Origin: Candidatus Heimdallarchaeota archaeon LC_2
Lineage (GTDB): Archaea > Asgardarchaeota > Heimdallarchaeia > Heimdallarchaeales > Kariarchaeaceae
Direction of reading: 5' to 3'
Length of the DNA stretch: 64,000 bases
Assembly (NCBI GenBank): GCA_001940725.1
Contig: MDVR01000020.1
Span: 16,616-80,615, forward strand
Each line of letters opens with the position of its first letter. Positions within the stretch are counted from its first letter, which is position 1. The notes beneath the pieces are model-generated. The model had not been told where the DNA came from, searched no databases, and was given only the letters and a program-made list of their open reading frames with translations. Position numbers and translations under genes: made by a program. Positions 1 to 64,000 of this stretch are shown piece after piece.

Positions 1-1
1 T

Positions 2-259
2 ACTCAAATATCTAATAGTCAAATTAAAGTAATTGCAACTGCATTAGGTTGCCCATCTGATAAAAAATCAGGAATGATTATCAAAAGAAAAGCAGGAGAA
101 TTTGTAAAGAAAGGTGATACAATAATAGAGTTGTTTAGCTCCAGAGAAAATGCTTTGGATATTGCATTGCAAGCTGCAAGCGTTAAACCACCTTTCAGGC
201 AAGAAGGTATGGTTCTAGAAAGAATTGGCTCAGGTTCAATTGAACTGAATAGGACTTAA
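2..259 (+). CDS. deoA: AMP phosphorylase, C-terminal end (partial)
   Basis: The frame is open from the left edge to a TAA at 257-259, so only about 85 C-terminal residues are present. The piece resembles the C-terminal domain of archaeal AMP phosphorylase (thymidine phosphorylase family), which converts AMP and phosphate to adenine and ribose-1,5-bisphosphate. Visible traits are the KKGD turn followed by hydrophobic strand IIELF, then a helix and a closing KPPF. The assignment is strengthened by the next gene, which is ribose-1,5-bisphosphate isomerase, and by RuBisCO at 5.5 kb, the other two enzymes of the same pathway. The catalytic N-terminal part lies outside the window. Another pyrimidine-nucleoside phosphorylase-like enzyme is possible from sequence alone. 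Confidence 0.8.
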   Translation, partial: TQISNSQIKVIATALGCPSDKKSGMIIKRKAGEFVKKGDTIIELFSSRENALDIALQAASVKPPFRQEGMVLERIGSGSIELNRT

Positions 260-349
260 TATCTAAATACATAATAAACTATAATTTCCTATTCTAAACA
301 ATAAATCAAAGTCGATAATTATTAATTGTTTCAGAAAACTAAACCATGA

Positions 350-1282
350 ATGGATCTTTTATTAAAAGTTGCAGCAGATATTAAATCATTAAAAATTCAA
401 GGCGCAACAAATGTTGCAATAGATGGAGTGACTGCTTTTTCAAATTTTGTTAAACGACTTGATACTTCAATTGGAATTGAACTTTTTGAGACCAAGATTA
501 ATGAAGCCCATGATATTTTACTAAATACAAGACCAACTGAACCTGCGATGCGTAATGGTTTGAAAAAAGTGATTTATGATATGAATTCTGTTAAATCAGA
601 AGGTGTAGAAGAAATGGAAATCAAAGCCATCCAATCTTCCAATGATTATGTTAAATTACTAAAAAGTACTAAAGAAAAAATTATTCAAGCAGGGTCCCAA
701 AGAATTCAAGATGGATACACAGTTATGACTCATTGCCATTCATCAACAACCTCTGAAATATTCATTCGAGCTTTTGAATCAGGAAAAAATATTAAAGCAA
801 TATGTACAGAAACTAGACCTCGTTATCAAGGAAGACGAACTGCTAGAGAATTAGTTGAAGCAGGCATCCCCACTACTATGGTTGTAGATTCTTCGATGAG
901 GTGGATATTAAAAAAAGCGTCAATTGATATGATTGTTATTGGGATGGATGCAGTTACATCACAAGGTACTATATTAAATAAAATTGGTTCAAGATTACTA
1001 TCTTTAGCTGCAAAAGAAAGTGACATCCCATTTTATGTTGCTGGATCGTTATTAAAATTTGATTCGGATACAATATTCGGAATGCGTACAATTATTGAAA
1101 TGAGAGATGATACTGAAATTACATCTGATTGGATAGATGCACCATCAGGATTAAAGTTATTTAATCCTGCATTTGAAAGCGTATCGAGAGATCTAATTGA
1201 TGCATTAATTACAGAAGAAGGAGTTTTTCCACCTTCGATCGTGCATGAAATAGTAAGAACGACCTACCCTTGGATGCTTTGA
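350..1282 (+). CDS. ribose-1,5-bisphosphate isomerase
   Basis: Member of the eIF2B-like isomerase family, about 310 residues, close to the usual 310-325 of archaeal R15P isomerase. It converts ribose-1,5-bisphosphate from AMP phosphorylase to ribulose-1,5-bisphosphate for RuBisCO. The helical N-terminal part is followed by the Rossmann-like half with MTHCHSSTTSEIF (Cys129) and IVIGMDAVTSQGTI (Asp200), which occupy the positions of the Cys/Asp pair described for the Thermococcus enzyme. TRPRYQGRRTA and the KIGS segment are also family-typical. It follows the AMP phosphorylase gene by 90 bp in the same direction, so co-transcription is likely. The start is ATG at 350; an ATG four bases upstream is out of frame. 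A methylthioribose-1-P isomerase or eIF2B subunit is less likely given the neighbours. Confidence 0.9.
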   Translation: MDLLLKVAADIKSLKIQGATNVAIDGVTAFSNFVKRLDTSIGIELFETKINEAHDILLNTRPTEPAMRNGLKKVIYDMNSVKSEGVEEMEIKAIQSSNDYVKLLKSTKEKIIQAGSQRIQDGYTVMTHCHSSTTSEIFIRAFESGKNIKAICTETRPRYQGRRTARELVEAGIPTTMVVDSSMRWILKKASIDMIVIGMDAVTSQGTILNKIGSRLLSLAAKESDIPFYVAGSLLKFDSDTIFGMRTIIEMRDDTEITSDWIDAPSGLKLFNPAFESVSRDLIDALITEEGVFPPSIVHEIVRTTYPWML

Positions 1283-1382
1283 AAATCCTACTAGCTAAAC
1301 GATTAGTTTGATTCAATATTAAATTAAATCCATAATTTAATTCCATAACCGATTATTTTTTTACAACCACACAAAACGATAT

Positions 1383-2393
1383 ATGAAAGAGAAGTCAGTT
1401 ATCATGTCTACCAAAAAAAAATTAAAGAAGCTCACAATTCAACAAGAAATTCATGATCGAAATCCAGGTATGCCATTGGAGCTCGATTGGGTCAACGAAG
1501 TTAGAGTAAATATGAGTGCGGTTGAAAGAAGAGCTCAAACAATAGGAAAAAGAAGATCTATAAAAAAACAGTGGCAAGCTGCGTGGTTATTGAAGGCAGT
1601 TTCTTGCATTGATTTAACAACCCTTGCAGGAGATGATACGCCAGGTAGAGTTAAAAGACTATGTGCAAAGGCAAGACAACCGGTTAGAAAGGATATTTTA
1701 AATTCTTATGAAATCGAGAATTTAAAAGTTGGAGCCGTTTGCGTATATCATAATAGGGTTGAAGAAGCTGTAAAATCCTTAAATGGTAGTAATATCCCTG
1801 TCGCTGCAGTTTCAACAGGGTTTCCAGCAGGTCAAATCTCTTTAGAAGAAAAAATTAGGCAAATTCAACAATCTGTTTCTGCTGGTGCTGTTGAAATTGA
1901 TATTGTAATCTCTCGAGATCATGTTTTAACAGGTGATTGGGAATCACTCTACTCTGAGGTTTCAGCCTTTCGTGAAGTTTGTGGAGCTGCTCATATGAAA
2001 ACAATTCTTGCGACTGGAGAATTAGCTACATTGAGACAAGTTGCGAAATCTAGCTTAGTTTGCATGATGGCTGGTGCTGATTTTATAAAAACTAGTACTG
2101 GTAAAGAAACCATAAATGCCACTTTAGAAGTGAGTTTAACTATGATACGCCAAATTAGGGAATATTATGACAGAACAGGTTATAAAATAGGTTTCAAGCC
2201 TGCGGGCGGTATCAGTAAGGCAAAACAAGCTCTAGCATGGCTTGCATTAATGAAAGAAGAATTAGGTAATGACTGGCTAAATTCAAATTTATTTAGGTTT
2301 GGAGCTAGTAGTTTACTAATGGATATTGAACGGCAGTTGGAACACAATCTAAGTAATCAATATTCTGCCTCGTATAGACACCCAATGGCATAA
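1383..2393 (+). CDS. deoC: deoxyribose-phosphate aldolase, eukaryote-like long form
   Basis: Cleaves 2-deoxyribose-5-phosphate to glyceraldehyde-3-phosphate and acetaldehyde through a Schiff-base lysine. At 336 residues it is longer than typical bacterial DeoC (about 220-260) and carries the N-terminal extension and the DLTTLAGDDTP / RLCAKARQPVRKD segment that I associate with human-type DERA. The Schiff-base lysine is in FIKTSTGKE, and KPAGGI is the phosphate-binding strand. The start is ATG 1383, or ATG 1404 (MSTKKK), both before the conserved region. The next gene begins directly after its stop codon, which indicates a two-gene unit that disposes of the acetaldehyde product. Confidence 0.9.
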   Translation: MKEKSVIMSTKKKLKKLTIQQEIHDRNPGMPLELDWVNEVRVNMSAVERRAQTIGKRRSIKKQWQAAWLLKAVSCIDLTTLAGDDTPGRVKRLCAKARQPVRKDILNSYEIENLKVGAVCVYHNRVEEAVKSLNGSNIPVAAVSTGFPAGQISLEEKIRQIQQSVSAGAVEIDIVISRDHVLTGDWESLYSEVSAFREVCGAAHMKTILATGELATLRQVAKSSLVCMMAGADFIKTSTGKETINATLEVSLTMIRQIREYYDRTGYKIGFKPAGGISKAKQALAWLALMKEELGNDWLNSNLFRFGASSLLMDIERQLEHNLSNQYSASYRHPMA

Positions 2394-4799
2394 GTGATAA
2401 ATATGAATGTAAAAGAAATATTTGAAACTATGGAATACGGACCTGCACCTGAAACAAGTAAATTTGCTGAAGAATGGCTCGCAAGTCACGATCGAAAATT
2501 TAAATTATATATAGATGGAAAATGGACTAATCCTAAATCAGAAAAATATTTTGACACGATTAATCCAGCAAATAAAGAAGTACTTGCCCAAGTGGCTGAA
2601 GCTAACAAAGAAGACGTTGATGATGCAGTCAGAGCTGCAAAGATTGCTCAGATAAAATGGAAGAAATTAGGAGGTCATGGCAGAGCGAGATATATTTACG
2701 CATTGGCTCGTCAGATTCAGAAAAATTCACGTTTATTTGCAGTTATTGAAACCATGGATAATGGAAAACCAATTAGGGAATCCAGAGATATTGATATCCC
2801 TTTAGCTGCAAGGCATTTGTATCATCACGCGGGATGGGCACAGCTTATGGATAAAGAATTTAAAGATTACGAACCTTTAGGTGTTGTTGGTGGAATTGTT
2901 CCTTGGAATTTTCCTTTGTTAATATTTATCTGGAAAATAGCACCAGCTTTGGCAATGGGTAATACATTTGTATTAAAACCTGCAAAGTTGACTTCATTAT
3001 CAGTTTTATTATTTGCAGAAATGTGTCACAATGTTGGATTACCCCCTGGCGTTCTTAACATAACAACTGGTACCGGAAGTAGAACGGGTCAGTATATAAC
3101 AAAACATCAAGATATAGCAAAAATTACATTCACTGGATCGACAAGTGTTGGGAGAATATTAAGAAAAACTATTGCTGGTAGTGGAAAAAAGATAACATTA
3201 GAACTAGGAGGAAAGTCTCCTTTCCTAGTATTTGATGATGCAGATATTGATAGTTCTATTGAGGGTTTGGTTGATGCAATCTGGTTCAATCAAGGTCAAG
3301 TGTGTTGTGCTGGATCGAGGCTATTGGTTCAAGAAAACATAGCAGAACGATTTATTGAGAAATTAAAAACAAGGATGAAACAACTTAGAGTAGGAAATCC
3401 AATGGACAAGGCGATTGACATTGGTGCCATGGTTGATAAAAATCAATTTGAGACTGTTGATAGTTATGTCAAAATTGGAGTTAAAGAAGGAGGTACTAAA
3501 TGGCAACCTGATTTGAAATGTCCCGATAATGGATATTATTATCTTCCCACTTTATTTACAGATGTATCTCCCTCTGACACTATTGTTATTGAGGAAATTT
3601 TCGGTCCTGTACTGGTGAGTATGACATTCAGAACACCTTCTGAGGCTATTGAATTAGCAAACAATTCAAGATATGGTTTGGCAGCTAGTGTATGGACAGA
3701 AAACATTAATTTAGCATTAGATGTCGCACCCGCTCTCAAAGCTGGAACCGTATGGATAAATTGTACAAATATGTTTGATGGTGCATCCGGTTTTGGAGGT
3801 TATCGTGAATCTGGTTTTGGAAGAGAGGGGGGTATCGAAGGATTATGGGACTTTATAAAACCGATTTGGGAAAAACATTTCAAGGAAAAACCTATCTCAC
3901 CTGTAAAACAAATTGCTGAAAAATCGGTTGGAAATGGAAAAGATTCGTCCTCTTTCATTGACAAAACTGCAAAAATGTATATTGGTGGGAAACAAGCAAG
4001 ACCAGACAATGGATATAGTCTGATAATTAAAAATTCGGGAGGTAACATTGTTGGAGAAGTTGGGCATGGAAATCGAAAAGATATCAGGAATGCAGTAGAA
4101 GCAGCTCACGCATGTAAGAAATGGGTTTCCGCAACAGCACATAATAGAGCTCAAGTTATTTACTATATTGCAGAAAATCTTGACTTCAGGAAGAAAGAAT
4201 TTGCCGAAAGAATTCAAGATATGACTGGAGCTTCAGAAAAAATTGCACTAAAGGAGGTTGACCTTTCTATTGAGAGACTATATTATTACGCATCACAAGC
4301 AGATAAATATGATGGAAGAGTTCATCGAGTACCACAAAGAAATGTAACAATAGCAATGCCCGAACCGATTGGAATAATGGGAATTGCTTGTCCCGAGAAT
4401 TATCCACTCCTTGGTTTTATTTCAACTGTTATTCCACCCATTGCTATGGGTAATCGAGTTATTGCAATACCGTCGGAAAAATACCCTCTGAGTGCAACTG
4501 ATTTCTATCAAATATTAGAAACAAGTGATTTACCGGGTGGTACAATAAATATCATTACGGGGAATCAGAAGGAGCTAATTGAAGTTTTATCTAATCATAA
4601 TGATGTAGATGGAATTTGGTATTTTGGAACTGAAAACATATCAGAAATGATAGAGACAAATTCATCAGAAAATATGAAGAGAACCTGGTTAAATTTTGGC
4701 AAATTTAGAGATTGGTTCAATGAACAACATGGTTATGGGACTGAATTTCTAAGAAAAGCAACTGAAATTAAAAATATCTGGATTCCTTATGGAGAATAA
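2394..4799 (+). CDS. two-domain aldehyde dehydrogenase, ALDH16-like
   Basis: About 800 residues, with two aldehyde dehydrogenase domains in one chain. Domain 1 (about residues 30-480) is complete: VPWNFPLL, the general-base glutamate Glu270 in LELGGKSP, and the nucleophile Cys304 in GQVCCAGSR. Domain 2 (about 520-800) keeps the NAD-fold landmarks (ACPENYPLL, GNRVIAIPSEKYPL, LPGGTINIITG) but lacks the GQxC cysteine region and ends in WIPYG. This matches the layout of the ALDH16 family, in which the second domain is catalytically dead. It probably oxidises the acetaldehyde made by DeoC just upstream. GTG 2394 abuts the deoC stop; ATG 2403 or ATG 2430 are alternative starts. Acylating activity (acetyl-CoA product) cannot be excluded. 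Confidence 0.88.
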   Translation: MINMNVKEIFETMEYGPAPETSKFAEEWLASHDRKFKLYIDGKWTNPKSEKYFDTINPANKEVLAQVAEANKEDVDDAVRAAKIAQIKWKKLGGHGRARYIYALARQIQKNSRLFAVIETMDNGKPIRESRDIDIPLAARHLYHHAGWAQLMDKEFKDYEPLGVVGGIVPWNFPLLIFIWKIAPALAMGNTFVLKPAKLTSLSVLLFAEMCHNVGLPPGVLNITTGTGSRTGQYITKHQDIAKITFTGSTSVGRILRKTIAGSGKKITLELGGKSPFLVFDDADIDSSIEGLVDAIWFNQGQVCCAGSRLLVQENIAERFIEKLKTRMKQLRVGNPMDKAIDIGAMVDKNQFETVDSYVKIGVKEGGTKWQPDLKCPDNGYYYLPTLFTDVSPSDTIVIEEIFGPVLVSMTFRTPSEAIELANNSRYGLAASVWTENINLALDVAPALKAGTVWINCTNMFDGASGFGGYRESGFGREGGIEGLWDFIKPIWEKHFKEKPISPVKQIAEKSVGNGKDSSSFIDKTAKMYIGGKQARPDNGYSLIIKNSGGNIVGEVGHGNRKDIRNAVEAAHACKKWVSATAHNRAQVIYYIAENLDFRKKEFAERIQDMTGASEKIALKEVDLSIERLYYYASQADKYDGRVHRVPQRNVTIAMPEPIGIMGIACPENYPLLGFISTVIPPIAMGNRVIAIPSEKYPLSATDFYQILETSDLPGGTINIITGNQKELIEVLSNHNDVDGIWYFGTENISEMIETNSSENMKRTWLNFGKFRDWFNEQHGYGTEFLRKATEIKNIWIPYGE

Positions 4800-4837
4800 T
4801 CTTCATTGCATCTAAAACAATATTCTAGCAAATTTAC

Positions 4838-5176
4838 CTAATTTATTTCTGCCTTAATTTCATCTTCAACCTCGTTTGGTAAAACAAATATAAGTGTGTC
4901 AAGGAGAGATTGATAAAATTCAACTTCATTAATTTTCAAGCCTTCAGCAACTTCTGAAAACTCATCCTGAGTCGCCACCCTATAATACACTCTCCTCATG
5001 TCAAATAAATTTGGTATCCGCACGATTATGCCTTTTTCCCTCAATCGGCGTAATGCATATTTGATGTCTTTTCGTTCAAAATGAGGGAGCGAGATATTGA
5101 TTTGGCTTGGAGTTAATGAATCTTGATTATTGAATAATTTCAGAATTTCATTTGTGGGTTTAGGGAGCTTAACCAT
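4838..5176 (-). CDS. small winged-helix DNA-binding regulator
   Basis: 112 residues. The N-terminal half reads as a winged helix: LTPSQINISL and the helix ERKDIKYALRRLREKGIIVRI, where the last part looks like the recognition helix running into the wing. The C-terminal half is acidic and helical, perhaps a dimerisation tail. It sits between the deoC/ALDH16 pair and the RuBisCO gene and is divergent from the latter, sharing a 320-bp control region with a clean palindrome at 5350-5366. I infer that it regulates itself and the RuBisCO gene. I do not recognise the exact family; a MarR/PadR-like or archaeal TrmB-like small wHTH would fit. Confidence 0.65.
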   Translation of the reverse strand: MVKLPKPTNEILKLFNNQDSLTPSQINISLPHFERKDIKYALRRLREKGIIVRIPNLFDMRRVYYRVATQDEFSEVAEGLKINEVEFYQSLLDTLIFVLPNEVEDEIKAEIN

Positions 5177-5349
5177 GATATCACCTAGGAGAAATCTAGT
5201 AACATTACTATATATCGTTGAATCATAATAAATACTTCTGCCAAAAATAACTTTCTATATAATGTATAACTTTCTTATTTTGGAAGTTTAGAAGCTTATA
5301 GAATTTAATTAAATGAGTATTAGGATATTATTAATAAACTTAATCAAAA

Positions 5350-5366
5350 AGTTGCATTTTGCAACT
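5350..5366. promoter_or_regulatory. palindrome AGTTGCA-TTT-TGCAACT, candidate operator
   Basis: A perfect 7-bp inverted repeat with a 3-nt spacer in the 320-bp divergent region between the winged-helix regulator (starting at 5176, minus) and RuBisCO (plus). It lies about 130 nt upstream of the RuBisCO start and about 175 nt from the regulator start. Its symmetry and the neighbouring DNA-binding gene make it a candidate operator. Nothing else in the region stands out apart from AT-rich sequence and a TATA-like stretch near 5460-5468. Confidence 0.5.
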
Positions 5367-5495
5367 AGATAACCAAAATTGTCAATTGGATAAAAATTAT
5401 TTTTTCCAAGTATAGTATGATTATGAAGAATAGCAATGAAATGAAACTGAGCAAAACGATAAAATATTAGAATGAATTTTCTAAATAGAGTAAGC

Positions 5496-6809
5496 ATGTC
5501 ATATCAAGATAAAGAATTCTTTCAATTGGATTTCAATGCAGATCCCGAGGAGAATGTGATTGTAACATTTGATGTTCACACATCAGCAGATAAAATGGAC
5601 CGAGTCTACCGTGAAATCCCTGCTGAATCAAGTATTGGGACTTGGCAACCAGTTGGAGCAATGACAGATAAAATTCTTACACAATATTCTGCAAAAACCT
5701 TTGATGTTGTGAAAATAAATGAATCATTTTCAAAAATTAAAGTTGCATATCCAATTGACCTATTTGAACCTAACAATGTCCCACAAATGCTTTCATTATT
5801 TGCAGGCAATGTATTTGGTATGAACACAGTACCGATGCTCAGAGTTGATAGTGTAGAAATTCCAAATGAACTTGTTAATAGCTATCCTGGGCCTGCCTTT
5901 GGTCCGCAAGGAATATACAACATTATTGGAATAAATGAAGGACCTATACTTGGAACAATTGTCAAACCTAAACTAGGCTCTCCACCACCAGTTCATGCAC
6001 AAACGACATACGATAGTTGGAGAGGAGCTAATGAAGAAGGTGGTATCACATGGGTAAAAGATGATGAACCCCAAACTAATCAAGACTTCTGTCCATTCGA
6101 AGATAGAATTTCGAGGGTTCTAGAATATGCAGATCAAATAAAATCTGATCAAGGTCGAAATGTAATATATGCATGCAATATTACTGGACCCATCAATACA
6201 ATGTTAAAACGAGCAGAGTATGTGGTAGATCATGGTGGAAAATGCTTGATGATTGATGTTATAACAACTGGTTTTTCAGCAGTACAACACATTAGGGAAC
6301 AAGATTTTGGATTGCCTATTCACGCTCATAGGGCAATGCATGGAGCGATCACAAAGCACCAGCAACATGGAATACATATGGAAGTTCTAGCAAAAATGTT
6401 TAGGCTTGTTGGTGTTGATGGAATTCATACAGGAACTATTTTTGGTAAAATGGGATATGGAAACCTTGAAGAAGATAGAGATGAAGTACTACGGAGTAAC
6501 CACGCATTATTGAATAATGAGTTTGGTAATTTGAAACCTGTCATCCCGATAGCTTCTGGTGGTGTTGGAGTAAAAAATATTGGTAAAATTATTAATGCAT
6601 TGAAACCTCATGTGGTTATAACTGCAGGTGGTGGAGTTCATGGCCACCCTGACGGAACCAGAGCTGGAGCTACTTCAATGGTACAAGCTAAAGAAGCAGC
6701 CTTACAAGGAATATTAGAAGAGGAAGACCTCATTAAATGGTCAAAAGAAAATGATAAAAATGAGCTCTATAAAGCTTTAATTCATCAAACTGATGGATAT
6801 TCACGATAA
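5496..6809 (+). CDS. rbcL: ribulose-1,5-bisphosphate carboxylase, form III
   Basis: Carboxylates RuBP to two 3-phosphoglycerate, the last step of the archaeal AMP pathway. Active-site landmarks are all present: GTIVKPKLG (catalytic Lys157 region), the carbamylated lysine with its metal ligands in WVKDDEP (Lys188, Asp190, Glu191), HAHRAMHGA, loop 6 in TGTIFGKMGYG, and SGGV / GGGVHGHPDG for phosphate binding. About 437 residues, normal for form III. The start is placed at ATG 5496 (MSYQDKEF) and not at ATG 5472, because a TATA-like ATAAAATATT at 5459-5468 would put transcription start near 5489. With the first two genes of the window it completes AMP to RuBP to 3-PG. The neighbouring regulator and palindrome may control it. 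Confidence 0.95.
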   Translation: MSYQDKEFFQLDFNADPEENVIVTFDVHTSADKMDRVYREIPAESSIGTWQPVGAMTDKILTQYSAKTFDVVKINESFSKIKVAYPIDLFEPNNVPQMLSLFAGNVFGMNTVPMLRVDSVEIPNELVNSYPGPAFGPQGIYNIIGINEGPILGTIVKPKLGSPPPVHAQTTYDSWRGANEEGGITWVKDDEPQTNQDFCPFEDRISRVLEYADQIKSDQGRNVIYACNITGPINTMLKRAEYVVDHGGKCLMIDVITTGFSAVQHIREQDFGLPIHAHRAMHGAITKHQQHGIHMEVLAKMFRLVGVDGIHTGTIFGKMGYGNLEEDRDEVLRSNHALLNNEFGNLKPVIPIASGGVGVKNIGKIINALKPHVVITAGGGVHGHPDGTRAGATSMVQAKEAALQGILEEEDLIKWSKENDKNELYKALIHQTDGYSR

Positions 6810-7511
6810 TTAAACCCCTCCAACAAAAAATCCATCATTTGGCGGATCTATGAAATCGAACAGTTTAGCAAATCCAATGTAATTTGTATACAACGATCGT
6901 CTTTTTAAAAATTTGAATTCAAATAAACCTGGAGTAATTCGGGGGATAGGCAGCTCATCATAATTTTTATTGGGTAAGAGTTTACCTTTTTGATATGCCA
7001 AATAACCAGTGCCATCTAATTCTAATATTGTTTCCGTGTTACGTTTTTCATCTTTCGCATGGATTTCGAAAAATCGAGCTGGAGTGTCAGTAGAGGCATT
7101 GAGAAGGATTGTTTCATAAACCGGCGGAACAATTACATATTCGAAAGGCTGAAGTGTAAAGTATACGAAATCAGTGACGTAACCCGGTTTTTCCCATCTT
7201 TGAATAATTGCTCTACATGTGACATCTAGTGCCTGGATAATTCTGCCAAATTTGTACCCTCTCTTAATATCAGGATATGATTGTCCTAACCATGTTTCAT
7301 TGAGTTTGTCTTCCTTTGTAGGAGGTAAAACTATCATATTAAATCCAGAATTTGAGTGTAGAGATCTATGCTCGGGAAGAACGATATTGTCATAAATCAC
7401 CCCAGAATTAGGAGGTAATGGTCTTGGATCACGAATAAAATCTCCCCTTTGAAAAATGGGAGTTCCATCTGAATGCCAGTCTAATGGCAAACCCAACGGT
7501 ATTTTCTCCAT
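6810..7511 (-). CDS. cupin-like beta-barrel protein, function unknown
   Basis: 233 residues, rich in strands and prolines, without signal peptide or membrane segment. The middle (about residues 90-165) reads like a cupin barrel: FGRIIQALDVTCRAIIQRW, then PFEYVIVPPVYETILLNA followed by ARFFEIHA. The VxPxxxExILLN pattern recalls archaeal cupin-type glucose-6-phosphate isomerase and related sugar-binding cupins, but the metal-binding histidine motif of that enzyme is not present, so I do not assign that activity. It converges on the RuBisCO gene, with its stop codon directly after the RuBisCO stop. No regulatory link is visible. Confidence 0.45.
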   Translation of the reverse strand: MEKIPLGLPLDWHSDGTPIFQRGDFIRDPRPLPPNSGVIYDNIVLPEHRSLHSNSGFNMIVLPPTKEDKLNETWLGQSYPDIKRGYKFGRIIQALDVTCRAIIQRWEKPGYVTDFVYFTLQPFEYVIVPPVYETILLNASTDTPARFFEIHAKDEKRNTETILELDGTGYLAYQKGKLLPNKNYDELPIPRITPGLFEFKFLKRRSLYTNYIGFAKLFDFIDPPNDGFFVGGV

Positions 7512-7662
7512 AGGATAAATTTAGTTTTTATAATATAAAATTCAATGCCTACTAATTGAAAAATTAATCTAGAAAAATAAAAATAAAATAAGAAATATAA
7601 TAGGGATTCTTCTATATCCTAACTGAAGTAATAAATACGCAAATAGGTTACAAAAACAATAA

Positions 7663-7755
7663 GGGCCAATAGCTCAGTCCGGTAGAGTACCTCCTTGGCG
7701 TAAAAATTACTTTCCAAATTGGAGGAAGCCGAGGGTTCAAATCCCCCTTGGTCCA
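7663..7755 (+). tRNA. tRNA-Ala (GGC anticodon) with intron
   Basis: Acceptor stem GGGCCAA pairs with TTGGTCC and contains the G3:U70 alanine identity pair; the discriminator is A. Anticodon stem CCTCC (7690-7694) pairs with GGAGG (7721-7725). The loop reads TTGGCG then resumes with T at 7720, so a 19-nt intron occupies about 7701-7719 at the canonical position after base 37. T loop is TTCAAAT. One A-C mismatch occurs in the T stem (GAGGG against CCCCC). No CCA is encoded beyond the discriminator. Confidence 0.9.
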
Positions 7756-7771
7756 TTTTTCCTTTTTTTTA
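7756..7771 (+). terminator. T-rich tract after tRNA-Ala
   Basis: Immediately 3' of the tRNA is a run of five T, two C, then eight T. Archaeal RNA polymerase terminates at oligo-T on the non-template strand, so this is a plausible terminator. No hairpin is needed or seen. Confidence 0.5.
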
Positions 7772-7795
7772 TACTCAAATATTTAAAATGATATA

Positions 7796-8494
7796 ATGAG
7801 TTTTCTTTCCAAATTGAATATTACATTTCATCAAATTAATTATTCTGTTAATAGCTCAAATAATCTCATTCCTAATCCAAATGAAGCACCAAACATTTTA
7901 CTTTCGAAAGTATCAACAATTCCAAGGGAAATTATTTCTGAATTTGAATATTTACAAGTATTTGATTTAGAAGATCTTTTGGAATTAGAGGAAAATAATA
8001 ATAATAATCCATCAATACCTTACATTGATATTAACAAAATTAAACTGAAAGTTATCTACCAAAGTCTAAAACTAAATAATATACCCGTTTTAACTCTTGA
8101 GATCCCTAATAATTTTGCAATAATTGCTATGGAGAAAAGAACATCATTTATTGATATCGCTTTGACATGGAGAGGGCTATTATTCAAGTGGATGAATATT
8201 GATCTAAACGAGATTGAAGAATTTTTAGAGTATTTTAATAATATCCAGATAAATATGAATCTGCCTGAATTAATTACAGATACCAGATCTTGGAGTTTTT
8301 CACAAATGAAAAAAATTAGTCCTTCAGATTTATCAGTTTACCTTTCAAATTTTGATATTTTTTCTTCTATCGAGGATTATTGTAACAAATTGCAAATATC
8401 AAAGTACCAAAGTGAAATCAATCAACATTCGGTCATAAATCAGATTTATCAAATTGAATTTATTTTATGGTATGCTATGAAAATGAAAAATTAA
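7796..8494 (+). CDS. protein of unknown function
   Basis: 232 residues, acidic, asparagine-rich, with no signal peptide and no transmembrane segment that I can see. A low-complexity stretch of glutamate and asparagine near residues 60-76 (LELEENNNNN) separates an N-terminal part from a helical C-terminal part. I recognise no family. It starts 40 bp after the tRNA-Ala gene and has its own ATG at 7796; the coding frame is long and uninterrupted with the same AT-rich codon use as neighbours, so I take it as a real gene. Probably a lineage-specific protein. Confidence 0.6.
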   Translation: MSFLSKLNITFHQINYSVNSSNNLIPNPNEAPNILLSKVSTIPREIISEFEYLQVFDLEDLLELEENNNNNPSIPYIDINKIKLKVIYQSLKLNNIPVLTLEIPNNFAIIAMEKRTSFIDIALTWRGLLFKWMNIDLNEIEEFLEYFNNIQINMNLPELITDTRSWSFSQMKKISPSDLSVYLSNFDIFSSIEDYCNKLQISKYQSEINQHSVINQIYQIEFILWYAMKMKN

Positions 8495-8650
8495 CATTAA
8501 TCACTTAATATTTAGAAATCTCAATGTTTATTTTGTCTAATGGATTGTTTTTTTTAATTGAAAATCAAATTCGAGAGAGAACTAATTACAAAATTTATAA
8601 CTGAGATTTAATCCTATAAGTTTGCAAGCTTTGTTTGCAATATTATTGTT

Positions 8651-8781
8651 GCGGAGGTCGCCCAGCCTGGCCAACGGCGCGGGTCCGATATATATCGGCG
8701 CGAAACTTAAGTTGTCCAAGAATAAGTACAGAGGAAATCCTGTCCTTTAGAGGTTCGTGGGTTCGAATCCCACCCCCCGCA
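8651..8781 (+). tRNA. tRNA-Leu (TAA anticodon) with two introns
   Basis: The class II tRNA is recovered only if two introns are removed. Acceptor GCGGAGG (8651-8657) pairs with CCCCCGC (8774-8780), with one A-C mismatch; D stem GCC/GGC; T arm GTGGG TTCGAAT CCCAC. Removing 8684-8704 (21 nt, containing hairpin CCGATA/TATCGG) joins CGGG to A. Removing 8712-8736 (25 nt) joins G37 to A38. This gives anticodon stem CGGGA/TCCTG, loop CTTAAGA (anticodon TAA), and a long variable arm. The spliced length is 85 nt, right for tRNA-Leu. Intron 2 is at the canonical 37/38 site; intron 1 is at a non-canonical 30/31 site. Exact splice points could shift by a base or two. Confidence 0.85.
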
Positions 8782-8824
8782 CTATTTCAAATTATTCATG
8801 AACGTGTTGATATTGAACGAAAAC

Positions 8825-9418
8825 ATGTCCGAACTGTATAAAAATGCAATGAAATCACATAATGACGGAGATCTAAGTAAGGCTAAATCTTATTTTGAAG
8901 AGGCTTATATGTCAGATCCTAAAAATGACATTCTAGTGTATAATTATGCAAATTTGCTAGCAGATATAGGAAGACACAGGAGAGCAATTGAAAAGTATGA
9001 AGAAGCAATTCAATTGAATCCGAAAGTTTCAAGTATTTATTATAATAAAGGGAATTCCCATCTTGATCTGAAAGAATATGAAATTGCAATATCTGAGTAC
9101 AACAAAGCTATATCAATTAAATTAAACTATATTGGGGCTATTTTTAACAAAGCAGTAGCACTTACGGAATTAAAAAGAATTGATGAAGCAATTCTTCAAT
9201 ATAACTTAGTTCTAAAGGTTAAACCTGGATTTCATCTTGCTAGATATAATCTTGCTTGTATTTATGCAAATAATTCTGATGTTGATACTTCATTATATAA
9301 TCTAGCATTGGCAATTGAATTACAGGGAGAAGATACAGATTACAAATATCAAGCAGGTAAAGATGCAGATTTTAATTCAATAAGACATCTTAGAAGATTC
9401 AGAAAAATTGTAGATTAA
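8825..9418 (+). CDS. tetratricopeptide repeat protein
   Basis: About 197 residues made of four to five TPR motifs, for example KAKSYFEEAYMSDPKND, AIEKYEEAIQLNPKVSS and AISEYNKAISIKLNY, each with the A/G-Y-A-P spacing of TPR helices. TPR proteins scaffold other proteins; no partner is evident here. It has no signal peptide and is probably cytoplasmic. I place the start at ATG 8825 (MSELYKNA), which begins the first repeat cleanly; ATG 8798 is also in frame but closer to the end of tRNA-Leu. The 3' end overlaps the convergent argF gene by 4 bp. Confidence 0.8.
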   Translation: MSELYKNAMKSHNDGDLSKAKSYFEEAYMSDPKNDILVYNYANLLADIGRHRRAIEKYEEAIQLNPKVSSIYYNKGNSHLDLKEYEIAISEYNKAISIKLNYIGAIFNKAVALTELKRIDEAILQYNLVLKVKPGFHLARYNLACIYANNSDVDTSLYNLALAIELQGEDTDYKYQAGKDADFNSIRHLRRFRKIVD

Positions 9419-10353
9419 TCAGTTTTATCTAATAACGCTAGAGTTACAGCCATAACGGTGTACATCCTATTTTCTGCTTCATCCCACACGATAGAACGAT
9501 CCGAGTAAAAAACTTCATCATCTACTTCATTGGGTTTACGTGGAAGACAGTGCATAAATTTCCAGTCATCAGCTGCAATAGTTAGCATGTCCTTAGTAAC
9601 CTGGTACCCTTTAAAATCAAGTATTCGTTTATCCTTTTCTGAATCTTGACCCATTGATATCCATGTATCAGTAATAATTATATTCGCTCCTTTCACTGCA
9701 ACCAGCGGATCTGAAGTGATTTGAAAATCAGTTCCATATTTTTCTGATTCTTTTTGAGCTATTTCTATGATATCTTTATCAGGTCTATAATCTTCAGGGG
9801 TTGCAATTTTAAGATTTATTCCCATTTTCGCTGCTGAGACCATAATTGAATGTAATACATTATTTCCATCACCCACCCATGCAATATTAACTCCATTTAA
9901 TTGTCCAAGATGTTCGATGATTGTCATGTAATCTGCAAGAATTTGAAGAGGATGATATTTATCAGACAAAGCATTAATTATTGGTACTTTACCTTCTATG
10001 GAGAGTTCCTCTACTACATTATGACCATATACACGTGCCAATATGACATCATTAAAGCCACTCAATACTCTTGAAGTATCCTTCAATGATTCATTTTTTC
10101 CAAGTTGAATATCATCCGACCCAAGAAATAATGCATGACCACCCAAATATGAAATTCCAGTCTCAGTGGATACTCTTGTTCTAGTACTACGTTTTTGGAA
10201 TATCATCGCCATCGAGTAGCCATCTAGGGGTTTAATTTGTTCTTTTGCTTTCATTTGTTTTTTTAATTTTAATGATAGATCTAACAAAAAAGAGATTTCT
10301 GTATTTGAAAAATCTTTTAACGTCAATAAGCTTCGCCCAACTATGGAATTCAT
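9415..10353 (-). CDS. argF: ornithine carbamoyltransferase
   Basis: Transfers the carbamoyl group from carbamoyl phosphate to ornithine to give citrulline in arginine synthesis (or the reverse in arginine breakdown). 312 residues, the normal length. Signature motifs are present: the carbamoyl-phosphate loop in KRSTRTRVS, the HPxQ motif in YHPLQILADY, the Asp/Ser ornithine loop in DTWISMGQ, and MHCLPRK near the C-terminus, which distinguishes ornithine from aspartate carbamoyltransferases. It is a single gene with its own upstream region and no other arg genes nearby. Confidence 0.95.
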   Translation of the reverse strand: MNSIVGRSLLTLKDFSNTEISFLLDLSLKLKKQMKAKEQIKPLDGYSMAMIFQKRSTRTRVSTETGISYLGGHALFLGSDDIQLGKNESLKDTSRVLSGFNDVILARVYGHNVVEELSIEGKVPIINALSDKYHPLQILADYMTIIEHLGQLNGVNIAWVGDGNNVLHSIMVSAAKMGINLKIATPEDYRPDKDIIEIAQKESEKYGTDFQITSDPLVAVKGANIIITDTWISMGQDSEKDKRILDFKGYQVTKDMLTIAADDWKFMHCLPRKPNEVDDEVFYSDRSIVWDEAENRMYTVMAVTLALLDKTD

Positions 10354-10531
10354 TTTTATTCATGTGTTACTAGATATTTTACCTTAAATTAATTTCTGTT
10401 GCCTTTGCAATTAGAATTCAACCTGTTGAGTAATTTATTGTTCAATTACGCGATGGCTGTGGGTACTAACATTTTATTTATATGAAACAGAAATGAGAAC
10501 AAATTATATTACAAATCTTTGAGGATTAATT

Positions 10532-12214
10532 ATGAGTTTAACAGGACAACCAATTATAATTTTAAAAGAAAACAGTGAAAGAACGAAAGGCAGAGAAGCT
10601 CAAAGAAATAATATCGGAGCGGCTTCTGCAATAGCTGAGGCTGTGAGATCAACTTTAGGCCCTAGAGGGATGGATAAAATGTTAGTTGATAGCCTTGGGG
10701 ACGTTGTCATTACAAATGATGGTGCTACAATACTTGAAGAACTAGATGTTGAACATCCAGCAGCTAAATTAATAATTCAAGTTGCCAAATCACAAGATAA
10801 GGAAGTAGGTGATGGTACAACAACTGCTGTTGTCATCGCTGGAGAACTTTTAAAGAAGGGTGATGAGTTATTAGAAAAGAAGGTTCATGGAACCAAAATT
10901 GTTGCAGGATACAAGAAAGCTTCAAAAGTGGCACTCGAATCATTAAATGAAATTGTATCAGTTATAAATGTGACAGATAAAAATATTTTGTCAAAAATTG
11001 CAATAACTGCTCTTAATTCAAAAAGTGTGCATATGGCAAAAAGTGTCATAGCGGATATAGCTGTAAATGCAATATTAAAAATTAAAGAAGAAGATAATGA
11101 TAAACTACTTGCTGATCTTGATAATATCAAAATACTTCAAAAACAAGGAAAGGGTTTAGCAGATTCTTATTTAATGGAAGGAATTGCTATTGATAAGGAG
11201 GTACTCCATCAAGGAATGCCAAAAAATATTGTTGACGCAAAAATTGCATTGCTCAATATGAATGTTGAAGTAACAAAAACAGAATTTGATGCTGAAATCA
11301 GAATATCCGATCCAATGGCAGTTCAAAGTTTTCTTGATAATGAAGAAAAAATGATAAGAGATATGGTTGAAAAAATTACTGCTACTAAGGCTAATGTTTT
11401 AATTTGCCAAAAGGGTATTGATGACCTAGCTCAACATTTTCTTTCCAAACAAGGAGTTATGGCAATTAGAAGAGTTAAAAAATCCGATATGGAAAAAATT
11501 AGTCGAGCCACCGGTGCAAGAATAGTTACATCCTTGCAAGAATTATCAGCTAAAGACCTAGGAACTGCTGGAAAGGTATATGAAACAAAATTAGGTGATG
11601 ATGATTACATCTACATTGAAGAATGTCCTTCACCAAAAGCTGTTACCGTGGTACTTAGGGGAGCTTCAAAATATGCAACAGATGAAGCTGAAAGAGCCCT
11701 GCATGATGCATTATCAGTAGTTAGAAATGTAATTGAGGATGGAAAAATGGTTTATGGTGGTGGTGCAGCTGAGATTCATATGTATCATGCTGTAAAAGCC
11801 CTAGCTGATAACACAACTGGAAAAGAAAAATTAGCAATTGAAAAATTTGCAGAAGCTTTATTAATTATCCCAAGTACGTTAGCTGAAAATTCAGGATTAG
11901 ATCCATTAGATATAATTAGTGAATTGACAGCAGCATTTTCAAGCGGTAAGAAAAATGTCGGATTAGATTTAAGTGCTCATCATGAAGGTGGAAAAATTGG
12001 TAAAATTGCTAATATGAAAACTGCAGGTGTTTTTGAACCGTTGCGAGTAAAGGTACAAGCAATAAAATCAGCTTCTGAAGCTGCAGAATTAATTTTAAGA
12101 ATTGACGATGTAATTGCAACAAAATCCACAGAGGGTGCAGGAATGCCACCTGGAGGAATGCCTGATATGGGCGGTATGGGTGGAATGGGTGGAATGCCAC
12201 CTGGTATGATGTAA
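10532..12214 (+). CDS. ths: thermosome subunit (group II chaperonin)
   Basis: 560-residue group II chaperonin subunit; assembles into a double-ring ATP-dependent folding chamber in the cytoplasm. Family motifs are clear: [11 protein letters not shown] and [11 protein letters not shown] in the N-terminal equatorial domain, the ATP-hydrolysis motif GDGTTTAVV near residue 90, and the GGG(A/G)AE turn in the C-terminal equatorial domain. The C-terminus ends in a flexible GGM-rich tail ([11 protein letters not shown]), typical of thermosomes. The start ATG at 10532 follows GAGGATTA, which contains a plausible ribosome-binding GAGG. It appears monocistronic. Confidence 0.97.
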
Positions 12215-12252
12215 TAATCAAATCAAAATCAAATTAAATAACAAAACCTATA

Positions 12253-12897
12253 TTAAGTATCTCTAGAATCTTTTTGATAATCTAAATACGCCTGTACAGG
12301 CAATTTTGAAGGATGATAAGCTATCGCATCTGCTAATATTTCATATGCTTCATCTGGAAATCCAACGATTTTTTGTAAGGGTTTAATTATTTTTATAAAA
12401 TCTTTACGGACGTGCTTGTTCATTTTTACACCAACAGCAATCTCTCTTAATAATATCAGATGATCAACTGCAATATATCCCATATATTGTTGTTCAACTG
12501 GTGGTTGTTCTACAATCTTTTTTGCATGTCTAGATAGAGAGTATATTTCTTCTTTTGTAAAGTTAGCTGATTTTGCATATCCAATTAAACGTTGAGCTGC
12601 CCATAATCTTCTATCGGGATTCTTAGATAACATTAATAATTGGAAGCGATAAATTATTTCCATTCTGTTTTTTGGTAGACTTGTTGTTACAAGTAAAAAT
12701 CTTATCCCAAATGCAGCTAGAATTAAACCTGTGAGGATTAGTAGGATCCAAATTCCGTTTACCGGAATTTTGAAAACGTGTAAAGTCTGGATCAATAGCC
12801 CTGATAATATCAAAACAATTCCCCAATTTTTGGTTTGAGCTGCATCTTCTGCAATCTCCTTCATAATTGCTAGATCAGCTGAAATATGTTTTGACAT
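12253..12897 (-). CDS. membrane protein, two N-terminal helices, unknown function
   Basis: About 214 residues if started at ATG 12897 (MSKHISADL); a longer frame extends to 12963 but the extra N-terminus is not protein-like. Two hydrophobic segments lie close together (NWGIVLILSGLLIQTL and IWILLILTGLILAAFGI), followed by a soluble helical domain of about 130 residues with RLWAAQRLIGYAKSANF and repeated helical spacing. I recognise no family. The topology suggests a small membrane anchor with a cytoplasmic helical domain. It is convergent with the thermosome gene. Confidence 0.6.
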   Translation of the reverse strand: MSKHISADLAIMKEIAEDAAQTKNWGIVLILSGLLIQTLHVFKIPVNGIWILLILTGLILAAFGIRFLLVTTSLPKNRMEIIYRFQLLMLSKNPDRRLWAAQRLIGYAKSANFTKEEIYSLSRHAKKIVEQPPVEQQYMGYIAVDHLILLREIAVGVKMNKHVRKDFIKIIKPLQKIVGFPDEAYEILADAIAYHPSKLPVQAYLDYQKDSRDT

Positions 12898-13081
12898 GAA
12901 ATGAAAAAGACTTTTGACTTCTAAATAGTTATTATGCGGATATGAAAGAGGGGGGATTCTCAAGTTAAATTTAAAAACAAATAAAATTCTTAGCGATATT
13001 TGAATTAATAATATTATGATTCTGAGAAAATGTATAGATTGATCAGCAATTATTAATTAAGTTGATTTTCAAATTACAATC

Positions 13082-14104
13082 GTGTCAAGTACTTCTGGAG
13101 ATTTAATGATAAGTAGACTATTAGTATTACTCCAAATAATATTAATTCCCATTTATTTTGCATTGTTCAATTGGCTTTGGCTTGAGGAGATTAAGGAATT
13201 TTTTGGTCAAGATAATTTTATTATTAATTTGTTACCAGATTGGTTAATTTGGTTTGAAACTTATTTAGCAATTCCAGTATTTTTCTCCCTTCCTTGGGTA
13301 TTATTTTCAATTATTAGAGCAACAAAAATTGCAAATACCTATACATTAATGGGAAGAGCACTTGGTAAAGTAAGAATCGACCAAAAATTATTCTATGGAA
13401 TAAATGCATCATTTACATTAGTTTTCTTTATTTTACCATTTACAAGTCCTCTAATAACAGTAATTGGAATTTTTGTGATTTTTAGAATCGTTTCACATAA
13501 AATGTTATTTGGCAAAATATCTTCTTTGTTGTGGTTCATTCCTGCTCTGATTATTAATATCATTCCTGGGCTAATTGCTTACGTTTTCTATTCCAATTTT
13601 AAAGTATTATTTGATCAGTTTTTCGATATTTGGAGGGATAGTATCGAGGATCAATTTTATGTGGGTCTTAGTCTAGCAATCGGTATTACAATTGGGAATT
13701 TCTTGACTTTCCTCCATGAAAGAAATGCAAGAGGAACAAGATCAAACCTTGATCCTTACAGATTAATATATCTGATTAAATTTATTTTATTTGGTTTGAT
13801 GCTGTTTATCTATTTCCTTGTTGATGTGGAATTGTTAAATCTCATTAATATTATAGTAGGGTTACTAGCTTTTTCTGAATTTGTTTTTCGAAGATTAAGC
13901 AAATTGCCATCTGATAGCTCAGGTGCTAATTTTATGGTGTTTGCATTTATTGTTATCAATTTTATTGCAAATAGATTAAAAGATTCAATCAGTACTGATA
14001 TATTCAGAGGAATTATGATCACAATTTCTGGTTGTATTTTCTTTATATTATTCTTGATTAGCTATAAGTATTCGCAAGATGAAGAATTAATATCAAGAAA
14101 CTAA
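13082..14104 (+). CDS. multi-pass membrane protein, unknown function
   Basis: 340 residues with roughly eight to nine hydrophobic segments (for example LVLLQIILIPIYFALFNW, LVFFILPFTSPLITVI, FILFGLMLFIYFLVD) and a basic loop around residues 95-115. There is no recognisable transporter or enzyme motif. The start is GTG 13082. Its end overlaps the convergent small gene by 4 bp. I call it only an integral membrane protein. Confidence 0.65.
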   Translation: MSSTSGDLMISRLLVLLQIILIPIYFALFNWLWLEEIKEFFGQDNFIINLLPDWLIWFETYLAIPVFFSLPWVLFSIIRATKIANTYTLMGRALGKVRIDQKLFYGINASFTLVFFILPFTSPLITVIGIFVIFRIVSHKMLFGKISSLLWFIPALIINIIPGLIAYVFYSNFKVLFDQFFDIWRDSIEDQFYVGLSLAIGITIGNFLTFLHERNARGTRSNLDPYRLIYLIKFILFGLMLFIYFLVDVELLNLINIIVGLLAFSEFVFRRLSKLPSDSSGANFMVFAFIVINFIANRLKDSISTDIFRGIMITISGCIFFILFLISYKYSQDEELISRN

Positions 14105-14460
14105 AGCAGAAACTCTGGAAACTCTGCAACTTTTATTATGGGTAGATAGACATATTTTGAGTTTGAGGTAAATTTATTTACAAATTCCCAATCTTCACCG
14201 ATATCTTCTCCTGCAAATTTATATCTAATAATATTTGTTTTTGGTGGCTCTTCTATCTCTGCAACTAAAGTTATTGGTAACCCACGCAGATTGTACCACC
14301 CCGGAACCAAATGTGATATAGCTAGAAGATGTTTTCCTTCTTTTATTCCATAATACAAAAATGCACCCCTATTTTGTGCATTGGATACAACTAATCTAAA
14401 TAAATCTAAAGGAGTATCTAGTCGTAATATTTGTGCTTTTTGAATTTCAATATCCACCAT
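14101..14460 (-). CDS. small conserved-looking protein, unknown function
   Basis: 119 residues, mixed strands and helices, no membrane segment. It starts with a strand-helix unit (ILRLDTPLDLFRLVVSN) and contains KEGKHLLAISHLVPGWYNL in the middle. I do not recognise the family. The ATG at 14460 lies 160 bp from tRNA-Ala(CGC), which is divergent. Composition and codon use match neighbouring genes, so it is probably real. Confidence 0.55.
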   Translation of the reverse strand: MVDIEIQKAQILRLDTPLDLFRLVVSNAQNRGAFLYYGIKEGKHLLAISHLVPGWYNLRGLPITLVAEIEEPPKTNIIRYKFAGEDIGEDWEFVNKFTSNSKYVYLPIIKVAEFPEFLL

Positions 14461-14621
14461 AATTGACCTTTTACAATTAATACTATAAGCTTAGGTACTT
14501 GCTTTTAATTAAATTGCAACAAACATATCAATTAAATTATTGATTTTATGGATCACTTTGTAACACATTCATTAAGTTAAAATTACTTATTCTAAAGAGA
14601 AAATTAGATATATTTCTAAGT

Positions 14622-14712
14622 GGGCTGGTAGATCAGACTGGTAGATTGCTTCGTTCGCAAAATTTTAATTCGAAATATGAAGAGGCCGCGGGTTCGAATC
14701 CCGCTCAGTCCA
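14622..14712 (+). tRNA. tRNA-Ala (CGC anticodon) with intron
   Basis: Acceptor GGGCTGG pairs with TCAGTCC and again contains G3:U70, the alanine identity pair. D stem GATC/GATT, T arm GCGGG TTCGAAT CCCGC (perfect). Anticodon stem CTTCG (14649-14653) pairs with TGAAG (14678-14682). The loop is TTCGCA plus A at 14677, giving anticodon CGC. A 17-nt intron at about 14660-14676 sits at the canonical position after base 37. Discriminator A at 14712. Confidence 0.9.
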
Positions 14713-14810
14713 TTTTAATTTAATTGCTTCTCATCTTATTAACAAATAATATTTAATTGCTAACCATTAATATCATCATATTTTTCATTTAGATATTATT
14801 GAGGCAGATA

Positions 14811-15959
14811 ATGGCATCTCGCAAAATTCCATTTGTTGATCCAAACATTACTGAAGACGAAATTATTGCTGTCTCTGAAGTTTTAAGATCTAAAAATTTA
14901 GTTGAAGGTAAGCGTGTAAGGTCATTTGAAAGGAAATTTGCAAAATTATGTGAAACAAAATATGCAATTGCTTGTTCAAATGGCACAACAGCTCTACACT
15001 TAGCAATGGAATCTAGCCCCTTAAAACCGGGGGACGAAGTCATAACTACTCCATTTACATTTATTGCAACTAGCAACTCAATTCTTTTTACGGGAGCAGT
15101 ACCCAAATTTGTTGATATTGATCCTGAAACATGGAATTTGGATACAGAAAAAACTGCAGAAAACATCACTGAAAAAACCAAAGCTATTATGCCTGTTCAT
15201 ATATTTGGATTACCATCAAATATGCCATATTTTAGAGATTTAGCTGAGGACAAAGACTTATATTTAATTGAAGACGCTGCCCAAGCTCATGGAGGGAAAA
15301 TTAATGGGAAACATGTTGGGGGTTTTGGTGAAGTTGCCACATTTTCACTTTACGCAACTAAAAATCTAATTTCAGGGGAAGGTGGAATAATCACAACGAA
15401 TAATGATGATTTGGCTACTGAAATAATATCTTTAAAAAATCATGGCAGAACTCCAAAAGGTGGGTATACGCATGATAGAGTTGGGTATAATGCAAGAATG
15501 AGTGATGTAACCGGGGCAATTGCAGATGTCCAAATGGACAAGCTAGCCTCAATGTTAAAGAAAAGAAAAGATATTGCGGAAATTTATCGAAAAACGATTG
15601 ATGAGATTACTAATATTAGTTTTCAAAAAGTGCCAAAGGGATATGAGCATGGAAATTACATTTTTGCAATTGATACGCGACGGCATTCTAAGAAACCTAC
15701 TGAGGCAATAAAAGAATTGAATGAGTTCGGTGTCATGGCCAGACCTATTTATTCAACTCTTAGTTATCAACAAAATAATTTTAAAAATATTCAAGATTGG
15801 AGATGGGCTACTTTTGTTAATTACCCAAATTACAATCTTACCAAATGCCCAAATGCTGAGGAGATAGCAATAAATCATTTTGAAATTCCTGTTGTCCCTA
15901 GTTTAAGCAGTAATGAAGTAGAAAAAGTTCAACAAGCCATTACTGAAGTGTTTTCATGA
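14811..15959 (+). CDS. DegT/DnrJ/EryC1 family sugar aminotransferase
   Basis: PLP-dependent aminotransferase of the DegT/DnrJ/EryC1/StrS family, which transaminates nucleotide-linked keto-sugars for surface polysaccharide or glycoprotein synthesis. Evidence: KYAIACSNGTTALHLAM for cofactor phosphate, EDAAQAHGG with the pyridine-binding aspartate, and the PLP lysine in SLYATKNLISGEGG; 383 residues is standard. The start is ATG 14811 (MASRKIPFVDPN), not the upstream TTG at 14799. The substrate cannot be told from sequence. It overlaps the next gene by 4 bp (ATGA), so the two are translationally coupled. Confidence 0.9.
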   Translation: MASRKIPFVDPNITEDEIIAVSEVLRSKNLVEGKRVRSFERKFAKLCETKYAIACSNGTTALHLAMESSPLKPGDEVITTPFTFIATSNSILFTGAVPKFVDIDPETWNLDTEKTAENITEKTKAIMPVHIFGLPSNMPYFRDLAEDKDLYLIEDAAQAHGGKINGKHVGGFGEVATFSLYATKNLISGEGGIITTNNDDLATEIISLKNHGRTPKGGYTHDRVGYNARMSDVTGAIADVQMDKLASMLKKRKDIAEIYRKTIDEITNISFQKVPKGYEHGNYIFAIDTRRHSKKPTEAIKELNEFGVMARPIYSTLSYQQNNFKNIQDWRWATFVNYPNYNLTKCPNAEEIAINHFEIPVVPSLSSNEVEKVQQAITEVFS

Positions 15960-17017
15960 CACTAAAAATTGGATTGATAATTAACCCAATAGCAGGAGTT
16001 GGAGCAGCATTAGCCTGGAAGGGAACTGATAATGTAACTAAAGCATGGGAAGCAATTGAAAATGGGGAAAGACAACCAGTTTGGGATATTGCAAAACGTG
16101 CCTTACAGAGCATTAAATCGATAGATAAGTATGAATGGTACCTTGGGGGAGAATTTTCTCATCTAATACAAGGAAAAGTAGTATATCAATTACCGACAAA
16201 GAGTGATTCAAATAATACAAAATCAGCTGTAGCTAAGTTAATTGAGAAAGATGTGGACATAATACTTTTTATTGGAGGAGATGGTACTGCAAAGGATGTT
16301 ACAGAAATTTCGAGCGAAATTCCAATATTAGGAATCCCTGGTGGGGTTAAAATTTTTTCACCATGTTTTCTTCATAAACCAGAAGATTTAGGAGATTTCT
16401 TAGAAAAGTGGTTAGGTAAAACAAATGAGGTGGATATTTTGGACTTAGATGATGAAGAATATCTTATGGGAAATACCATATCGATTTTGGTAGGATCCGC
16501 AATAATACCTGAATCTACTCATATTCAAGTGGGAAAATCTTCTTTTAACTCTACAGATGATTTGCAAACGTATTCATTAATTGCCGAAAGAATCCGTGAA
16601 GAAAATTGGTTGGATTCCAAAACTATTCTGGTTGGTCCAGGGAGTACGATGAAACAAATATTTTCCCAACTAGATTTATCTGTATCTTTACTAGGGGTAG
16701 ATATTATAAGTAACGGACAGATCATGAAACTTGATTGTACTGAAACTGAAATCAATAATCACCAGATAGATCAAATTTGGATAACTCCCATTGGATCTCA
16801 AGGACACATTTTTGGGAGGGGAAATAAACAAATTGGCATTAAAATTTTAGAACTTTTACAAAAATCAGACATAAAGATTTTTTCAACACCGTCAAAATTA
16901 CTTGAAACTCAAGTTTTATACTTGGATATTGGGAATAGTGAACTAGATAAGAAATATCAAGGTTATTATCATGTTGTCACGGGTTATTATGAGGAAGTAA
17001 TGAGAAGGGCTGAGTAA
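15956..17017 (+). CDS. ATP-NAD kinase-like protein
   Basis: 353 residues of the archaeal/bacterial NAD-kinase-like group (COG3199 type). The diagnostic motif is the diacylglycerol/NAD kinase loop IGGDGTAKDV near residue 105, preceded by an N-terminal INPIAGVGAALAWKGTD segment typical of this subgroup. Members have been predicted to use ATP or polyphosphate to phosphorylate NAD or a related nucleotide; the substrate is not proven for this branch. The 4-bp ATGA overlap with the aminotransferase implies co-expression, which I cannot explain functionally. Confidence 0.8.
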   Translation: MTLKIGLIINPIAGVGAALAWKGTDNVTKAWEAIENGERQPVWDIAKRALQSIKSIDKYEWYLGGEFSHLIQGKVVYQLPTKSDSNNTKSAVAKLIEKDVDIILFIGGDGTAKDVTEISSEIPILGIPGGVKIFSPCFLHKPEDLGDFLEKWLGKTNEVDILDLDDEEYLMGNTISILVGSAIIPESTHIQVGKSSFNSTDDLQTYSLIAERIREENWLDSKTILVGPGSTMKQIFSQLDLSVSLLGVDIISNGQIMKLDCTETEINNHQIDQIWITPIGSQGHIFGRGNKQIGIKILELLQKSDIKIFSTPSKLLETQVLYLDIGNSELDKKYQGYYHVVTGYYEEVMRRAE

Positions 17018-17018
17018 T

Positions 17019-18512
17019 TTATTGATTTTGTTTTTGCCTTTCACTTAATATGGGATTTTTTGCTAAATTAAATTCATCCAATCTTGATCTCCCAGTTAAA
17101 TATGGAGCGTGTTTCACAATTTCAGGATCTGAATATGCTAGATCTGATATCTCTTGAAATGCTTCTGAGATTCTATCAAGTGAAAATTTAGTTTCAGCTT
17201 CAGTTGGCTCTATCATTAAAGCTTCTTTAACAATAAGTGGAAAATATACAGTAGGTGAATGAATACCATAATCTAAAATTGCTTTAGCAATATCACCTGC
17301 ATTAACTCCAGTTTCCCGCATCAAATTAAGTGGTGATGCAACGAATTCGTGTTTTCTTGGCACCCCTTTAGCAAAGGGGACTGAAAATCCTTTGATTGAT
17401 TGAAACTTATACATCAGGTAATTTGCATTTAAAACTGCAGATTTACACATATCACGGATCCCAGGTCCACCATTACGGTAAAGAAAAGCTAATGTTCGAA
17501 GAATTATTCCAAAATTGCCAAAATATGTGTGAACTCTCCCAATTGAATCAGGTCTCTCAAAATCAAAATGATAGTAATCACTATCCTCAGTGTAGGTTGC
17601 AAGAGGATATGGTAAAAATGGTTCTAGTTTTTGAGCTACTGCTACAGGACCACAACCCGGACCACCACCACCATGGGGACCACTAAATGTTTTGTGCATA
17701 TTAAGATGCATAATATCAAACCCCATATCTCCAGGTTTGAGCATTCCTACAATTCCATTATAATTTGCACCATCGAGATACATTAATGCTCCTGCTTCAT
17801 GAACGAGTTTACTAATTTCAAGAATATTGGGTTCGAACAGACCCAAAGTATTTGGATTGGTTATCATAAATACAGCGATTGAATCATCCAGAGCTGCTTT
17901 CAATGCATCCATATCTACAAAGCCATCATGATTCGATGGAATTTCTACCACCTTGAAACCGGCCATTGCTGCAGACGCTGGATTAGTCCCATGAGCAGAA
18001 TCTGGAACCATTATTTTCATCCTATTCATCTCACCCTTCTTTGCAAAATAATTTCTAGCAATTAATAATCCCACGTATTCTCCTTGTGCACCAGCTGCAG
18101 GTTGTACAGTAACTCCGGGTAGACCGGTTATTAATTTAATTGCCTCTTGAAGTCGATAAATTACTTCAATAGTCCCTTGCATAGCACTCTCCGGTGCGTT
18201 GGGGTGCATGTTGCTAAACCCTGAAAATTTTGCAATTCTTTCATTTACTTTTGGATTGTATTTCATTGTACAACTACCAAGCGGGTATTCACCAACATCA
18301 ACTCCATGATTCATTTGAGAAAGACGGACTACATGTCTTACAACTTGTAATTCAGATACTTCTGGAAGTTCTGCTTTTGTCTTTCGTTGCCATTCATCAG
18401 GTAATGAAGAAGTTGGAATATCGAATTTTTCAGGAATATGAAATCTTCTACCAGTATAGCTTTGATTCATTATTAAATCTTCATTCCATTTGGCTTGTGT
18501 TCGTTTTTTCAT
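17019..18512 (-). CDS. gcvPB: glycine dehydrogenase (decarboxylating) subunit 2
   Basis: PLP-binding half of split P-protein of the glycine cleavage system; with GcvPA it decarboxylates glycine and passes the aminomethyl group to lipoyl GcvH. The PLP lysine is in LNMHKTFSGPHGGGGPG. Other landmarks are the glycine-rich QPAAGAQGEYVGLL, DSAHGTNPASAAM and the C-terminal EPTEAETKFSLD. 497 residues, normal for GcvPB. The start overlaps the stop of gcvPA by 4 bp, giving tight coupling for a 1:1 complex. Operon order is gcvH, gcvPA, gcvPB on the minus strand; gcvT is 10 kb away. Confidence 0.96.
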   Translation of the reverse strand: MKKRTQAKWNEDLIMNQSYTGRRFHIPEKFDIPTSSLPDEWQRKTKAELPEVSELQVVRHVVRLSQMNHGVDVGEYPLGSCTMKYNPKVNERIAKFSGFSNMHPNAPESAMQGTIEVIYRLQEAIKLITGLPGVTVQPAAGAQGEYVGLLIARNYFAKKGEMNRMKIMVPDSAHGTNPASAAMAGFKVVEIPSNHDGFVDMDALKAALDDSIAVFMITNPNTLGLFEPNILEISKLVHEAGALMYLDGANYNGIVGMLKPGDMGFDIMHLNMHKTFSGPHGGGGPGCGPVAVAQKLEPFLPYPLATYTEDSDYYHFDFERPDSIGRVHTYFGNFGIILRTLAFLYRNGGPGIRDMCKSAVLNANYLMYKFQSIKGFSVPFAKGVPRKHEFVASPLNLMRETGVNAGDIAKAILDYGIHSPTVYFPLIVKEALMIEPTEAETKFSLDRISEAFQEISDLAYSDPEIVKHAPYLTGRSRLDEFNLAKNPILSERQKQNQ

Positions 18513-19891
18513 AAAATGGCCTCCCTTATTGCAATAACAAAATTATCAAGATCTGATTTTGTATGCAATTCATTTACAGAAATTAATCTTAAAGTTGTTT
18601 TAGCTAATATTTTATGCCCAGGAATAAATCCATTTTCCATACATTTCCTTGTTATCTCACTATGTGATACTTCTCCAAAGTCTACTATGAATTCACTAAA
18701 AAATGGATCAAAATATGGGGCCGTTACCCCATCCAATTTATTCAATTCAGAAGCAAGGTAATGTGATTTGTCGTATAAACTTTGTGAGAGTTCAATTATT
18801 CCTCGTTTTCCTAGTGACGAAAGATAAATTGCAGCGTTAATTGCGGTGATTGCTTGATTAGTGCATACATTGCTAGTGGCTTTTTCTCTTCTTATATGTT
18901 GTTCTCGGGTTTGGAGGGTGATACAATAACCTACATCGTCAGAATTTAATTCTTTAGTCGAACCAATAAGTCTCCCTGGAATTTCTCGGATCCATTTTCT
19001 ATTATACTTCATAGCTAGAATTCCTAACAACGGCCCTCCAGAATTTATACAATTTCCCAATAATTGACCTTCACCAACGGCAAAATCAGCGCCATATTCA
19101 CCCGGTGGAGAAAGAATTCCTAGAGAGATCGGATCAACACCTATAGTGATTAATGCATCAGATGAATGAACTATATCACATAAATCAGCAGGATTTTCAC
19201 TTAATGTTCCAAAATATGATGGAACTTCAAAATAAAGACCAGCAATTTCTCGTTCTTTTTTAGGTTTCTCAGATTCACTTGAAAATATATTTATTAGTGC
19301 CTCTATATCAACTAATCCATTTTTTGCAGGTACCACTTCTATTTCAACATCTGAATATGCTATGTATGATTTAGCCACAGCTAATCTATCTGGAGAAACT
19401 GGTTCTGCAATCAATAACTTCCTTCGTCGAGTTATTCTTCGCATAATAAGTAACACTTCACCAATTGCACTACCCCAATCATAGAGAGAGGCATTAACAA
19501 CATCCATTTCCAATAATTCAGCAACCATTGATTGATATTCATATGTTAATTGAAGTGTCCCCTGTGAAATTTCAGGTTGATAAGGTGTATAAGCCGTGTA
19601 TATTTCACCACGTTGCATAACTTCTTCAACAGCTGCTGGGACATATTGTTGACGGACCCCACCACCAAGAAATGAAACAAGCATATCCTTATTCTTATTT
19701 GCAATGGCTTTGAAAAAGCGAGTAAGTTCTGCTTCTGAGTATGGGCCTGGAATTGCTATATCTTCTTTAAGTATTAAAGATTCAGGAATATCCGAAAATA
19801 GCTCCATTATATCTGAATTACCCATCTCCTTTAGCATCTCTTCTCGTTCTTCTTCACTTGTTCCTATATAAGATTCATAAAATTTATTCAT
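18509..19891 (-). CDS. gcvPA: glycine dehydrogenase (decarboxylating) subunit 1
   Basis: N-terminal-type half of the split P-protein, 460 residues. Landmarks: FLGGGVRQQYVPAAVEEV, TAYTPYQPEISQGTLQ, NASLYDWGSAIGE, DFAVGEGQLLG and TREQHIRREKATSN, all characteristic of GcvPA. It forms the active heterotetramer with GcvPB, whose gene overlaps its 3' end. It follows gcvH with a 20-bp gap. The ATG at 19891 fits the usual N-terminus (a short leader, then two helices). Confidence 0.96.
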   Translation of the reverse strand: MNKFYESYIGTSEEEREEMLKEMGNSDIMELFSDIPESLILKEDIAIPGPYSEAELTRFFKAIANKNKDMLVSFLGGGVRQQYVPAAVEEVMQRGEIYTAYTPYQPEISQGTLQLTYEYQSMVAELLEMDVVNASLYDWGSAIGEVLLIMRRITRRRKLLIAEPVSPDRLAVAKSYIAYSDVEIEVVPAKNGLVDIEALINIFSSESEKPKKEREIAGLYFEVPSYFGTLSENPADLCDIVHSSDALITIGVDPISLGILSPPGEYGADFAVGEGQLLGNCINSGGPLLGILAMKYNRKWIREIPGRLIGSTKELNSDDVGYCITLQTREQHIRREKATSNVCTNQAITAINAAIYLSSLGKRGIIELSQSLYDKSHYLASELNKLDGVTAPYFDPFFSEFIVDFGEVSHSEITRKCMENGFIPGHKILAKTTLRLISVNELHTKSDLDNFVIAIREAIL

Positions 19892-19911
19892 TTCAATCAG
19901 TTTTTGTATAG

Positions 19912-20331
19912 TTAAAATTCAGCCAGTTCGTCGGTTACAAGGTCTGCATATTTCTGAGGTGAAAGCAGTGAACTTCTATCATCAGATCTTGGTTTGATTT
20001 TGATTAAATATCCTTTTTCATAAGGAGAATCTGTAACCAACTCTGGTGAATCTTCTAAAACTTCATTGACTTCAATTAGAGTGCAATCAAATGGAGCATA
20101 AATGTCACCCGTTGCCTTTAAAGCTTCCACAACAACTATTACATCCTTCGCATCAAAATCCTCATTAACATCTTCAAATTGTACGTAAGAAATCTCACGA
20201 AGCATTTTTTGTGCATAATCTGATATACCCATCATCCAAGTTCCATCTGGTAGTTCTTTCACCCATTCATGCGATGTAAGATAGGAACGATCAGTTGCAA
20301 TCTCATAATTATCTATTTTTATAAAATCCAT
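19912..20331 (-). CDS. gcvH: glycine cleavage system H protein
   Basis: 139-residue lipoyl carrier that shuttles the aminomethyl group between P, T and L proteins. Start of the domain is YLTSHEWVKELPDGTWMMGISDYAQ; the lipoylation lysine is in VVEALKATGDIYAPF, followed by EVNEVLEDSPELV and the C-terminal DLVTDELAEF. It is first in the minus-strand gcvH-gcvPA-gcvPB operon. Overlapping inverted repeats directly upstream of the ATG (20333-20368) may be regulatory. Confidence 0.95.
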   Translation of the reverse strand: MDFIKIDNYEIATDRSYLTSHEWVKELPDGTWMMGISDYAQKMLREISYVQFEDVNEDFDAKDVIVVVEALKATGDIYAPFDCTLIEVNEVLEDSPELVTDSPYEKGYLIKIKPRSDDRSSLLSPQKYADLVTDELAEF

Positions 20332-20332
20332 A

Positions 20333-20368
20333 TTACCACTTGATTAACTAAATGTGGTAACTTAGTTA
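20333..20368. promoter_or_regulatory. interlocked inverted repeats upstream of gcvH
   Basis: TTACCAC (20333-20339) is the reverse complement of GTGGTAA (20354-20360), and TAACTAA (20345-20351) is the reverse complement of TTAGTTA (20362-20368). Both pairs have perfect 7-bp arms and they overlap one another right before the gcvH start codon, near where transcription would begin. An operator or an RNA hairpin is possible. Chance is not excluded in such AT-rich DNA, but the first pair is not AT-only. Confidence 0.35.
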
Positions 20369-20533
20369 GATTTATGAAAATGCTTACGTGAAACAATATA
20401 TTTTGTAGTAAAAATTTGTATATTGATTAGATAACTAATGTACATCTAAGAGCGTAAAATAATGATGTAATTTAGAAATTTTTTACGTGTTGCGTAACGA
20501 TCATAATATGTACTTTTTTCATTTTATTGATTT

Positions 20534-20983
20534 GTGGAGTCAGGTCCAGATTTATTAGAAAAGAGTGAGGAACCAATCAAATTCGCTCTAGTTGGAATTA
20601 GTGGGATTTTTGTCAATTTACTAGTATTATTTCTCGCCTACGATGTATTTGAAATATTCTATGGATTATCATTGGCAATTGGATTCATGTTTTCAGTAAC
20701 GTCAAATTATATTCTGAACAGAATTTGGACTTTTAACAGTAAAGGATCAATACTTCCAGAATATTTGAAATATGTTGCTTCCAATTATACAGGGTTCTTA
20801 ATTCAATTATCTGTAGTATTTACTGCTAAAAAACTAAGCCCGAAACAATATCTTGTGATACCATTTATTGACTTGAATATAGATATAATATATTTTGCTA
20901 GTTTGTTCGGCATTTTCCTAGGTTTTGTCTCTAACTTTCTATTCTCGAAATTCTTTGTTTTCAACAATTCGGATAATGTTTAA
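20534..20983 (+). CDS. GtrA-like membrane protein
   Basis: 149 residues with four hydrophobic helices in the order typical of GtrA/DPMS3-like proteins: FALVGISGIFVNLLVLFLA, LAIGFMFSVTSNYILNRIWTF, then two more ending in FVSNFLFSKFFVF. The motif NYILNRIWTF and the repeated NFLFSKFFVF are the family hallmark. Such proteins help translocate or modify lipid-linked sugars, usually beside a glycosyltransferase, which is missing here. The start is GTG 20534. Stand-alone gene. Confidence 0.85.
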   Translation: MESGPDLLEKSEEPIKFALVGISGIFVNLLVLFLAYDVFEIFYGLSLAIGFMFSVTSNYILNRIWTFNSKGSILPEYLKYVASNYTGFLIQLSVVFTAKKLSPKQYLVIPFIDLNIDIIYFASLFGIFLGFVSNFLFSKFFVFNNSDNV

Positions 20984-20988
20984 TTTTG

Positions 20989-21684
20989 TTATTCAAAAGG
21001 CTTTTTCTTGTATAAACTTCTGCTTAATAGTCCTGCAAGTATAATAACAAATGCTATCCCGAATATTAATCCCCAATTTATTTCAGCCAAATCAACACTC
21101 TCAAAATAATCACATTTTTCACATTCAAGGGTGGCAATACTCTGTAAAATTAAATCACTTGGAGCTGTTACGAGGGGTTGTTTATCCCCATATTTATCAT
21201 AATACTCTAGAGAAGTTTTTTGAATTATTGATGTCCCAGCTTCAGTGACATTAACAGTATATCGCAATCTAATCTCCTCTAGATTATCGATTCTATCTAG
21301 ATTCATTGTAAAATTATTCTCATAGATATTGAAATAATTTAAACTGATATTCGTTTTTGTGATTTGATTTTCTATTGATACAGTTTCATTATATTCCATT
21401 GCGGTTCCATTAAACATCTTATAAGGACTTTGTATAAAAGTTAATGAAGATTGAATTGTCTGTGTAATGGTTACATTATTGAGAGTGTCATTTGAGAAAT
21501 TTTTTATCAAAATAAATATTTCTACTATGGTTCCTTCTATTATTTGCTCAGTATCAGAAGCCATCATACCTAAAGAAATTATATTTTCCGCTGGATCGGG
21601 TGTAAACGCTATTCCGTTATGCATTGCAACTGGTGAAATGAATGTTAATATTAACAAAATTGAAAGGAGTTTAAATATTTTCAA
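20989..21684 (-). CDS. secreted, membrane-anchored surface protein
   Basis: 231 residues. The N-terminus is a signal peptide (KIFKLLSILLILTFISPVA), and the C-terminus has one membrane helix (WGLIFGIAFVIILAGLL) followed by the basic tail SRSLYKKKPFE, so the protein is anchored with the body outside. The body is beta-rich with IKNFSNDTLNNVTITQTIQ, similar to DUF11-like extracellular beta-sandwich domains, and many N-x-S/T sites. CEKC near the C-terminus could form a disulfide. Function unknown. Confidence 0.65.
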   Translation of the reverse strand: MKIFKLLSILLILTFISPVAMHNGIAFTPDPAENIISLGMMASDTEQIIEGTIVEIFILIKNFSNDTLNNVTITQTIQSSLTFIQSPYKMFNGTAMEYNETVSIENQITKTNISLNYFNIYENNFTMNLDRIDNLEEIRLRYTVNVTEAGTSIIQKTSLEYYDKYGDKQPLVTAPSDLILQSIATLECEKCDYFESVDLAEINWGLIFGIAFVIILAGLLSRSLYKKKPFE

Positions 21685-21887
21685 CCTAGAACCTCAAAAT
21701 AATAACTATATTTTCACTTTATTGTTAGCTTATATAATGATTATTTTGGTTTACTAGAATTCAAAGTACTGATTCTTCAAAATTTATCTGATAGCCAAAA
21801 AAAATGTATCATCATATGTGAATAGTTTGTTTCGTTATTACCCACTATAAACAATTTATTTTTATTCCGATATGGATATAAGAAATT

Positions 21888-22613
21888 ATGGTTTGCGAAA
21901 TCACTGAATTAAGATACTCATTGAATGGTATATCTGATTCGCAAATTCAGACACTATTTAATCAAATACAGAGAGATAATAATCAATTTATCATTAAAAG
22001 GGTAACAGATCCTAGTGTGGCCTTATCATCAGATGATATTTTAATTGAAGGAAAATTTTCAAGTGAATTCCTAAACGTGTTAGCTAGAGTTTTTCCCCCT
22101 CCTCTTGCATGTAAAATTCAATTTGAAGGCAATTTCCAAGAAAAACTTCGGGAATATGCAGCATTCTCTTGGAGCTATAAAAATATAGTATTATTGGGAG
22201 TTACTGTTTTTCCATATGTTGAAGTACAATCTTATATTGGTTTTACAAGCTCTACTCATTTTCTGAATTTAATAACATCAACCAAAGCAGCCACATTATT
22301 GAAAGGTTTATTGCTTATCAAACCCAAAGGACTGATTTCGTTTGACAAAAATGTCTTAACAATGGTTATGCCAAATCACAGAATTGATTTTATTATTGCT
22401 TGGCTTAATCAATTAATGGTAGCTGAAGTAAATTTGAATTGGTTGTCTGGAAGTACAGGTGAACTTGATGAAGAACTAGCAGCTTCAGTTAATTTCGTCA
22501 ATCATTCAAATTTGGAAGAAATAAATAGTTGTCTTGAAAAAGCTATTGTAATACAAGCTGGAGAACTAAAAACTGTTTTCAGAAGAGCATTGGCTAGTAT
22601 TCAACCCGTATAA
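21888..22613 (+). CDS. protein of unknown function (intact copy)
   Basis: 241 residues, soluble, mixed alpha/beta, no signal peptide. A notable segment is EFLNVLARVFPPPLACKIQF, with EELAASVNFVNHSNLEEIN towards the end. I recognise no family. Its last 191 codons, together with the promoter and first codons of polB, are duplicated perfectly 705 bp downstream. This is the only copy with the complete N-terminus. It precedes polB in the same direction. Confidence 0.6.
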   Translation: MVCEITELRYSLNGISDSQIQTLFNQIQRDNNQFIIKRVTDPSVALSSDDILIEGKFSSEFLNVLARVFPPPLACKIQFEGNFQEKLREYAAFSWSYKNIVLLGVTVFPYVEVQSYIGFTSSTHFLNLITSTKAATLLKGLLLIKPKGLISFDKNVLTMVMPNHRIDFIIAWLNQLMVAEVNLNWLSGSTGELDEELAASVNFVNHSNLEEINSCLEKAIVIQAGELKTVFRRALASIQPV

Positions 22614-23447
22614 TTCTATATCTGGAATAATGTAACTTAATTTCAAACTGACAATAACTGATTTTTATTCTAAGTATATATATAATAAATGTGGACTTAG
22701 AAGATTTCTTTGAAGTTACTTCGACAAAAGAAATGGGTGATGTTATTAATTGAAGGAAAATTTTCAAGTGAATTCCTAAACGTGTTAGCTAGAGTTTTTC
22801 CCCCTCCTCTTGCATGTAAAATTCAATTTGAAGGCAATTTCCAAGAAAAACTTCGGGAATATGCAGCATTCTCTTGGAGCTATAAAAATATAGTATTATT
22901 GGGAGTTACTGTTTTTCCATATGTTGAAGTACAATCTTATATTGGTTTTACAAGCTCTACTCATTTTCTGAATTTAATAACATCAACCAAAGCAGCCACA
23001 TTATTGAAAGGTTTATTGCTTATCAAACCCAAAGGACTGATTTCGTTTGACAAAAATGTCTTAACAATGGTTATGCCAAATCACAGAATTGATTTTATTA
23101 TTGCTTGGCTTAATCAATTAATGGTAGCTGAAGTAAATTTGAATTGGTTGTCTGGAAGTACAGGTGAACTTGATGAAGAACTAGCAGCTTCAGTTAATTT
23201 CGTCAATCATTCAAATTTGGAAGAAATAAATAGTTGTCTTGAAAAAGCTATTGTAATACAAGCTGGAGAACTAAAAACTGTTTTCAGAAGAGCATTGGCT
23301 AGTATTCAACCCGTATAATTCTATATCTGGAATAATGTAACTTAATTTCAAACTGACAATAACTGATTTTTATTCTAAGTATATATATAATAAATGTGGA
23401 CTTAGAAGATTTCTTTGAAGTTACTTCGACAAAAGAAATGGGTGATG
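22041..23447 (+). repeat. perfect tandem duplication, 705-bp period
   Basis: Bases 22041-22742 recur at 22746-23447 with a constant offset of 705, with no difference that I could find by eye. The unit holds the 3' part of the unknown gene at 21888, the intergenic region with TATA-like AGTATATATATAATAA, and the first 17 codons of polB from its GTG. Copy 1 therefore has a stub of polB that hits a stop three codons after the junction; copy 2 continues into the real polB. Perfect identity means a very recent event or an assembly error. Confidence 0.95.
22710..23318 (+). pseudogene. truncated duplicate of the 21888 gene
   Basis: The second copy of the upstream gene lacks its first 50 codons. The open frame begins with TTG 22710 inside the duplicated polB leader read in another frame (MKLLRQKKWVMLLIEG), then matches the parent from LIEGKF to the stop. 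It is a by-product of the tandem duplication and has no start signal of its own other than the duplicated polB promoter. Whether a protein is made is doubtful. Confidence 0.7.
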
Positions 23448-26182
23448 CCCAATCGACTGAAAAACAACCAGTTGAGGATAGAGAAGAAGAAATCAAAGAA
23501 GAGAAACTGAATGACACACAAAATCATGAACGGATAGAAAGAATAGGTGATAAATTTGAACCTGAAATATTTGAGCTAGGACAAGATATTGAGGATATTT
23601 TACTACTTGATGTGATTTATGAGCCTGTTAGCTCCAAAGCACAATGTATTTTTTATCATGAACCAAGTAAATCTATTTACAAATGGACGGATACAACTGG
23701 CCATCAGCCATATCTATTAACACATTTAACAGAAGAAGGAATCAAGAAAATTGACAAAATTGTTAAATCTTCTGAATATGTAAAAACGGAGACTGTAAAG
23801 AGATTTGATCTATTAGGGGAAAAAGAGATTAATATAACAAAATTATATGGAACTAACCCCCTTGCAATTGGAGGAAGACCCAATTCATTTAGAGAGCTTA
23901 TTGATCCAACATTTGAATCAGACATAAGATATCATTTCAGTTACGTTACCGATAATAAATTAACACCTGGTACCTATTATAAGGTTGTAAGAGGGAACTT
24001 AGAACCTAGTGGTGGTGATATTGACAAAGAAGTCGAAAAAGAACTTACAGAAGCATTTCAAGGTGAAAAAAAAGAGCAATTGCAAATGCTTGATGAATAC
24101 ATGCCTTTGCTATTTCAAAAGATTCCGGATGTTTTGAGATGTGCATTTGATATAGAAATCGGATCACCAAAAGGGATTATGCCAAATCCAAATAAACCTG
24201 TTGAAGAAATTATTTCTATATCTTTGGTAGACTCAGAAGGTAGGAAAATTTGTTGGGTATTAAATAGACCAGAGGTTGATCAAGAGGTCGATTTCGACGA
24301 TATCATTGTTAAGAGATATGATAATGAAATTTCTCTGTTAGAAGATTTCTTCGACATTATCGATGTTTATCCTATTGCCATATCTTTCAATGGGGATAAC
24401 TTCGACATGCCATATATCTTTAATCGAGCAATTCGCTTAGGTATAGATAGAGCTGATATCCCAATTAAAATGAAACGAAATGACGTCGCTTTTTCAAGCT
24501 CAGTTCATCTTGATCTCTATCGATTTTTCAGACAAGCAGCAATTAGAATTTACGCATTCGGAGGTAAATATGATAATACATCCTTAAATGAGTTATCTGT
24601 TGCGTTATTAAACGAAAACAAACTTGAACATCCCGATGTTTGGATTAACGAAATGGATCTAGCTACACTGGTGAAATACAATGTCATTGATGCTGAATTA
24701 ACTTTAAAATTAACTCAATTTGACGATAATGTAGTTCTTAATTTAATGTTTATTTTAATGAGAATATGTAAAATGCCACTTTTTGATTTCAGTAGAATTG
24801 CAGTTAGTGGATGGCTACAATTGTGGTTAATTTATGAACATCGAAAAAGAAACTATTTAGTACCAAGAAAAGATGATATATTATTAGCTAAAGGAGAAAG
24901 TGCAACAAGTTCTGCAATAATTGAGGGTAAAAAATTCCAAGGGGCTATTGTATTAGATCCAAAACCAGGTGTCTGGTGGAATGTGAGAGTGTTAGATTTT
25001 GCATCGTTATACCCCTCAATTATTAAAAACAGAAATCTATCATATGAAACTATCAGATGCAACCATGAGGAATGCAAAACGAACATTGTTCCTGAGGTTA
25101 ACCATTGGGCATGCACAAAAAGATTAGGGATATTCTCTATTGTATTAGGTTTTATTAGGGATACACGAGTTAATTGGTTCAAACCAAGATCAAGTGATAA
25201 TAACCTAAATGAAAAAGAAAGAAGGATTAATCAAGTCATTCAATCATCACTCAAAGTGTTGATCAATGCAGGATATGGTGTATTTGGATCCACTACATTT
25301 GATTTCTATTGTCCCCCAGTTGCTGAATCTACAACTGCCTATGCAAGAGATGCAATAAGGAAGACCCAAGATTATTCTGAAAATACATTAGGAGTACCTG
25401 TTTTGTATGGGGACACAGATTCAGTTTTCCTCTATCAAATAACTGATGAACAAACTGAAAGATTAATTGCGTGGGGAATTGAACATATAGGTGTTGAATT
25501 AGGTACTGATTATATTTTTAGATATGTAATATTCTCAGATCGTAAGAAGAATTATGTTGGAGTGACAACCAATAATAAAACAATCGTTAAGGGTCTAATG
25601 GGCAAGAAAAAGAACACACCTAAAATAATCAGAGATAATTTCAGTCGAACTCTAGAGATTTTAAAAACAGTTTATAGTAATGACGAACTTGAACATGCAA
25701 AGGAAAGAATCATTGAGTTATTACAAGCAATGATTTACAAACTTGAAAGTGGGAATTTCACTGTTGACGATGCTTCCATTAGATTAACGATCTCAAAAAG
25801 GGTAAAGGAATATGGAACATGGACTCAAACGATGCAGGTAATTGCTCAAATTTATGACAATATCATTAAAGAAAAGGAGAAGAAAGGTGAAAAAGAAGAG
25901 ATATCTGACTCAGAACGGATTGGAATAGGTGATCAAGTGAAATTTGTAAAAATTGCAAAACCAGTTAGAGTAAATGTTCAAAAGAAATTTGGATTTGCTT
26001 TTCCACCAGGTGTAAAGGAGGTTACTGTAAAACCAGTTGAACTTATGACAGATGATGATATTATTGATGGGAAACCATTAATTGATTCAGCTGAAGCTAC
26101 ATTTTCCCAATTTTTGTCTTCTATTGGAGTATCGTGGGAAAGGATTATGGGGATACAATCCTTGGATGATGATTGGTATTAG
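23396..26182 (+). CDS. polB: family-B DNA polymerase
   Basis: 928 residues, replicative-type archaeal DNA polymerase B. Exonuclease motifs are intact: Exo I FDIEIGSP (about residue 252), Exo II SFNGDNFDMPY (about 333), Exo III KYNVIDAEL (about 428). Polymerase motif A DFASLYPSI (about 535), motif B KVLINAGYGVFGS (about 620) and motif C YGDTDSVF (about 670) are intact too, so proofreading and synthesis are both predicted. The first 60 residues are an acidic, glutamate- and lysine-rich extension. The start is GTG 23396 just downstream of a TATA-like run, or ATG 23438. The promoter and start are duplicated upstream (see the 705-bp repeat). Confidence 0.96.
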   Translation: MDLEDFFEVTSTKEMGDAQSTEKQPVEDREEEIKEEKLNDTQNHERIERIGDKFEPEIFELGQDIEDILLLDVIYEPVSSKAQCIFYHEPSKSIYKWTDTTGHQPYLLTHLTEEGIKKIDKIVKSSEYVKTETVKRFDLLGEKEINITKLYGTNPLAIGGRPNSFRELIDPTFESDIRYHFSYVTDNKLTPGTYYKVVRGNLEPSGGDIDKEVEKELTEAFQGEKKEQLQMLDEYMPLLFQKIPDVLRCAFDIEIGSPKGIMPNPNKPVEEIISISLVDSEGRKICWVLNRPEVDQEVDFDDIIVKRYDNEISLLEDFFDIIDVYPIAISFNGDNFDMPYIFNRAIRLGIDRADIPIKMKRNDVAFSSSVHLDLYRFFRQAAIRIYAFGGKYDNTSLNELSVALLNENKLEHPDVWINEMDLATLVKYNVIDAELTLKLTQFDDNVVLNLMFILMRICKMPLFDFSRIAVSGWLQLWLIYEHRKRNYLVPRKDDILLAKGESATSSAIIEGKKFQGAIVLDPKPGVWWNVRVLDFASLYPSIIKNRNLSYETIRCNHEECKTNIVPEVNHWACTKRLGIFSIVLGFIRDTRVNWFKPRSSDNNLNEKERRINQVIQSSLKVLINAGYGVFGSTTFDFYCPPVAESTTAYARDAIRKTQDYSENTLGVPVLYGDTDSVFLYQITDEQTERLIAWGIEHIGVELGTDYIFRYVIFSDRKKNYVGVTTNNKTIVKGLMGKKKNTPKIIRDNFSRTLEILKTVYSNDELEHAKERIIELLQAMIYKLESGNFTVDDASIRLTISKRVKEYGTWTQTMQVIAQIYDNIIKEKEKKGEKEEISDSERIGIGDQVKFVKIAKPVRVNVQKKFGFAFPPGVKEVTVKPVELMTDDDIIDGKPLIDSAEATFSQFLSSIGVSWERIMGIQSLDDDWY

Positions 26183-26317
26183 ATTTTTTTATATCGCACG
26201 TACGAACTGCAGTTTGAAAAATGAAAAATAACATTTTTCAATTTTATATTCACTCAAGATAAATAGAGATAGATATTTCAAAATATTATAGAGATTCAAG
26301 GATAAAGAACGATTGCT

Positions 26318-27316
26318 ATGAGTATACAAGAAATAATAGAGAAAGGAGGAACCTATGTATTTGACCCTGCTGAAACGACACTACTACCTGATGAAATTTT
26401 AGCAAACTATGGTAATTTTATAGATTCAATTTGTATTGTTGCCAAATCCGAAGCTGGATCATCGTATTATGCAAGTAGCACTGCCCCTAAGGACCCTAGA
26501 TTTGGAGAAATATATTCATCATTTGCTCAATTAGCTTCTGATATTGGTATTCAGGTTTACGCGATGGTTCATGGAAATATTGATGGTTTCTTTTCTAGGG
26601 ACCCTAATTTTCAAATGCATCGTAGCGGAGGTACACCAATTGAAGGATATGTATGTCCAAGTCAAGAAATCTATTGGCAATATTTAGCAGAAGTTGTTTC
26701 CGAGATTGCAACTAAAAGTAATCTTGAAGGAATTATTTTGAAGGATGTATTATATCCCCGGGATCAATCTTGTTTTTGCGATAATTGCCGTAGAAAATTC
26801 GCTTTAGCAAATGATATAGATAGAGATTTTTCATTGGAGCAGATCAGGAAAAGATCTAATCTTTTTTCAAAATGGCAAAATGATAGAGTAGAAGCCTTGA
26901 GAAATACAATATCTACCGTTGTAAACAGAGTGCATAAAGAAAATAAAATTGATATTTTATCAGAGGTTTTACTTGATTCTGCAACTAATTATTTTGAAGG
27001 TGCCAAAGATCATTTTGGTCAAGATATAGGAGTAATTACACAACTTACTCCTCATGTTCTTCTTCATATCCATCCTTGGAGTGATTTACCTTCCAATAAT
27101 GTTGAATTGGGTAAATTAAAGGAGCAATTGCAACCCTATGAAAATAGATTATCAACAGGTCAGAATTCTTTATTTGCTTGGGATGTTAATCCGACTAATT
27201 TTGAAATGTTAACTGAATTAAAAGATACATATTCATCTTCGCGAATATTCTTTACTGACTACAAACCATCTTCATACCTTAATAGACGAACATTAAACTT
27301 GAATTTGGGTGTATAA
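26318..27316 (+). CDS. TIM-barrel glycoside-hydrolase-like protein
   Basis: 332 residues, no signal peptide. Alternating strands and helices (IGIQVYAMVHGNIDGFF, LEGIILKDVLYPRD, IGVITQLTPHVLLHIHPW, LFAWDVNP) suggest a TIM barrel. The segment CFCDNCRRKFA (about residue 148) is the cysteine-rich turn found in several barrel hydrolase-like families after the strand carrying an acidic residue (KDVLYPRD here). Substrate and activity are not predictable, and it may be non-hydrolytic. The cysteines could hold zinc. Confidence 0.5.
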   Translation: MSIQEIIEKGGTYVFDPAETTLLPDEILANYGNFIDSICIVAKSEAGSSYYASSTAPKDPRFGEIYSSFAQLASDIGIQVYAMVHGNIDGFFSRDPNFQMHRSGGTPIEGYVCPSQEIYWQYLAEVVSEIATKSNLEGIILKDVLYPRDQSCFCDNCRRKFALANDIDRDFSLEQIRKRSNLFSKWQNDRVEALRNTISTVVNRVHKENKIDILSEVLLDSATNYFEGAKDHFGQDIGVITQLTPHVLLHIHPWSDLPSNNVELGKLKEQLQPYENRLSTGQNSLFAWDVNPTNFEMLTELKDTYSSSRIFFTDYKPSSYLNRRTLNLNLGV

Positions 27317-27323
27317 AACTCCT

Positions 27324-28283
27324 TTAAACATCCAGATTGGAATCTGCTACACCCATCTTCACAAAAACATATCCAGAAACGAAGGTTGCAAAAATTCCTA
27401 ATGCAGAATATCTTACGTATCTAAGAATAAAACCAAGGAAAGTTAAATCGTCAGTTATATTGGCAAATATCGCATCCAAACCGAATAAAATACTAAAACT
27501 AAGGAATAATCCGATTATAACTCTTACAATAGCATTTCCTAAGGATTTTGTTTCTGCTTCAAAACCGACATATTTATTTTCTAAATTATAACCTAAAATT
27601 AATCCTGTAATCATACCGGCTAAAGTTGCAAATATCTCTCCATCAGGTCCAAAGTTGGATAATAGTCCAGCAATAAGGACCATTAGAAATGTACTCCCAA
27701 CAATTACACCTAGCGCTAATGTAATAGGTATTGCTTGCCATTTTTCGACAAATTTATCTTCATTTACAAGGATAAAATATGTTATAATTATTCCAAAACC
27801 CCATCCAAGAATTATATCTTCAAAATAATGTACACCCAAATATGGTCTAGATAATCCTATCAATAAAATCATGACAATTGCAATAATTCTTGATTTTGGT
27901 GATTTTATTTTAGAATTCAAATATAGCCAAAATGAGGCGGCTCCCATTGCATGACCTGAAGGCGTTGAAAATTCGGTAGCTGTTAACTCGATATCATCTT
28001 CATTTATTGCCCAATTATCTTGATATGTACCATCATTAACATAGGGTCTTGGGTTCCTTACAATCACTTTAATCATTTGATTAAGTGCTGAAGAAAAAAT
28101 AGTCACAATAGTTAACCTCAGGGCGACATTTTTGTTGTACAACCAATAAATACCAAGTACAAGTAATATATACCCCATCTCAGAGCCTAAAAAGGTAAAG
28201 AATCTAAAAAAAGAAGTTAAGAAATCAGTACGCTTATCTCGTACCCAATCGATAGCATCCTGATTGAAGGGTAAATCTGTCAC
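27324..28283 (-). CDS. PAP2-family membrane phosphatase
   Basis: 319 residues, with about seven to eight membrane segments. All three phosphatase signature motifs are there: K-x6-RP in KVIVRNPRP, PSGHAMG, and SR-x5-H-x3-D in SRPYLGVHYFED. The enzyme would dephosphorylate a lipid phosphate such as phosphatidate, undecaprenyl/dolichyl pyrophosphate or an isoprenoid pyrophosphate at the membrane face. The C-terminal part has extra helices beyond the core. It converges on the TIM-barrel gene with an 8-bp gap. Confidence 0.92.
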   Translation of the reverse strand: MTDLPFNQDAIDWVRDKRTDFLTSFFRFFTFLGSEMGYILLVLGIYWLYNKNVALRLTIVTIFSSALNQMIKVIVRNPRPYVNDGTYQDNWAINEDDIELTATEFSTPSGHAMGAASFWLYLNSKIKSPKSRIIAIVMILLIGLSRPYLGVHYFEDIILGWGFGIIITYFILVNEDKFVEKWQAIPITLALGVIVGSTFLMVLIAGLLSNFGPDGEIFATLAGMITGLILGYNLENKYVGFEAETKSLGNAIVRVIIGLFLSFSILFGLDAIFANITDDLTFLGFILRYVRYSALGIFATFVSGYVFVKMGVADSNLDV

Positions 28284-28324
28284 AAGTTAGTGCTATAGAG
28301 TTTTTTAAAAAATGTATTCACAAT

Positions 28325-28600
28325 TCATCGTTCGGATTTTATAAAATATTTATGACGAGTGGCTTCTGTATCAATCAAATCTTTTTTGTCTTGATTATAA
28401 CCCTCAATATTTATCTCCAGATCATTCTGAAAAAATTCAGATTCAAGAATTGGTGAAGCATCATGATATGTCATAACTTCATGATTATTAGTATTTGAAA
28501 TTATTACATCATACAATTCTATATCAGGATCTGACAATAAATAATCTTGATATTCAATAATATTGATATTTTCAGTGCTACGGTGAAATCGTATACCCAC
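28325..28600 (-). CDS. small protein, unknown function
   Basis: 91 residues, acidic, beginning MGIRFHRSTENINIIE. No motif or membrane segment that I can name. It is upstream of, and in the same orientation as, the PAP2 gene (41-bp gap), so the two could be co-transcribed. It could also be a lineage-specific small protein. Confidence 0.45.
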   Translation of the reverse strand: MGIRFHRSTENINIIEYQDYLLSDPDIELYDVIISNTNNHEVMTYHDASPILESEFFQNDLEINIEGYNQDKKDLIDTEATRHKYFIKSER

Positions 28601-28721
28601 AAGAAATAATGCGCACTTTCAAGTTTAAATAGATACAGAGATAATTAAAAGTGATAAAATTGAGTTTCAAAGCTTGAAAAAGGCATTCAGAGTTATACGC
28701 AATTTAATTACCATAAAAAAA

Positions 28722-28804
28722 TGATGCGGGGGGGATTTGAACCCCCGAACCACAAGGGCACAGAATTAGCAGTCCTGCCGACTACCAGGCTATCGCACCG
28801 CACC
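28722..28804 (-). tRNA. tRNA-Ser (GCT anticodon)
   Basis: On the minus strand the acceptor GGTGCGG pairs with CCGCATC; D stem CGA/TCG; anticodon stem CAGGA/TTCTG with loop CTGCTAA (anticodon GCT); long variable arm of 14 nt; T arm GGGGG TTCAAAT CCCCC. Class II architecture and anticodon agree on serine. No intron. The discriminator reads A. Confidence 0.92.
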
Positions 28805-29004
28805 TAATGATACAATCAGTAAATTTGTTTTGACATAATGCTTCTTGAACAAAAAGCTGATTATGTTTACTCTTGTCAGTTAGTTTTAATTGATTTCGAT
28901 TGTTAGCGCCATATAATTCTCAATCCTGCATTGTAAATAATAATTATAAAAATAAATATAGCTATAATCCTAGACATTATTAATATTGATTGCCAATATT
29001 TCTT

Positions 29005-29676
29005 GTGAGAAAAAATTGGTTGATGATACTAATCATTCTAATATCTTTTGGATTGATATTCAGTACTTTATCATCAATTCAAGCACAAGAGGCTTATCCT
29101 TCAAATTTAGAAATTGAGATTCATACATTGATTAATGAAGAAAGATTAAGATCTGTTCCAAATTTTCCACAACTTGTACTACATTCAGTATTAATTGAGA
29201 TCGCAAGAACATACAGCAAATATTTGTTTGATGAAAATCATTTTGACCATGTAGATAAAGATGGTAATGGCCCAGGTGATAGATTAGATGAAGGAGGTAT
29301 AAAATATTCAATGTATGCTGAAAATTTATATTGGTCTCGAAATATAGTAGAACCTCAAATAGCTGAATCAGCAGTTTCTGGATGGATACAAAGTGCTGGT
29401 CATTACGAAAATATGAAAAGTTTGACTTCATATACTGGAATTGGAGTTTATCACGAAAGTAATATCTACTATATAACTCAAATCTTTGTTGAAGCTTCAG
29501 ATACACATATGCGATCAGTTGGATTAGTTTATGATAATGTAAATCTACAACCTTTGAGTGAGCCCTCAATTACTGAAAAATATAAAATAGAAATATTAGT
29601 ATTTGGATTAATTGTAACAGTTGTTTTATTGGGAAAAAAAGCAGAATCACTCAATCGAAGATCTTTTCAACGATAG
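29005..29676 (+). CDS. secreted CAP (SCP/PR-1) domain protein
   Basis: About 223 residues. Signal peptide WLMILIILISFGLIFSTLSS, then a CAP domain with LHSVLIEIARTYSKYL, HFDHVDKDGNGPGDRL, YAENLYWS and WIQSAGHYENM, followed by a C-terminal membrane helix (EILVFGLIVTVVLLG) and a basic tail. The His and Glu of the CAP cavity (HFDH and AENL) are present. CAP proteins act extracellularly; their biochemical role in archaea is not settled. Start taken at GTG 29005; TTG 28990 is an alternative. Confidence 0.85.
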   Translation: MRKNWLMILIILISFGLIFSTLSSIQAQEAYPSNLEIEIHTLINEERLRSVPNFPQLVLHSVLIEIARTYSKYLFDENHFDHVDKDGNGPGDRLDEGGIKYSMYAENLYWSRNIVEPQIAESAVSGWIQSAGHYENMKSLTSYTGIGVYHESNIYYITQIFVEASDTHMRSVGLVYDNVNLQPLSEPSITEKYKIEILVFGLIVTVVLLGKKAESLNRRSFQR

Positions 29677-29714
29677 AGTGTTCTACTGGATGCTAAAGAA
29701 TGGTTTTGTTTTTT

Positions 29715-30131
29715 TTAATTAACAGTTAGTTTTACAGATTTTGCTTCTTCAGATTTTGGTAAAGTAATTGTTAGTACTCCATCTTTTAAGGAGGTAACTG
29801 CCTCTTTACTATTTATTGGTTGAGCAAATTTAAATCTTCGTAAGAAACTTGTTGTAGTCCTTTCACGGTGCAAAAATTGGGTACTGTTTTCTTCTTCATC
29901 CTTCTCTTCACTTTCTTCAATGTTTGCTCGAAGTTCAAGATATTTAGCATTCACATCAATCTCAATATTTTCTTTTGAAATTCCAGGAACATTAGCAATT
30001 ATAATGTATTCATCATCATTCTCTAATAAATCAACAGGAATTGTAGTATTCAAATTTTCATTTCCAAAAAATCGATTAATATCTCGATAGAATGGATGGG
30101 GGTTTCGTGTCTTATATTTCATTAAACTCAT
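29715..30131 (-). CDS. hsp20: small heat-shock protein (alpha-crystallin family)
   Basis: 138 residues. The alpha-crystallin core is clear: ENDDEYIIIANVPGISKENIEIDV, then SFLRRFKFAQPINSKEA and the closing LKDGVLTITLPK. ATP-independent holdase that binds unfolding proteins. The C-terminal IxI-like anchor is weak (VKLTVN). Upstream on the minus strand is a TATA-like TTTATATA (30205-30212) followed by a perfect palindrome at 30164-30180, which lies where transcription should begin, suggesting repression in the absence of stress. Confidence 0.95.
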   Translation of the reverse strand: MSLMKYKTRNPHPFYRDINRFFGNENLNTTIPVDLLENDDEYIIIANVPGISKENIEIDVNAKYLELRANIEESEEKDEEENSTQFLHRERTTTSFLRRFKFAQPINSKEAVTSLKDGVLTITLPKSEEAKSVKLTVN

Positions 30132-30163
30132 AATTTCGTCTCCGTTTTATTTGGTTTAGGTAT

Positions 30164-30180
30164 TGTGGTACTGTACCACA
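30164..30180 (-). promoter_or_regulatory. palindrome TGTGGTAC-T-GTACCACA upstream of hsp20
   Basis: Perfect 8-bp inverted repeat with a 1-nt spacer, 33-49 nt upstream of the hsp20 start and about 25-40 nt downstream of its TATA-like box, so near the transcription start. The position suits a repressor that blocks initiation, as described for heat-shock regulators of other archaea. The sequence itself is not one I recognise. Confidence 0.6.
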
Positions 30181-30364
30181 TGTATATTACTATGAATATA
30201 CTAGTATATAAATGATCTGAATACGATAAAATAACGAAATTAAATCCGTTTTAATTTTTTAACAGAAATCCACGAATCCAAATATGTCAAAAAATTTGAT
30301 GATCCAAAACAAGAATTGATGGTTTTATCATAAGATGCTAAAAGTATTCAATGGATTTTTAGTT

Positions 30365-31507
30365 ATGCCAGAAAAAACTGTTTTGTATAATGCACATGTC
30401 AAGCTTGGGGCAGATATGGTTGATTTTGCAGGATATCTTATGCCAGTCCGTTATCAAACAACAATCATTGATGAACATCTTGCTGTCAGAAATAATGTAG
30501 GAATGTTTGATACCAGTCATATGGGTAGATATTGGGTTACAGGAAACGATTCCAAAAAATTTTTCGATTTTCTTGTTCCGAGAAACATTATGAAATTACA
30601 AGATGGAAAATCTGGATACACATTTATTTTGAATAAAGATGGTGGCTTCAAAGACGATGTAATTATCACCCAATTCACTGAAAAGGAATTTATGTTGATT
30701 TGTAATGCAGGCAATAGATCAAAAATATGGAAGTGGGTGAATGACATAGCAGGGGAATGGACAAAAGAAGGAAAGGATATCCAGTTAGAAGATCGAAGTG
30801 CCATTAGCTGTATGATAGCTGTACAGGGACCAAAAGCGATTCCTTTGCTCGAAAAAATTTTCAAAACCGAACTTCCTGTTAACAGATTCCGCTTTAAATG
30901 GGTTGATTTAAATAATGAAAAATTATTATTTTCGACTACTGGCTACACTGGTTCAGCAGGAGGAGAAGTTATATTGTTTGGGGAAATAAACAACATATTG
31001 GAAAAATCCATAGAATTATGGAATTTATTTCTTGAAAATCAGATTGTTCCTTGTGCTCTTGGATCAAGAGATACCTTGAGATTAGAAGCAGGTTATCGGC
31101 TATATGGTAATGATTTGAATGAAGAACTACATCTCCTTGAATCTGGATTAGATTTTTATCCATTTGCAGATATCGAAAAAGAAGCTGGATATATGGGACA
31201 ACAAGCTGTTTTAGAAAAGAAAGGAAAAACTGAGAAAACAGTTGTTCCATTTAAATTATTGGGGAGAGGTATCGCTAGACATGACTATAATGTCTTAATA
31301 AATGATAAAGAGGTTGGTAAAGTTCTATCAGGTACTCAATCACCTATGACGAAAGAATCATTTGGTATGGCTTTGGTACCATTATCACATAAGGAAATTG
31401 GATCCAAGTTTATGATTCAAATAAGGAAGAAATTCATCGAGGCTGAAGTAATTAAATTACCTATTTACGATGAGAAAAAATATGGAGTTAACATTATACA
31501 TCGTTGA
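30365..31507 (+). CDS. gcvT: aminomethyltransferase (glycine cleavage T protein)
   Basis: 380 residues from ATG 30365 (MPEKTVLYNAH); a frame start ten codons earlier is less typical. T protein releases ammonia from aminomethyl-lipoyl GcvH and makes methylene-tetrahydrofolate or the archaeal pterin equivalent. Landmarks: MVDFAGYLMPVRY, NNVGMFDTSHMGRY, TGYTGSAGGEV, LGSRDTLRLEAGYRLYG and GTQSPMTKESFGMALV. The conserved aspartate of the family is in GMFDTSHMG. It lies 10 kb from gcvH-PA-PB and on the opposite strand, so it has its own promoter. Confidence 0.94.
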   Translation: MPEKTVLYNAHVKLGADMVDFAGYLMPVRYQTTIIDEHLAVRNNVGMFDTSHMGRYWVTGNDSKKFFDFLVPRNIMKLQDGKSGYTFILNKDGGFKDDVIITQFTEKEFMLICNAGNRSKIWKWVNDIAGEWTKEGKDIQLEDRSAISCMIAVQGPKAIPLLEKIFKTELPVNRFRFKWVDLNNEKLLFSTTGYTGSAGGEVILFGEINNILEKSIELWNLFLENQIVPCALGSRDTLRLEAGYRLYGNDLNEELHLLESGLDFYPFADIEKEAGYMGQQAVLEKKGKTEKTVVPFKLLGRGIARHDYNVLINDKEVGKVLSGTQSPMTKESFGMALVPLSHKEIGSKFMIQIRKKFIEAEVIKLPIYDEKKYGVNIIHR

Positions 31508-31516
31508 AACAAGAGA

Positions 31517-31975
31517 TTAAATTGAATTTTCAATTGTTTTAATTTTCTTTTTATCCAATGCAATATCAATTATTTTTGTAAATAAAAAAGAGAAAGCTAT
31601 AGAACATTGTTCCTTTTCAAACCTATCATTTTTGAAACTCTGTTCATCAAGTTTTGAATCCAAAATTTCAATCATATCTTTTAACTGAAGTAATTCATTA
31701 AAATATGCATATGCAACCAGAGCTTCTCCTGCATCAGCTACTTTATCAGGTTTGGTTTTCTTGCCTAATTCTTTACGTAAATTCGCTATTTCCATTGCTT
31801 TTGTTAAACTCTTATCCCAAACATGCACACTGCCCTCAATTCCATATAAACCAATTTTCACTGATGTATAGAGAAAATTAACTAAAAAATCACCCAAATG
31901 AGCTAAATCTTTCGATTTCAGTATATTACGCAAAGACTTATCTTCAAGAATGGATTTTATTCCTACTAGAAGCAT
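31517..31975 (-). CDS. RNase III-like archaeal protein
   Basis: 152 residues, all helical. LAHLGDFLVNFLYT near residue 25 and DAGEALVAYAYFNELL near residue 82 match the two signature helices of the RNase III fold (LGD and the D-x-x-EA helix). It resembles the small archaeal RNase III family in which these helices carry the metal-binding Asp and Glu. No double-stranded RNA-binding domain follows, as in Mini-III-like proteins. It would act on structured RNA; the target is unknown. It lies 14 bp downstream of rpoL in the same direction. Confidence 0.65.
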   Translation of the reverse strand: MLLVGIKSILEDKSLRNILKSKDLAHLGDFLVNFLYTSVKIGLYGIEGSVHVWDKSLTKAMEIANLRKELGKKTKPDKVADAGEALVAYAYFNELLQLKDMIEILDSKLDEQSFKNDRFEKEQCSIAFSFLFTKIIDIALDKKKIKTIENSI

Positions 31976-31989
31976 AATTAATTCACGAA

Positions 31990-32277
31990 CTATAAATATT
32001 CGTCTTCAAATGCTTTTTTGAATTGCTCAGTATTCTCAATAAGTTTTCTTGATGCCTTGATTAAAACATCTTGGGGTTTTATATCTCCTTCAGTTCTAAT
32101 TTGAAAAATTAAACTCTCTTCAAATGTACGATCTCTTGCGTAACCAGCTAAAATTACTCCATCTTCTTCAAGAGTGAGAATTCTAAGAAGATTGAACAAA
32201 GTATGGGGATCTTCGGTTACTTGAAAACGTATATAGTTTTTTTCCATCGCCTGAACTTTAATTTGCATTGGCTTCAT
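31990..32277 (-). CDS. rpoL: DNA-directed RNA polymerase subunit L (Rpo11)
   Basis: About 95 residues from ATG 32277 (MKPMQIKVQAMEKN), which matches the usual Rpo11 length; an upstream frame start at 32343 adds an unlikely basic extension. The core helix DPHTLFNLLRILTLEEDG followed by AGYARDRTFEESLIFQIRT is the Rpb11/AC19 signature. It pairs with Rpo3 (RpoD) in assembly of RNA polymerase. It probably forms an operon with the RNase III-like gene. Its promoter region is shared with the divergent remnant of a subtilase. Confidence 0.88.
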   Translation of the reverse strand: MKPMQIKVQAMEKNYIRFQVTEDPHTLFNLLRILTLEEDGVILAGYARDRTFEESLIFQIRTEGDIKPQDVLIKASRKLIENTEQFKKAFEDEYL

Positions 32278-32405
32278 ATGTATCAGTATCCTTACGAACT
32301 TATTTCTTTTCTTGATCTTCAAAAGTACTTCGTTCCTTAACAATTTGATCGATTGTCAAAGTCGAGCAATTAGAATTGATCATCGATCGTGTTAGTGAAT
32401 ATTGT

Positions 32406-32421
32406 TTGTTTACTTATATAA
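32406..32421 (+). promoter_or_regulatory. composite promoter TTGTTTAC-TTATATAA
   Basis: TTGTTTACTTATATAA directly upstream of the subtilase remnant. The TTATATAA half is a TATA box; the TTGTTTAC half occupies the BRE position. The same 15-16-nt word occurs upstream of minus-strand genes at 37989-38003, 40210-40225 and 47590-47605, with a variant at 39214-39229. This is the only plus-strand copy found. Confidence 0.65.
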
Positions 32422-32445
32422 AATTCAACCCTAAATAATAATACC

Positions 32446-33072
32446 TATTATGATGTAGTACAACGATTATATGCCAAGGGGACATTTTTTACCATTGCGG
32501 CTGGAAATGCGTATCGCGATTATAACAATAGAATGATAGATTTCGAGAAAGAAGATATGTATCCTAATAATTTTCCCGAATTTACAACAATATCTGGATA
32601 TCAAATTAGATCTCAATCCTAGACTCAATGGGGAATACATCATTATTATAGTATTAAATCCAATTTTATAGATTTTGCAATGCCATTTGAGCTTTCAATG
32701 CTCAATCTTATTACGCCAATTGGAAAATTCCATCTCAGACCGGGGGGGACTAGTATTTCCACACCCTTAGCAGCAGGGGTAGTCGCATTATTGCATGCAG
32801 CTTGGTCATATAGGCATAGGTATCAATCATTAAATCAAACAGCATATGAGTCTGATTATATCTATCCACTACTTGAGATTTATCCTACAGAATTATATGA
32901 AGCCTTGAAAAAATCAGTTGAGCGGTATCAATACAGTTCCATTTTTATCACTCAAATCACCCTAAATAGCAATTTGGAGATAAATTCTGCAAGAATGATT
33001 GATAGATCTTTTAGGATAGGCTGGGGGGCTATTGATGTATATGATGCAGCAAGAATAATATTAGAGTCATAG
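32446..33072 (+). pseudogene. subtilisin-like protease remnant (S8)
   Basis: Frame with oxyanion-hole asparagine motif FFTIAAGNAYRDY near 32480-32520 and the catalytic serine motif GGTSISTPLAAGVVALLHA near 32740-32800, ending at TAG 33070-33072. The Asp and His catalytic segments that should precede are absent, so the gene is 5'-truncated, and an in-frame TAG interrupts it at 32620-32622. The remaining C-terminal part is otherwise well kept. A composite promoter lies just upstream, which suggests that the deletion fused a foreign promoter to the remnant or removed the middle of the gene. Confidence 0.85.
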
Positions 33073-33294
33073 ATTCTATTTCAGTCATCAACGATGATTT
33101 TAATTCGGCCGTCACTTATATTCATTATTTGTAATAATTATTCAATATCAAAAGTAAAATCAATATTGATCGATGGAGGTTCGCTAATCTTTTGGGCAAA
33201 CAGATTAAAACTAGCTAAAAACTAGTTTTTAATCAATTATCTAGTGAAATCAGAAAAAGTGATAAAGTGATAATAGTCTGAAAAATCGTCAAAA

Positions 33295-35151
33295 ATGCTC
33301 CAAACTATTATCTTGTTGACCTTTACCCTTGCTAGCTTTAAACTTTACATTCCGCAAAGACTAAATGTTGCGAAATTTAAGCCTAAATTGAAATTTAGTG
33401 TAAAGACAGTTAGAAAATCGTCAAAATCCAAGTCCAATGGTTCAAATGGAAAAACCAATGGCAAAACCAATGGCAAAACCAATGGAAAAACAAATGGAAA
33501 AACCAATGGAAAAACCAAGTGGAGAGGAGTTAGGGCGGAAACCCTTCAAATAGCAGAATTATTATTACCCAAGGGTTCCAATCTAGGAAAAAAATTACTT
33601 CACATCTCTCATCGATCCTCGGATCAAGCAGCAAAAAGAAAGTATCATGCCTCTAACCGAGATGGCATTAGAGAGTTGATTAGTGAAGCAGAGGAGCTTG
33701 ACACACAACTCAAGAGGCAAAGAAAGAAGAGTTTATCCCAAATTGATAAGGTAGACATTGCAGACATTGCGGATATTGCAGAGATTACTTCACACACAAA
33801 GAGAGACGAGAAAAGCAAAATCAAACAAGCAGTGCAAGCAATGCAAGCAGTGCAAACAAAGAAAAAACCTGGAAGACCTAATAATCCAATACCTACTAAA
33901 ATAACCCACTTAGAAATTAACAAAGAAAAGCATATAGGACATAAATTAAAGGATCATGGACTCACATCTCATACAGTTATTGATATAGAAACTGCCATCA
34001 ATAAATGGCACTTGGAAGTCATAAAATACCAATTCAGGCAGATTAACTGTCTTGATTGCGATGTGCTACTTTCACCCAAAGATGGCTGGCCTATTCCCAA
34101 AGCAGACCTCTATGGCCACTCGCTTAGGTCTTTGGTGATCTCTTGGCGGATGTCACTGGGTATTAGTTATGGAGATTGTGGTAAAATTCTTAGATCTTTG
34201 ACCAGTCTCTGTGAAGCTAACGTAGCTGATACAAAGAAAATGCAACCAATTCCCATACCCAATAAGGATACCATGAAGAAATGGGTCTTGCAGGCAAGTG
34301 ACAGCTTTAGTCCCCAACTCAACAGTTTGCATCAGCAGATACAGAGTAATAAGGTTCTTTACATTGATGAAACACCGATTTCCTTGAATGGTGAATGTTG
34401 GTTTGTCTGGGTAATTTGTATTGAGAAGAGCTACTATTATCTGCTCAAACCAAGTAAGGGCTTAGATGCCTTGAAAGAGGTGGTTGTGGGTTGTGAACCC
34501 ATGGTGGCAGTAACAGACGATGCTGCAGTCTATAATGCCAAACGACTACGAGAACTGCTGGATTCGGATTTAGAGTTGCAGAAATGTATTGTGCATGTCT
34601 ACCGGGTTTTGGATAAGAGCCTATGCACAATTATCTCAGAGCTGAAAAAGGCTAACAAGAAATCTACGAAATCTACGAAATTTAAAAAATTGGATGTTCT
34701 CAGTGAATACCAGCAAAAGTTGTTGGTCTTCATTCCGAAATTCATTGAACTGTTCTCTGTGGATAAGCGCAGTGAGGCTGAGGAAGGACTGGTGAAACTC
34801 TATGAACAGTTGGAGTTACCAAGGAAAGGCAACTTCAAATCCATCTGGGAACACCGTCATGAACTGTTTGTCTACAAGGATCCCAAATTTGTTGGTCAGC
34901 TACAAAAAACCAATAATATCGCAGAGCAAGGCATGAGAATTGTTGCCAGAATGCGAAAAAGGATCAGATGTTTCCGCTCTGACAAATGTCTGCAGGCTGA
35001 ATTATCCATCTTATCACTATATGCGACTGTATCCAGTCGTAAACAAGATTTCACTAAATTTATGCTCAAAGGCTTGAAAGGAAAACTAAGTGATTCATTC
35101 GATGCATTTGAGCATCCCAACCCGCCTGATGTACCAGATCCGCCAGATTAA
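33295..35151 (+). CDS. IS66-like DDE transposase
   Basis: 618 residues. DDE-type core: YIDETPISLNGECWFVWV (Asp about 357), AVTDDAAVY (Asp about 407) and NNIAEQGMRIVARMRKR (Glu about 544), which match the IS66 pattern (DETP, D, NNxAE). A CxxC motif in NCLDCDVLLSP (about 249-252) recalls the zinc finger that IS66 transposases carry before the core. The N-terminal 90 residues are basic and contain a six-unit NGKT repeat (12-nt DNA units, 33445-33516). The frame is intact, so the element may be active. Accessory IS66 genes (tnpA/tnpB) are not seen, so it is a single-gene variant. The C-terminus ends in a proline/aspartate-rich tail. Confidence 0.88.
   Translation: MLQTIILLTFTLASFKLYIPQRLNVAKFKPKLKFSVKTVRKSSKSKSNGSNGKTNGKTNGKTNGKTNGKTNGKTKWRGVRAETLQIAELLLPKGSNLGKKLLHISHRSSDQAAKRKYHASNRDGIRELISEAEELDTQLKRQRKKSLSQIDKVDIADIADIAEITSHTKRDEKSKIKQAVQAMQAVQTKKKPGRPNNPIPTKITHLEINKEKHIGHKLKDHGLTSHTVIDIETAINKWHLEVIKYQFRQINCLDCDVLLSPKDGWPIPKADLYGHSLRSLVISWRMSLGISYGDCGKILRSLTSLCEANVADTKKMQPIPIPNKDTMKKWVLQASDSFSPQLNSLHQQIQSNKVLYIDETPISLNGECWFVWVICIEKSYYYLLKPSKGLDALKEVVVGCEPMVAVTDDAAVYNAKRLRELLDSDLELQKCIVHVYRVLDKSLCTIISELKKANKKSTKSTKFKKLDVLSEYQQKLLVFIPKFIELFSVDKRSEAEEGLVKLYEQLELPRKGNFKSIWEHRHELFVYKDPKFVGQLQKTNNIAEQGMRIVARMRKRIRCFRSDKCLQAELSILSLYATVSSRKQDFTKFMLKGLKGKLSDSFDAFEHPNPPDVPDPPD
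33445..33516 (+). repeat. 12-nt minisatellite inside the transposase
   Basis: Six near-identical units of AATGGAAAAACC (some AATGGCAAAACC) encode the NGKT repeat in the basic N-terminus of the transposase. It keeps frame whatever the unit number, so length variation would be tolerated. Confidence 0.9.
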
Positions 35152-35355
35152 TAATTTCACGATATCGAAACTTGAAATTGAGAATGCGGTTTTGTTGAGT
35201 AGTGGACACTAGAGCTAATAATGATAACAGATTGAGTTTTCTTCGATGTTTGGTACCTGAATCCGGGTTACTGTAGATTATTGTTTTGTTTTTGAAACTA
35301 ACTGGAAAAAAATCTAGTTATGATGTTATCAATAGTTCAAAGATTGCCTAGAACA

Positions 35356-35439
35356 TTAGCGAACCTCAATCGATGCATGATGTTTTTGCTTTGCGATATC
35401 GATTCCAACATTAATTTTAAAATTGGCAATTCCATTCAT
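35356..35439 (-). pseudogene. IS110-like transposase N-terminal fragment
   Basis: A 27-codon frame beginning at ATG 35439 reads NVGIDIAKQKHHASIEVR, the start of the DEDD domain of IS110/IS1111 transposases (VGIDVAK), then stops. No continuation is found towards 35.2 kb in this strand. It is a decayed remnant next to the IS66-like element. Confidence 0.6.
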
Positions 35440-35782
35440 TTTCTAAGTACTCCTGTACTTGGAGGTCTACCCAGTTCAATACACCCGATTCTGGATCCTT
35501 TCTACTCTAAGCTTTCGTGCGAGCTATTCTCCTGGAATGCTCAATCTTATCTGCAGAGAAATGAAAGGTTAGCACAGTCTCGATGACGGGTTGCCTCCGC
35601 TATATTTTTTGAAAAATATTGAAGTCCCAATCGATTATTCGTGCTTAACCTCCATGCCTCCTTACGGAGACATGCTAATTTATTTTATTTTAGTGTACTA
35701 GATAAGTCTCGATAATATAGATTGGAATTATAAATCAGATTTAATTTTTAACATCAGCAAAAATGAGAATGATAAAAAATAG
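35440..35782. other. non-coding decayed DNA with hairpin
   Basis: No credible gene. It contains the hairpin CATGCCTCC-TTAC-GGAGACATG at 35653-35674 (one mismatch). Probably insertion-sequence debris between the IS110-like fragment and the next operon. Confidence 0.5.
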
Positions 35783-36595
35783 CTAGTCCAAGTCGCAAAT
35801 ATCAATAATTTTCCCTTGGAGTGCGTTACGATACTGTTCTATCTGTTGCACCACTTTATTCAAATTATGAGAGACAGCTTGGCTCTCAAGTATATCTAAG
35901 AATGAAAATATGTTCTCTCTAGTAATCTCAGATCCCAAAGCTACCGATATCAATTCATTAAATTCTTCAATATCCTGATAGTTTTCTTTGTGATAACACA
36001 CAAAATGAGAAATCAAATAAAGATAGTAGGTAAAGTGGCTTTCTTTTTTGTTCCCAGGGAAATTAAATCTTTTGTATATTTGAATCATTGCAATTAATTC
36101 ATTGCGAAACTCGTGATAATATGTGGAAATTAATTCTTTCTGGAATGTGAAATCAATATCTCTAATACTGGAATATACCACAAAAAATCTCTCAATTCTA
36201 GCATAGGTAGTTTCATCGATTAATTTACTCAATACAAATAAGAACGTATTAACCCTATGATCACTCAGCTGATCCAATTTGAAAGAGTCCATCTGAATTA
36301 TATTTCTGATTTGTCCTATACAAATATAAAGCGAGACATCGACAATATCAGTTGAAAATTGGGTCTGAGTTTCTATTTCTTTAAGATGAACTAAGTATCT
36401 GCGTGTAGCCACTGGATTTGATAACCAAACCATCTTCCAAAACAGATTAAATAAACGATCAACAGAATCATGAAGGTTGATATAAGGATCATCAAATATG
36501 GGTAGAGAAGTCATGAGTAGATAATATCTTATATCAACTAATGCAGATAGTAACTGGTGAATATCATTCAGGTAGAGTTGAGATGTGGTTTCCAT
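35783..36595 (-). CDS. helical protein, third gene of the RadA/HhH operon, unknown
   Basis: About 270 residues, predicted almost entirely helical (RVNTFLFVLSKLIDE, HFTYYLYLISHFVCYH, FSFLDILESQ), no signal peptide, no catalytic motif that I can see. The start is ATG 36595, with an AGGTGA ribosome-binding sequence lying just after the stop of the previous gene, so translation probably follows directly from the upstream gene. It is the last gene of a three-gene minus-strand unit (38042 RadA-like, 36608 HhH/Cys protein, this one). The function is not recognised. Confidence 0.65.
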   Translation of the reverse strand: METTSQLYLNDIHQLLSALVDIRYYLLMTSLPIFDDPYINLHDSVDRLFNLFWKMVWLSNPVATRRYLVHLKEIETQTQFSTDIVDVSLYICIGQIRNIIQMDSFKLDQLSDHRVNTFLFVLSKLIDETTYARIERFFVVYSSIRDIDFTFQKELISTYYHEFRNELIAMIQIYKRFNFPGNKKESHFTYYLYLISHFVCYHKENYQDIEEFNELISVALGSEITRENIFSFLDILESQAVSHNLNKVVQQIEQYRNALQGKIIDICDLD

Positions 36596-36607
36596 AGGTA
36601 TCACCTA

Positions 36608-37966
36608 TCAATCATTTGGACACAAAATCTCGTGATAATAAGCAGTATCCTCAAGGATTGGTAGTTCGAAAGTCGTGAAAAATTGGGTGGCAAACCGTTT
36701 ATTCAAGTGGGTTACAAACTTGTCTACGCTCATCTCTTTAATGTTCTTGTCAAACCATGAATAGATACAGGAAGCAAAGATCTCCAAGTAGTTCCTCAGA
36801 GCAGTATCCCTCGGAATTTCTCTATAACCTAGCGTCGAACTAAATTTTCTTCTGAGATCAAGTTTTAAGTTACGGGTCCAGTGCGATAAACTAGGATTGA
36901 TATGAGAAAGAGAAAATGCTCTGGGACTCAAATTATGAATAATATGCCTATACGAAGGATAAAGAGGGACATAAACCATCATCATATCACCGGGTATAAG
37001 ATCGAAAGCAGTTGCTACATCACTGTGAATAATTATGACTGGCCAGTGATCCATAAAAAAATCAGATAAAGATAAATATTTGATGCTATCAATACCGGCA
37101 AAACAACCAAGAAATTCGTCAAGGTGCTCAGTAGTCTTTCTTTCAAGAGCATTGAAATCCTTAACCCCTCCTTCAATCCATTTTTTGAAGTCACTGTATG
37201 AATGTATCGAGACTTCTCCAATCATGGATGATAAATGTTTGATTGCGTTTGTTAAAAATCCGGTCTCCCAAACAAGAGCGGAAGAAGGATAATACTCCCT
37301 TAACGGGATTGGATCTCTATCCTCAAGGTGATATGAGACATGCTCAATCTCTATATAGAAGAATTCAAATCTATAGTCAAATATTTTATCGCGTTTGTGT
37401 TTACCTTTGTATCGCTCACCTGGAATTGTTGTTCTCCTATCAACTAGTAAGAATAGTTTTACTCTATCACACATACAATTAATGCTAGTGATCCCGCTCT
37501 CATCAGTTTTCATTTCTAAATTAGCAATCAATATTTTTTTATGATTGATTAAATGACGAATATTGATAGGAATGCAACCAGGACATTTGAAATCAAGAAG
37601 ATGAAGTTCAATATCAAAATTATAGGTATCTGGTCGATTTGCTATGCGTTTTAATCTGGAATTTAGTTTCCTTTCTCTTGCTTTAATTCTTTTCTCAGTC
37701 TTGTTCTTTTTTATCCTGTTGAGTTTAGATAATATCTTTTGATCAAGAAGTGATTGTTGTTCCTGGATAAACAAGTAAATTCTCTTTGCATTAGATGGGG
37801 TTAATCCTTCAATATTTTCTAAATCTTCGAGGTCGTAAACAAGTAGTTCTCCAGGAGATTCTATTATATCATTATTCAATGCCTGAAGTGTCCTCTTCTT
37901 AGCTGCTGTTGATTGAAAATGAATCTGATCAAGGAATTCTTGGAAAGAGGTGTCCGCTATTAGCAC
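36608..37966 (-). CDS. HhH-domain protein with cysteine pairs, unknown function
   Basis: 452 residues. Residues 5-68 form a helix-hairpin-helix domain (LEDLENIEGLTPSNAKRIY) that aligns with the N-terminus of the neighbouring RadA-like protein. A very basic helix follows (about 80-110). CPGC (Cys128, Cys131) and CMC (Cys164, Cys166) could bind zinc. The rest (170-452) is an unrecognised alpha/beta domain with HWPVIIIHSDVATAFDLIPGD. The start is GTG 37966, about 26 nt downstream of a TATA box (37988-37995), so the mRNA is probably leaderless. DNA binding is inferred from HhH plus basic helix. A nuclease fold is possible but no motif proves it. Confidence 0.7.
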   Translation of the reverse strand: MLIADTSFQEFLDQIHFQSTAAKKRTLQALNNDIIESPGELLVYDLEDLENIEGLTPSNAKRIYLFIQEQQSLLDQKILSKLNRIKKNKTEKRIKARERKLNSRLKRIANRPDTYNFDIELHLLDFKCPGCIPINIRHLINHKKILIANLEMKTDESGITSINCMCDRVKLFLLVDRRTTIPGERYKGKHKRDKIFDYRFEFFYIEIEHVSYHLEDRDPIPLREYYPSSALVWETGFLTNAIKHLSSMIGEVSIHSYSDFKKWIEGGVKDFNALERKTTEHLDEFLGCFAGIDSIKYLSLSDFFMDHWPVIIIHSDVATAFDLIPGDMMMVYVPLYPSYRHIIHNLSPRAFSLSHINPSLSHWTRNLKLDLRRKFSSTLGYREIPRDTALRNYLEIFASCIYSWFDKNIKEMSVDKFVTHLNKRFATQFFTTFELPILEDTAYYHEILCPND

Positions 37967-37988
37967 ACTTGTTAATAGATATCAATCG

Positions 37989-38003
37989 TATATAAGTAAA
38001 CAA
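37989..38003 (-). promoter_or_regulatory. composite promoter before the HhH/Cys gene
   Basis: On the minus strand TTGTTTACTTATATA, identical over 15 nt to the copies at 40210, 47590 and 32406. The TATA box centre is about 26 nt from the GTG start of the gene at 37966, so the transcript would be leaderless. Confidence 0.7.
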
Positions 38004-38041
38004 GGATTATTTACCAATCGAGTAGGAAAACCTCAGTAATA

Positions 38042-39190
38042 TTATTTGAATTGATGTAGGCTCTCGGATTGATTTTTGATAACATTATTGTATTCAGTAC
38101 TGCCACGCACTCCGTATTTGGATACAATTGCTTGAGCTCTGAATTTACGGTGCTGATTAGATTTAGTACAACTAATTGTGATAGGCAAGCTATTGGTCCT
38201 CTCTCTACTATATGACCAAGACGGTATGTATTTACTAACACTCTGCATCTCTCTCTGTTCAGTTTTCCTTGCTCGTGAGATAAAAAGACTCATGCTACAA
38301 AAATATTTAATGGAATATTCCAGTTTTGATATGAATTCTGGTGAAAAATGGACTTGTCCGAAATGACGTTCCAGACTGTTAGTAACAAGTGTGATGGTAC
38401 CAAAGTAATGGCCCAATTGTCTGAGATAGATGAAGAGATGATGATGTAATCTGTCTCTGTGTCCAATAGTTGACATTAATCGCCCTATTCCTTTGAAATG
38501 GCTACTTGGGTATTGATTGCCTATTATCTCGGATAGATTGTCAATTATTACCATTCCAATCTTGGCGGGATCTTGTGATTTGAGATGGGTTAGGATCTCA
38601 TCAAGATTTCGGGTGTTACTTACAAACAAGTTTTTTTCCAGTAGTGACTCACGTACTTTGTGAAACTCATTTAACACCTTCATATTTGCCAGTGGGGGCT
38701 CAAAAGATGAGTTGAAGTACAATACTCTTTTATTCCATCCACTATTTTTCCTGTACTTCATCATTTGTAGTGCTAGTGATTGGCATAGTTTGGTCTTTCC
38801 AATTCCTGGTTCACCTACAAGTTCTATAATCGATCCACTTCGGATACCCACACCATCTATTGATGTTGTAAAGTATCCAGCTCCCAATTCCTCATTCAAC
38901 TTATCGATATTGGTTTCCAAGTATTCAAATTCCTGTTTCATCTCAGATACAGGCTTCAGATTACTACCCCTTAGCCTGATTAGATGCTTGAATAATATCT
39001 TAGCTGTGCTTTCTGATATGCCCTCAATGCACTCTATCTCATCTCTATTCATCATTAGTAATTGTCGAGTTAGATGTAAATCAGCTCTTTTCAGATTTTG
39101 AAGGGCGCGATCCCTTGTGCTTGGCATCTTGAATGGTACTTCTGCGATGAATTCCTCTATATTCATGTCGAGTATTGTAATTACACTCAT
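38042..39190 (-). CDS. RadA/Rad51-like ATPase with HhH domain
   Basis: 382 residues. N-terminal HhH domain (residues 10-72, IECIEGISESTAKIL), then a RecA-type ATPase core with Walker A GEPGIGKT (126-133) and Walker B MVIIDN (213-218). FTTSIDGVGIRSGSIIELVG before the P-loop is RadA/RadB-like. The segment between (SSFEPPLAN) and the C-terminus diverge from true RadA, and the canonical polymerisation and L2 features are not clear, so I call it a RadA paralogue and not the main recombinase. It heads the three-gene unit; the following gene has the same type of HhH N-terminus. Upstream is a variant of the island promoter, placing the transcription start within a few bases of the ATG. Confidence 0.82.
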   Translation of the reverse strand: MSVITILDMNIEEFIAEVPFKMPSTRDRALQNLKRADLHLTRQLLMMNRDEIECIEGISESTAKILFKHLIRLRGSNLKPVSEMKQEFEYLETNIDKLNEELGAGYFTTSIDGVGIRSGSIIELVGEPGIGKTKLCQSLALQMMKYRKNSGWNKRVLYFNSSFEPPLANMKVLNEFHKVRESLLEKNLFVSNTRNLDEILTHLKSQDPAKIGMVIIDNLSEIIGNQYPSSHFKGIGRLMSTIGHRDRLHHHLFIYLRQLGHYFGTITLVTNSLERHFGQVHFSPEFISKLEYSIKYFCSMSLFISRARKTEQREMQSVSKYIPSWSYSRERTNSLPITISCTKSNQHRKFRAQAIVSKYGVRGSTEYNNVIKNQSESLHQFK

Positions 39191-39213
39191 GGAATAATAA
39201 TATGTAGTGAATA

Positions 39214-39229
39214 TTATATAAGTGAAATC
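39214..39229 (-). promoter_or_regulatory. composite promoter variant before the RadA-like gene
   Basis: Minus strand: TGATTTCACTTATATAA, which shares TTNAC-TTATATAA-like spacing with the other island promoters but differs in the upstream half. TATA centre about 27 nt from the ATG at 39190. Confidence 0.5.
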
Positions 39230-39390
39230 AGAATTATGGATTAAAAGTACATATTGGCGATTACATTATTTTTTGTCGGCGCTAACATAATTGATCCTTA
39301 GATCTATCAGTATCAAGAATAATTGGACAAGAAATCAAATTCAACTATTGTCAATAAAAATAAATTCAACGATCTTGAGGGGAATTAGTA

Positions 39391-40188
39391 TTATTCATAG
39401 AAAGAAAATACTATCTTATTGTTCTTTAAATAAATAAACAAATCCAACTCGTTTTCGTGCTTCTTAATTCGTTCATAGGCTGTAGGTGGAAAATTGACAC
39501 GAACAGATCCGTCATTGTTGGAATAGATACCTCTGGATTCAGTAAACTTGAGTTCCTTATCTATATCATGATCATATACAATAAAAAGGATTTTCGTGTT
39601 CGAATTCGACAATTCGATTCTGACCGTATATTCACCTTCTTTATTCTGTAAAAAATGATAGACTTTTTTTGCAATAGTAAAACGATAGATGGTATTTTTC
39701 TTGCTGGATCTTCTGCTTCTGATCTTGAATAAACTGCGTTCTGTACGATATAAGCAATTTTCTTCTTCCTTGAGTGATAATTCTTCTGGAGATAATGTTG
39801 AATCAATAAGCAATTTATCCAACAACTCTATTCTTGTTTTAAAATCCCCCTCCCGTTCCAATTTTTGATAGATACCACGACAAAAACGACGAACTGATTT
39901 GTTGGGAACCTTGGCGATACAATCCTTCGCCAATGAAAGATAATCATCTTCTGCATATATTTCAAGCGGGTTATAGTATTCATTGCTAAATTGTTCTTCA
40001 AAGAGATCGAATAATGTCAATAGATTTAGTTTATTCACCCCAGAGATATCAACTCGTAGTGTAATATTATCAAATCTTAGAACTGCAACCATGCCCTCAT
40101 CTACAAAGATGTTGCCTGGGAAAAAATTATCTAACCTTATAATAACAGGTTCATCAAAATCCATCATATCCATCATTGATTCATTCAT
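39391..40188 (-). CDS. protein of unknown function
   Basis: About 265 residues; the methionine-rich N-terminus (MNESMMDMMDF) offers several starts. The TATA box at 40210-40217 would put transcription start near 40188, so the first ATG (40194) is too close and the second (40188) or a later one is used. N-terminal part is strand-rich (VAVLRFDNITLRVDISG), the middle is helical and basic (FKIRSRRSSKK), the C-terminus is strand-rich. No family recognised. Confidence 0.6.
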   Translation of the reverse strand: MNESMMDMMDFDEPVIIRLDNFFPGNIFVDEGMVAVLRFDNITLRVDISGVNKLNLLTLFDLFEEQFSNEYYNPLEIYAEDDYLSLAKDCIAKVPNKSVRRFCRGIYQKLEREGDFKTRIELLDKLLIDSTLSPEELSLKEEENCLYRTERSLFKIRSRRSSKKNTIYRFTIAKKVYHFLQNKEGEYTVRIELSNSNTKILFIVYDHDIDKELKFTESRGIYSNNDGSVRVNFPPTAYERIKKHENELDLFIYLKNNKIVFSFYE

Positions 40189-40209
40189 GCACATATTTAG
40201 GTTTTAATT

Positions 40210-40225
40210 TTATATAAGTAAACAA
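40210..40225 (-). promoter_or_regulatory. composite promoter before the 39391 gene
   Basis: Minus strand TTGTTTACTTATATAA, an exact match to the copies at 47590-47605 and 32406-32421. Confidence 0.7.
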
Positions 40226-40438
40226 CTTTCATTTTGTCAATTATGATTTATTGTCGGTACGGATTCTGTCACTCTGGTAAAATTGTGATTATCTATAATA
40301 ATGTAGAAAATTTAGTCGTTACGGAAACGGCTACTATCAGTTTCTTATTGCAATTAAAGGCTTGTATAAGGGGTAAGCAAGGATCGATCTAATCCATGAT
40401 TTCGATCATATGAAAATTGATGTAACTCGAAGCAACCC

Positions 40439-41338
40439 TTAATTTAATTTAGATGAATCTAGATCGTCCAATAGTTTTCTACCAAATCCATGATTAAATT
40501 TCGTTGGTTTACCCCACTTTTTACGAGTTAAATACACATAAATGACAATATTGACAATTAGTAGTGAATATGCAATAAGTTGTTCAATGGAGAAAAAACC
40601 ATCTTGCTCTTTGAATGGCTCATCAAGATTATAAAGTTCCTGAGTAAGGATATCATATTGGTATCTTCGTGTTATATGGTGATCCTGATCCTTGGATTCC
40701 CTGGTTTCATTAATACTGACAATTTCTCTATTTAGATAGAGAAGGATACCCGAATCCCGGTCATAGGTCATCTTGGTCGTCGTGTAAACTCCTTGAGTTC
40801 GATTTTTTGATGTATCACCAAAAAATAATCCTTCCGCTGAAATCATTTCAATCTCAGCTACCTCTTGATTTTCGGCATACTTATACTCTACATCGAGGAA
40901 ATCTGAGGAATTAGAATTAAATGAGTACTTGTAAATAGATCCGAAGTTACTGAAGTACTCCCAATCTGTCACAATAACAATTGCACCTGGATAATAGGGG
41001 TTAACCTCGTATCTATCATCTCTGTAACCTAATATTTCACCAGAATGAGTAAAGTACACCATATTGTTTGGATCATGAATTTGATCATTAAATTCATTTT
41101 CAGATGCAATCAGATAAGTATTTATCGATTTGTAGATCGAATTTTCTTGGATGAGAAATTCAAAGTACTCCTCATCTCCCATAGGTGGCCCCCCAATAGC
41201 ATAGGTAATATCTGCAGTTTTATACTTCAAGGTGGTTCCGCTATCGATCCTGAGTAGGTTATTATTTCCTGACGCTTGGGCTCTGGTAAGTAATGAGAGA
41301 AATAATATTCCAATTATGATTAGGTGATTGTATCTCAT
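40439..41338 (-). CDS. secreted, membrane-anchored protein, unknown
   Basis: 299 residues. N-terminal signal peptide (LIIIGILFLSLLTRAQASG), an extracellular strand-rich body with GTTLKYKTADITYAIGG at its start, and a C-terminal helix (QLIAYSLLIVNIVIYVYL) with the basic stop-transfer TRKKWGKPTK. This gives a type I topology. No known domain; the beginning of the body recalls lipoprotein-like beta-sandwich proteins, but only vaguely. TTCTTATATA lies 15-25 nt upstream of the ATG. Confidence 0.6.
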   Translation of the reverse strand: MRYNHLIIIGILFLSLLTRAQASGNNNLLRIDSGTTLKYKTADITYAIGGPPMGDEEYFEFLIQENSIYKSINTYLIASENEFNDQIHDPNNMVYFTHSGEILGYRDDRYEVNPYYPGAIVIVTDWEYFSNFGSIYKYSFNSNSSDFLDVEYKYAENQEVAEIEMISAEGLFFGDTSKNRTQGVYTTTKMTYDRDSGILLYLNREIVSINETRESKDQDHHITRRYQYDILTQELYNLDEPFKEQDGFFSIEQLIAYSLLIVNIVIYVYLTRKKWGKPTKFNHGFGRKLLDDLDSSKLN

Positions 41339-41563
41339 ATAGATATATAATATTGAATTGTATATAAGAAAAAAAAATTAGTCGATAGTTGTAATCGATT
41401 TCTCAAACCATCATATCTATCATCAACAAGATAGATGATGATTTTCCGATCCCTCATATAACATGGTACTTATGGACATACGAATATATCTAGATCAATT
41501 TTATATTAACAAATAAGGAAAATCGATCAAAGGATCCATCACTCAATTGAGTCTTACAAAATA

Positions 41564-42064
41564 TTAACTGACAGACATTTTCTCCACATTCTTTTCAACA
41601 ATCTTCTTAATCTTTCCCAGGATAACTTTCATTAACAGATGTATATCTTTCTTATACCCACCAAATCTTGTGCTAATTAAATTGTTACTATTATCAAAGT
41701 GATGGATAATCATACCAGATCTCATGGAAAGATATACACCAGCAAACGCAATAGCAATTGAAATGTAAAATCCCATCATGAAATGTAATTTAGAAAGACC
41801 GACGTTTTCTTCGTAAATTATTATGAGTGCGACAAGAGGTGTGGTCAGATATAGCAAAAAATTACCAAGTTTCTTATATTGGTCCAAATCATCAACCTTC
41901 TTGATCTTTTCGTATCTGATAGATTTTTCAATCTGCTGATCATTTGAGACAAAGTTTAGAGTCTCGTCCCAAGAGGTCATTACGCCTTTATTGCCATCAC
42001 ATTTTATTCGACAAAGGTAATGTTGTATTTTCATTTTCATCTTACCAAAGAAAATTCCTGTCAT
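41564..42064 (-). CDS. two-helix membrane protein, unknown
   Basis: 166 residues. The soluble N-terminal 70 residues (DETLNFVSNDQQIEKS) are followed by two membrane helices (LGNFLLYLTTPLVALIII and FMMGFYISIAIAFAGVYL) and a C-terminal basic helix (LLMKVILGKIKKIVEKNV). Resembles small membrane-anchored proteins with a cytoplasmic helical tail. No family recognised. TTCTTATATAG upstream is a TATA candidate. Confidence 0.55.
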   Translation of the reverse strand: MTGIFFGKMKMKIQHYLCRIKCDGNKGVMTSWDETLNFVSNDQQIEKSIRYEKIKKVDDLDQYKKLGNFLLYLTTPLVALIIIYEENVGLSKLHFMMGFYISIAIAFAGVYLSMRSGMIIHHFDNSNNLISTRFGGYKKDIHLLMKVILGKIKKIVEKNVEKMSVS

Positions 42065-42293
42065 AATAATAAATAAAACAAATTCTATATAAGAAACAAA
42101 ACCAATTGATATTGTGTCGGTACGGAAATGGTTGAAATAGATGGAAACTGATTATTCCAGCCTTCTATCAATCGATTGATTTTATTATTGCAATTAATAT
42201 TATCAGATATTATTTTACTTGTTTATTTAAATAAGAATTGAAGTATAGTAAGTACAGTAGTATGATGAATGTATCAATTATAGAGGAAATGTT

Positions 42294-43211
42294 ATGATTG
42301 AAGGTAAATTAGGTTATGAAAGCGAGAAGCCAGAAATGAAATATCAGAGATCAAGTGAAATAGACAATTACACACAAGCTCATCACTTTCCCGGATTTAT
42401 TAAGACTGAGGAAATAACCAAGCTTATCGAGATTACTCAGAATTTGGCAGAGATCATGAATTTATCTGAAAAGGATTGTGAAATAATATACAAAACTTAT
42501 GTGAAGATAACTCAAAGAATCAGAGACAGTCAAAATGGCATAGTTTATTTCTCAGCCAAATACACAATCACATTGTTAAATGCCTTCAGGGTTAATCATC
42601 ATTTGAGAAGCAGGCATATATTAGAATACAAGGATCTGATGAAAATTCTGCCGATATTGGGAATCAATAAGAATACGCGAACGCAAAATTTTGGGTTACA
42701 GCTTATAGAATTCGACTATAGAAAATATCGCTACAATATTGATGAATATGCAGTCTTGTACTGGGATATCTTGCTATCCTCACCACGATTTAAGCCTCAT
42801 CTGAAGAAATTGGGAATAAATAGTAATAAGTTTTTGACCATACTAGAAATTATATTCCAGGAGACAAAAAATAAGTATCCATCAGATCCATCAGCAATTC
42901 ATTCAAAATCCAAATTTTCCTATGTCCTGAATCTGTTTATATCATGTTATCAGTTGATCGATCGCCCCAATAATACGAACACTGAGAAATCAACAAATGA
43001 TATTGCAGATGAGCAAGCCAATAAGACAGACATTGAATCAGATCTGAGATTTACTATTGCGGAAATAATATTTGAGAATAAAATGTTAATAGGAAGTTTG
43101 ATTGGAATAGATCGTAGATTTAGAAGTGATGTCAAATTTGATAAACTGAAGAGTGAACTTAGTCTGGACAATGAATTGATGTTGAAGATAAAGGCAGAAT
43201 TCAATCAATAA
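42294..43211 (+). CDS. helical protein of unknown function
   Basis: 305 residues and the only plus-strand gene in this part of the island. Two helical blocks (about 35-120 and 135-215) have a faint cyclin-fold look, for example YFSAKYTITLLNAFR followed by ILEYKDLMKILPIL, as in TFB core repeats, but there is no zinc ribbon and I would not call it a transcription factor. A disordered linker (PNNTNTEKSTND) precedes a C-terminal helical unit. The start is ATG 42294 shortly after GAGGAAATG. It converges on the giant gene with a 14-bp gap. Confidence 0.55.
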   Translation: MIEGKLGYESEKPEMKYQRSSEIDNYTQAHHFPGFIKTEEITKLIEITQNLAEIMNLSEKDCEIIYKTYVKITQRIRDSQNGIVYFSAKYTITLLNAFRVNHHLRSRHILEYKDLMKILPILGINKNTRTQNFGLQLIEFDYRKYRYNIDEYAVLYWDILLSSPRFKPHLKKLGINSNKFLTILEIIFQETKNKYPSDPSAIHSKSKFSYVLNLFISCYQLIDRPNNTNTEKSTNDIADEQANKTDIESDLRFTIAEIIFENKMLIGSLIGIDRRFRSDVKFDKLKSELSLDNELMLKIKAEFNQ

Positions 43212-43225
43212 GGTAATAAATTATT

Positions 43226-47563
<4,338 letters not shown>

Positions 47564-47589
47564 AGCTATGTAAATTTAACGACTGAATA

Positions 47590-47605
47590 TTATATAAGTA
47601 AACAA
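47590..47605 (-). promoter_or_regulatory. composite promoter before the giant gene
   Basis: Minus strand TTGTTTACTTATATAA, exact match to the copies at 40210-40225 and 32406-32421. TATA box is 27-34 nt from the ATG at 47563. Confidence 0.7.
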
Positions 47606-47639
47606 TATTTAATTGATCGAACTAGCTTATCTCATTAAA

Positions 47640-47770
47640 CCAATCAATTAATTGAATAGTAATTTGTTCTTTTAACTTTGATTTTAAGTCATGCTAAATT
47701 AATATATCAAAAGCTTCGATGTTAAAAATTCTATGAAATGCGTATTATGCTCATAATGTGCATTTAAGTG
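47640..47770. repeat. dispersed repeat related to the right-end tandem repeat
   Basis: Shares long stretches with 62715-62850 and its tandem copies, including ATCAAAAGC, ATGTTAAAAATT and GAAATGCGTATTATGCTCAT, in the same orientation. Includes the small palindrome ATTATG-CT-CATAAT. Differences in the shared part change codons freely, so it is probably non-coding. The rest of 47606-47910 holds nothing that I can name. Confidence 0.6.
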
Positions 47771-47910
47771 ATCGATCGAATGTTTACATCAATCTCACTC
47801 ACAAAATTTCCAATGCTTGATGTATTGGTTTAAAGGGTTATTAATTATCCTTTTTTACGGGATGAATGGGTATTCTGTCAAAGTCATTGAGATAATAAAG
47901 ATGTTATATA

Positions 47911-49746
47911 TTATTCAGTTGAACTTAGAGAAGAAAATTTGAAGAATAAGTCAAAAATTATCTGATCAACTGAAAAATAAAACTCTTCATTCCAAGCTTC
48001 AGGAATATTTGCTCCATTAAGTAAATCATACAACATTAAAATTGAAATATTCATATGTTTGTAGGTTAATTCAAAATTTGTGTCATCGATATTTTTTGCA
48101 AACATGATAAAAGAGAACTCTAAGAGATCGTGAATAATCAAAGAAGCATTTCCATATTTAATCGTATCAACAATTTCATTTGATTGAAGAATTTCTCGGC
48201 TAAAAATGTTTAATGATGTAATGAATTTAACTAGAACCTCATCACTAAGGTCAACTTGTTCTCCTCCATCGAACCACAACTTACTATAGAAAGGATGGTT
48301 GTTACGAATGATGAAGATTCCAAGTAATGTAGGAACATTCATTTCTAAATATGAAACAGGATGTAACCGCATTAATGATCTAGCTATTGCTGTTTGCTGA
48401 TATGAGAATCTTAAATTTAATGGACTAGGAATTAATGAATTGTTCTTAATTATACTTGCCACTTCAACTGTATTCTTGATCCATTTATGAATTTGCTCTC
48501 TTGTATTTTCCAAAGTGAGAATGATGTCTATAACTCCGGATGATATTATTTTTTTCAAAACCTCACTATCCAGCTGATCCAACATCCCCACTATTTGGAC
48601 CCGAGGAGAAATATCTTTTATCTGAGTTGAAAGGGATAAAGGAGACAAATTACTTTGAAGTAATGGATTTATTATAACAAGATCAATATTGTGATCAGAT
48701 ATTAATGATAATAGATCTTCATGAAATTGAACGAAGAAGAATTCTTTCCTACCTTTTTGATTAGTTAGTATCTCGATAAGTAAATCTGATGATTTACCGT
48801 AAAATACAACATTTATTAGATCTGAAAATTGCTTTTTTGATTTTCTATGCGTATCTACTAAGGTTTCCAAGGTATTCTTGACAAATAAATCCTCCTTTTT
48901 TGAAATAGATTTATTAGTTGAAATTATTGGATATATTTTATCTATCAGTTCCTCAACCACTGAATTAGCAAATTTTTCAGCTTTTGAAATATTGTACTTG
49001 GTAATATTTTTGAAAAGTATTGAAATTTGTAAATCATCGCCAAAATGGAAAATAACTGAAATAGCACCAAAATTAATTTCTTTAATTTTTTCATTTGATG
49101 AAAACATATTTTGTCCCATAATTGTAATTGCTGACAAGTAAATTGCAAATAACATTTTATTTGTCTCAAACATCTCTTCAAGGAATATTTGAAATCGAAC
49201 ATTAGTCTTGTATGAAACAATGAGGCCAACAAAATCAAATACTATGAATGGATTATCTATCTCTAAATTTTGATCTTGTAACAAAAAGTAAGCTGGACTA
49301 CGGATTGGTGGAGTTCTAATCATTTGGTTCATCAAATGATTAATTTGGGTTCTTGCTTGTTGTAGTTTAATACTTGAAATAATTCTATCTTTATCAATAG
49401 GGACTGTTATAATTTCATCAACGGATCCTTGGTTGATAAATAATTGGAAGAGTTCTTCATTATAAAATGGAGAAATTACAATTATTCTTGTTGAAGAATG
49501 ATTAAGTCTAACAACCCTTGAAAAACTAACTGCATCAATATTTGGAGGGTTATGATCTAAGATTACAACTGAAAATTGCCATTGCAATAATAAAATTACT
49601 GCATCTTTGAAATTGCTTACATGAACAATACAGGTAGCCGAAATTAGTTCGTGTAAATAATTCATTAACTCGACGCTTGTAGCAGAATCTCCAATTAGTA
49701 ATAAATTAGATTCATCTATCGACTTTTCATCTACAGTTGATGCCAT
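47911..49746 (-). CDS. duplicated receiver/longin-like signalling protein
   Basis: About 611 residues from ATG 49746. Unit 1: receiver-like domain (about 12-120) with Asp64 in VVILDHNPP and SPFYNEE, but the usual lysine-proline is VP in IITVPID, so it may not be phosphorylated. Then a longin/roadblock-like alpha/beta unit (FIVFDFVGLIVSYKTN to VVEELIDKIYP, about 165-290). Unit 2: a second receiver-like fold (NVVFYGKSSDLL, LVIINPLL, with no acceptor Asp), then another longin-like unit (LLGIFIIRNNHPFYSKLW to LMLYDLL). So the protein looks like an internal duplication. Longin and roadblock domains are abundant in Asgard archaea. It probably senses or scaffolds and is not a classic response regulator: no output DNA-binding domain. 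Confidence 0.6.
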   Translation of the reverse strand: MASTVDEKSIDESNLLLIGDSATSVELMNYLHELISATCIVHVSNFKDAVILLLQWQFSVVILDHNPPNIDAVSFSRVVRLNHSSTRIIVISPFYNEELFQLFINQGSVDEIITVPIDKDRIISSIKLQQARTQINHLMNQMIRTPPIRSPAYFLLQDQNLEIDNPFIVFDFVGLIVSYKTNVRFQIFLEEMFETNKMLFAIYLSAITIMGQNMFSSNEKIKEINFGAISVIFHFGDDLQISILFKNITKYNISKAEKFANSVVEELIDKIYPIISTNKSISKKEDLFVKNTLETLVDTHRKSKKQFSDLINVVFYGKSSDLLIEILTNQKGRKEFFFVQFHEDLLSLISDHNIDLVIINPLLQSNLSPLSLSTQIKDISPRVQIVGMLDQLDSEVLKKIISSGVIDIILTLENTREQIHKWIKNTVEVASIIKNNSLIPSPLNLRFSYQQTAIARSLMRLHPVSYLEMNVPTLLGIFIIRNNHPFYSKLWFDGGEQVDLSDEVLVKFITSLNIFSREILQSNEIVDTIKYGNASLIIHDLLEFSFIMFAKNIDDTNFELTYKHMNISILMLYDLLNGANIPEAWNEEFYFSVDQIIFDLFFKFSSLSSTE

Positions 49747-49755
49747 TAATATCAA

Positions 49756-50130
49756 TTCTTCATTACTTAGTTTAGTCTATCATTAAATTAGTTTTACTTC
49801 AAGGTGTGAATAATTATTATTATAATTTAATATGATATTTATTTATTAGATCTTTGAAATTTTATCATATTCAATATTACAAAGGTAAGCACAATAATTC
49901 TAATCTCTTATTTCCTATAAATATTAAATTAATTTGAAGTTCTCAACATATAGTAAACCAGCTAAACCAGCTCCAATGAATACTCCTACTCATCTTAGCA
50001 GTACTATTGGGAGATTTATCTTGCCTTGATCGACGACAAGGTTAATAATTAACAGAGAAAAAAATATCAGCAGAAAAAATTCTCCCCTTAACTTAACTAC
50101 TCTTCTCGTATTTATCCATTTCCTTGGATC
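49756..50130. other. intergenic, no gene found
   Basis: AT-rich sequence between the receiver/longin gene and the DUF285 fragment. Contains no frame that I would defend; a stretch near 49940-50040 may be gene debris. Confidence 0.4.
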
Positions 50131-50418
50131 CATACGATCGACAAATTTCTCCGTAATCTCACCAGTATGTTCGCTGGTTCATCCTCTTTCAATCAGCCTA
50201 TTGGTAACTGGGATGTGTTTAGTGTTATCGATATGTCCAATATGTTCGTGGGTGCCCTTTCCTTCAATCAACCTATTGGTAATTGGGATGTGTCTAATGT
50301 CATTTATATGGGATTTATGTTCTTTGAAGCCTCTTCCTTCAATCAACCTCTGAATAGTGGGAATGTTTCTAGTGTCGATCGATCTCCAACCCGAGTATCT
50401 AGAGCTTTTGCTATATAA
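50131..50418 (+). pseudogene. DUF285/BspA-like surface repeat fragment
   Basis: Three copies of the 25-residue repeat FNQPIGNWDVSNVxxMxxMF (as SSFNQPIGNWDVFSV, LSFNQPIGNWDVSNV and SSFNQPLNSGNVSSV) typical of DUF285/BspA-type surface proteins. There is no signal peptide or anchor and only three repeats, then a non-matching tail and stop, so it is a fragment of a larger surface protein. In-frame residues upstream of ATG 50167 (LRNLTSMF) still look like repeat, which supports truncation. Its neighbour is a transposase remnant. Confidence 0.75.
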
Positions 50419-50533
50419 CTAGATACTCACTTTTGTTGTTGAGCTACTTTATTTATTTGGGGGTAGACACATCACTTTTCAATTGCAACCTTAGAAGCTA
50501 ATTATACAAAAATCTAGAGTTTCAAATTAACTT

Positions 50534-51015
50534 AACAGCAATACCACGGTAACCCATTCTGAGATCCCAATTGCAGTTCAAGTGCTTCCTGGAAATGTCA
50601 ATGACAAAAAAGCATTTGAAAATATTTTAGCAAAATCGCTTGAAATAATCCCCAAACCAACTGCGGTGTCTGCGGATAAAGGATATTCCTCCAGGAAAGA
50701 CAGGACACTAATACAGGAAGCTGGAGCTTCCAGTATATCCGCCCCACTAAAACGGATCTTAAGAATAAATCAATTCAAGACTTTCTACCTGATGATATGA
50801 GCGAGTATACCTACTGGAAGGTGTATTGGCGACATAATGCTGTGGAACGAACCTTTGACTATGCCAAAGGTTACTGTGGGCTAGGTAGCCCACGAGTTGT
50901 AAACAGAAATCCCATAAAACAACATGTCTTCCTTTCATTCTGCATTTTATTACTCATCAAAATTGCATGTGATGAAATGGGATTTGAAAAGACAAAATAC
51001 AGCATATTTGTCTGA
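50534..51015 (+). pseudogene. transposase remnant (IS4/IS1182-like DDE), frameshifted
   Basis: The frame from about 50534 reads SEIPIAVQVLPGNVNDKKAFENI and VSADKGYSSRKDR (second catalytic Asp of DDE), then shifts frame near 50725-50790 into YTYWKVYWRHNAVERTFDYAKG (catalytic Glu) and runs to the TGA at 51013-51015. The N-terminal third with the first Asp is missing. A programmed frameshift is possible, but the missing N-terminus points to decay. A hairpin follows at 51043. Confidence 0.8.
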
Positions 51016-51042
51016 TTTTCACCCGAAATAAAATACTAATTT

Positions 51043-51062
51043 AGCGGAGCTCACACTCCGCT
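51043..51062. terminator. hairpin AGCGGAG-N6-CTCCGCT after transposase remnant
   Basis: Perfect 7-bp stem with a 6-nt loop, 28 nt after the transposase stop. Either the end of the insertion sequence or a terminator hairpin. A T-rich run follows (TTTATGATTTTTAATT). Confidence 0.5.
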
Positions 51063-51227
51063 TTATGATTTTTAATTAAAAATATTGCTGATTGACTACG
51101 TCAATCGCAATTTCAATTAATTGTTTAGTATATCTTAAGACAGCCTAGATCGCTTGTTTGCATCAATAATTAATGAGACATCAACTCCTTACAAAATTAT
51201 TGAAGTTGATAATCGATTTCGGTTACC

Positions 51228-51590
51228 TTATCCAATATAACCATCACGATATCTGGTATTGTTATCTTTATTTGTTGGTTGAGTGAGTGCTAGGATATGT
51301 GAATCTTCTACAAAATTCGGTTCTTCTTGCTTCTTTTCAAAATCATCGATCTTCTTCTTATACCTGGTTTTAAACGCCCAATACGCAAGTAGAAATGATA
51401 TAAGTGGAACAATTAATCCCAAAATTGAAAATAATAAAATCTCGGATGTAGTGGTTCTAAGTATGCTATCAATGTCCTGAGATTTTGCCTTAGCAACTTG
51501 AAAATCAGTGTTCAAATTTTCCAAAGCATCTAATATACTTAGATAGGACCATGTAATTTGAGTCCCAAAAACATCGTGAAAAGCATCCAT
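51228..51590 (-). CDS. single-helix membrane protein, perhaps partial
   Basis: 120 residues: a short helical N-terminus, one membrane helix (EILLFSILGLIVPLISFLLAYWAF) and a basic then charged cytoplasmic tail. No domain recognised. It may be the C-terminal end of a longer extracellular protein whose 5' part is gone, because it lies in a region of decayed elements. Low-confidence gene. Confidence 0.4.
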   Translation of the reverse strand: MDAFHDVFGTQITWSYLSILDALENLNTDFQVAKAKSQDIDSILRTTTSEILLFSILGLIVPLISFLLAYWAFKTRYKKKIDDFEKKQEEPNFVEDSHILALTQPTNKDNNTRYRDGYIG

Positions 51591-52251
51591 TAATCTATCA
51601 TGATCTGAAAATGTAATATTTCGACGTTATTGAAAATTGTGTTCGAGCCATCGAACACTAAATGGTATAAGGAATAATAAGACAAATTCTGTTAAATAAT
51701 TCAAAATAGATATATAATCATCCTCTGCAAGGATATTCTATGCGATTTTCATTTTTCATTATTTTTCAAAAAGTAGGAGAAGGTCTTTCTCCTAATATGA
51801 AAATCTGTATATTTGGGATGTATTTTAGTCCTAGTACCAAATTCACCAAAGGTGTTAAATCGAGTGGAATAGATATATTTGATCATTATGGGAAAGATCT
51901 CGAAGGGGAAAGAGATAATGATACACTACTTGTAACAGGATTTTACGATTGAAAGTTGGTGTTATCTTTTTTGTTTTGGTTGAGAGAAGTAGAATATATG
52001 TTTTCTTAAGGTGGATTTTTAAAATAGAATTCAGCCTTGTAGCCTTGTAATGCAATTTTTCATAATTACAAATTTTATCAAATGAAAAATAAGCCCAATT
52101 TTCGGATCTAAATCAAAGTCATTCGTGAAAGAAAGTCGCTAGATTCTTTTAATTCCTCAGCATAGTCTAAAATTTGATAGAATAGATAACTGTATCCTGG
52201 AAGATTGAGGATTTATTAGAGCTTGTAATATTGGATTGATCGATTATTACG
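51591..52251. other. intergenic, no convincing gene
   Basis: A 70-codon plus-strand frame at 51740-51952 exists, but its sequence is not protein-like and no start signal is seen. The rest is AT-rich. The last part leads into the btuF operator. Confidence 0.4.
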
Positions 52252-52273
52252 TTATAGGTGAAAACGCCTATAA
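52252..52273 (+). promoter_or_regulatory. palindromic operator overlapping the btuF TATA box
   Basis: TTATAGG (52252-52258), 8-nt spacer TGAAAACG, CCTATAA (52267-52273). The right arm runs into CTATAAAAG, a TATA box about 27 nt upstream of the btuF ATG at 52299. A near-identical site in mirror orientation (62480-62501) precedes cobD, with extended similarity GATTGATCGATTAT on the distal side. A repressor binding here would block TBP. Confidence 0.75.
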
Positions 52274-52298
52274 AAGAAGAAAATTCATTAACATTTAC

Positions 52299-53336
52299 AT
52301 GACTAACCTAGATTCAAACCCGAATAAACGGAGAATGATATTGTCTATCCTGATAATTATACTCATAGTGTCAACGACACTAATAATCGTAAATTTAAAA
52401 GAAGATCAGACTCTGTCTGTTACAGACGCAAATGGTACAGAAATCAAATTTGAACAAGCACCTGAAACCATTGTTTCAACGGCTCCATCTATCACTGAAA
52501 TTCTTTTTGCATTAAACCTAGGGGATGAAATTGTTGGAATCACTACACAGGCAGATTATCCGGAAGAAATTTCTGGGCTTAAAGCTGACGGCACTTTTAC
52601 TGAGATTGGAGGCTTCTTTACTCCTAACTTAGAAATAATTATCACATTGGAAGCAGAGGTTATCTTCACGATTTCTGATATTCAAAGCCATATTGAATTG
52701 ACAGAGAGTCTCAGGGCACTAAATAGACCGGTTGTAGTCCTCTACGGAGGTCATAGTATTGAGAATATTTATAAAAATATTGTTTTAATTTCAAACATCA
52801 TGGATTCAGGGAAGGATGGAAATGAATTAGTTCAGACTATGAAAGATCAAATTAATTTAATAAGTGATATTACAGACAATGAAGCAATCAGTCCTTCAAT
52901 TCTCTATGCACTTTGGTTAGATCCAATTTCAACAACCGGTAATGATACATTCGTATCAGAGATTATTAATCACTCGGGTGGAAAAAATGTTTTTGAAGAT
53001 CAATCAAGTTGGATAACAATAGGTTTTGAGGATTTAATAGCTAAAAACCCTGAAGTAATTCTAATATCTGCAACCTACCTCCCTCAAACACCAGAGGAGT
53101 ACCTACTCCAATTTGAAAACGATGCTATTTGGAACTCAATTTCAGCTGTTCAAAATAATAAAGTATATTTCCTATTTGACCAAGCAGAGAATATCTTAAA
53201 CCGACAATCAGTTAGGGTGGTTGAAGCAATTCAATTATTAGCCAACATTCTGTATCCAGATTTATTTGATAATCAAGTTCCTAATACTATTGGCAATGAT
53301 TACTTGGATTATATTGGATCGATAGCTGGGAGTTGA
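52299..53336 (+). CDS. btuF: corrinoid ABC transporter substrate-binding protein
   Basis: About 345 residues from ATG 52299. N-terminal membrane anchor MILSILIIILIVSTTLIIV, then a class III binding-protein fold: IVSTAPSITEILFALNLGDEIVGITTQADYP is typical of BtuF (vitamin B12). GGFFTPNLEIIITLEAEVIF and the closing VVEAIQLLANILYP support the family. A single-helix anchor instead of lipidation is usual in archaea. Longer in-frame upstream codons overlap the operator and are not used. First gene of the btuFCD-cobZSY operon. A cobalamin rather than iron-siderophore ligand is inferred from the following cob genes. Confidence 0.9.
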   Translation: MTNLDSNPNKRRMILSILIIILIVSTTLIIVNLKEDQTLSVTDANGTEIKFEQAPETIVSTAPSITEILFALNLGDEIVGITTQADYPEEISGLKADGTFTEIGGFFTPNLEIIITLEAEVIFTISDIQSHIELTESLRALNRPVVVLYGGHSIENIYKNIVLISNIMDSGKDGNELVQTMKDQINLISDITDNEAISPSILYALWLDPISTTGNDTFVSEIINHSGGKNVFEDQSSWITIGFEDLIAKNPEVILISATYLPQTPEEYLLQFENDAIWNSISAVQNNKVYFLFDQAENILNRQSVRVVEAIQLLANILYPDLFDNQVPNTIGNDYLDYIGSIAGS

Positions 53337-53351
53337 GTGAAAAATAATTAA

Positions 53352-54380
53352 TCGAAAAGCGAAAAAAAAAAATTATCTAAAATTATCATATTAGGATCTA
53401 TTTTCACACTATTTCTATCAATAATATCGATTTCAATAGGTTCTGCAAAAATTCCCTTTTCTGTAGTTCTAAATCAATTATATGCTATCGCAATTTGGGA
53501 AATCGTTGACCCCTCAGATTCAGATTTTTTAATCATATATTATATTCGAATACCACGAACTATTGGGATTATCTGCGTAGGCTCTGGTTTAGCTCTTTCT
53601 GGAGTAGTAATGCAGTCAATGGTGAAAAATCCCCTTGTTGATCCGTATATTACTGGAGTTTCCTCAGGAGCGGCCTTTGGTGCGGTATTAATTTTATACG
53701 GATCTAACCTATCGTTTTCTATAGTATACGCCTTACCTTTATCTGCATTTATTGGAGCAGTAGGATCTTTTGTATTAACTATGATTATCATTTCTTATGT
53801 TGGAGACAATCCCACAAATTTTGTTTTGTCAGGCTTTATCGTTGGAATATTTTTTTCTTCACTTACAACAATTATCATTGTAACATCAGAAAATAATAAT
53901 CAAAGTTTGTTCTTTTGGTTATTTGGAAGCTTTGCCAATATGAATTGGGATAAGGCCATTATTCTGATAATTGGAAACTTTACCTTATCCTCCATGCTAA
54001 TGCTATATGTTAGAGAATTTAATGTAATTTCAATGGGTGATAAACAAGCCTCGGAGCTTGGAATAGATGTGAAAAGACTCAAAAAATATATAATTCTAGT
54101 AGTTTCGTTGTTAACCGCAATTTCAGTTAGCTTCACAGGGATTATAGGATTTATTGGACTTATTGTTCCACATTTTGCAAGAATTTTAGTAGGAAATGAT
54201 CATAGACTATTGATCCCAGCTTCAATGTTTTTAGGAGCAGAGATCTTGCTAATCGCCGATATTCTAGTTCGAATACTGTTTTCACCTGTGGAGATACCAA
54301 TTGGAACAGTTACATCAATTTTAGGTGCTCCGTTTTTCTTGTACTTATTATTCAGTCGAGGTAAAGTGTATGATAAGTAA
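53352..54380 (+). CDS. btuC: corrinoid ABC transporter permease
   Basis: BtuC/FecCD permease: IRIPRTIGIICVGSGLALSG, MQSMVKNPLVDPYITGVSSG, GIIGFIGLIVPHFARI and the final hydrophobic helix. Ten or so membrane helices if the N-terminus is included. In frame, the N-terminal residues run back to a TAA at 53349-53351 with no ATG/GTG/TTG, so no legal start exists in the sequence as given. If GTG 53337 (directly after btuF) is the start, one A too many in A5 and one too few in A11 at 53361-53372 would restore MKIINRKAKKKKLSK. I suspect homopolymer errors. The first internal ATG (53604) would delete two helices. Confidence 0.85.
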   Translation, partial: SKSEKKKLSKIIILGSIFTLFLSIISISIGSAKIPFSVVLNQLYAIAIWEIVDPSDSDFLIIYYIRIPRTIGIICVGSGLALSGVVMQSMVKNPLVDPYITGVSSGAAFGAVLILYGSNLSFSIVYALPLSAFIGAVGSFVLTMIIISYVGDNPTNFVLSGFIVGIFFSSLTTIIIVTSENNNQSLFFWLFGSFANMNWDKAIILIIGNFTLSSMLMLYVREFNVISMGDKQASELGIDVKRLKKYIILVVSLLTAISVSFTGIIGFIGLIVPHFARILVGNDHRLLIPASMFLGAEILLIADILVRILFSPVEIPIGTVTSILGAPFFLYLLFSRGKVYDK

Positions 54381-55206
54381 TGGATCAAGTTATTGTACAG
54401 AAATGAGAGTAATTGATGTAAACAATTTAAGTTTTAATTATACAAACAATTCAATCTTATCAAATATCTCCTTTGAAGTGTATAAAGGTGATTTTATTGG
54501 AGTTATCGGCGAGAACGGAACTGGTAAAACGACCTTGTTAAACTGCATTAATGGTAGCTTAAAGATTAATTCAGGAAGCATTTCAGTGCTTGACAAAGAC
54601 ATTAACGGGTATTCAAAAAGTGAATTGGCAAAACTAATGGCCACAGTTTCAGTTGGTGTTAATAGTAGTATCAATCCTCAAGTATGTGACTTTCTGATGT
54701 TGGGAAGGTACCCATTCACAGAAAAGATTTGGTGGGAAACAGACGAGGATGAAAAGATAGTCAAAAAAATAGTTAATCAATTCAAATTACACCCTTTTTT
54801 GGATCGTAAACTACGTGATCTTAGCAATGGAGAGCTCCAGCAAGTACTGATTGCTAAAGGAATGATTCAAACACCAAGGATATTGCTTGTAGATGAACCA
54901 TCAAGCAATTTAGACTTGAAACATAAAATTCAGATGATGAATTATTTCAGTTTCTTATCTCACGGCAAGAAATTGACAATTATTATAGCCTCACATGATT
55001 TAAACCTAGTGAATCGCTATTGTAATAAGGTAATATTACTTAAAAATCAGGCTATCTATAAAATTGGAAAACCAACTGAAGTTTTAACTAAAAAGAATCT
55101 CGAAGTTGTATTTCAAGTAAAAGTGGAAATCATAAAAAGTGAGGTGGGCGATTTGATAATGCCATATATGGATAAAATTGAAAAGAGGAGGAATACTATT
55201 GAGTAA
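54370..55206 (+). CDS. btuD: corrinoid ABC transporter ATP-binding protein
   Basis: ABC ATPase with Walker A GENGTGKTTL, Q-loop region, signature LSNGELQQVLIAKGM, Walker B ILLVDEPSSNLD and the switch His in IASHDLNLV. The C-terminal 30 residues extend beyond the core. ATG 54370 overlaps the end of btuC (ATG within GTGTATGATAAG), so translation is coupled; ATG 54403 (MRVIDVNNLSF) is an alternative that fits the family start better. Powers corrinoid import with BtuF and BtuC. Confidence 0.92.
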   Translation: MISNGSSYCTEMRVIDVNNLSFNYTNNSILSNISFEVYKGDFIGVIGENGTGKTTLLNCINGSLKINSGSISVLDKDINGYSKSELAKLMATVSVGVNSSINPQVCDFLMLGRYPFTEKIWWETDEDEKIVKKIVNQFKLHPFLDRKLRDLSNGELQQVLIAKGMIQTPRILLVDEPSSNLDLKHKIQMMNYFSFLSHGKKLTIIIASHDLNLVNRYCNKVILLKNQAIYKIGKPTEVLTKKNLEVVFQVKVEIIKSEVGDLIMPYMDKIEKRRNTIE

Positions 55207-55669
55207 CACACCTCGAAATTTTATGGATTTGTTTCGGGAAGCAGGAATCAACATTGAAACTTTATGGAGTACTGCATTAGAGTTACACTCCAAACATCCA
55301 TTTTGGAGTGAGGAACAACTAAAAGGGCTTTTTTTTAACTACATCAGTATTTATTCCAAGGATATCAATGTGAATTCTGTAATATTTGCGGCATTTGAAC
55401 TTGAAAAACTGGGAAGTTGCGGTGCAATTTTTGGATTGTCAAAAGAGGACTTCGAGCAAGACCCCGTTCATTTACTAGCTGATGAGATGTTAGGGATTGC
55501 ACTTTCACAATATATTTCAGGGACCAAAGGAGTGTTCAATTTTACTCGGTATGATCGCAAGAAGCCAGGTATTCTAAAAAAGTTGGGTCCATTTATTGAC
55601 GATATTGTAGCTGCATTAATCGGAAGTATTATGTCTAATATTTACACAAAGCTACTGGAGGAACCATAA
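55199..55669 (+). CDS. cobZ: alpha-ribazole-phosphate phosphatase (CobZ-like)
   Basis: 156 residues from TTG 55199, which sits 6-8 nt after GAGGAGG and overlaps the btuD stop. The C-terminal half (LLADEMLGIALSQYISG, FTRYDRKKPGILKKLGPFIDDIVAAL) matches the PgpA-like fold of archaeal CobZ, with the conserved DE, D-x-KP and DD motifs. Removes the phosphate from alpha-ribazole-P or adenosylcobalamin-5'-phosphate, the last step of nucleotide loop assembly. The family is shared with phosphatidylglycerophosphatase A; the position among cob genes decides for CobZ. Confidence 0.8.
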   Translation: MSNTPRNFMDLFREAGINIETLWSTALELHSKHPFWSEEQLKGLFFNYISIYSKDINVNSVIFAAFELEKLGSCGAIFGLSKEDFEQDPVHLLADEMLGIALSQYISGTKGVFNFTRYDRKKPGILKKLGPFIDDIVAALIGSIMSNIYTKLLEEP

Positions 55670-56461
55670 TTGGGAATTATTAGTATATTTAAATCACAAA
55701 TTGGACTGTTTACAATTATTAGAGTTGAGGCTGGTGAGAAAGAATATCAGGAATTATCCGAACATTTCGAATTAATCGTTTTATTTGGAACAATTCTTGG
55801 TCTAATTTTTGGATCAATTATTCAACTGTTTAATTCCTTGTTTTCGGTAGCTATATCTGCGATCTTGCTGATAATACTCATTCATTATTTTAACGGATTT
55901 TTGCATATAGATGGCCTAATCGACTTTGGAGATATGTTTGTATGCTTGGGATCTAAGAATAAAAAAATTGATGTATTGAAAGATCCAAGGGTTGGAGCTG
56001 GAGGAACTATGTTTGCCATATTAGTAACATTATTGACTCTGTTTAGCATCATCAATCTCCCCGTGAATTATTTGTTCTATTCAATATTGGTCAGTGAAAT
56101 CCTTGCAAAAAATTCCTTGGTTATATCAGCATCAATAGGTAAAGCGTCAAATTATGGGATCGCTTCAAGAATGATTAATTATTCCGGAAGGAAAACCATA
56201 GTAATTGGAATTTTTCTCACTTTGCTGTTGTTGTTTTTGATAAATTATTTTATTCAACCCCAGTATATAGGGAATTTCTATTCATCCGTTCTGATCGTTG
56301 CAACATTATTATTCGTTAGTATAATAATTCCAGTTGGTTTAGTTAGATATTCACAGAATCAAATTGGATATATAAATGGAGATATTTTTGGAGCTGTAAA
56401 TGAATTAAGCAGAGTCGGGGTTTTGCTTACAATAATTTTGTTGATAGGGGCAATCACATGA
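55670..56461 (+). CDS. cobS: cobalamin synthase (adenosylcobinamide-GDP ribazoletransferase)
   Basis: 263-residue membrane enzyme that joins alpha-ribazole to adenosylcobinamide-GDP. HYFNGFLHIDGLIDFGDMF is the CobS signature (H/GxDGLxDxxD), followed by DPRVGAGGTMFAIL and several membrane helices. The start is TTG 55670, immediately after the cobZ stop with GGAGG seven nucleotides upstream. Overlaps cobY by 4 bp. Confidence 0.93.
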   Translation: MGIISIFKSQIGLFTIIRVEAGEKEYQELSEHFELIVLFGTILGLIFGSIIQLFNSLFSVAISAILLIILIHYFNGFLHIDGLIDFGDMFVCLGSKNKKIDVLKDPRVGAGGTMFAILVTLLTLFSIINLPVNYLFYSILVSEILAKNSLVISASIGKASNYGIASRMINYSGRKTIVIGIFLTLLLLFLINYFIQPQYIGNFYSSVLIVATLLFVSIIIPVGLVRYSQNQIGYINGDIFGAVNELSRVGVLLTIILLIGAIT

Positions 56462-57063
56462 TAGATATTGACGTTTTGATAATGGCTGGGGGTAAAGGAA
56501 CAAGACTAAATTTAGATCAAGTAGAAAAGCCGATTATTAGAATATCAGGAAAACCGATGATAAACTATATCTGTGAGGAATTACAAAAATCTAAATTTAT
56601 CAATAACATTTGGATAGCAACGAGTAAGTATACAAAAAAAACGATGGATTATCTTAGGAATTATAACATTATCGAAACTGAAGGAAATGGATATGTGAAG
56701 GACTTGAATTATGCAGTTCAACAAATATCTTCAAAATATTTATTAGTTTCACCATGTGACTTACCTCTGATTAGATATATCACACTTGATAAATTAATTG
56801 AGCATTATGAGAAAGCAACTCCTAATTCACTGGTTGTAGTAGTTCCTACTAAATACCTAAATTCAATTGGATTTCATCATGATTATTCTTTCGACATTCA
56901 AAATTTAGAAGTAGTCCCTTGTGGAGTTAGTATTTTAGATATAGATGAATTTCGGACGAACGATTTTGTAAATGAGGAACATTACATTTCGAATGATCTG
57001 GGTTTTATTATGAATGTTAACACAAAAAATTCAATTCTGGAAGTGGAGAAGTTATTAAAATAA
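56458..57063 (+). CDS. cobY: adenosylcobinamide-phosphate guanylyltransferase
   Basis: 201 residues. MobA/CobY nucleotidyltransferase: MAGGKGTRLNLDQVEKPIIRISGKPMI, then VSPCDLPLI. CobY is the archaeal non-orthologous replacement for the bacterial CobU and activates adenosylcobinamide-phosphate with GTP. ATGA overlap with cobS. Last gene of the plus-strand arm. MobA itself is less likely because of the operon. Confidence 0.9.
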   Translation: MIDIDVLIMAGGKGTRLNLDQVEKPIIRISGKPMINYICEELQKSKFINNIWIATSKYTKKTMDYLRNYNIIETEGNGYVKDLNYAVQQISSKYLLVSPCDLPLIRYITLDKLIEHYEKATPNSLVVVVPTKYLNSIGFHHDYSFDIQNLEVVPCGVSILDIDEFRTNDFVNEEHYISNDLGFIMNVNTKNSILEVEKLLK

Positions 57064-57219
57064 GCATTTGAAAATGACTCGATCGCTCTCTTATCTGAAT
57101 TTTGTATATTTCGTTAAATGATTTCTTGAATTAGGAGAGCCGAGTGATCAACTACATAAGCAATCTTATCTTGAAATCATTGTTTTTCTAATATTTACCT
57201 CGGATAAAATCAGTGATAA

Positions 57220-57246
57220 ATACTGTATAGTGGTGGTATACAGTAT
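57220..57246. promoter_or_regulatory. palindrome ATACTGTATA-N7-TATACAGTAT
   Basis: Perfect 10-bp arms around GTGGTGG in the intergenic region after cobY, about 170 nt before the decayed PHP gene. It could be an operator of that lost gene or a transcript hairpin. The core is AT-rich and could also form a cruciform. Confidence 0.55.
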
Positions 57247-57415
57247 AGATGGTCCTGTTTTCTCCTTAATCTGAGGCACCAAAATAAAAACGCTAAAATC
57301 ATCGGAGTACAAAAATTAAATTAATAGAAAAAATAAAGTTAACAACGAATAAAAAATAACTTAATAAAACTTCACCTTACCCAATTATCTTAAAGATTGG
57401 AATTAGGAGGTCTAC

Positions 57416-57662
57416 ATGAAAATTCATGCTGATCTACACACACATAGCATTTTCGCAGGTGGCGCAGGAGGATTAAGCAAAGATGGTCTGGAATCTAACC
57501 GAAAATGAACAAAAGATCCCAAGAGTCATCAACTTATTCTCCACTTAAAGGTGTTAATTTGTTGGGTACATTGAATACCAGTTTGGACCGTGGAACAAAA
57601 TTTTGCAAAGTAAATTGGAAGAGGTTTGTTTACCGAATATACAGGTAGCTTTGACAAATTAA
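57416..57662 (+). pseudogene. PHP-family phosphoesterase remnant
   Basis: ATG 57416 preceded by TAGGAGG reads MKIHADLHTHSIFAGGAGG, the PHP-domain metal motif (DLHTHS), and stops at TGA 57506. Downstream frames continue as KGVNLLGT and then, after a shift, QFGPWNKILQSKLEE to TAA 57662, which resemble later parts of the same archaeal PHP family (TIGR00375/EndoQ-like). Most of the gene is missing and it is frameshifted. The ribosome-binding site is still intact. Confidence 0.65.
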
Positions 57663-57689
57663 TTTGCTTAAATTGATTTAATTAATGTT

Positions 57690-58790
57690 TTACAGCTCAT
57701 TATTACTCTTACTAACACCTGCATTTTCGAATGTCGCCATTTTATTAAGGATTTCGATGGATGATTTTATTATAGGGTACGCAATTGCAGCTCCTGTTCC
57801 TTCCCCAAGTCTTAATTTAAGATTTACTAGTGCTTCAGCTCCCAAAAATTCTAATAATGATTGATGTCCTAGTTCATCTGAGACATGGCTGAAAATGCAA
57901 TAATCAAGAACTGATTGATGGGAGAAGTAAGCTACCAAAAGCGCAGAACTTGAAATAAACCCGTCAATGAGGATTGTCATTTTAAGTTCTGCTGCCCTAA
58001 GAATCGCTCCAGCCATCATTGCTATTTCAAAGCCACCAAAGGTTTGTAAAATTAATTGGCTATTGCTTATCTCAAGTAAAGGGGAATGAAAATCAATCAC
58101 CTTATTTAGCACCGATATTTTGTGTAATACACCCTCATTGTTTAATCCTGTTCCTTTTCCAACACACTGATCTATACTTAATTTGCAAAGAAAACTCATA
58201 ATCAAGGACGCAGAAGAAGTATTTCCAATCCCCATTTCTCCTATTCCAACGATATTGCATCCACCTTCGTGCAATTTGTCAATGATTTGAGAACCATATG
58301 AAATAGAAATTACTACTTCATTATTTGTCATAGCCTTAGAGTGCAAACAATTTTTCGTTCCATAACCAACTTTTGCATCAATTAATCCTAAAACTGCATT
58401 AAAATTGTAATTAACACCTGCATCCACAACAAACAATTTCATATTATTTTGTGAGGTTAAAACAGAAATTGCAGCCCCACCATTTACAAAATTTTGAACC
58501 ATTTGATGAGTCACTTCTTGTGGATATTTTGAAACCCCTTCATTTACAATTCCATGATCACCTGCAAAAACAATCACAGTGGGATTCTCTAAGTGTGGAG
58601 AAAGGGTATCCTGAATTAATCCTATTTTTATAGCAAGATCTTCAAGTATCCCTAGAGATCCTATAGGTTTTGTCTTATTGTCTACTTTAGTTTTGAGCTC
58701 TTCTCTCTTATTTGAGTTAAGAGAAGCGATTTTAAAATCAGACAATTTTTTATGTGATTTGTTATTTTTTTCGAATATAAATTTTTTCAA
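57690..58790 (-). CDS. cobT: nicotinate-nucleotide:dimethylbenzimidazole phosphoribosyltransferase
   Basis: 366 residues. Makes alpha-ribazole phosphate for the lower ligand. KPIGSLG near residue 42, AGDHGIVNEGVS, VGIGEMGIGNTSSASL and the C-terminal LRLGEGTGAA with the catalytic glutamate are those of the bacterial CobT family, not of the distinct archaeal family (MJ1598 type). Likely acquired from bacteria. Last gene of the minus-strand arm, 4 bp after cbiB. Confidence 0.92.
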   Translation of the reverse strand: MKKFIFEKNNKSHKKLSDFKIASLNSNKREELKTKVDNKTKPIGSLGILEDLAIKIGLIQDTLSPHLENPTVIVFAGDHGIVNEGVSKYPQEVTHQMVQNFVNGGAAISVLTSQNNMKLFVVDAGVNYNFNAVLGLIDAKVGYGTKNCLHSKAMTNNEVVISISYGSQIIDKLHEGGCNIVGIGEMGIGNTSSASLIMSFLCKLSIDQCVGKGTGLNNEGVLHKISVLNKVIDFHSPLLEISNSQLILQTFGGFEIAMMAGAILRAAELKMTILIDGFISSSALLVAYFSHQSVLDYCIFSHVSDELGHQSLLEFLGAEALVNLKLRLGEGTGAAIAYPIIKSSIEILNKMATFENAGVSKSNNEL

Positions 58791-58794
58791 TAAA

Positions 58795-59776
58795 TCAACT
58801 CCAATTGATTTTTCTGTAAATTAAATCTTCAATTAATAACTGGAAATTCAATCCAAATGTTGAAAATAGTGGGATCGTTAAAATTGCAGTAAATAGTAAT
58901 GATGCAAACCAGGAAACCTTCAATGAGAGGATTATATCTTCATTCTTATGTGGAAGTCTCCCTTCACCTAAGAAATAATGATTATTTTTCTCCAAAGCTA
59001 TTGACAAACCCCCAGCCATGCATGCCATAGGTAAACCTGAGTTTGGACTTTCTGTTCTCGTTCCGTGTCTAAAGGCGATAGTTAGAGAAGCTCTCCAATT
59101 TAGTCTTAGGAATGCAAAGGATATTGCCAAAAATGGAATGGATAACCTTGCGGGTATCCAATTTAAAATATCATCCAATTTTGCAGTGAAAAATCCCACA
59201 TATCTATATCTTTGATTCTTATATCCTACCATTGCATCAGCAGTATTTACAATGCGATAAATTATCGCACCTGGCAGTCCTAACAATGCAAAATAGAAAA
59301 ATGGAGCAATTATACTATCTACTAGATTTTCGGAAATACTTTCAATTGTTCCAGAGCGAATATGTGGAAAGTCTAAGGTACGGACATCCCTACTTAGTAA
59401 TTTCGATACGTGATATCTTGAGGCTTTAAGATCATTTTTTTCCAAAGAATCTATTATTGGCAATGCATGATCTCTAAATGACTTGATCGCAAACATCGGC
59501 TTAAACATGAAACTTAAAATAATAATCCAAGTAATACTTCCAAACTCAATTCTAGTAAATCCCGATAAGATAACAAATAATATAACAAATACTGATGAGG
59601 GAATGATAATAATAAAGATACCAAGGATAGATTGAGATAATTTTCCATTCCTAGGAATCCTTTTTTGAATTTGATCAATCATCCATCCTATCCAAACAAC
59701 TGGATGCATTCTCGATTTTGGTTCACCTAAAACAACATCAATTAGAATGCTTAGGGAAATTATTAAAACACCCCAT
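58795..59776 (-). CDS. cbiB: adenosylcobinamide-phosphate synthase
   Basis: About 325 residues, membrane protein. Attaches aminopropanol phosphate to cobyric acid. HPVVWIGWMIDQI, GFFTAKLDDILNWIPARLS and ESPNSGLPMACMAGGLSI are CbiB signatures. In-frame codons upstream of the first ATG (59709) read LIDVVLGEPKSRMHPV, the expected N-terminus, but no start codon is in frame. ATG 59774-59776 would be in frame if the GGGG at 59770-59773 were GGG, so a homopolymer error is likely. I have drawn the gene to that ATG. Located between cbiP and cobT in the minus-strand arm. Confidence 0.85.
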
Positions 59777-59785
59777 ATAAATAAA

Positions 59786-61324
59786 TTATTTATCTAAATC
59801 TCCTCCATTTTCGATGAATTTCATTAATTTTGGTATATCAAGATGTTCTTTTAAAAGATTAGCCATTCTATTAATGTTAGAATCTAGTGTTTGCTGATAA
59901 GAGATTGAATTAGAGATTTTCCTGATTTTCCCTGTTTTCTTGTACACATATTCAATGAATCTATGCCTAACTTCGTCATTATCCCAAAACCCGTGAAGCA
60001 AAAACCCTAAAACCGTCCCACCCTCATTTCTAGAACCAATTATAGCGGAATTATTATCTCTATATAAAAAAGCACTATCATTTTGTTTTATCTTTATTTC
60101 CCCCATATGGATTTCATAACCGTCAACCTTCAAATCTTTGAAAAAAGGAAAATTTTCAATTTTTCCTTTTACTTGAACTGTAGTTTTAGTATATTTTTGA
60201 AAAATACAATTTATTGGTAGGAGGTCAAGACCAGTGTAAACCCTCTTCATTGTATCTTCAATTGCATTATCTGCAATTTCGGAGCCTAATATTTGATATC
60301 CTGCACATATTCCAATGATCAATTTATTGCGTTTTGCAAGTCTTACTATTTGAGAAGCAAAACCCCTTTTTTCTAACCACAACAAATCCTGAATTGTATT
60401 TTTTGATCCTGGAATAATAATTACATCAGCATTTTCTAAGTCTTCGGGATCTTTCGTGTAATAAACATTTAATGTAGGTTCCCAACTTAACGGATCAAAA
60501 TCCGTAAAATTGGAAATTCGGGGTAAACGAATTACTGCAATATTCAATTCTCCATCAGATTCATGTTCATTCAAGGATAAACTATCTTCAGAAGAGACTT
60601 TGAAGTTTTCTATGTAGGGAATGACACCAAGGGATGGTTTGTTGATTAGAACCTCGATTTGATGTATTCCAGGTATTAAAATTTCGATATTTCCCCTGAA
60701 TTTGTTAATTATAAAACCTCTAATCAATTCTCTTTCTTTTTCATTTAATAATTTAATAGTTCCGTATATTGATGCAAATACACCTCCTCGGTCAATATCA
60801 GCTACAAGAATAACCGGCGAATCAGTTATTTTAGCGACATACATATTTGAAATCGATTTATCATTCAGATTAATTTCAGCCGGGCTTCCTGCACCTTCCA
60901 TTATTATTAGATCATAATTTTCGACTAGATAATCTAATGAATAAATGATATCCTCTTTTAAACTATCAACGTGAAGTGAATAGTAATCTTCAGCAGTGGT
61001 ATCAATATAAGGTCGACCCATTTTAATTATTTGCGAAGTCGAATTTCCTTTTGGCTTTAATAAAACTGGGTTAAATTCTACTTCAGGCTCACAGCGAGCG
61101 GCAATTGACTGATAGGCTTGTGATCTTGCTATTTCTTCACCATTTTTTGTTATATAAGAATTATTGGACATATTTTGTGATTTAAACGGTGCAACTCTAT
61201 ATCCTAAATTATTGAACAATCTACACAAACCTGCAACAACAAGAGATTTTCCAACATGCGATGCAGTTCCTTGAATCATCAATACCTTACCTTTAAATTT
61301 TGATTTAGTTTCTATTTTATCCAT
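59786..61324 (-). CDS. cbiP: cobyric acid synthase
   Basis: 512 residues. Amidates cobyrinic acid a,c-diamide side chains at b, d, e and g using glutamine and ATP. N-terminal dethiobiotin-synthetase-like domain with IQGTASHVGKSLVVAGLC and MSNNSYITKNGEEIARSQ; the C-terminal glutaminase domain has the nucleophile in GICAGYQILG and the catalytic His in LLHGFWDND. Full length. It lies 10 bp downstream of cobD. Its presence implies that the cell can take a corrin precursor beyond simple cobinamide salvage. Confidence 0.95.
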   Translation of the reverse strand: MDKIETKSKFKGKVLMIQGTASHVGKSLVVAGLCRLFNNLGYRVAPFKSQNMSNNSYITKNGEEIARSQAYQSIAARCEPEVEFNPVLLKPKGNSTSQIIKMGRPYIDTTAEDYYSLHVDSLKEDIIYSLDYLVENYDLIIMEGAGSPAEINLNDKSISNMYVAKITDSPVILVADIDRGGVFASIYGTIKLLNEKERELIRGFIINKFRGNIEILIPGIHQIEVLINKPSLGVIPYIENFKVSSEDSLSLNEHESDGELNIAVIRLPRISNFTDFDPLSWEPTLNVYYTKDPEDLENADVIIIPGSKNTIQDLLWLEKRGFASQIVRLAKRNKLIIGICAGYQILGSEIADNAIEDTMKRVYTGLDLLPINCIFQKYTKTTVQVKGKIENFPFFKDLKVDGYEIHMGEIKIKQNDSAFLYRDNNSAIIGSRNEGGTVLGFLLHGFWDNDEVRHRFIEYVYKKTGKIRKISNSISYQQTLDSNINRMANLLKEHLDIPKLMKFIENGGDLDK

Positions 61325-61334
61325 AATTTCACAT

Positions 61335-62456
61335 TCACTTCTTAACAGCTAATTTTGCAATATTAGCAAAGTTCTCTATTAGTTTATCATTCTCCATTGG
61401 TAATTTCACCGGAAAACGAACGTAGTTTACCATTCCAAAGGATGAGCAGTCTCTAATTAGAATTCCATTTTTAAGCATATGATTTTTCAATTCTTTTGCT
61501 GAATTTGTAATTTCTCTAAGTGGTAAAAAAAAGAAATGAGACTTTGGAATCGATATTTCTAATTCTGGATAGATATGCTTTAACCCTGTAAAGATTTGTT
61601 TTTTACCTTTTAAAATTACATTTAGAGCTTGTTCACCATACTTTGGATGATGTTTGAGTAACTCTTCACCAATATGCTGTGCAAGGGAGCTAACAATCCA
61701 CGGGGACATTATTTCTTCCATTACTCGAATCAACACCGGATAACCAAAACCATACCCTAATCGAATCCCGGGGATTGCATAAGTTTTGGTAAATGATTTT
61801 ATAACAAACAAATTGGAAAACTTATTTACCAAGTCTACACAACTATATTCGTCCGAATTTTCAATAAAATCTATCAACGTTTCATCTACAAAAACAAGAA
61901 TATCTTTCAAACTGCATTGTTCAACAATTTTTTCGATTGATTTTTTTGATGTAATAATACCAGTTGGATTGTTAGGATTACAAATAAATACGACTTTCGT
62001 CGTGTTATCAATTTTATTGAGAATTGCCTTTTCATTTAATTTGAAATCATTAGTGAAGTTCAATTCAATGAGATTGACCTTTGCTTGCATTAGTTCAGAG
62101 GAATAGGAATATTCAGCAAAAGTTGGATGGAGAACAATAACACTATCTAATTTTGTCAGAATTACACGGCAAAATGTCCTAATCAGATCTACTGAACCTG
62201 CACCTATAATAATTTGGTCTGGATCTATTTGATATTTTTCACTCAATTTATTTTTTAAATTCGCAGAATTATGGCTAGGATACCCCTTGACAGTTTCGAT
62301 TCCACTCATTACGTAGGAAGAAAGATCTTCTGGAGGACCCAATGGGTTCAAATTAGCACTAAAATCTAATATTTTCTCATATTCCCATCTCTCATCTCCA
62401 TGATATGGACGTTTAATTATAAGTAAATCACCCCTGATGCCATTTTTGTTACTCAT
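61335..62456 (-). CDS. cobD: threonine-phosphate decarboxylase (CobD-type aminotransferase fold)
   Basis: About 373 residues. Makes (R)-1-amino-2-propanol phosphate for CbiB. ILDFSANLNPLGPP at the start and the PLP lysine in VIKSFTKTYAIPGIRLG are family hallmarks; the HisC-like fold is shared with histidinol-phosphate aminotransferase, but context decides. The frame is open to 62495, yet the operator with its TATA box covers 62480-62501, so ATG 62456 (MSNKNGIRGDLL) is the likely start: 24 nt below the operator, matching the 25 nt at btuF. First gene of the minus-strand arm. Confidence 0.9.
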   Translation of the reverse strand: MSNKNGIRGDLLIIKRPYHGDERWEYEKILDFSANLNPLGPPEDLSSYVMSGIETVKGYPSHNSANLKNKLSEKYQIDPDQIIIGAGSVDLIRTFCRVILTKLDSVIVLHPTFAEYSYSSELMQAKVNLIELNFTNDFKLNEKAILNKIDNTTKVVFICNPNNPTGIITSKKSIEKIVEQCSLKDILVFVDETLIDFIENSDEYSCVDLVNKFSNLFVIKSFTKTYAIPGIRLGYGFGYPVLIRVMEEIMSPWIVSSLAQHIGEELLKHHPKYGEQALNVILKGKKQIFTGLKHIYPELEISIPKSHFFFLPLREITNSAKELKNHMLKNGILIRDCSSFGMVNYVRFPVKLPMENDKLIENFANIAKLAVKK

Positions 62457-62479
62457 TAGTCTTGATATTTTATTCGACA

Positions 62480-62501
62480 TTATAGGCGTTTTCACCTATA
62501 A
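62480..62501 (-). promoter_or_regulatory. palindromic operator overlapping the cobD TATA box
   Basis: TTATAGG-TGAAAACG-CCTATAA read on the minus strand, identical in all 22 positions to the btuF site (52252-52273), with flanking similarity. Same spacing to the start codon. Marks both outer ends of the cobalamin cluster. Confidence 0.75.
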
Positions 62502-62710
62502 CATAATCGATCAATCTAAATATAGCAAGTTCAAATAAGTTGCTAAGTAAAAGTGATGGATTTAATGCCTGAGAACGAATTTTTTTGAAAAATAACTTTA
62601 ACCCGAAGCAATTTCAAGTGGATCCGTGATCTGATCCTCAGTTTTTTCGATCGTCGATCTAGTTCATCTTAAATTAAAGTAATCGTTTGATCGATCTAAC
62701 TTGTCTCAAG
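62502..62710. other. intergenic upstream of cobD, no gene found
   Basis: Region between the cobD operator and the first unit of the tandem repeat. No gene. GATC-rich words (GATCGATC) recur but form no clear site. Confidence 0.4.
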
Positions 62711-63023
62711 TTCAGTCAATCATTTAATTAAATAGCAATTCATTTATTTTAACTTTTTAATTTTTTATTTCGGGTAATTTAATTTATCAAAAGCCTCAAT
62801 GTTAAAAATTTCATGAAATGCGTATTATGCTCATAAGACGCAATTAGAATACCATCGATACTATAACATTTCGCATTTCAGTTGTTTTTCGTAGAATTGC
62901 TTTTACTTCAATTAAAACAACAATTTTATTACATTTGCCAGTGTGATCGATTGAACTAGAATTGAGTCCCAAAAATATATATTGTGAGTGATTTATATCA
63001 TCGTTCGATGCAGTATCATAATA

Positions 63024-63284
63024 TCAATTAAGATTTAATTTTTCATTAATTTCTTTTGCATGATGTTCCAAATAATATATCATATCCTTAATATTTGCCG
63101 GTTTCTCATTTTCTTTTACCTGATTATAAAGCAGACTAGCGAGTTGAATCTGTTTCCGATCGTCAAATGTAAAATTCACTATTAAAGAGATGAGCGAGTG
63201 AATCTCATTAAAGAACTTATGAATTTCTTTTTTACCAATATTATTTATAGTACTAATTTCAATATATGGGACTTCAATTCTAGT
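63024..63284 (-). pseudogene. 3' fragment of an unknown gene, copy 1
   Basis: An 86-codon frame without a start codon, opened by an in-frame TGA at the unit junction, ending at TGA 63024-63026. It reads as a helical, basic protein end (KKEIHKFFNEIHSLISLI, KDMIYYLEHHAKEINEKL). Codon pattern and composition look like real coding sequence. The intact gene probably lies to the right of the window. Family not recognised. Confidence 0.55.
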
Positions 63285-63596
63285 TCAGTCAATCATTTAA
63301 TTAAATAGCAATTCATTTATTTTAACTTTTTAATTTTTTATTTCGGGTAATTTAATTTATCAAAAGCCTCAATGTTAAAAATTTCATGAAATGCGTATTA
63401 TGCTCATAAGACGCAATTAGAATACCATCGATACTATAACATTTCGCATTTCAGTTGTTTTTCGTAGAATTGCTTTTACTTCAATTAAAACAACAATTTT
63501 ATTACATTTGCCAGTGTGATCGATTGAACTAGAATTGAGTCCCAAAAATATATATTGTGAGTGATTTATATCATCGTTCGATGCAGTATCATAATA

Positions 63597-63857
63597 TCAA
63601 TTAAGATTTAATTTTTCATTAATTTCTTTTGCATGATGTTCCAAATAATATATCATATCCTTAATATTTGCCGGTTTCTCATTTTCTTTTACCTGATTAT
63701 AAAGCAGACTAGCGAGTTGAATCTGTTTCCGATCGTCAAATGTAAAATTCACTATTAAAGAGATGAGCGAGTGAATCTCATTAAAGAACTTATGAATTTC
63801 TTTTTTACCAATATTATTTATAGTACTAATTTCAATATATGGGACTTCAATTCTAGT
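63597..63857 (-). pseudogene. 3' fragment of an unknown gene, copy 2
   Basis: Identical to the frame at 63024-63284 with offset 573. In this copy too the unit junction provides an in-frame stop before the fragment. Confidence 0.55.
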
Positions 63858-64000
63858 TCAGTCAATCATTTAATTAAATAGCAATTCATTTATTTTAACT
63901 TTTTAATTTTTTATTTCGGGTAATTTAATTTATCAAAAGCCTCAATGTTAAAAATTTCATGAAATGCGTATTATGCTCATAAGACGCAATTAGAATACCA

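Follow-up and report, generated by a model that had tools for sequence, protein, structure and literature searches.

The question raised by this heimdallarchaeal locus is what a RadA-type ATPase does next to a second protein with the same kind of HhH domain. An earlier note on the DNA had grouped the two genes with a third as a three-gene unit. The window, meaning the entire 64,000-nucleotide stretch that was analysed, contains all three reading frames on one strand, as that note had located them:

35783..36595, minus strand, orphan protein of 270 aa, or of 273 aa if the GTG at 36604 is the start, no relatives found
36608..37966, minus strand, 452-aa HhH protein with HhH at residues 1-75, a basic helix at ~76-110, CxxC...CxC and a C-terminal part
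38042..39190, minus strand, RadA-like ATPase of 382 aa with HhH at ~6-75, a RecA-fold ATPase at ~110-275 and a divergent C-terminal part

Sequence relationships of the RadA-like ATPase

The RadA-like protein has an HhH N-terminus and, behind it, a RecA-fold ATPase that carries Walker A (GEPGIGKT, residues 126-133) and Walker B (MVIIDN, residues 213-218), the arrangement by which the RAD51/RadA superfamily is recognised at the paralogue level. The place of the reading frame and both motifs agreed with the earlier description of a RadA-type ATPase. In alignment A3, composed of the window sequence and five relatives, G126, P128, I130, G131, K132, I215, I216, D217 and N218 were invariant in 6/6 rows. 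The best Pfam, NCBIfam and PDB matches were all to RAD51/RadA. Pfam Rad51 (PF08423) was matched with an E value of 2.2e-6 and 27.6 bits, passing the cut-off of 22, and a phmmer search of the PDB matched residues 30-285 to yeast Rad51 with an E value of 2.4e-6. The cut-offs for canonical RadA were missed, with 42.9 versus 259 bits for NF003301 and 36.7 versus 361 bits for TIGR02236. In the tree, the protein was placed on its own, very long branch (2.39), a placement that carried long-branch warnings, and its predicted structure was weak outside the core (pLDDT 49). No match was obtained when genomes and viral sequences were scanned with the RadA-like alignment. Judged by its sequence, the protein is a divergent, fast-evolving RAD51/RadA paralogue.

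The 452-aa protein and the fate of the three-gene unit

The proposal that the 452-aa protein carries the same type of HhH was confirmed by HHalign, which aligned the two domains over 64 ungapped columns with a score of 63.7 (P 1.7e-12), compared with 21.7 for the highest of 300 column shuffles. In this domain, the protein was like the locus-type RadA-like family and unlike canonical RadA. Homology of the two HhH domains is therefore supported at the level of profile comparison. The cysteine pairs and basic helix described previously were also recovered, with C128, C131, C164 and C166 invariant in 4/4 members of the family and 16 K/R against 4 D/E within residues 75-115. For the C-terminal part, no known relatives were found outside its own family.

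The RadA-like and 452-aa genes occurred together in 4/4 genomes that have the 452-aa gene, directly in the window and, for the other three, as inferred from same-size, same-source contigs of 6225, 6797 and 19283 bases. In one assembly, the relatives of the pair carried successive locus tags (GPJ54_01140 and GPJ54_01145), and the two genes appear to be adjacent in the three relative genomes. The search with the third protein (270/273 aa) found its own record alone, whereas the same method gave 452-aa relatives at 79-80% identity. Because the third gene has no relatives, the three-gene unit is not conserved; the co-occurrence proposed earlier held for the pair (three of the four genomes by inference) and failed for the third gene, seen in its own genome only. 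What survives is a two-gene claim within a larger locus.

The ribosome-binding site that had been placed after the neighbour's stop codon was present (AGGTGAT, ending 4 nt ahead of the ATG at 36595), with a shift of the start. Given this spacing and the 270-aa length of the database copy (P0011), the ATG at 36595, giving 270 aa, is the more likely start. Since the RadA-like and 452-aa genes each have a TATA-like element of their own, at 23 nt and 21 nt ahead of the start codon, respectively, the three genes are predicted not to form a single transcription unit, with only the 452/270-aa pair closely coupled.

A common promoter element and the 1445-aa family

The element TTGTTTACTTATATAA was found 15-26 nt upstream of six minus-strand start codons, those of the 452-aa, RadA-like, 267-, 299-, 166- and 1445-aa genes, and at 0/43 other tested starts in the window. 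The promoter elements and additional genes were as follows:

32406..32421, plus strand, orphan exact copy of the promoter element
37988..38003, minus strand, promoter element TTGTTTACTTATATAC, 21 nt ahead of the start codon of the 452-aa gene
39214..39229, minus strand, promoter element GATTTCACTTATATAA of the RadA-like gene, 4 mismatches, 23 nt from the start (coordinates from this distance)
39391..40194, minus strand, 267-aa protein, family not recognised, exact promoter element at 40210-40225
40439..41338, minus strand, 299-aa protein, promoter element with 3 mismatches at 41360-41375
41564..42064, minus strand, 166-aa protein with two transmembrane segments (crude hydropathy), element with 4 mismatches 20 nt upstream
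42294..43211, plus strand, 305-aa protein, family not recognised, uncertain member with a 2-mismatch element 59 nt upstream
43226..47563, minus strand, 1445-aa protein, exact promoter element at 47590-47605

The test was post hoc, its consensus having been derived from repeats within the same region, and 8/57 window ORFs were excluded as antisense or overlapping. In genome G039, the element did not discriminate (5/20 starts versus 2/6), and it could mark strong TATA promoters generally. The orphan copy extends beyond the element, with positions 32406-32437 sharing 94% identity with the 267-aa gene's promoter and leader. By eye, the 299-aa protein is hydrophobic at its N-terminus; at its C-terminus a transmembrane segment was called, like the other membrane segments, by crude windowed hydropathy. 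Comparison by HHalign yielded no counterparts of the 166-, 267-, 299-, 305-, 273- and 452-aa proteins among the singletons of the window and other loci. A TFB cyclin fold was considered for the 305-aa protein and rejected, as HHalign scored it at 15.7 against the TFB of relatives, with shuffles reaching 21.3, and nothing similar was found in PDB or NCBIfam.

Linkage was searched with up to the eight best RadA-like candidates and the two best 1445-aa candidates per genome. Within that scope, relatives of the 1445-aa protein were seen in G037 and G039 only, and the best of them was on the same contig as a RadA-like gene (G039:C302), which is the single clear and independent example of such linkage. 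Two small matches in G039 were on other contigs. The G037 relative (contig C25) was weak (E 0.003, P 3.2e-4) and had been found by inspecting the RadA-like contig, so it does not constitute an independent test.

A wider cluster in relatives

The relatives have clusters in which RadA or RadA-like genes are grouped with helicases, a nuclease-like protein, and membrane and giant predicted surface proteins. Among loci of the G011-G029 group, the gene for a giant predicted surface protein started 1-14 nt past the RadA-like stop codon on the same strand in 12/12 cases, and the clusters of G016, G026 and G029 had identical chromosomal neighbours. The nuclease-like family, c7, was present in 41/58 genomes of the class. 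As a point against the cluster, the RadA match in G053 was 1.1 Mb away from c7, and the two were on separate contigs in 10/27 genomes. The surveys of these loci discarded, by a mechanical rule, any ORF below 80-100 aa and the shorter one where ORFs overlapped. For c7, a likeness to PD-(D/E)XK nucleases was apparent by eye, with D55, E70 and E72 invariant, and HSDR_N_2 was matched in 1/10 members (E 0.041); "nuclease-like" is used here in this weak sense and no other. The family c4 had been considered by eye as a degenerate HerA/VirB4 ATPase, which neither Pfam nor PDB profiles supported. Its matches were to RPA_C, a winged-helix family, in 5/10 members (best E 1.1e-5) and to one PADLOC P-loop profile (mad8, E 1e-4).

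With its RadA-like gene in the locus, the window resembles the wider cluster as found in the class of G037. Profiles of the cluster families c1, c2, c4, c6, c7, c9, c15, c16 and c246 matched none of the window ORFs of >=60 aa at E <=5, and the cluster helicases, nuclease-like protein and giant surface protein were not found within the window. The case for membership of the window is therefore drawn from the RadA-like gene, the 1445-aa family, the promoter element and unspecific membrane proteins.

Discussion

The explanation that fits these data best, though we hold it only tentatively, is that a fast-evolving RadA-like paralogue and its 452-aa accessory belong to a locus-wide regulon, which would be a divergent form of the class cluster with a role in envelope-tied DNA processing. 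The 452-aa protein would be a lineage-specific accessory whose HhH descended from the RadA-like family. Within a putative regulon at 37.9-47.6 kb, also encoding the 1445-aa protein and predicted membrane proteins, the RadA-like protein would act as the DNA-binding ATPase and the 452-aa protein as its adaptor, perhaps in physical contact with it. Most likely, the locus would be a divergent version of a chromosomal cluster in which a RadA-like ATPase is combined with helicases, a nuclease-like protein, and proteins of the membrane and surface. DNA might then be unwound or trimmed at the cell envelope, the RadA-like ATPase would load on it via its HhH with the help of the adaptor, and canonical RadA would then receive the DNA to recombine it, as in cell-to-cell DNA exchange.

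A somewhat less probable explanation is an internal recombination-mediator pair, in which the RadA-like protein aids canonical RadA in the manner of RAD51 paralogues, the 452-aa protein is its DNA-binding partner and the membrane neighbours are incidental. The nearest sequence relatives are indeed RAD51/RadA, relatives have a canonical RadA as well, and membrane proteins may be frequent chance neighbours. However, the promoter element links the pair to the 299-, 166- and 1445-aa genes, and the surface protein directly follows the RadA-like stop codon in all of the G011-G029 loci. Improbable in our view is a defence or conflict module, in which a fast-evolving ATPase, orphan partners and the helicase and nuclease-like genes of relatives would act against foreign DNA. 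While the divergence, the orphan genes and the PADLOC matches of the relatives' cluster helicases (c2 to HamB, 1.9e-36; c16 to type IV DinG, 1.3e-58) are in keeping with it, the 452-, 273- and 1445-aa proteins of the window had no PADLOC match at E 0.1, the RadA-like matches were short P-loop stretches (mad8, E 1e-4), and c7 is more widespread than a patchy defence island suggests. That the locus is a mobile or integrated element, which the RadA-like pair would serve to maintain, is very unlikely, for although an IS66-family element adjoins the locus and a promoter copy was displaced to 32406, the RadA-like, 273- and 452-aa proteins had no relatives in viral contigs, nor the 452-aa protein in phages or the RadA-like protein in plasmids, integrase and relaxase were absent among the 29/57 window ORFs scanned, the flanks encode ordinary metabolism, and the cluster in G016, G026 and G029 keeps the same chromosomal setting.

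Envelope-tied processing by the RadA-like paralogue and its accessory can be extended to a bolder, rather doubtful proposal. Heimdallarchaeia may possess a hitherto undescribed chromosomal machine in which RAD51-type ATPases, XPD/DinG-like and other SF2 helicases, and nuclease-like, ~1000-aa, membrane and giant surface proteins move DNA across the envelope for recombination, with the window as a strongly diverged version that gained a common promoter and, in the 452-aa protein, an HhH adaptor dedicated to the RadA-like protein. Channel, pilin, relaxase and VirB4/HerA families were not recognised among the cluster proteins scanned, and the one VirB3 match (E 0.056) was below the cut-off. Heimdallarchaeia are among the nearest known archaeal relatives of eukaryotes, and the locus may bear on the origins of meiotic recombinases and of cell-to-cell DNA exchange. 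The grouping of RadA-like genes with those for helicases and for nuclease-like, membrane and surface proteins offers a concrete and testable candidate for such exchange in Asgard archaea. If the link to envelope and exchange is wrong, the finding reduces to a new branch of RAD51 paralogues whose HhH partner belongs to the same family. A literature search, short of full texts, found no published description of the cluster or the pair.

Comparison with known systems

The N-terminus of the 452-aa protein bears a weak likeness to HHH_5 (PF14520), with an E value of 0.0032 that is below the cut-off; the model of this N-terminus is similar to RAD51-NTD and to further HhH or SAM domains, and the remainder of the protein differs in having no known relatives beyond its family. 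With archaeal RadA and RAD51 and its paralogues, the RadA-like protein has in common the HhH N-terminus, Walker A/B and the RecA fold, whereas it falls below the equivalog cut-off, sits on its own long branch and has a promoter element in common with membrane-protein genes. A second RadA clade or duplication in Heimdallarchaea and Gerdarchaea has already been published (Matsuo et al. 2025, PMC12722695). Long-branch sequences were removed in that work, and the terms synteny, operon and neighbo- are absent from its main text; the clusters, the HhH partner and the promoter element described here do not appear to be part of it. The Ced/Ted systems of Thermoproteota are chromosomal DNA-import loci, in which HerA and Rad50 adjoin Ted and are co-regulated with Ced (PMC9905601); the main text of that paper does not mention RadA. 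Pfam recognised nothing of the CedA, CedB/VirB4 or pilin kind among the cluster proteins scanned. The likeness to Ced/Ted lies in the overall plan, that of a chromosomal archaeal locus with recombination genes.

The RadA-like gene and its HhH partner

All three open reading frames claimed in the earlier note (RadA-like, 452-amino-acid [aa] and third genes) were present as described, in chromosomal DNA that most likely comes from a Heimdallarchaeote close to LC_2 and has genes of ordinary metabolism on its flanks.

38042-39190, minus: RadA-like ATPase gene
36608-37966, minus: 452-aa HhH partner gene
33151-35392: IS66-family element (transposase, 33295-35151)

The RadA-like protein scored 27.6 bits against Pfam Rad51 (cut-off, 22) and 42.9 bits against the RadA equivalog (cut-off, 259), and yeast Rad51 (PDB) matched residues 30 to 285 (E, 2.4e-6). 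Its predicted model was poor (pLDDT, 49), and the 50 PDB matches listed were all RAD51, RadA, DMC1, or RAD51 paralogues. Six relatives, forming two subtypes, were found, with identities of 90, 86, and 81%, 86% for a fragment, and 47% for each of the remaining two. In a 50-row tree, this family made up one side of a branch 2.39 long (support, 100/100), separate from both canonical RadA and the short RecA-like proteins; the tree program gave a long-branch warning. For Heimdallarchaea and Gerdarchaea, a duplication of RadA has already been published (PMC12722695).

Besides the window's own protein, three relatives of the 452-aa protein were found, at 79 to 80% identity. Their contigs (6,225, 6,797, and 19,283 bases) each agreed in size and source with the contig of a RadA-like relative, and one pair had consecutive locus tags, consistent with adjacency of the two genes in all three. 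Among the 452-aa relatives found, none had a contig of the size seen for the RadA-like relatives P0007, P0009, and P0010. The named relatives of both proteins were all Candidatus Heimdallarchaeota. The third gene likely starts at the ATG at 36595, downstream of AGGTGAT; for its product (270 aa in the database copy), relatives were found neither in the protein search nor in viral contigs. Thus, of the proposed three-gene unit, the RadA-like/452-aa pairing appears to recur, while the third member stands without relatives in the protein search.

Residues 3 to 66 of the 452-aa protein aligned without gaps to residues 6 to 69 of the RadA-like family (28% identity), with a profile score of 63.7 against at most 21.7 in 300 column-shuffled controls, bearing out the earlier reading of a RadA-like kind of HhH domain. 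By group, the score was 64 for the window's RadA-like family, 46 for G037 to G039, and 37 for G011 to G029 (G numbers denote the Asgard-phylum genomes compared), and it fell to chance level for G042 to G044 (19) and canonical RadA (18). Judged from these group-wise scores, the HhH domain most probably derives from the locus-type RadA-like family or has a recent common ancestor with it; partial tandem duplication would be one possible origin. The cysteine pairs and basic stretch noted previously were also found: C128, C131, C164, and C166 were invariant in 4/4 family members, and residues 75 to 115 were strongly basic. Beyond the HhH domain, the searches found no relative outside the protein's own family.

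Surroundings of the pair

The IS66-family element ends in 49-nt inverted repeats (33151-33199 and 35344-35392; 80% complementary). A candidate broken subtilase-like gene, judged as such by eye and containing an in-frame stop, occupies 32422-33072, downstream of an orphan copy of the promoter element described below at 32406. A plus-strand row at 350-6809 comprises ribose-1,5-bisphosphate isomerase-like, deoxyribose-phosphate aldolase, aldehyde dehydrogenase, and type III-like RuBisCO genes. A tRNA at 7663-7755, possibly intron-bearing, was found by Rfam and not by ARAGORN.

The wider cluster in relatives

The phylum compared, that of a Thorarchaeota genome, is Asgard, and within it the class of G037 (58 genomes) is taken as Heimdallarchaeia because the nearest RadA-like genes occur there. 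In G016, G026, G029, and single-contig G012, the RadA-like gene accompanied c1 (giant predicted surface protein, ∼2,100 aa), membrane proteins c6 and c9, c15, a short RecA-like ATPase, c7 (nuclease-like by eye), c4 (∼1,040 aa), and SF2 helicase c2. G021 and G015 had the same cluster minus c15, where the contig ends; for G019, the stretch analysed comprised c7, c4, c2, the RadA-like gene, and c1. G044 has a similar row, in which membrane proteins and a giant protein accompany the RadA-like gene and an XPD-like helicase. In G047, G050, and G055, membrane proteins and a giant protein likewise occur with a RadA of ∼340 aa, together with c7, an XPD/DinG-like helicase, and a second protein that resembles helicases. 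In 12/12 loci of the G011-G029 group (L118-L125, L127-L129, and L131), the giant protein, with a hydrophobic N terminus and ∼2,100 aa where complete, started 1 to 14 nt after the RadA-like stop.

Family c7 was detected in 41/58 class genomes at E ≤ 0.01; at E ≤ 0.001, it was found in 40 of those and in 3/169 other phylum genomes. Where both c7 and a RadA or RadA-like hit were present (27 class genomes), they lay within 20 kb on one contig in 16, far apart in 1 (G053, with RadA and helicase 1.1 Mb from c7), and on different contigs in 10. The near hit in G027 and G032 is probably the short RecA-like gene, and in G059, G060, and G062 the c7 contig carried a cluster that lacks the long RadA-like gene.

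Two side observations concern the compared genomes. In G038, a 210-aa protein with an XPA C-terminal domain (contig C166, L082:2318-2950; PF05181; E, 6.3e-7, above cut-off) ends 60 nt upstream of the RadA-like gene on the same strand. Canonical RadA of G037 (C8, L130:5514-6842) and G042 (C97, L135:13146-14429) has ∼100 extra N-terminal residues, a part overlapped by weak matches, below cut-off, to DNA polymerase IV in both proteins and to LigA in L135.

Possible linkage of the 1445-aa family and a shared promoter element

In 227 Asgard-phylum genomes, with up to two candidates scored per genome, the sole match to the window's 1445-aa protein at E ≤ 0.001 was in G039 (E, 2.2e-13), where it shares an 11-kb contig with the genome's own RadA-like gene. 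A weaker relative (1,405 aa; E, 0.003), from the contig of G037 that has two RadA-like genes, is not independent evidence because it turned up when that contig was inspected. A profile of the three members matched 2/58 class genomes, two further small G039 matches being on contigs without a RadA-like hit. Both RadA-like contigs carried an XPD/DinG-like helicase.

The exact 16-mer TTGTTTACTTATATAA occurred three times in the window, with a one-mismatch copy upstream of the 452-aa gene. At ≤3 mismatches there were 8 matches versus 4.0 in shuffles (3/100 reached 8), a modest count; placement was the stronger point. At ≤4 mismatches and 15 to 26 nt upstream, the element was found at 6/49 starts tested (452-aa, RadA-like, 267-aa, 299-aa, 166-aa, and 1445-aa genes), which are every tested minus-strand gene starting between 37.9 and 47.6 kb. 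The other 43 starts had none at that distance (0/43), two carrying copies at 59 and 69 nt, and about 2.4% of random window 90-mers matched equally well. The test was post hoc, the consensus being drawn from repeats in the same region, with the 1445-aa, 299-aa, 166-aa, and RadA-like genes not used in defining it. The short distance to the start suggests leaderless transcripts. In G037, a related 14-mer (≤4 mismatches) preceded 10/22 starts on the RadA-like contig versus 0/24 on other contigs; in G039, there was no difference (5/20 starts on three contigs versus 2/6 at TFB genes). We take the element to mark a regulon; a set of strong TATA promoters is an alternative.

Possible function

Profiles of c1, c2, c4, c6, c7, c9, c15, c16, and c246 matched no window ORF at E ≤ 5. 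It is about an even call whether the window belongs to the wider cluster; the case for it is built on its RadA-like gene, its member of the 1445-aa family, the promoter element, and the occurrence of membrane proteins. The cluster, the RadA-like/452-aa pair, and the promoter were met in no report within our literature search, which covered a minor part of the subscription literature and no bioRxiv preprints.

Helicases and a nuclease-like protein next to RecA-type ATPases suggest DNA processing, and a tie to the cell envelope is suggested by the predicted surface and membrane proteins that share these rows. For the cluster, we propose DNA exchange coupled to recombination. The main rival, an internal mediator role, concerns the RadA-like pair; defence or a mobile element has less support. 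The proposed coupling of exchange to recombination is drawn by analogy with the Ced and Ted systems of Thermoproteota. No channel or VirB4-type family was recognized in the cluster proteins scanned, and homology is therefore not claimed. In those systems, genes for HerA-like proteins and Rad50 are found in the Ted loci, and Ced shares its regulation with the HerA operon (PMC9905601).
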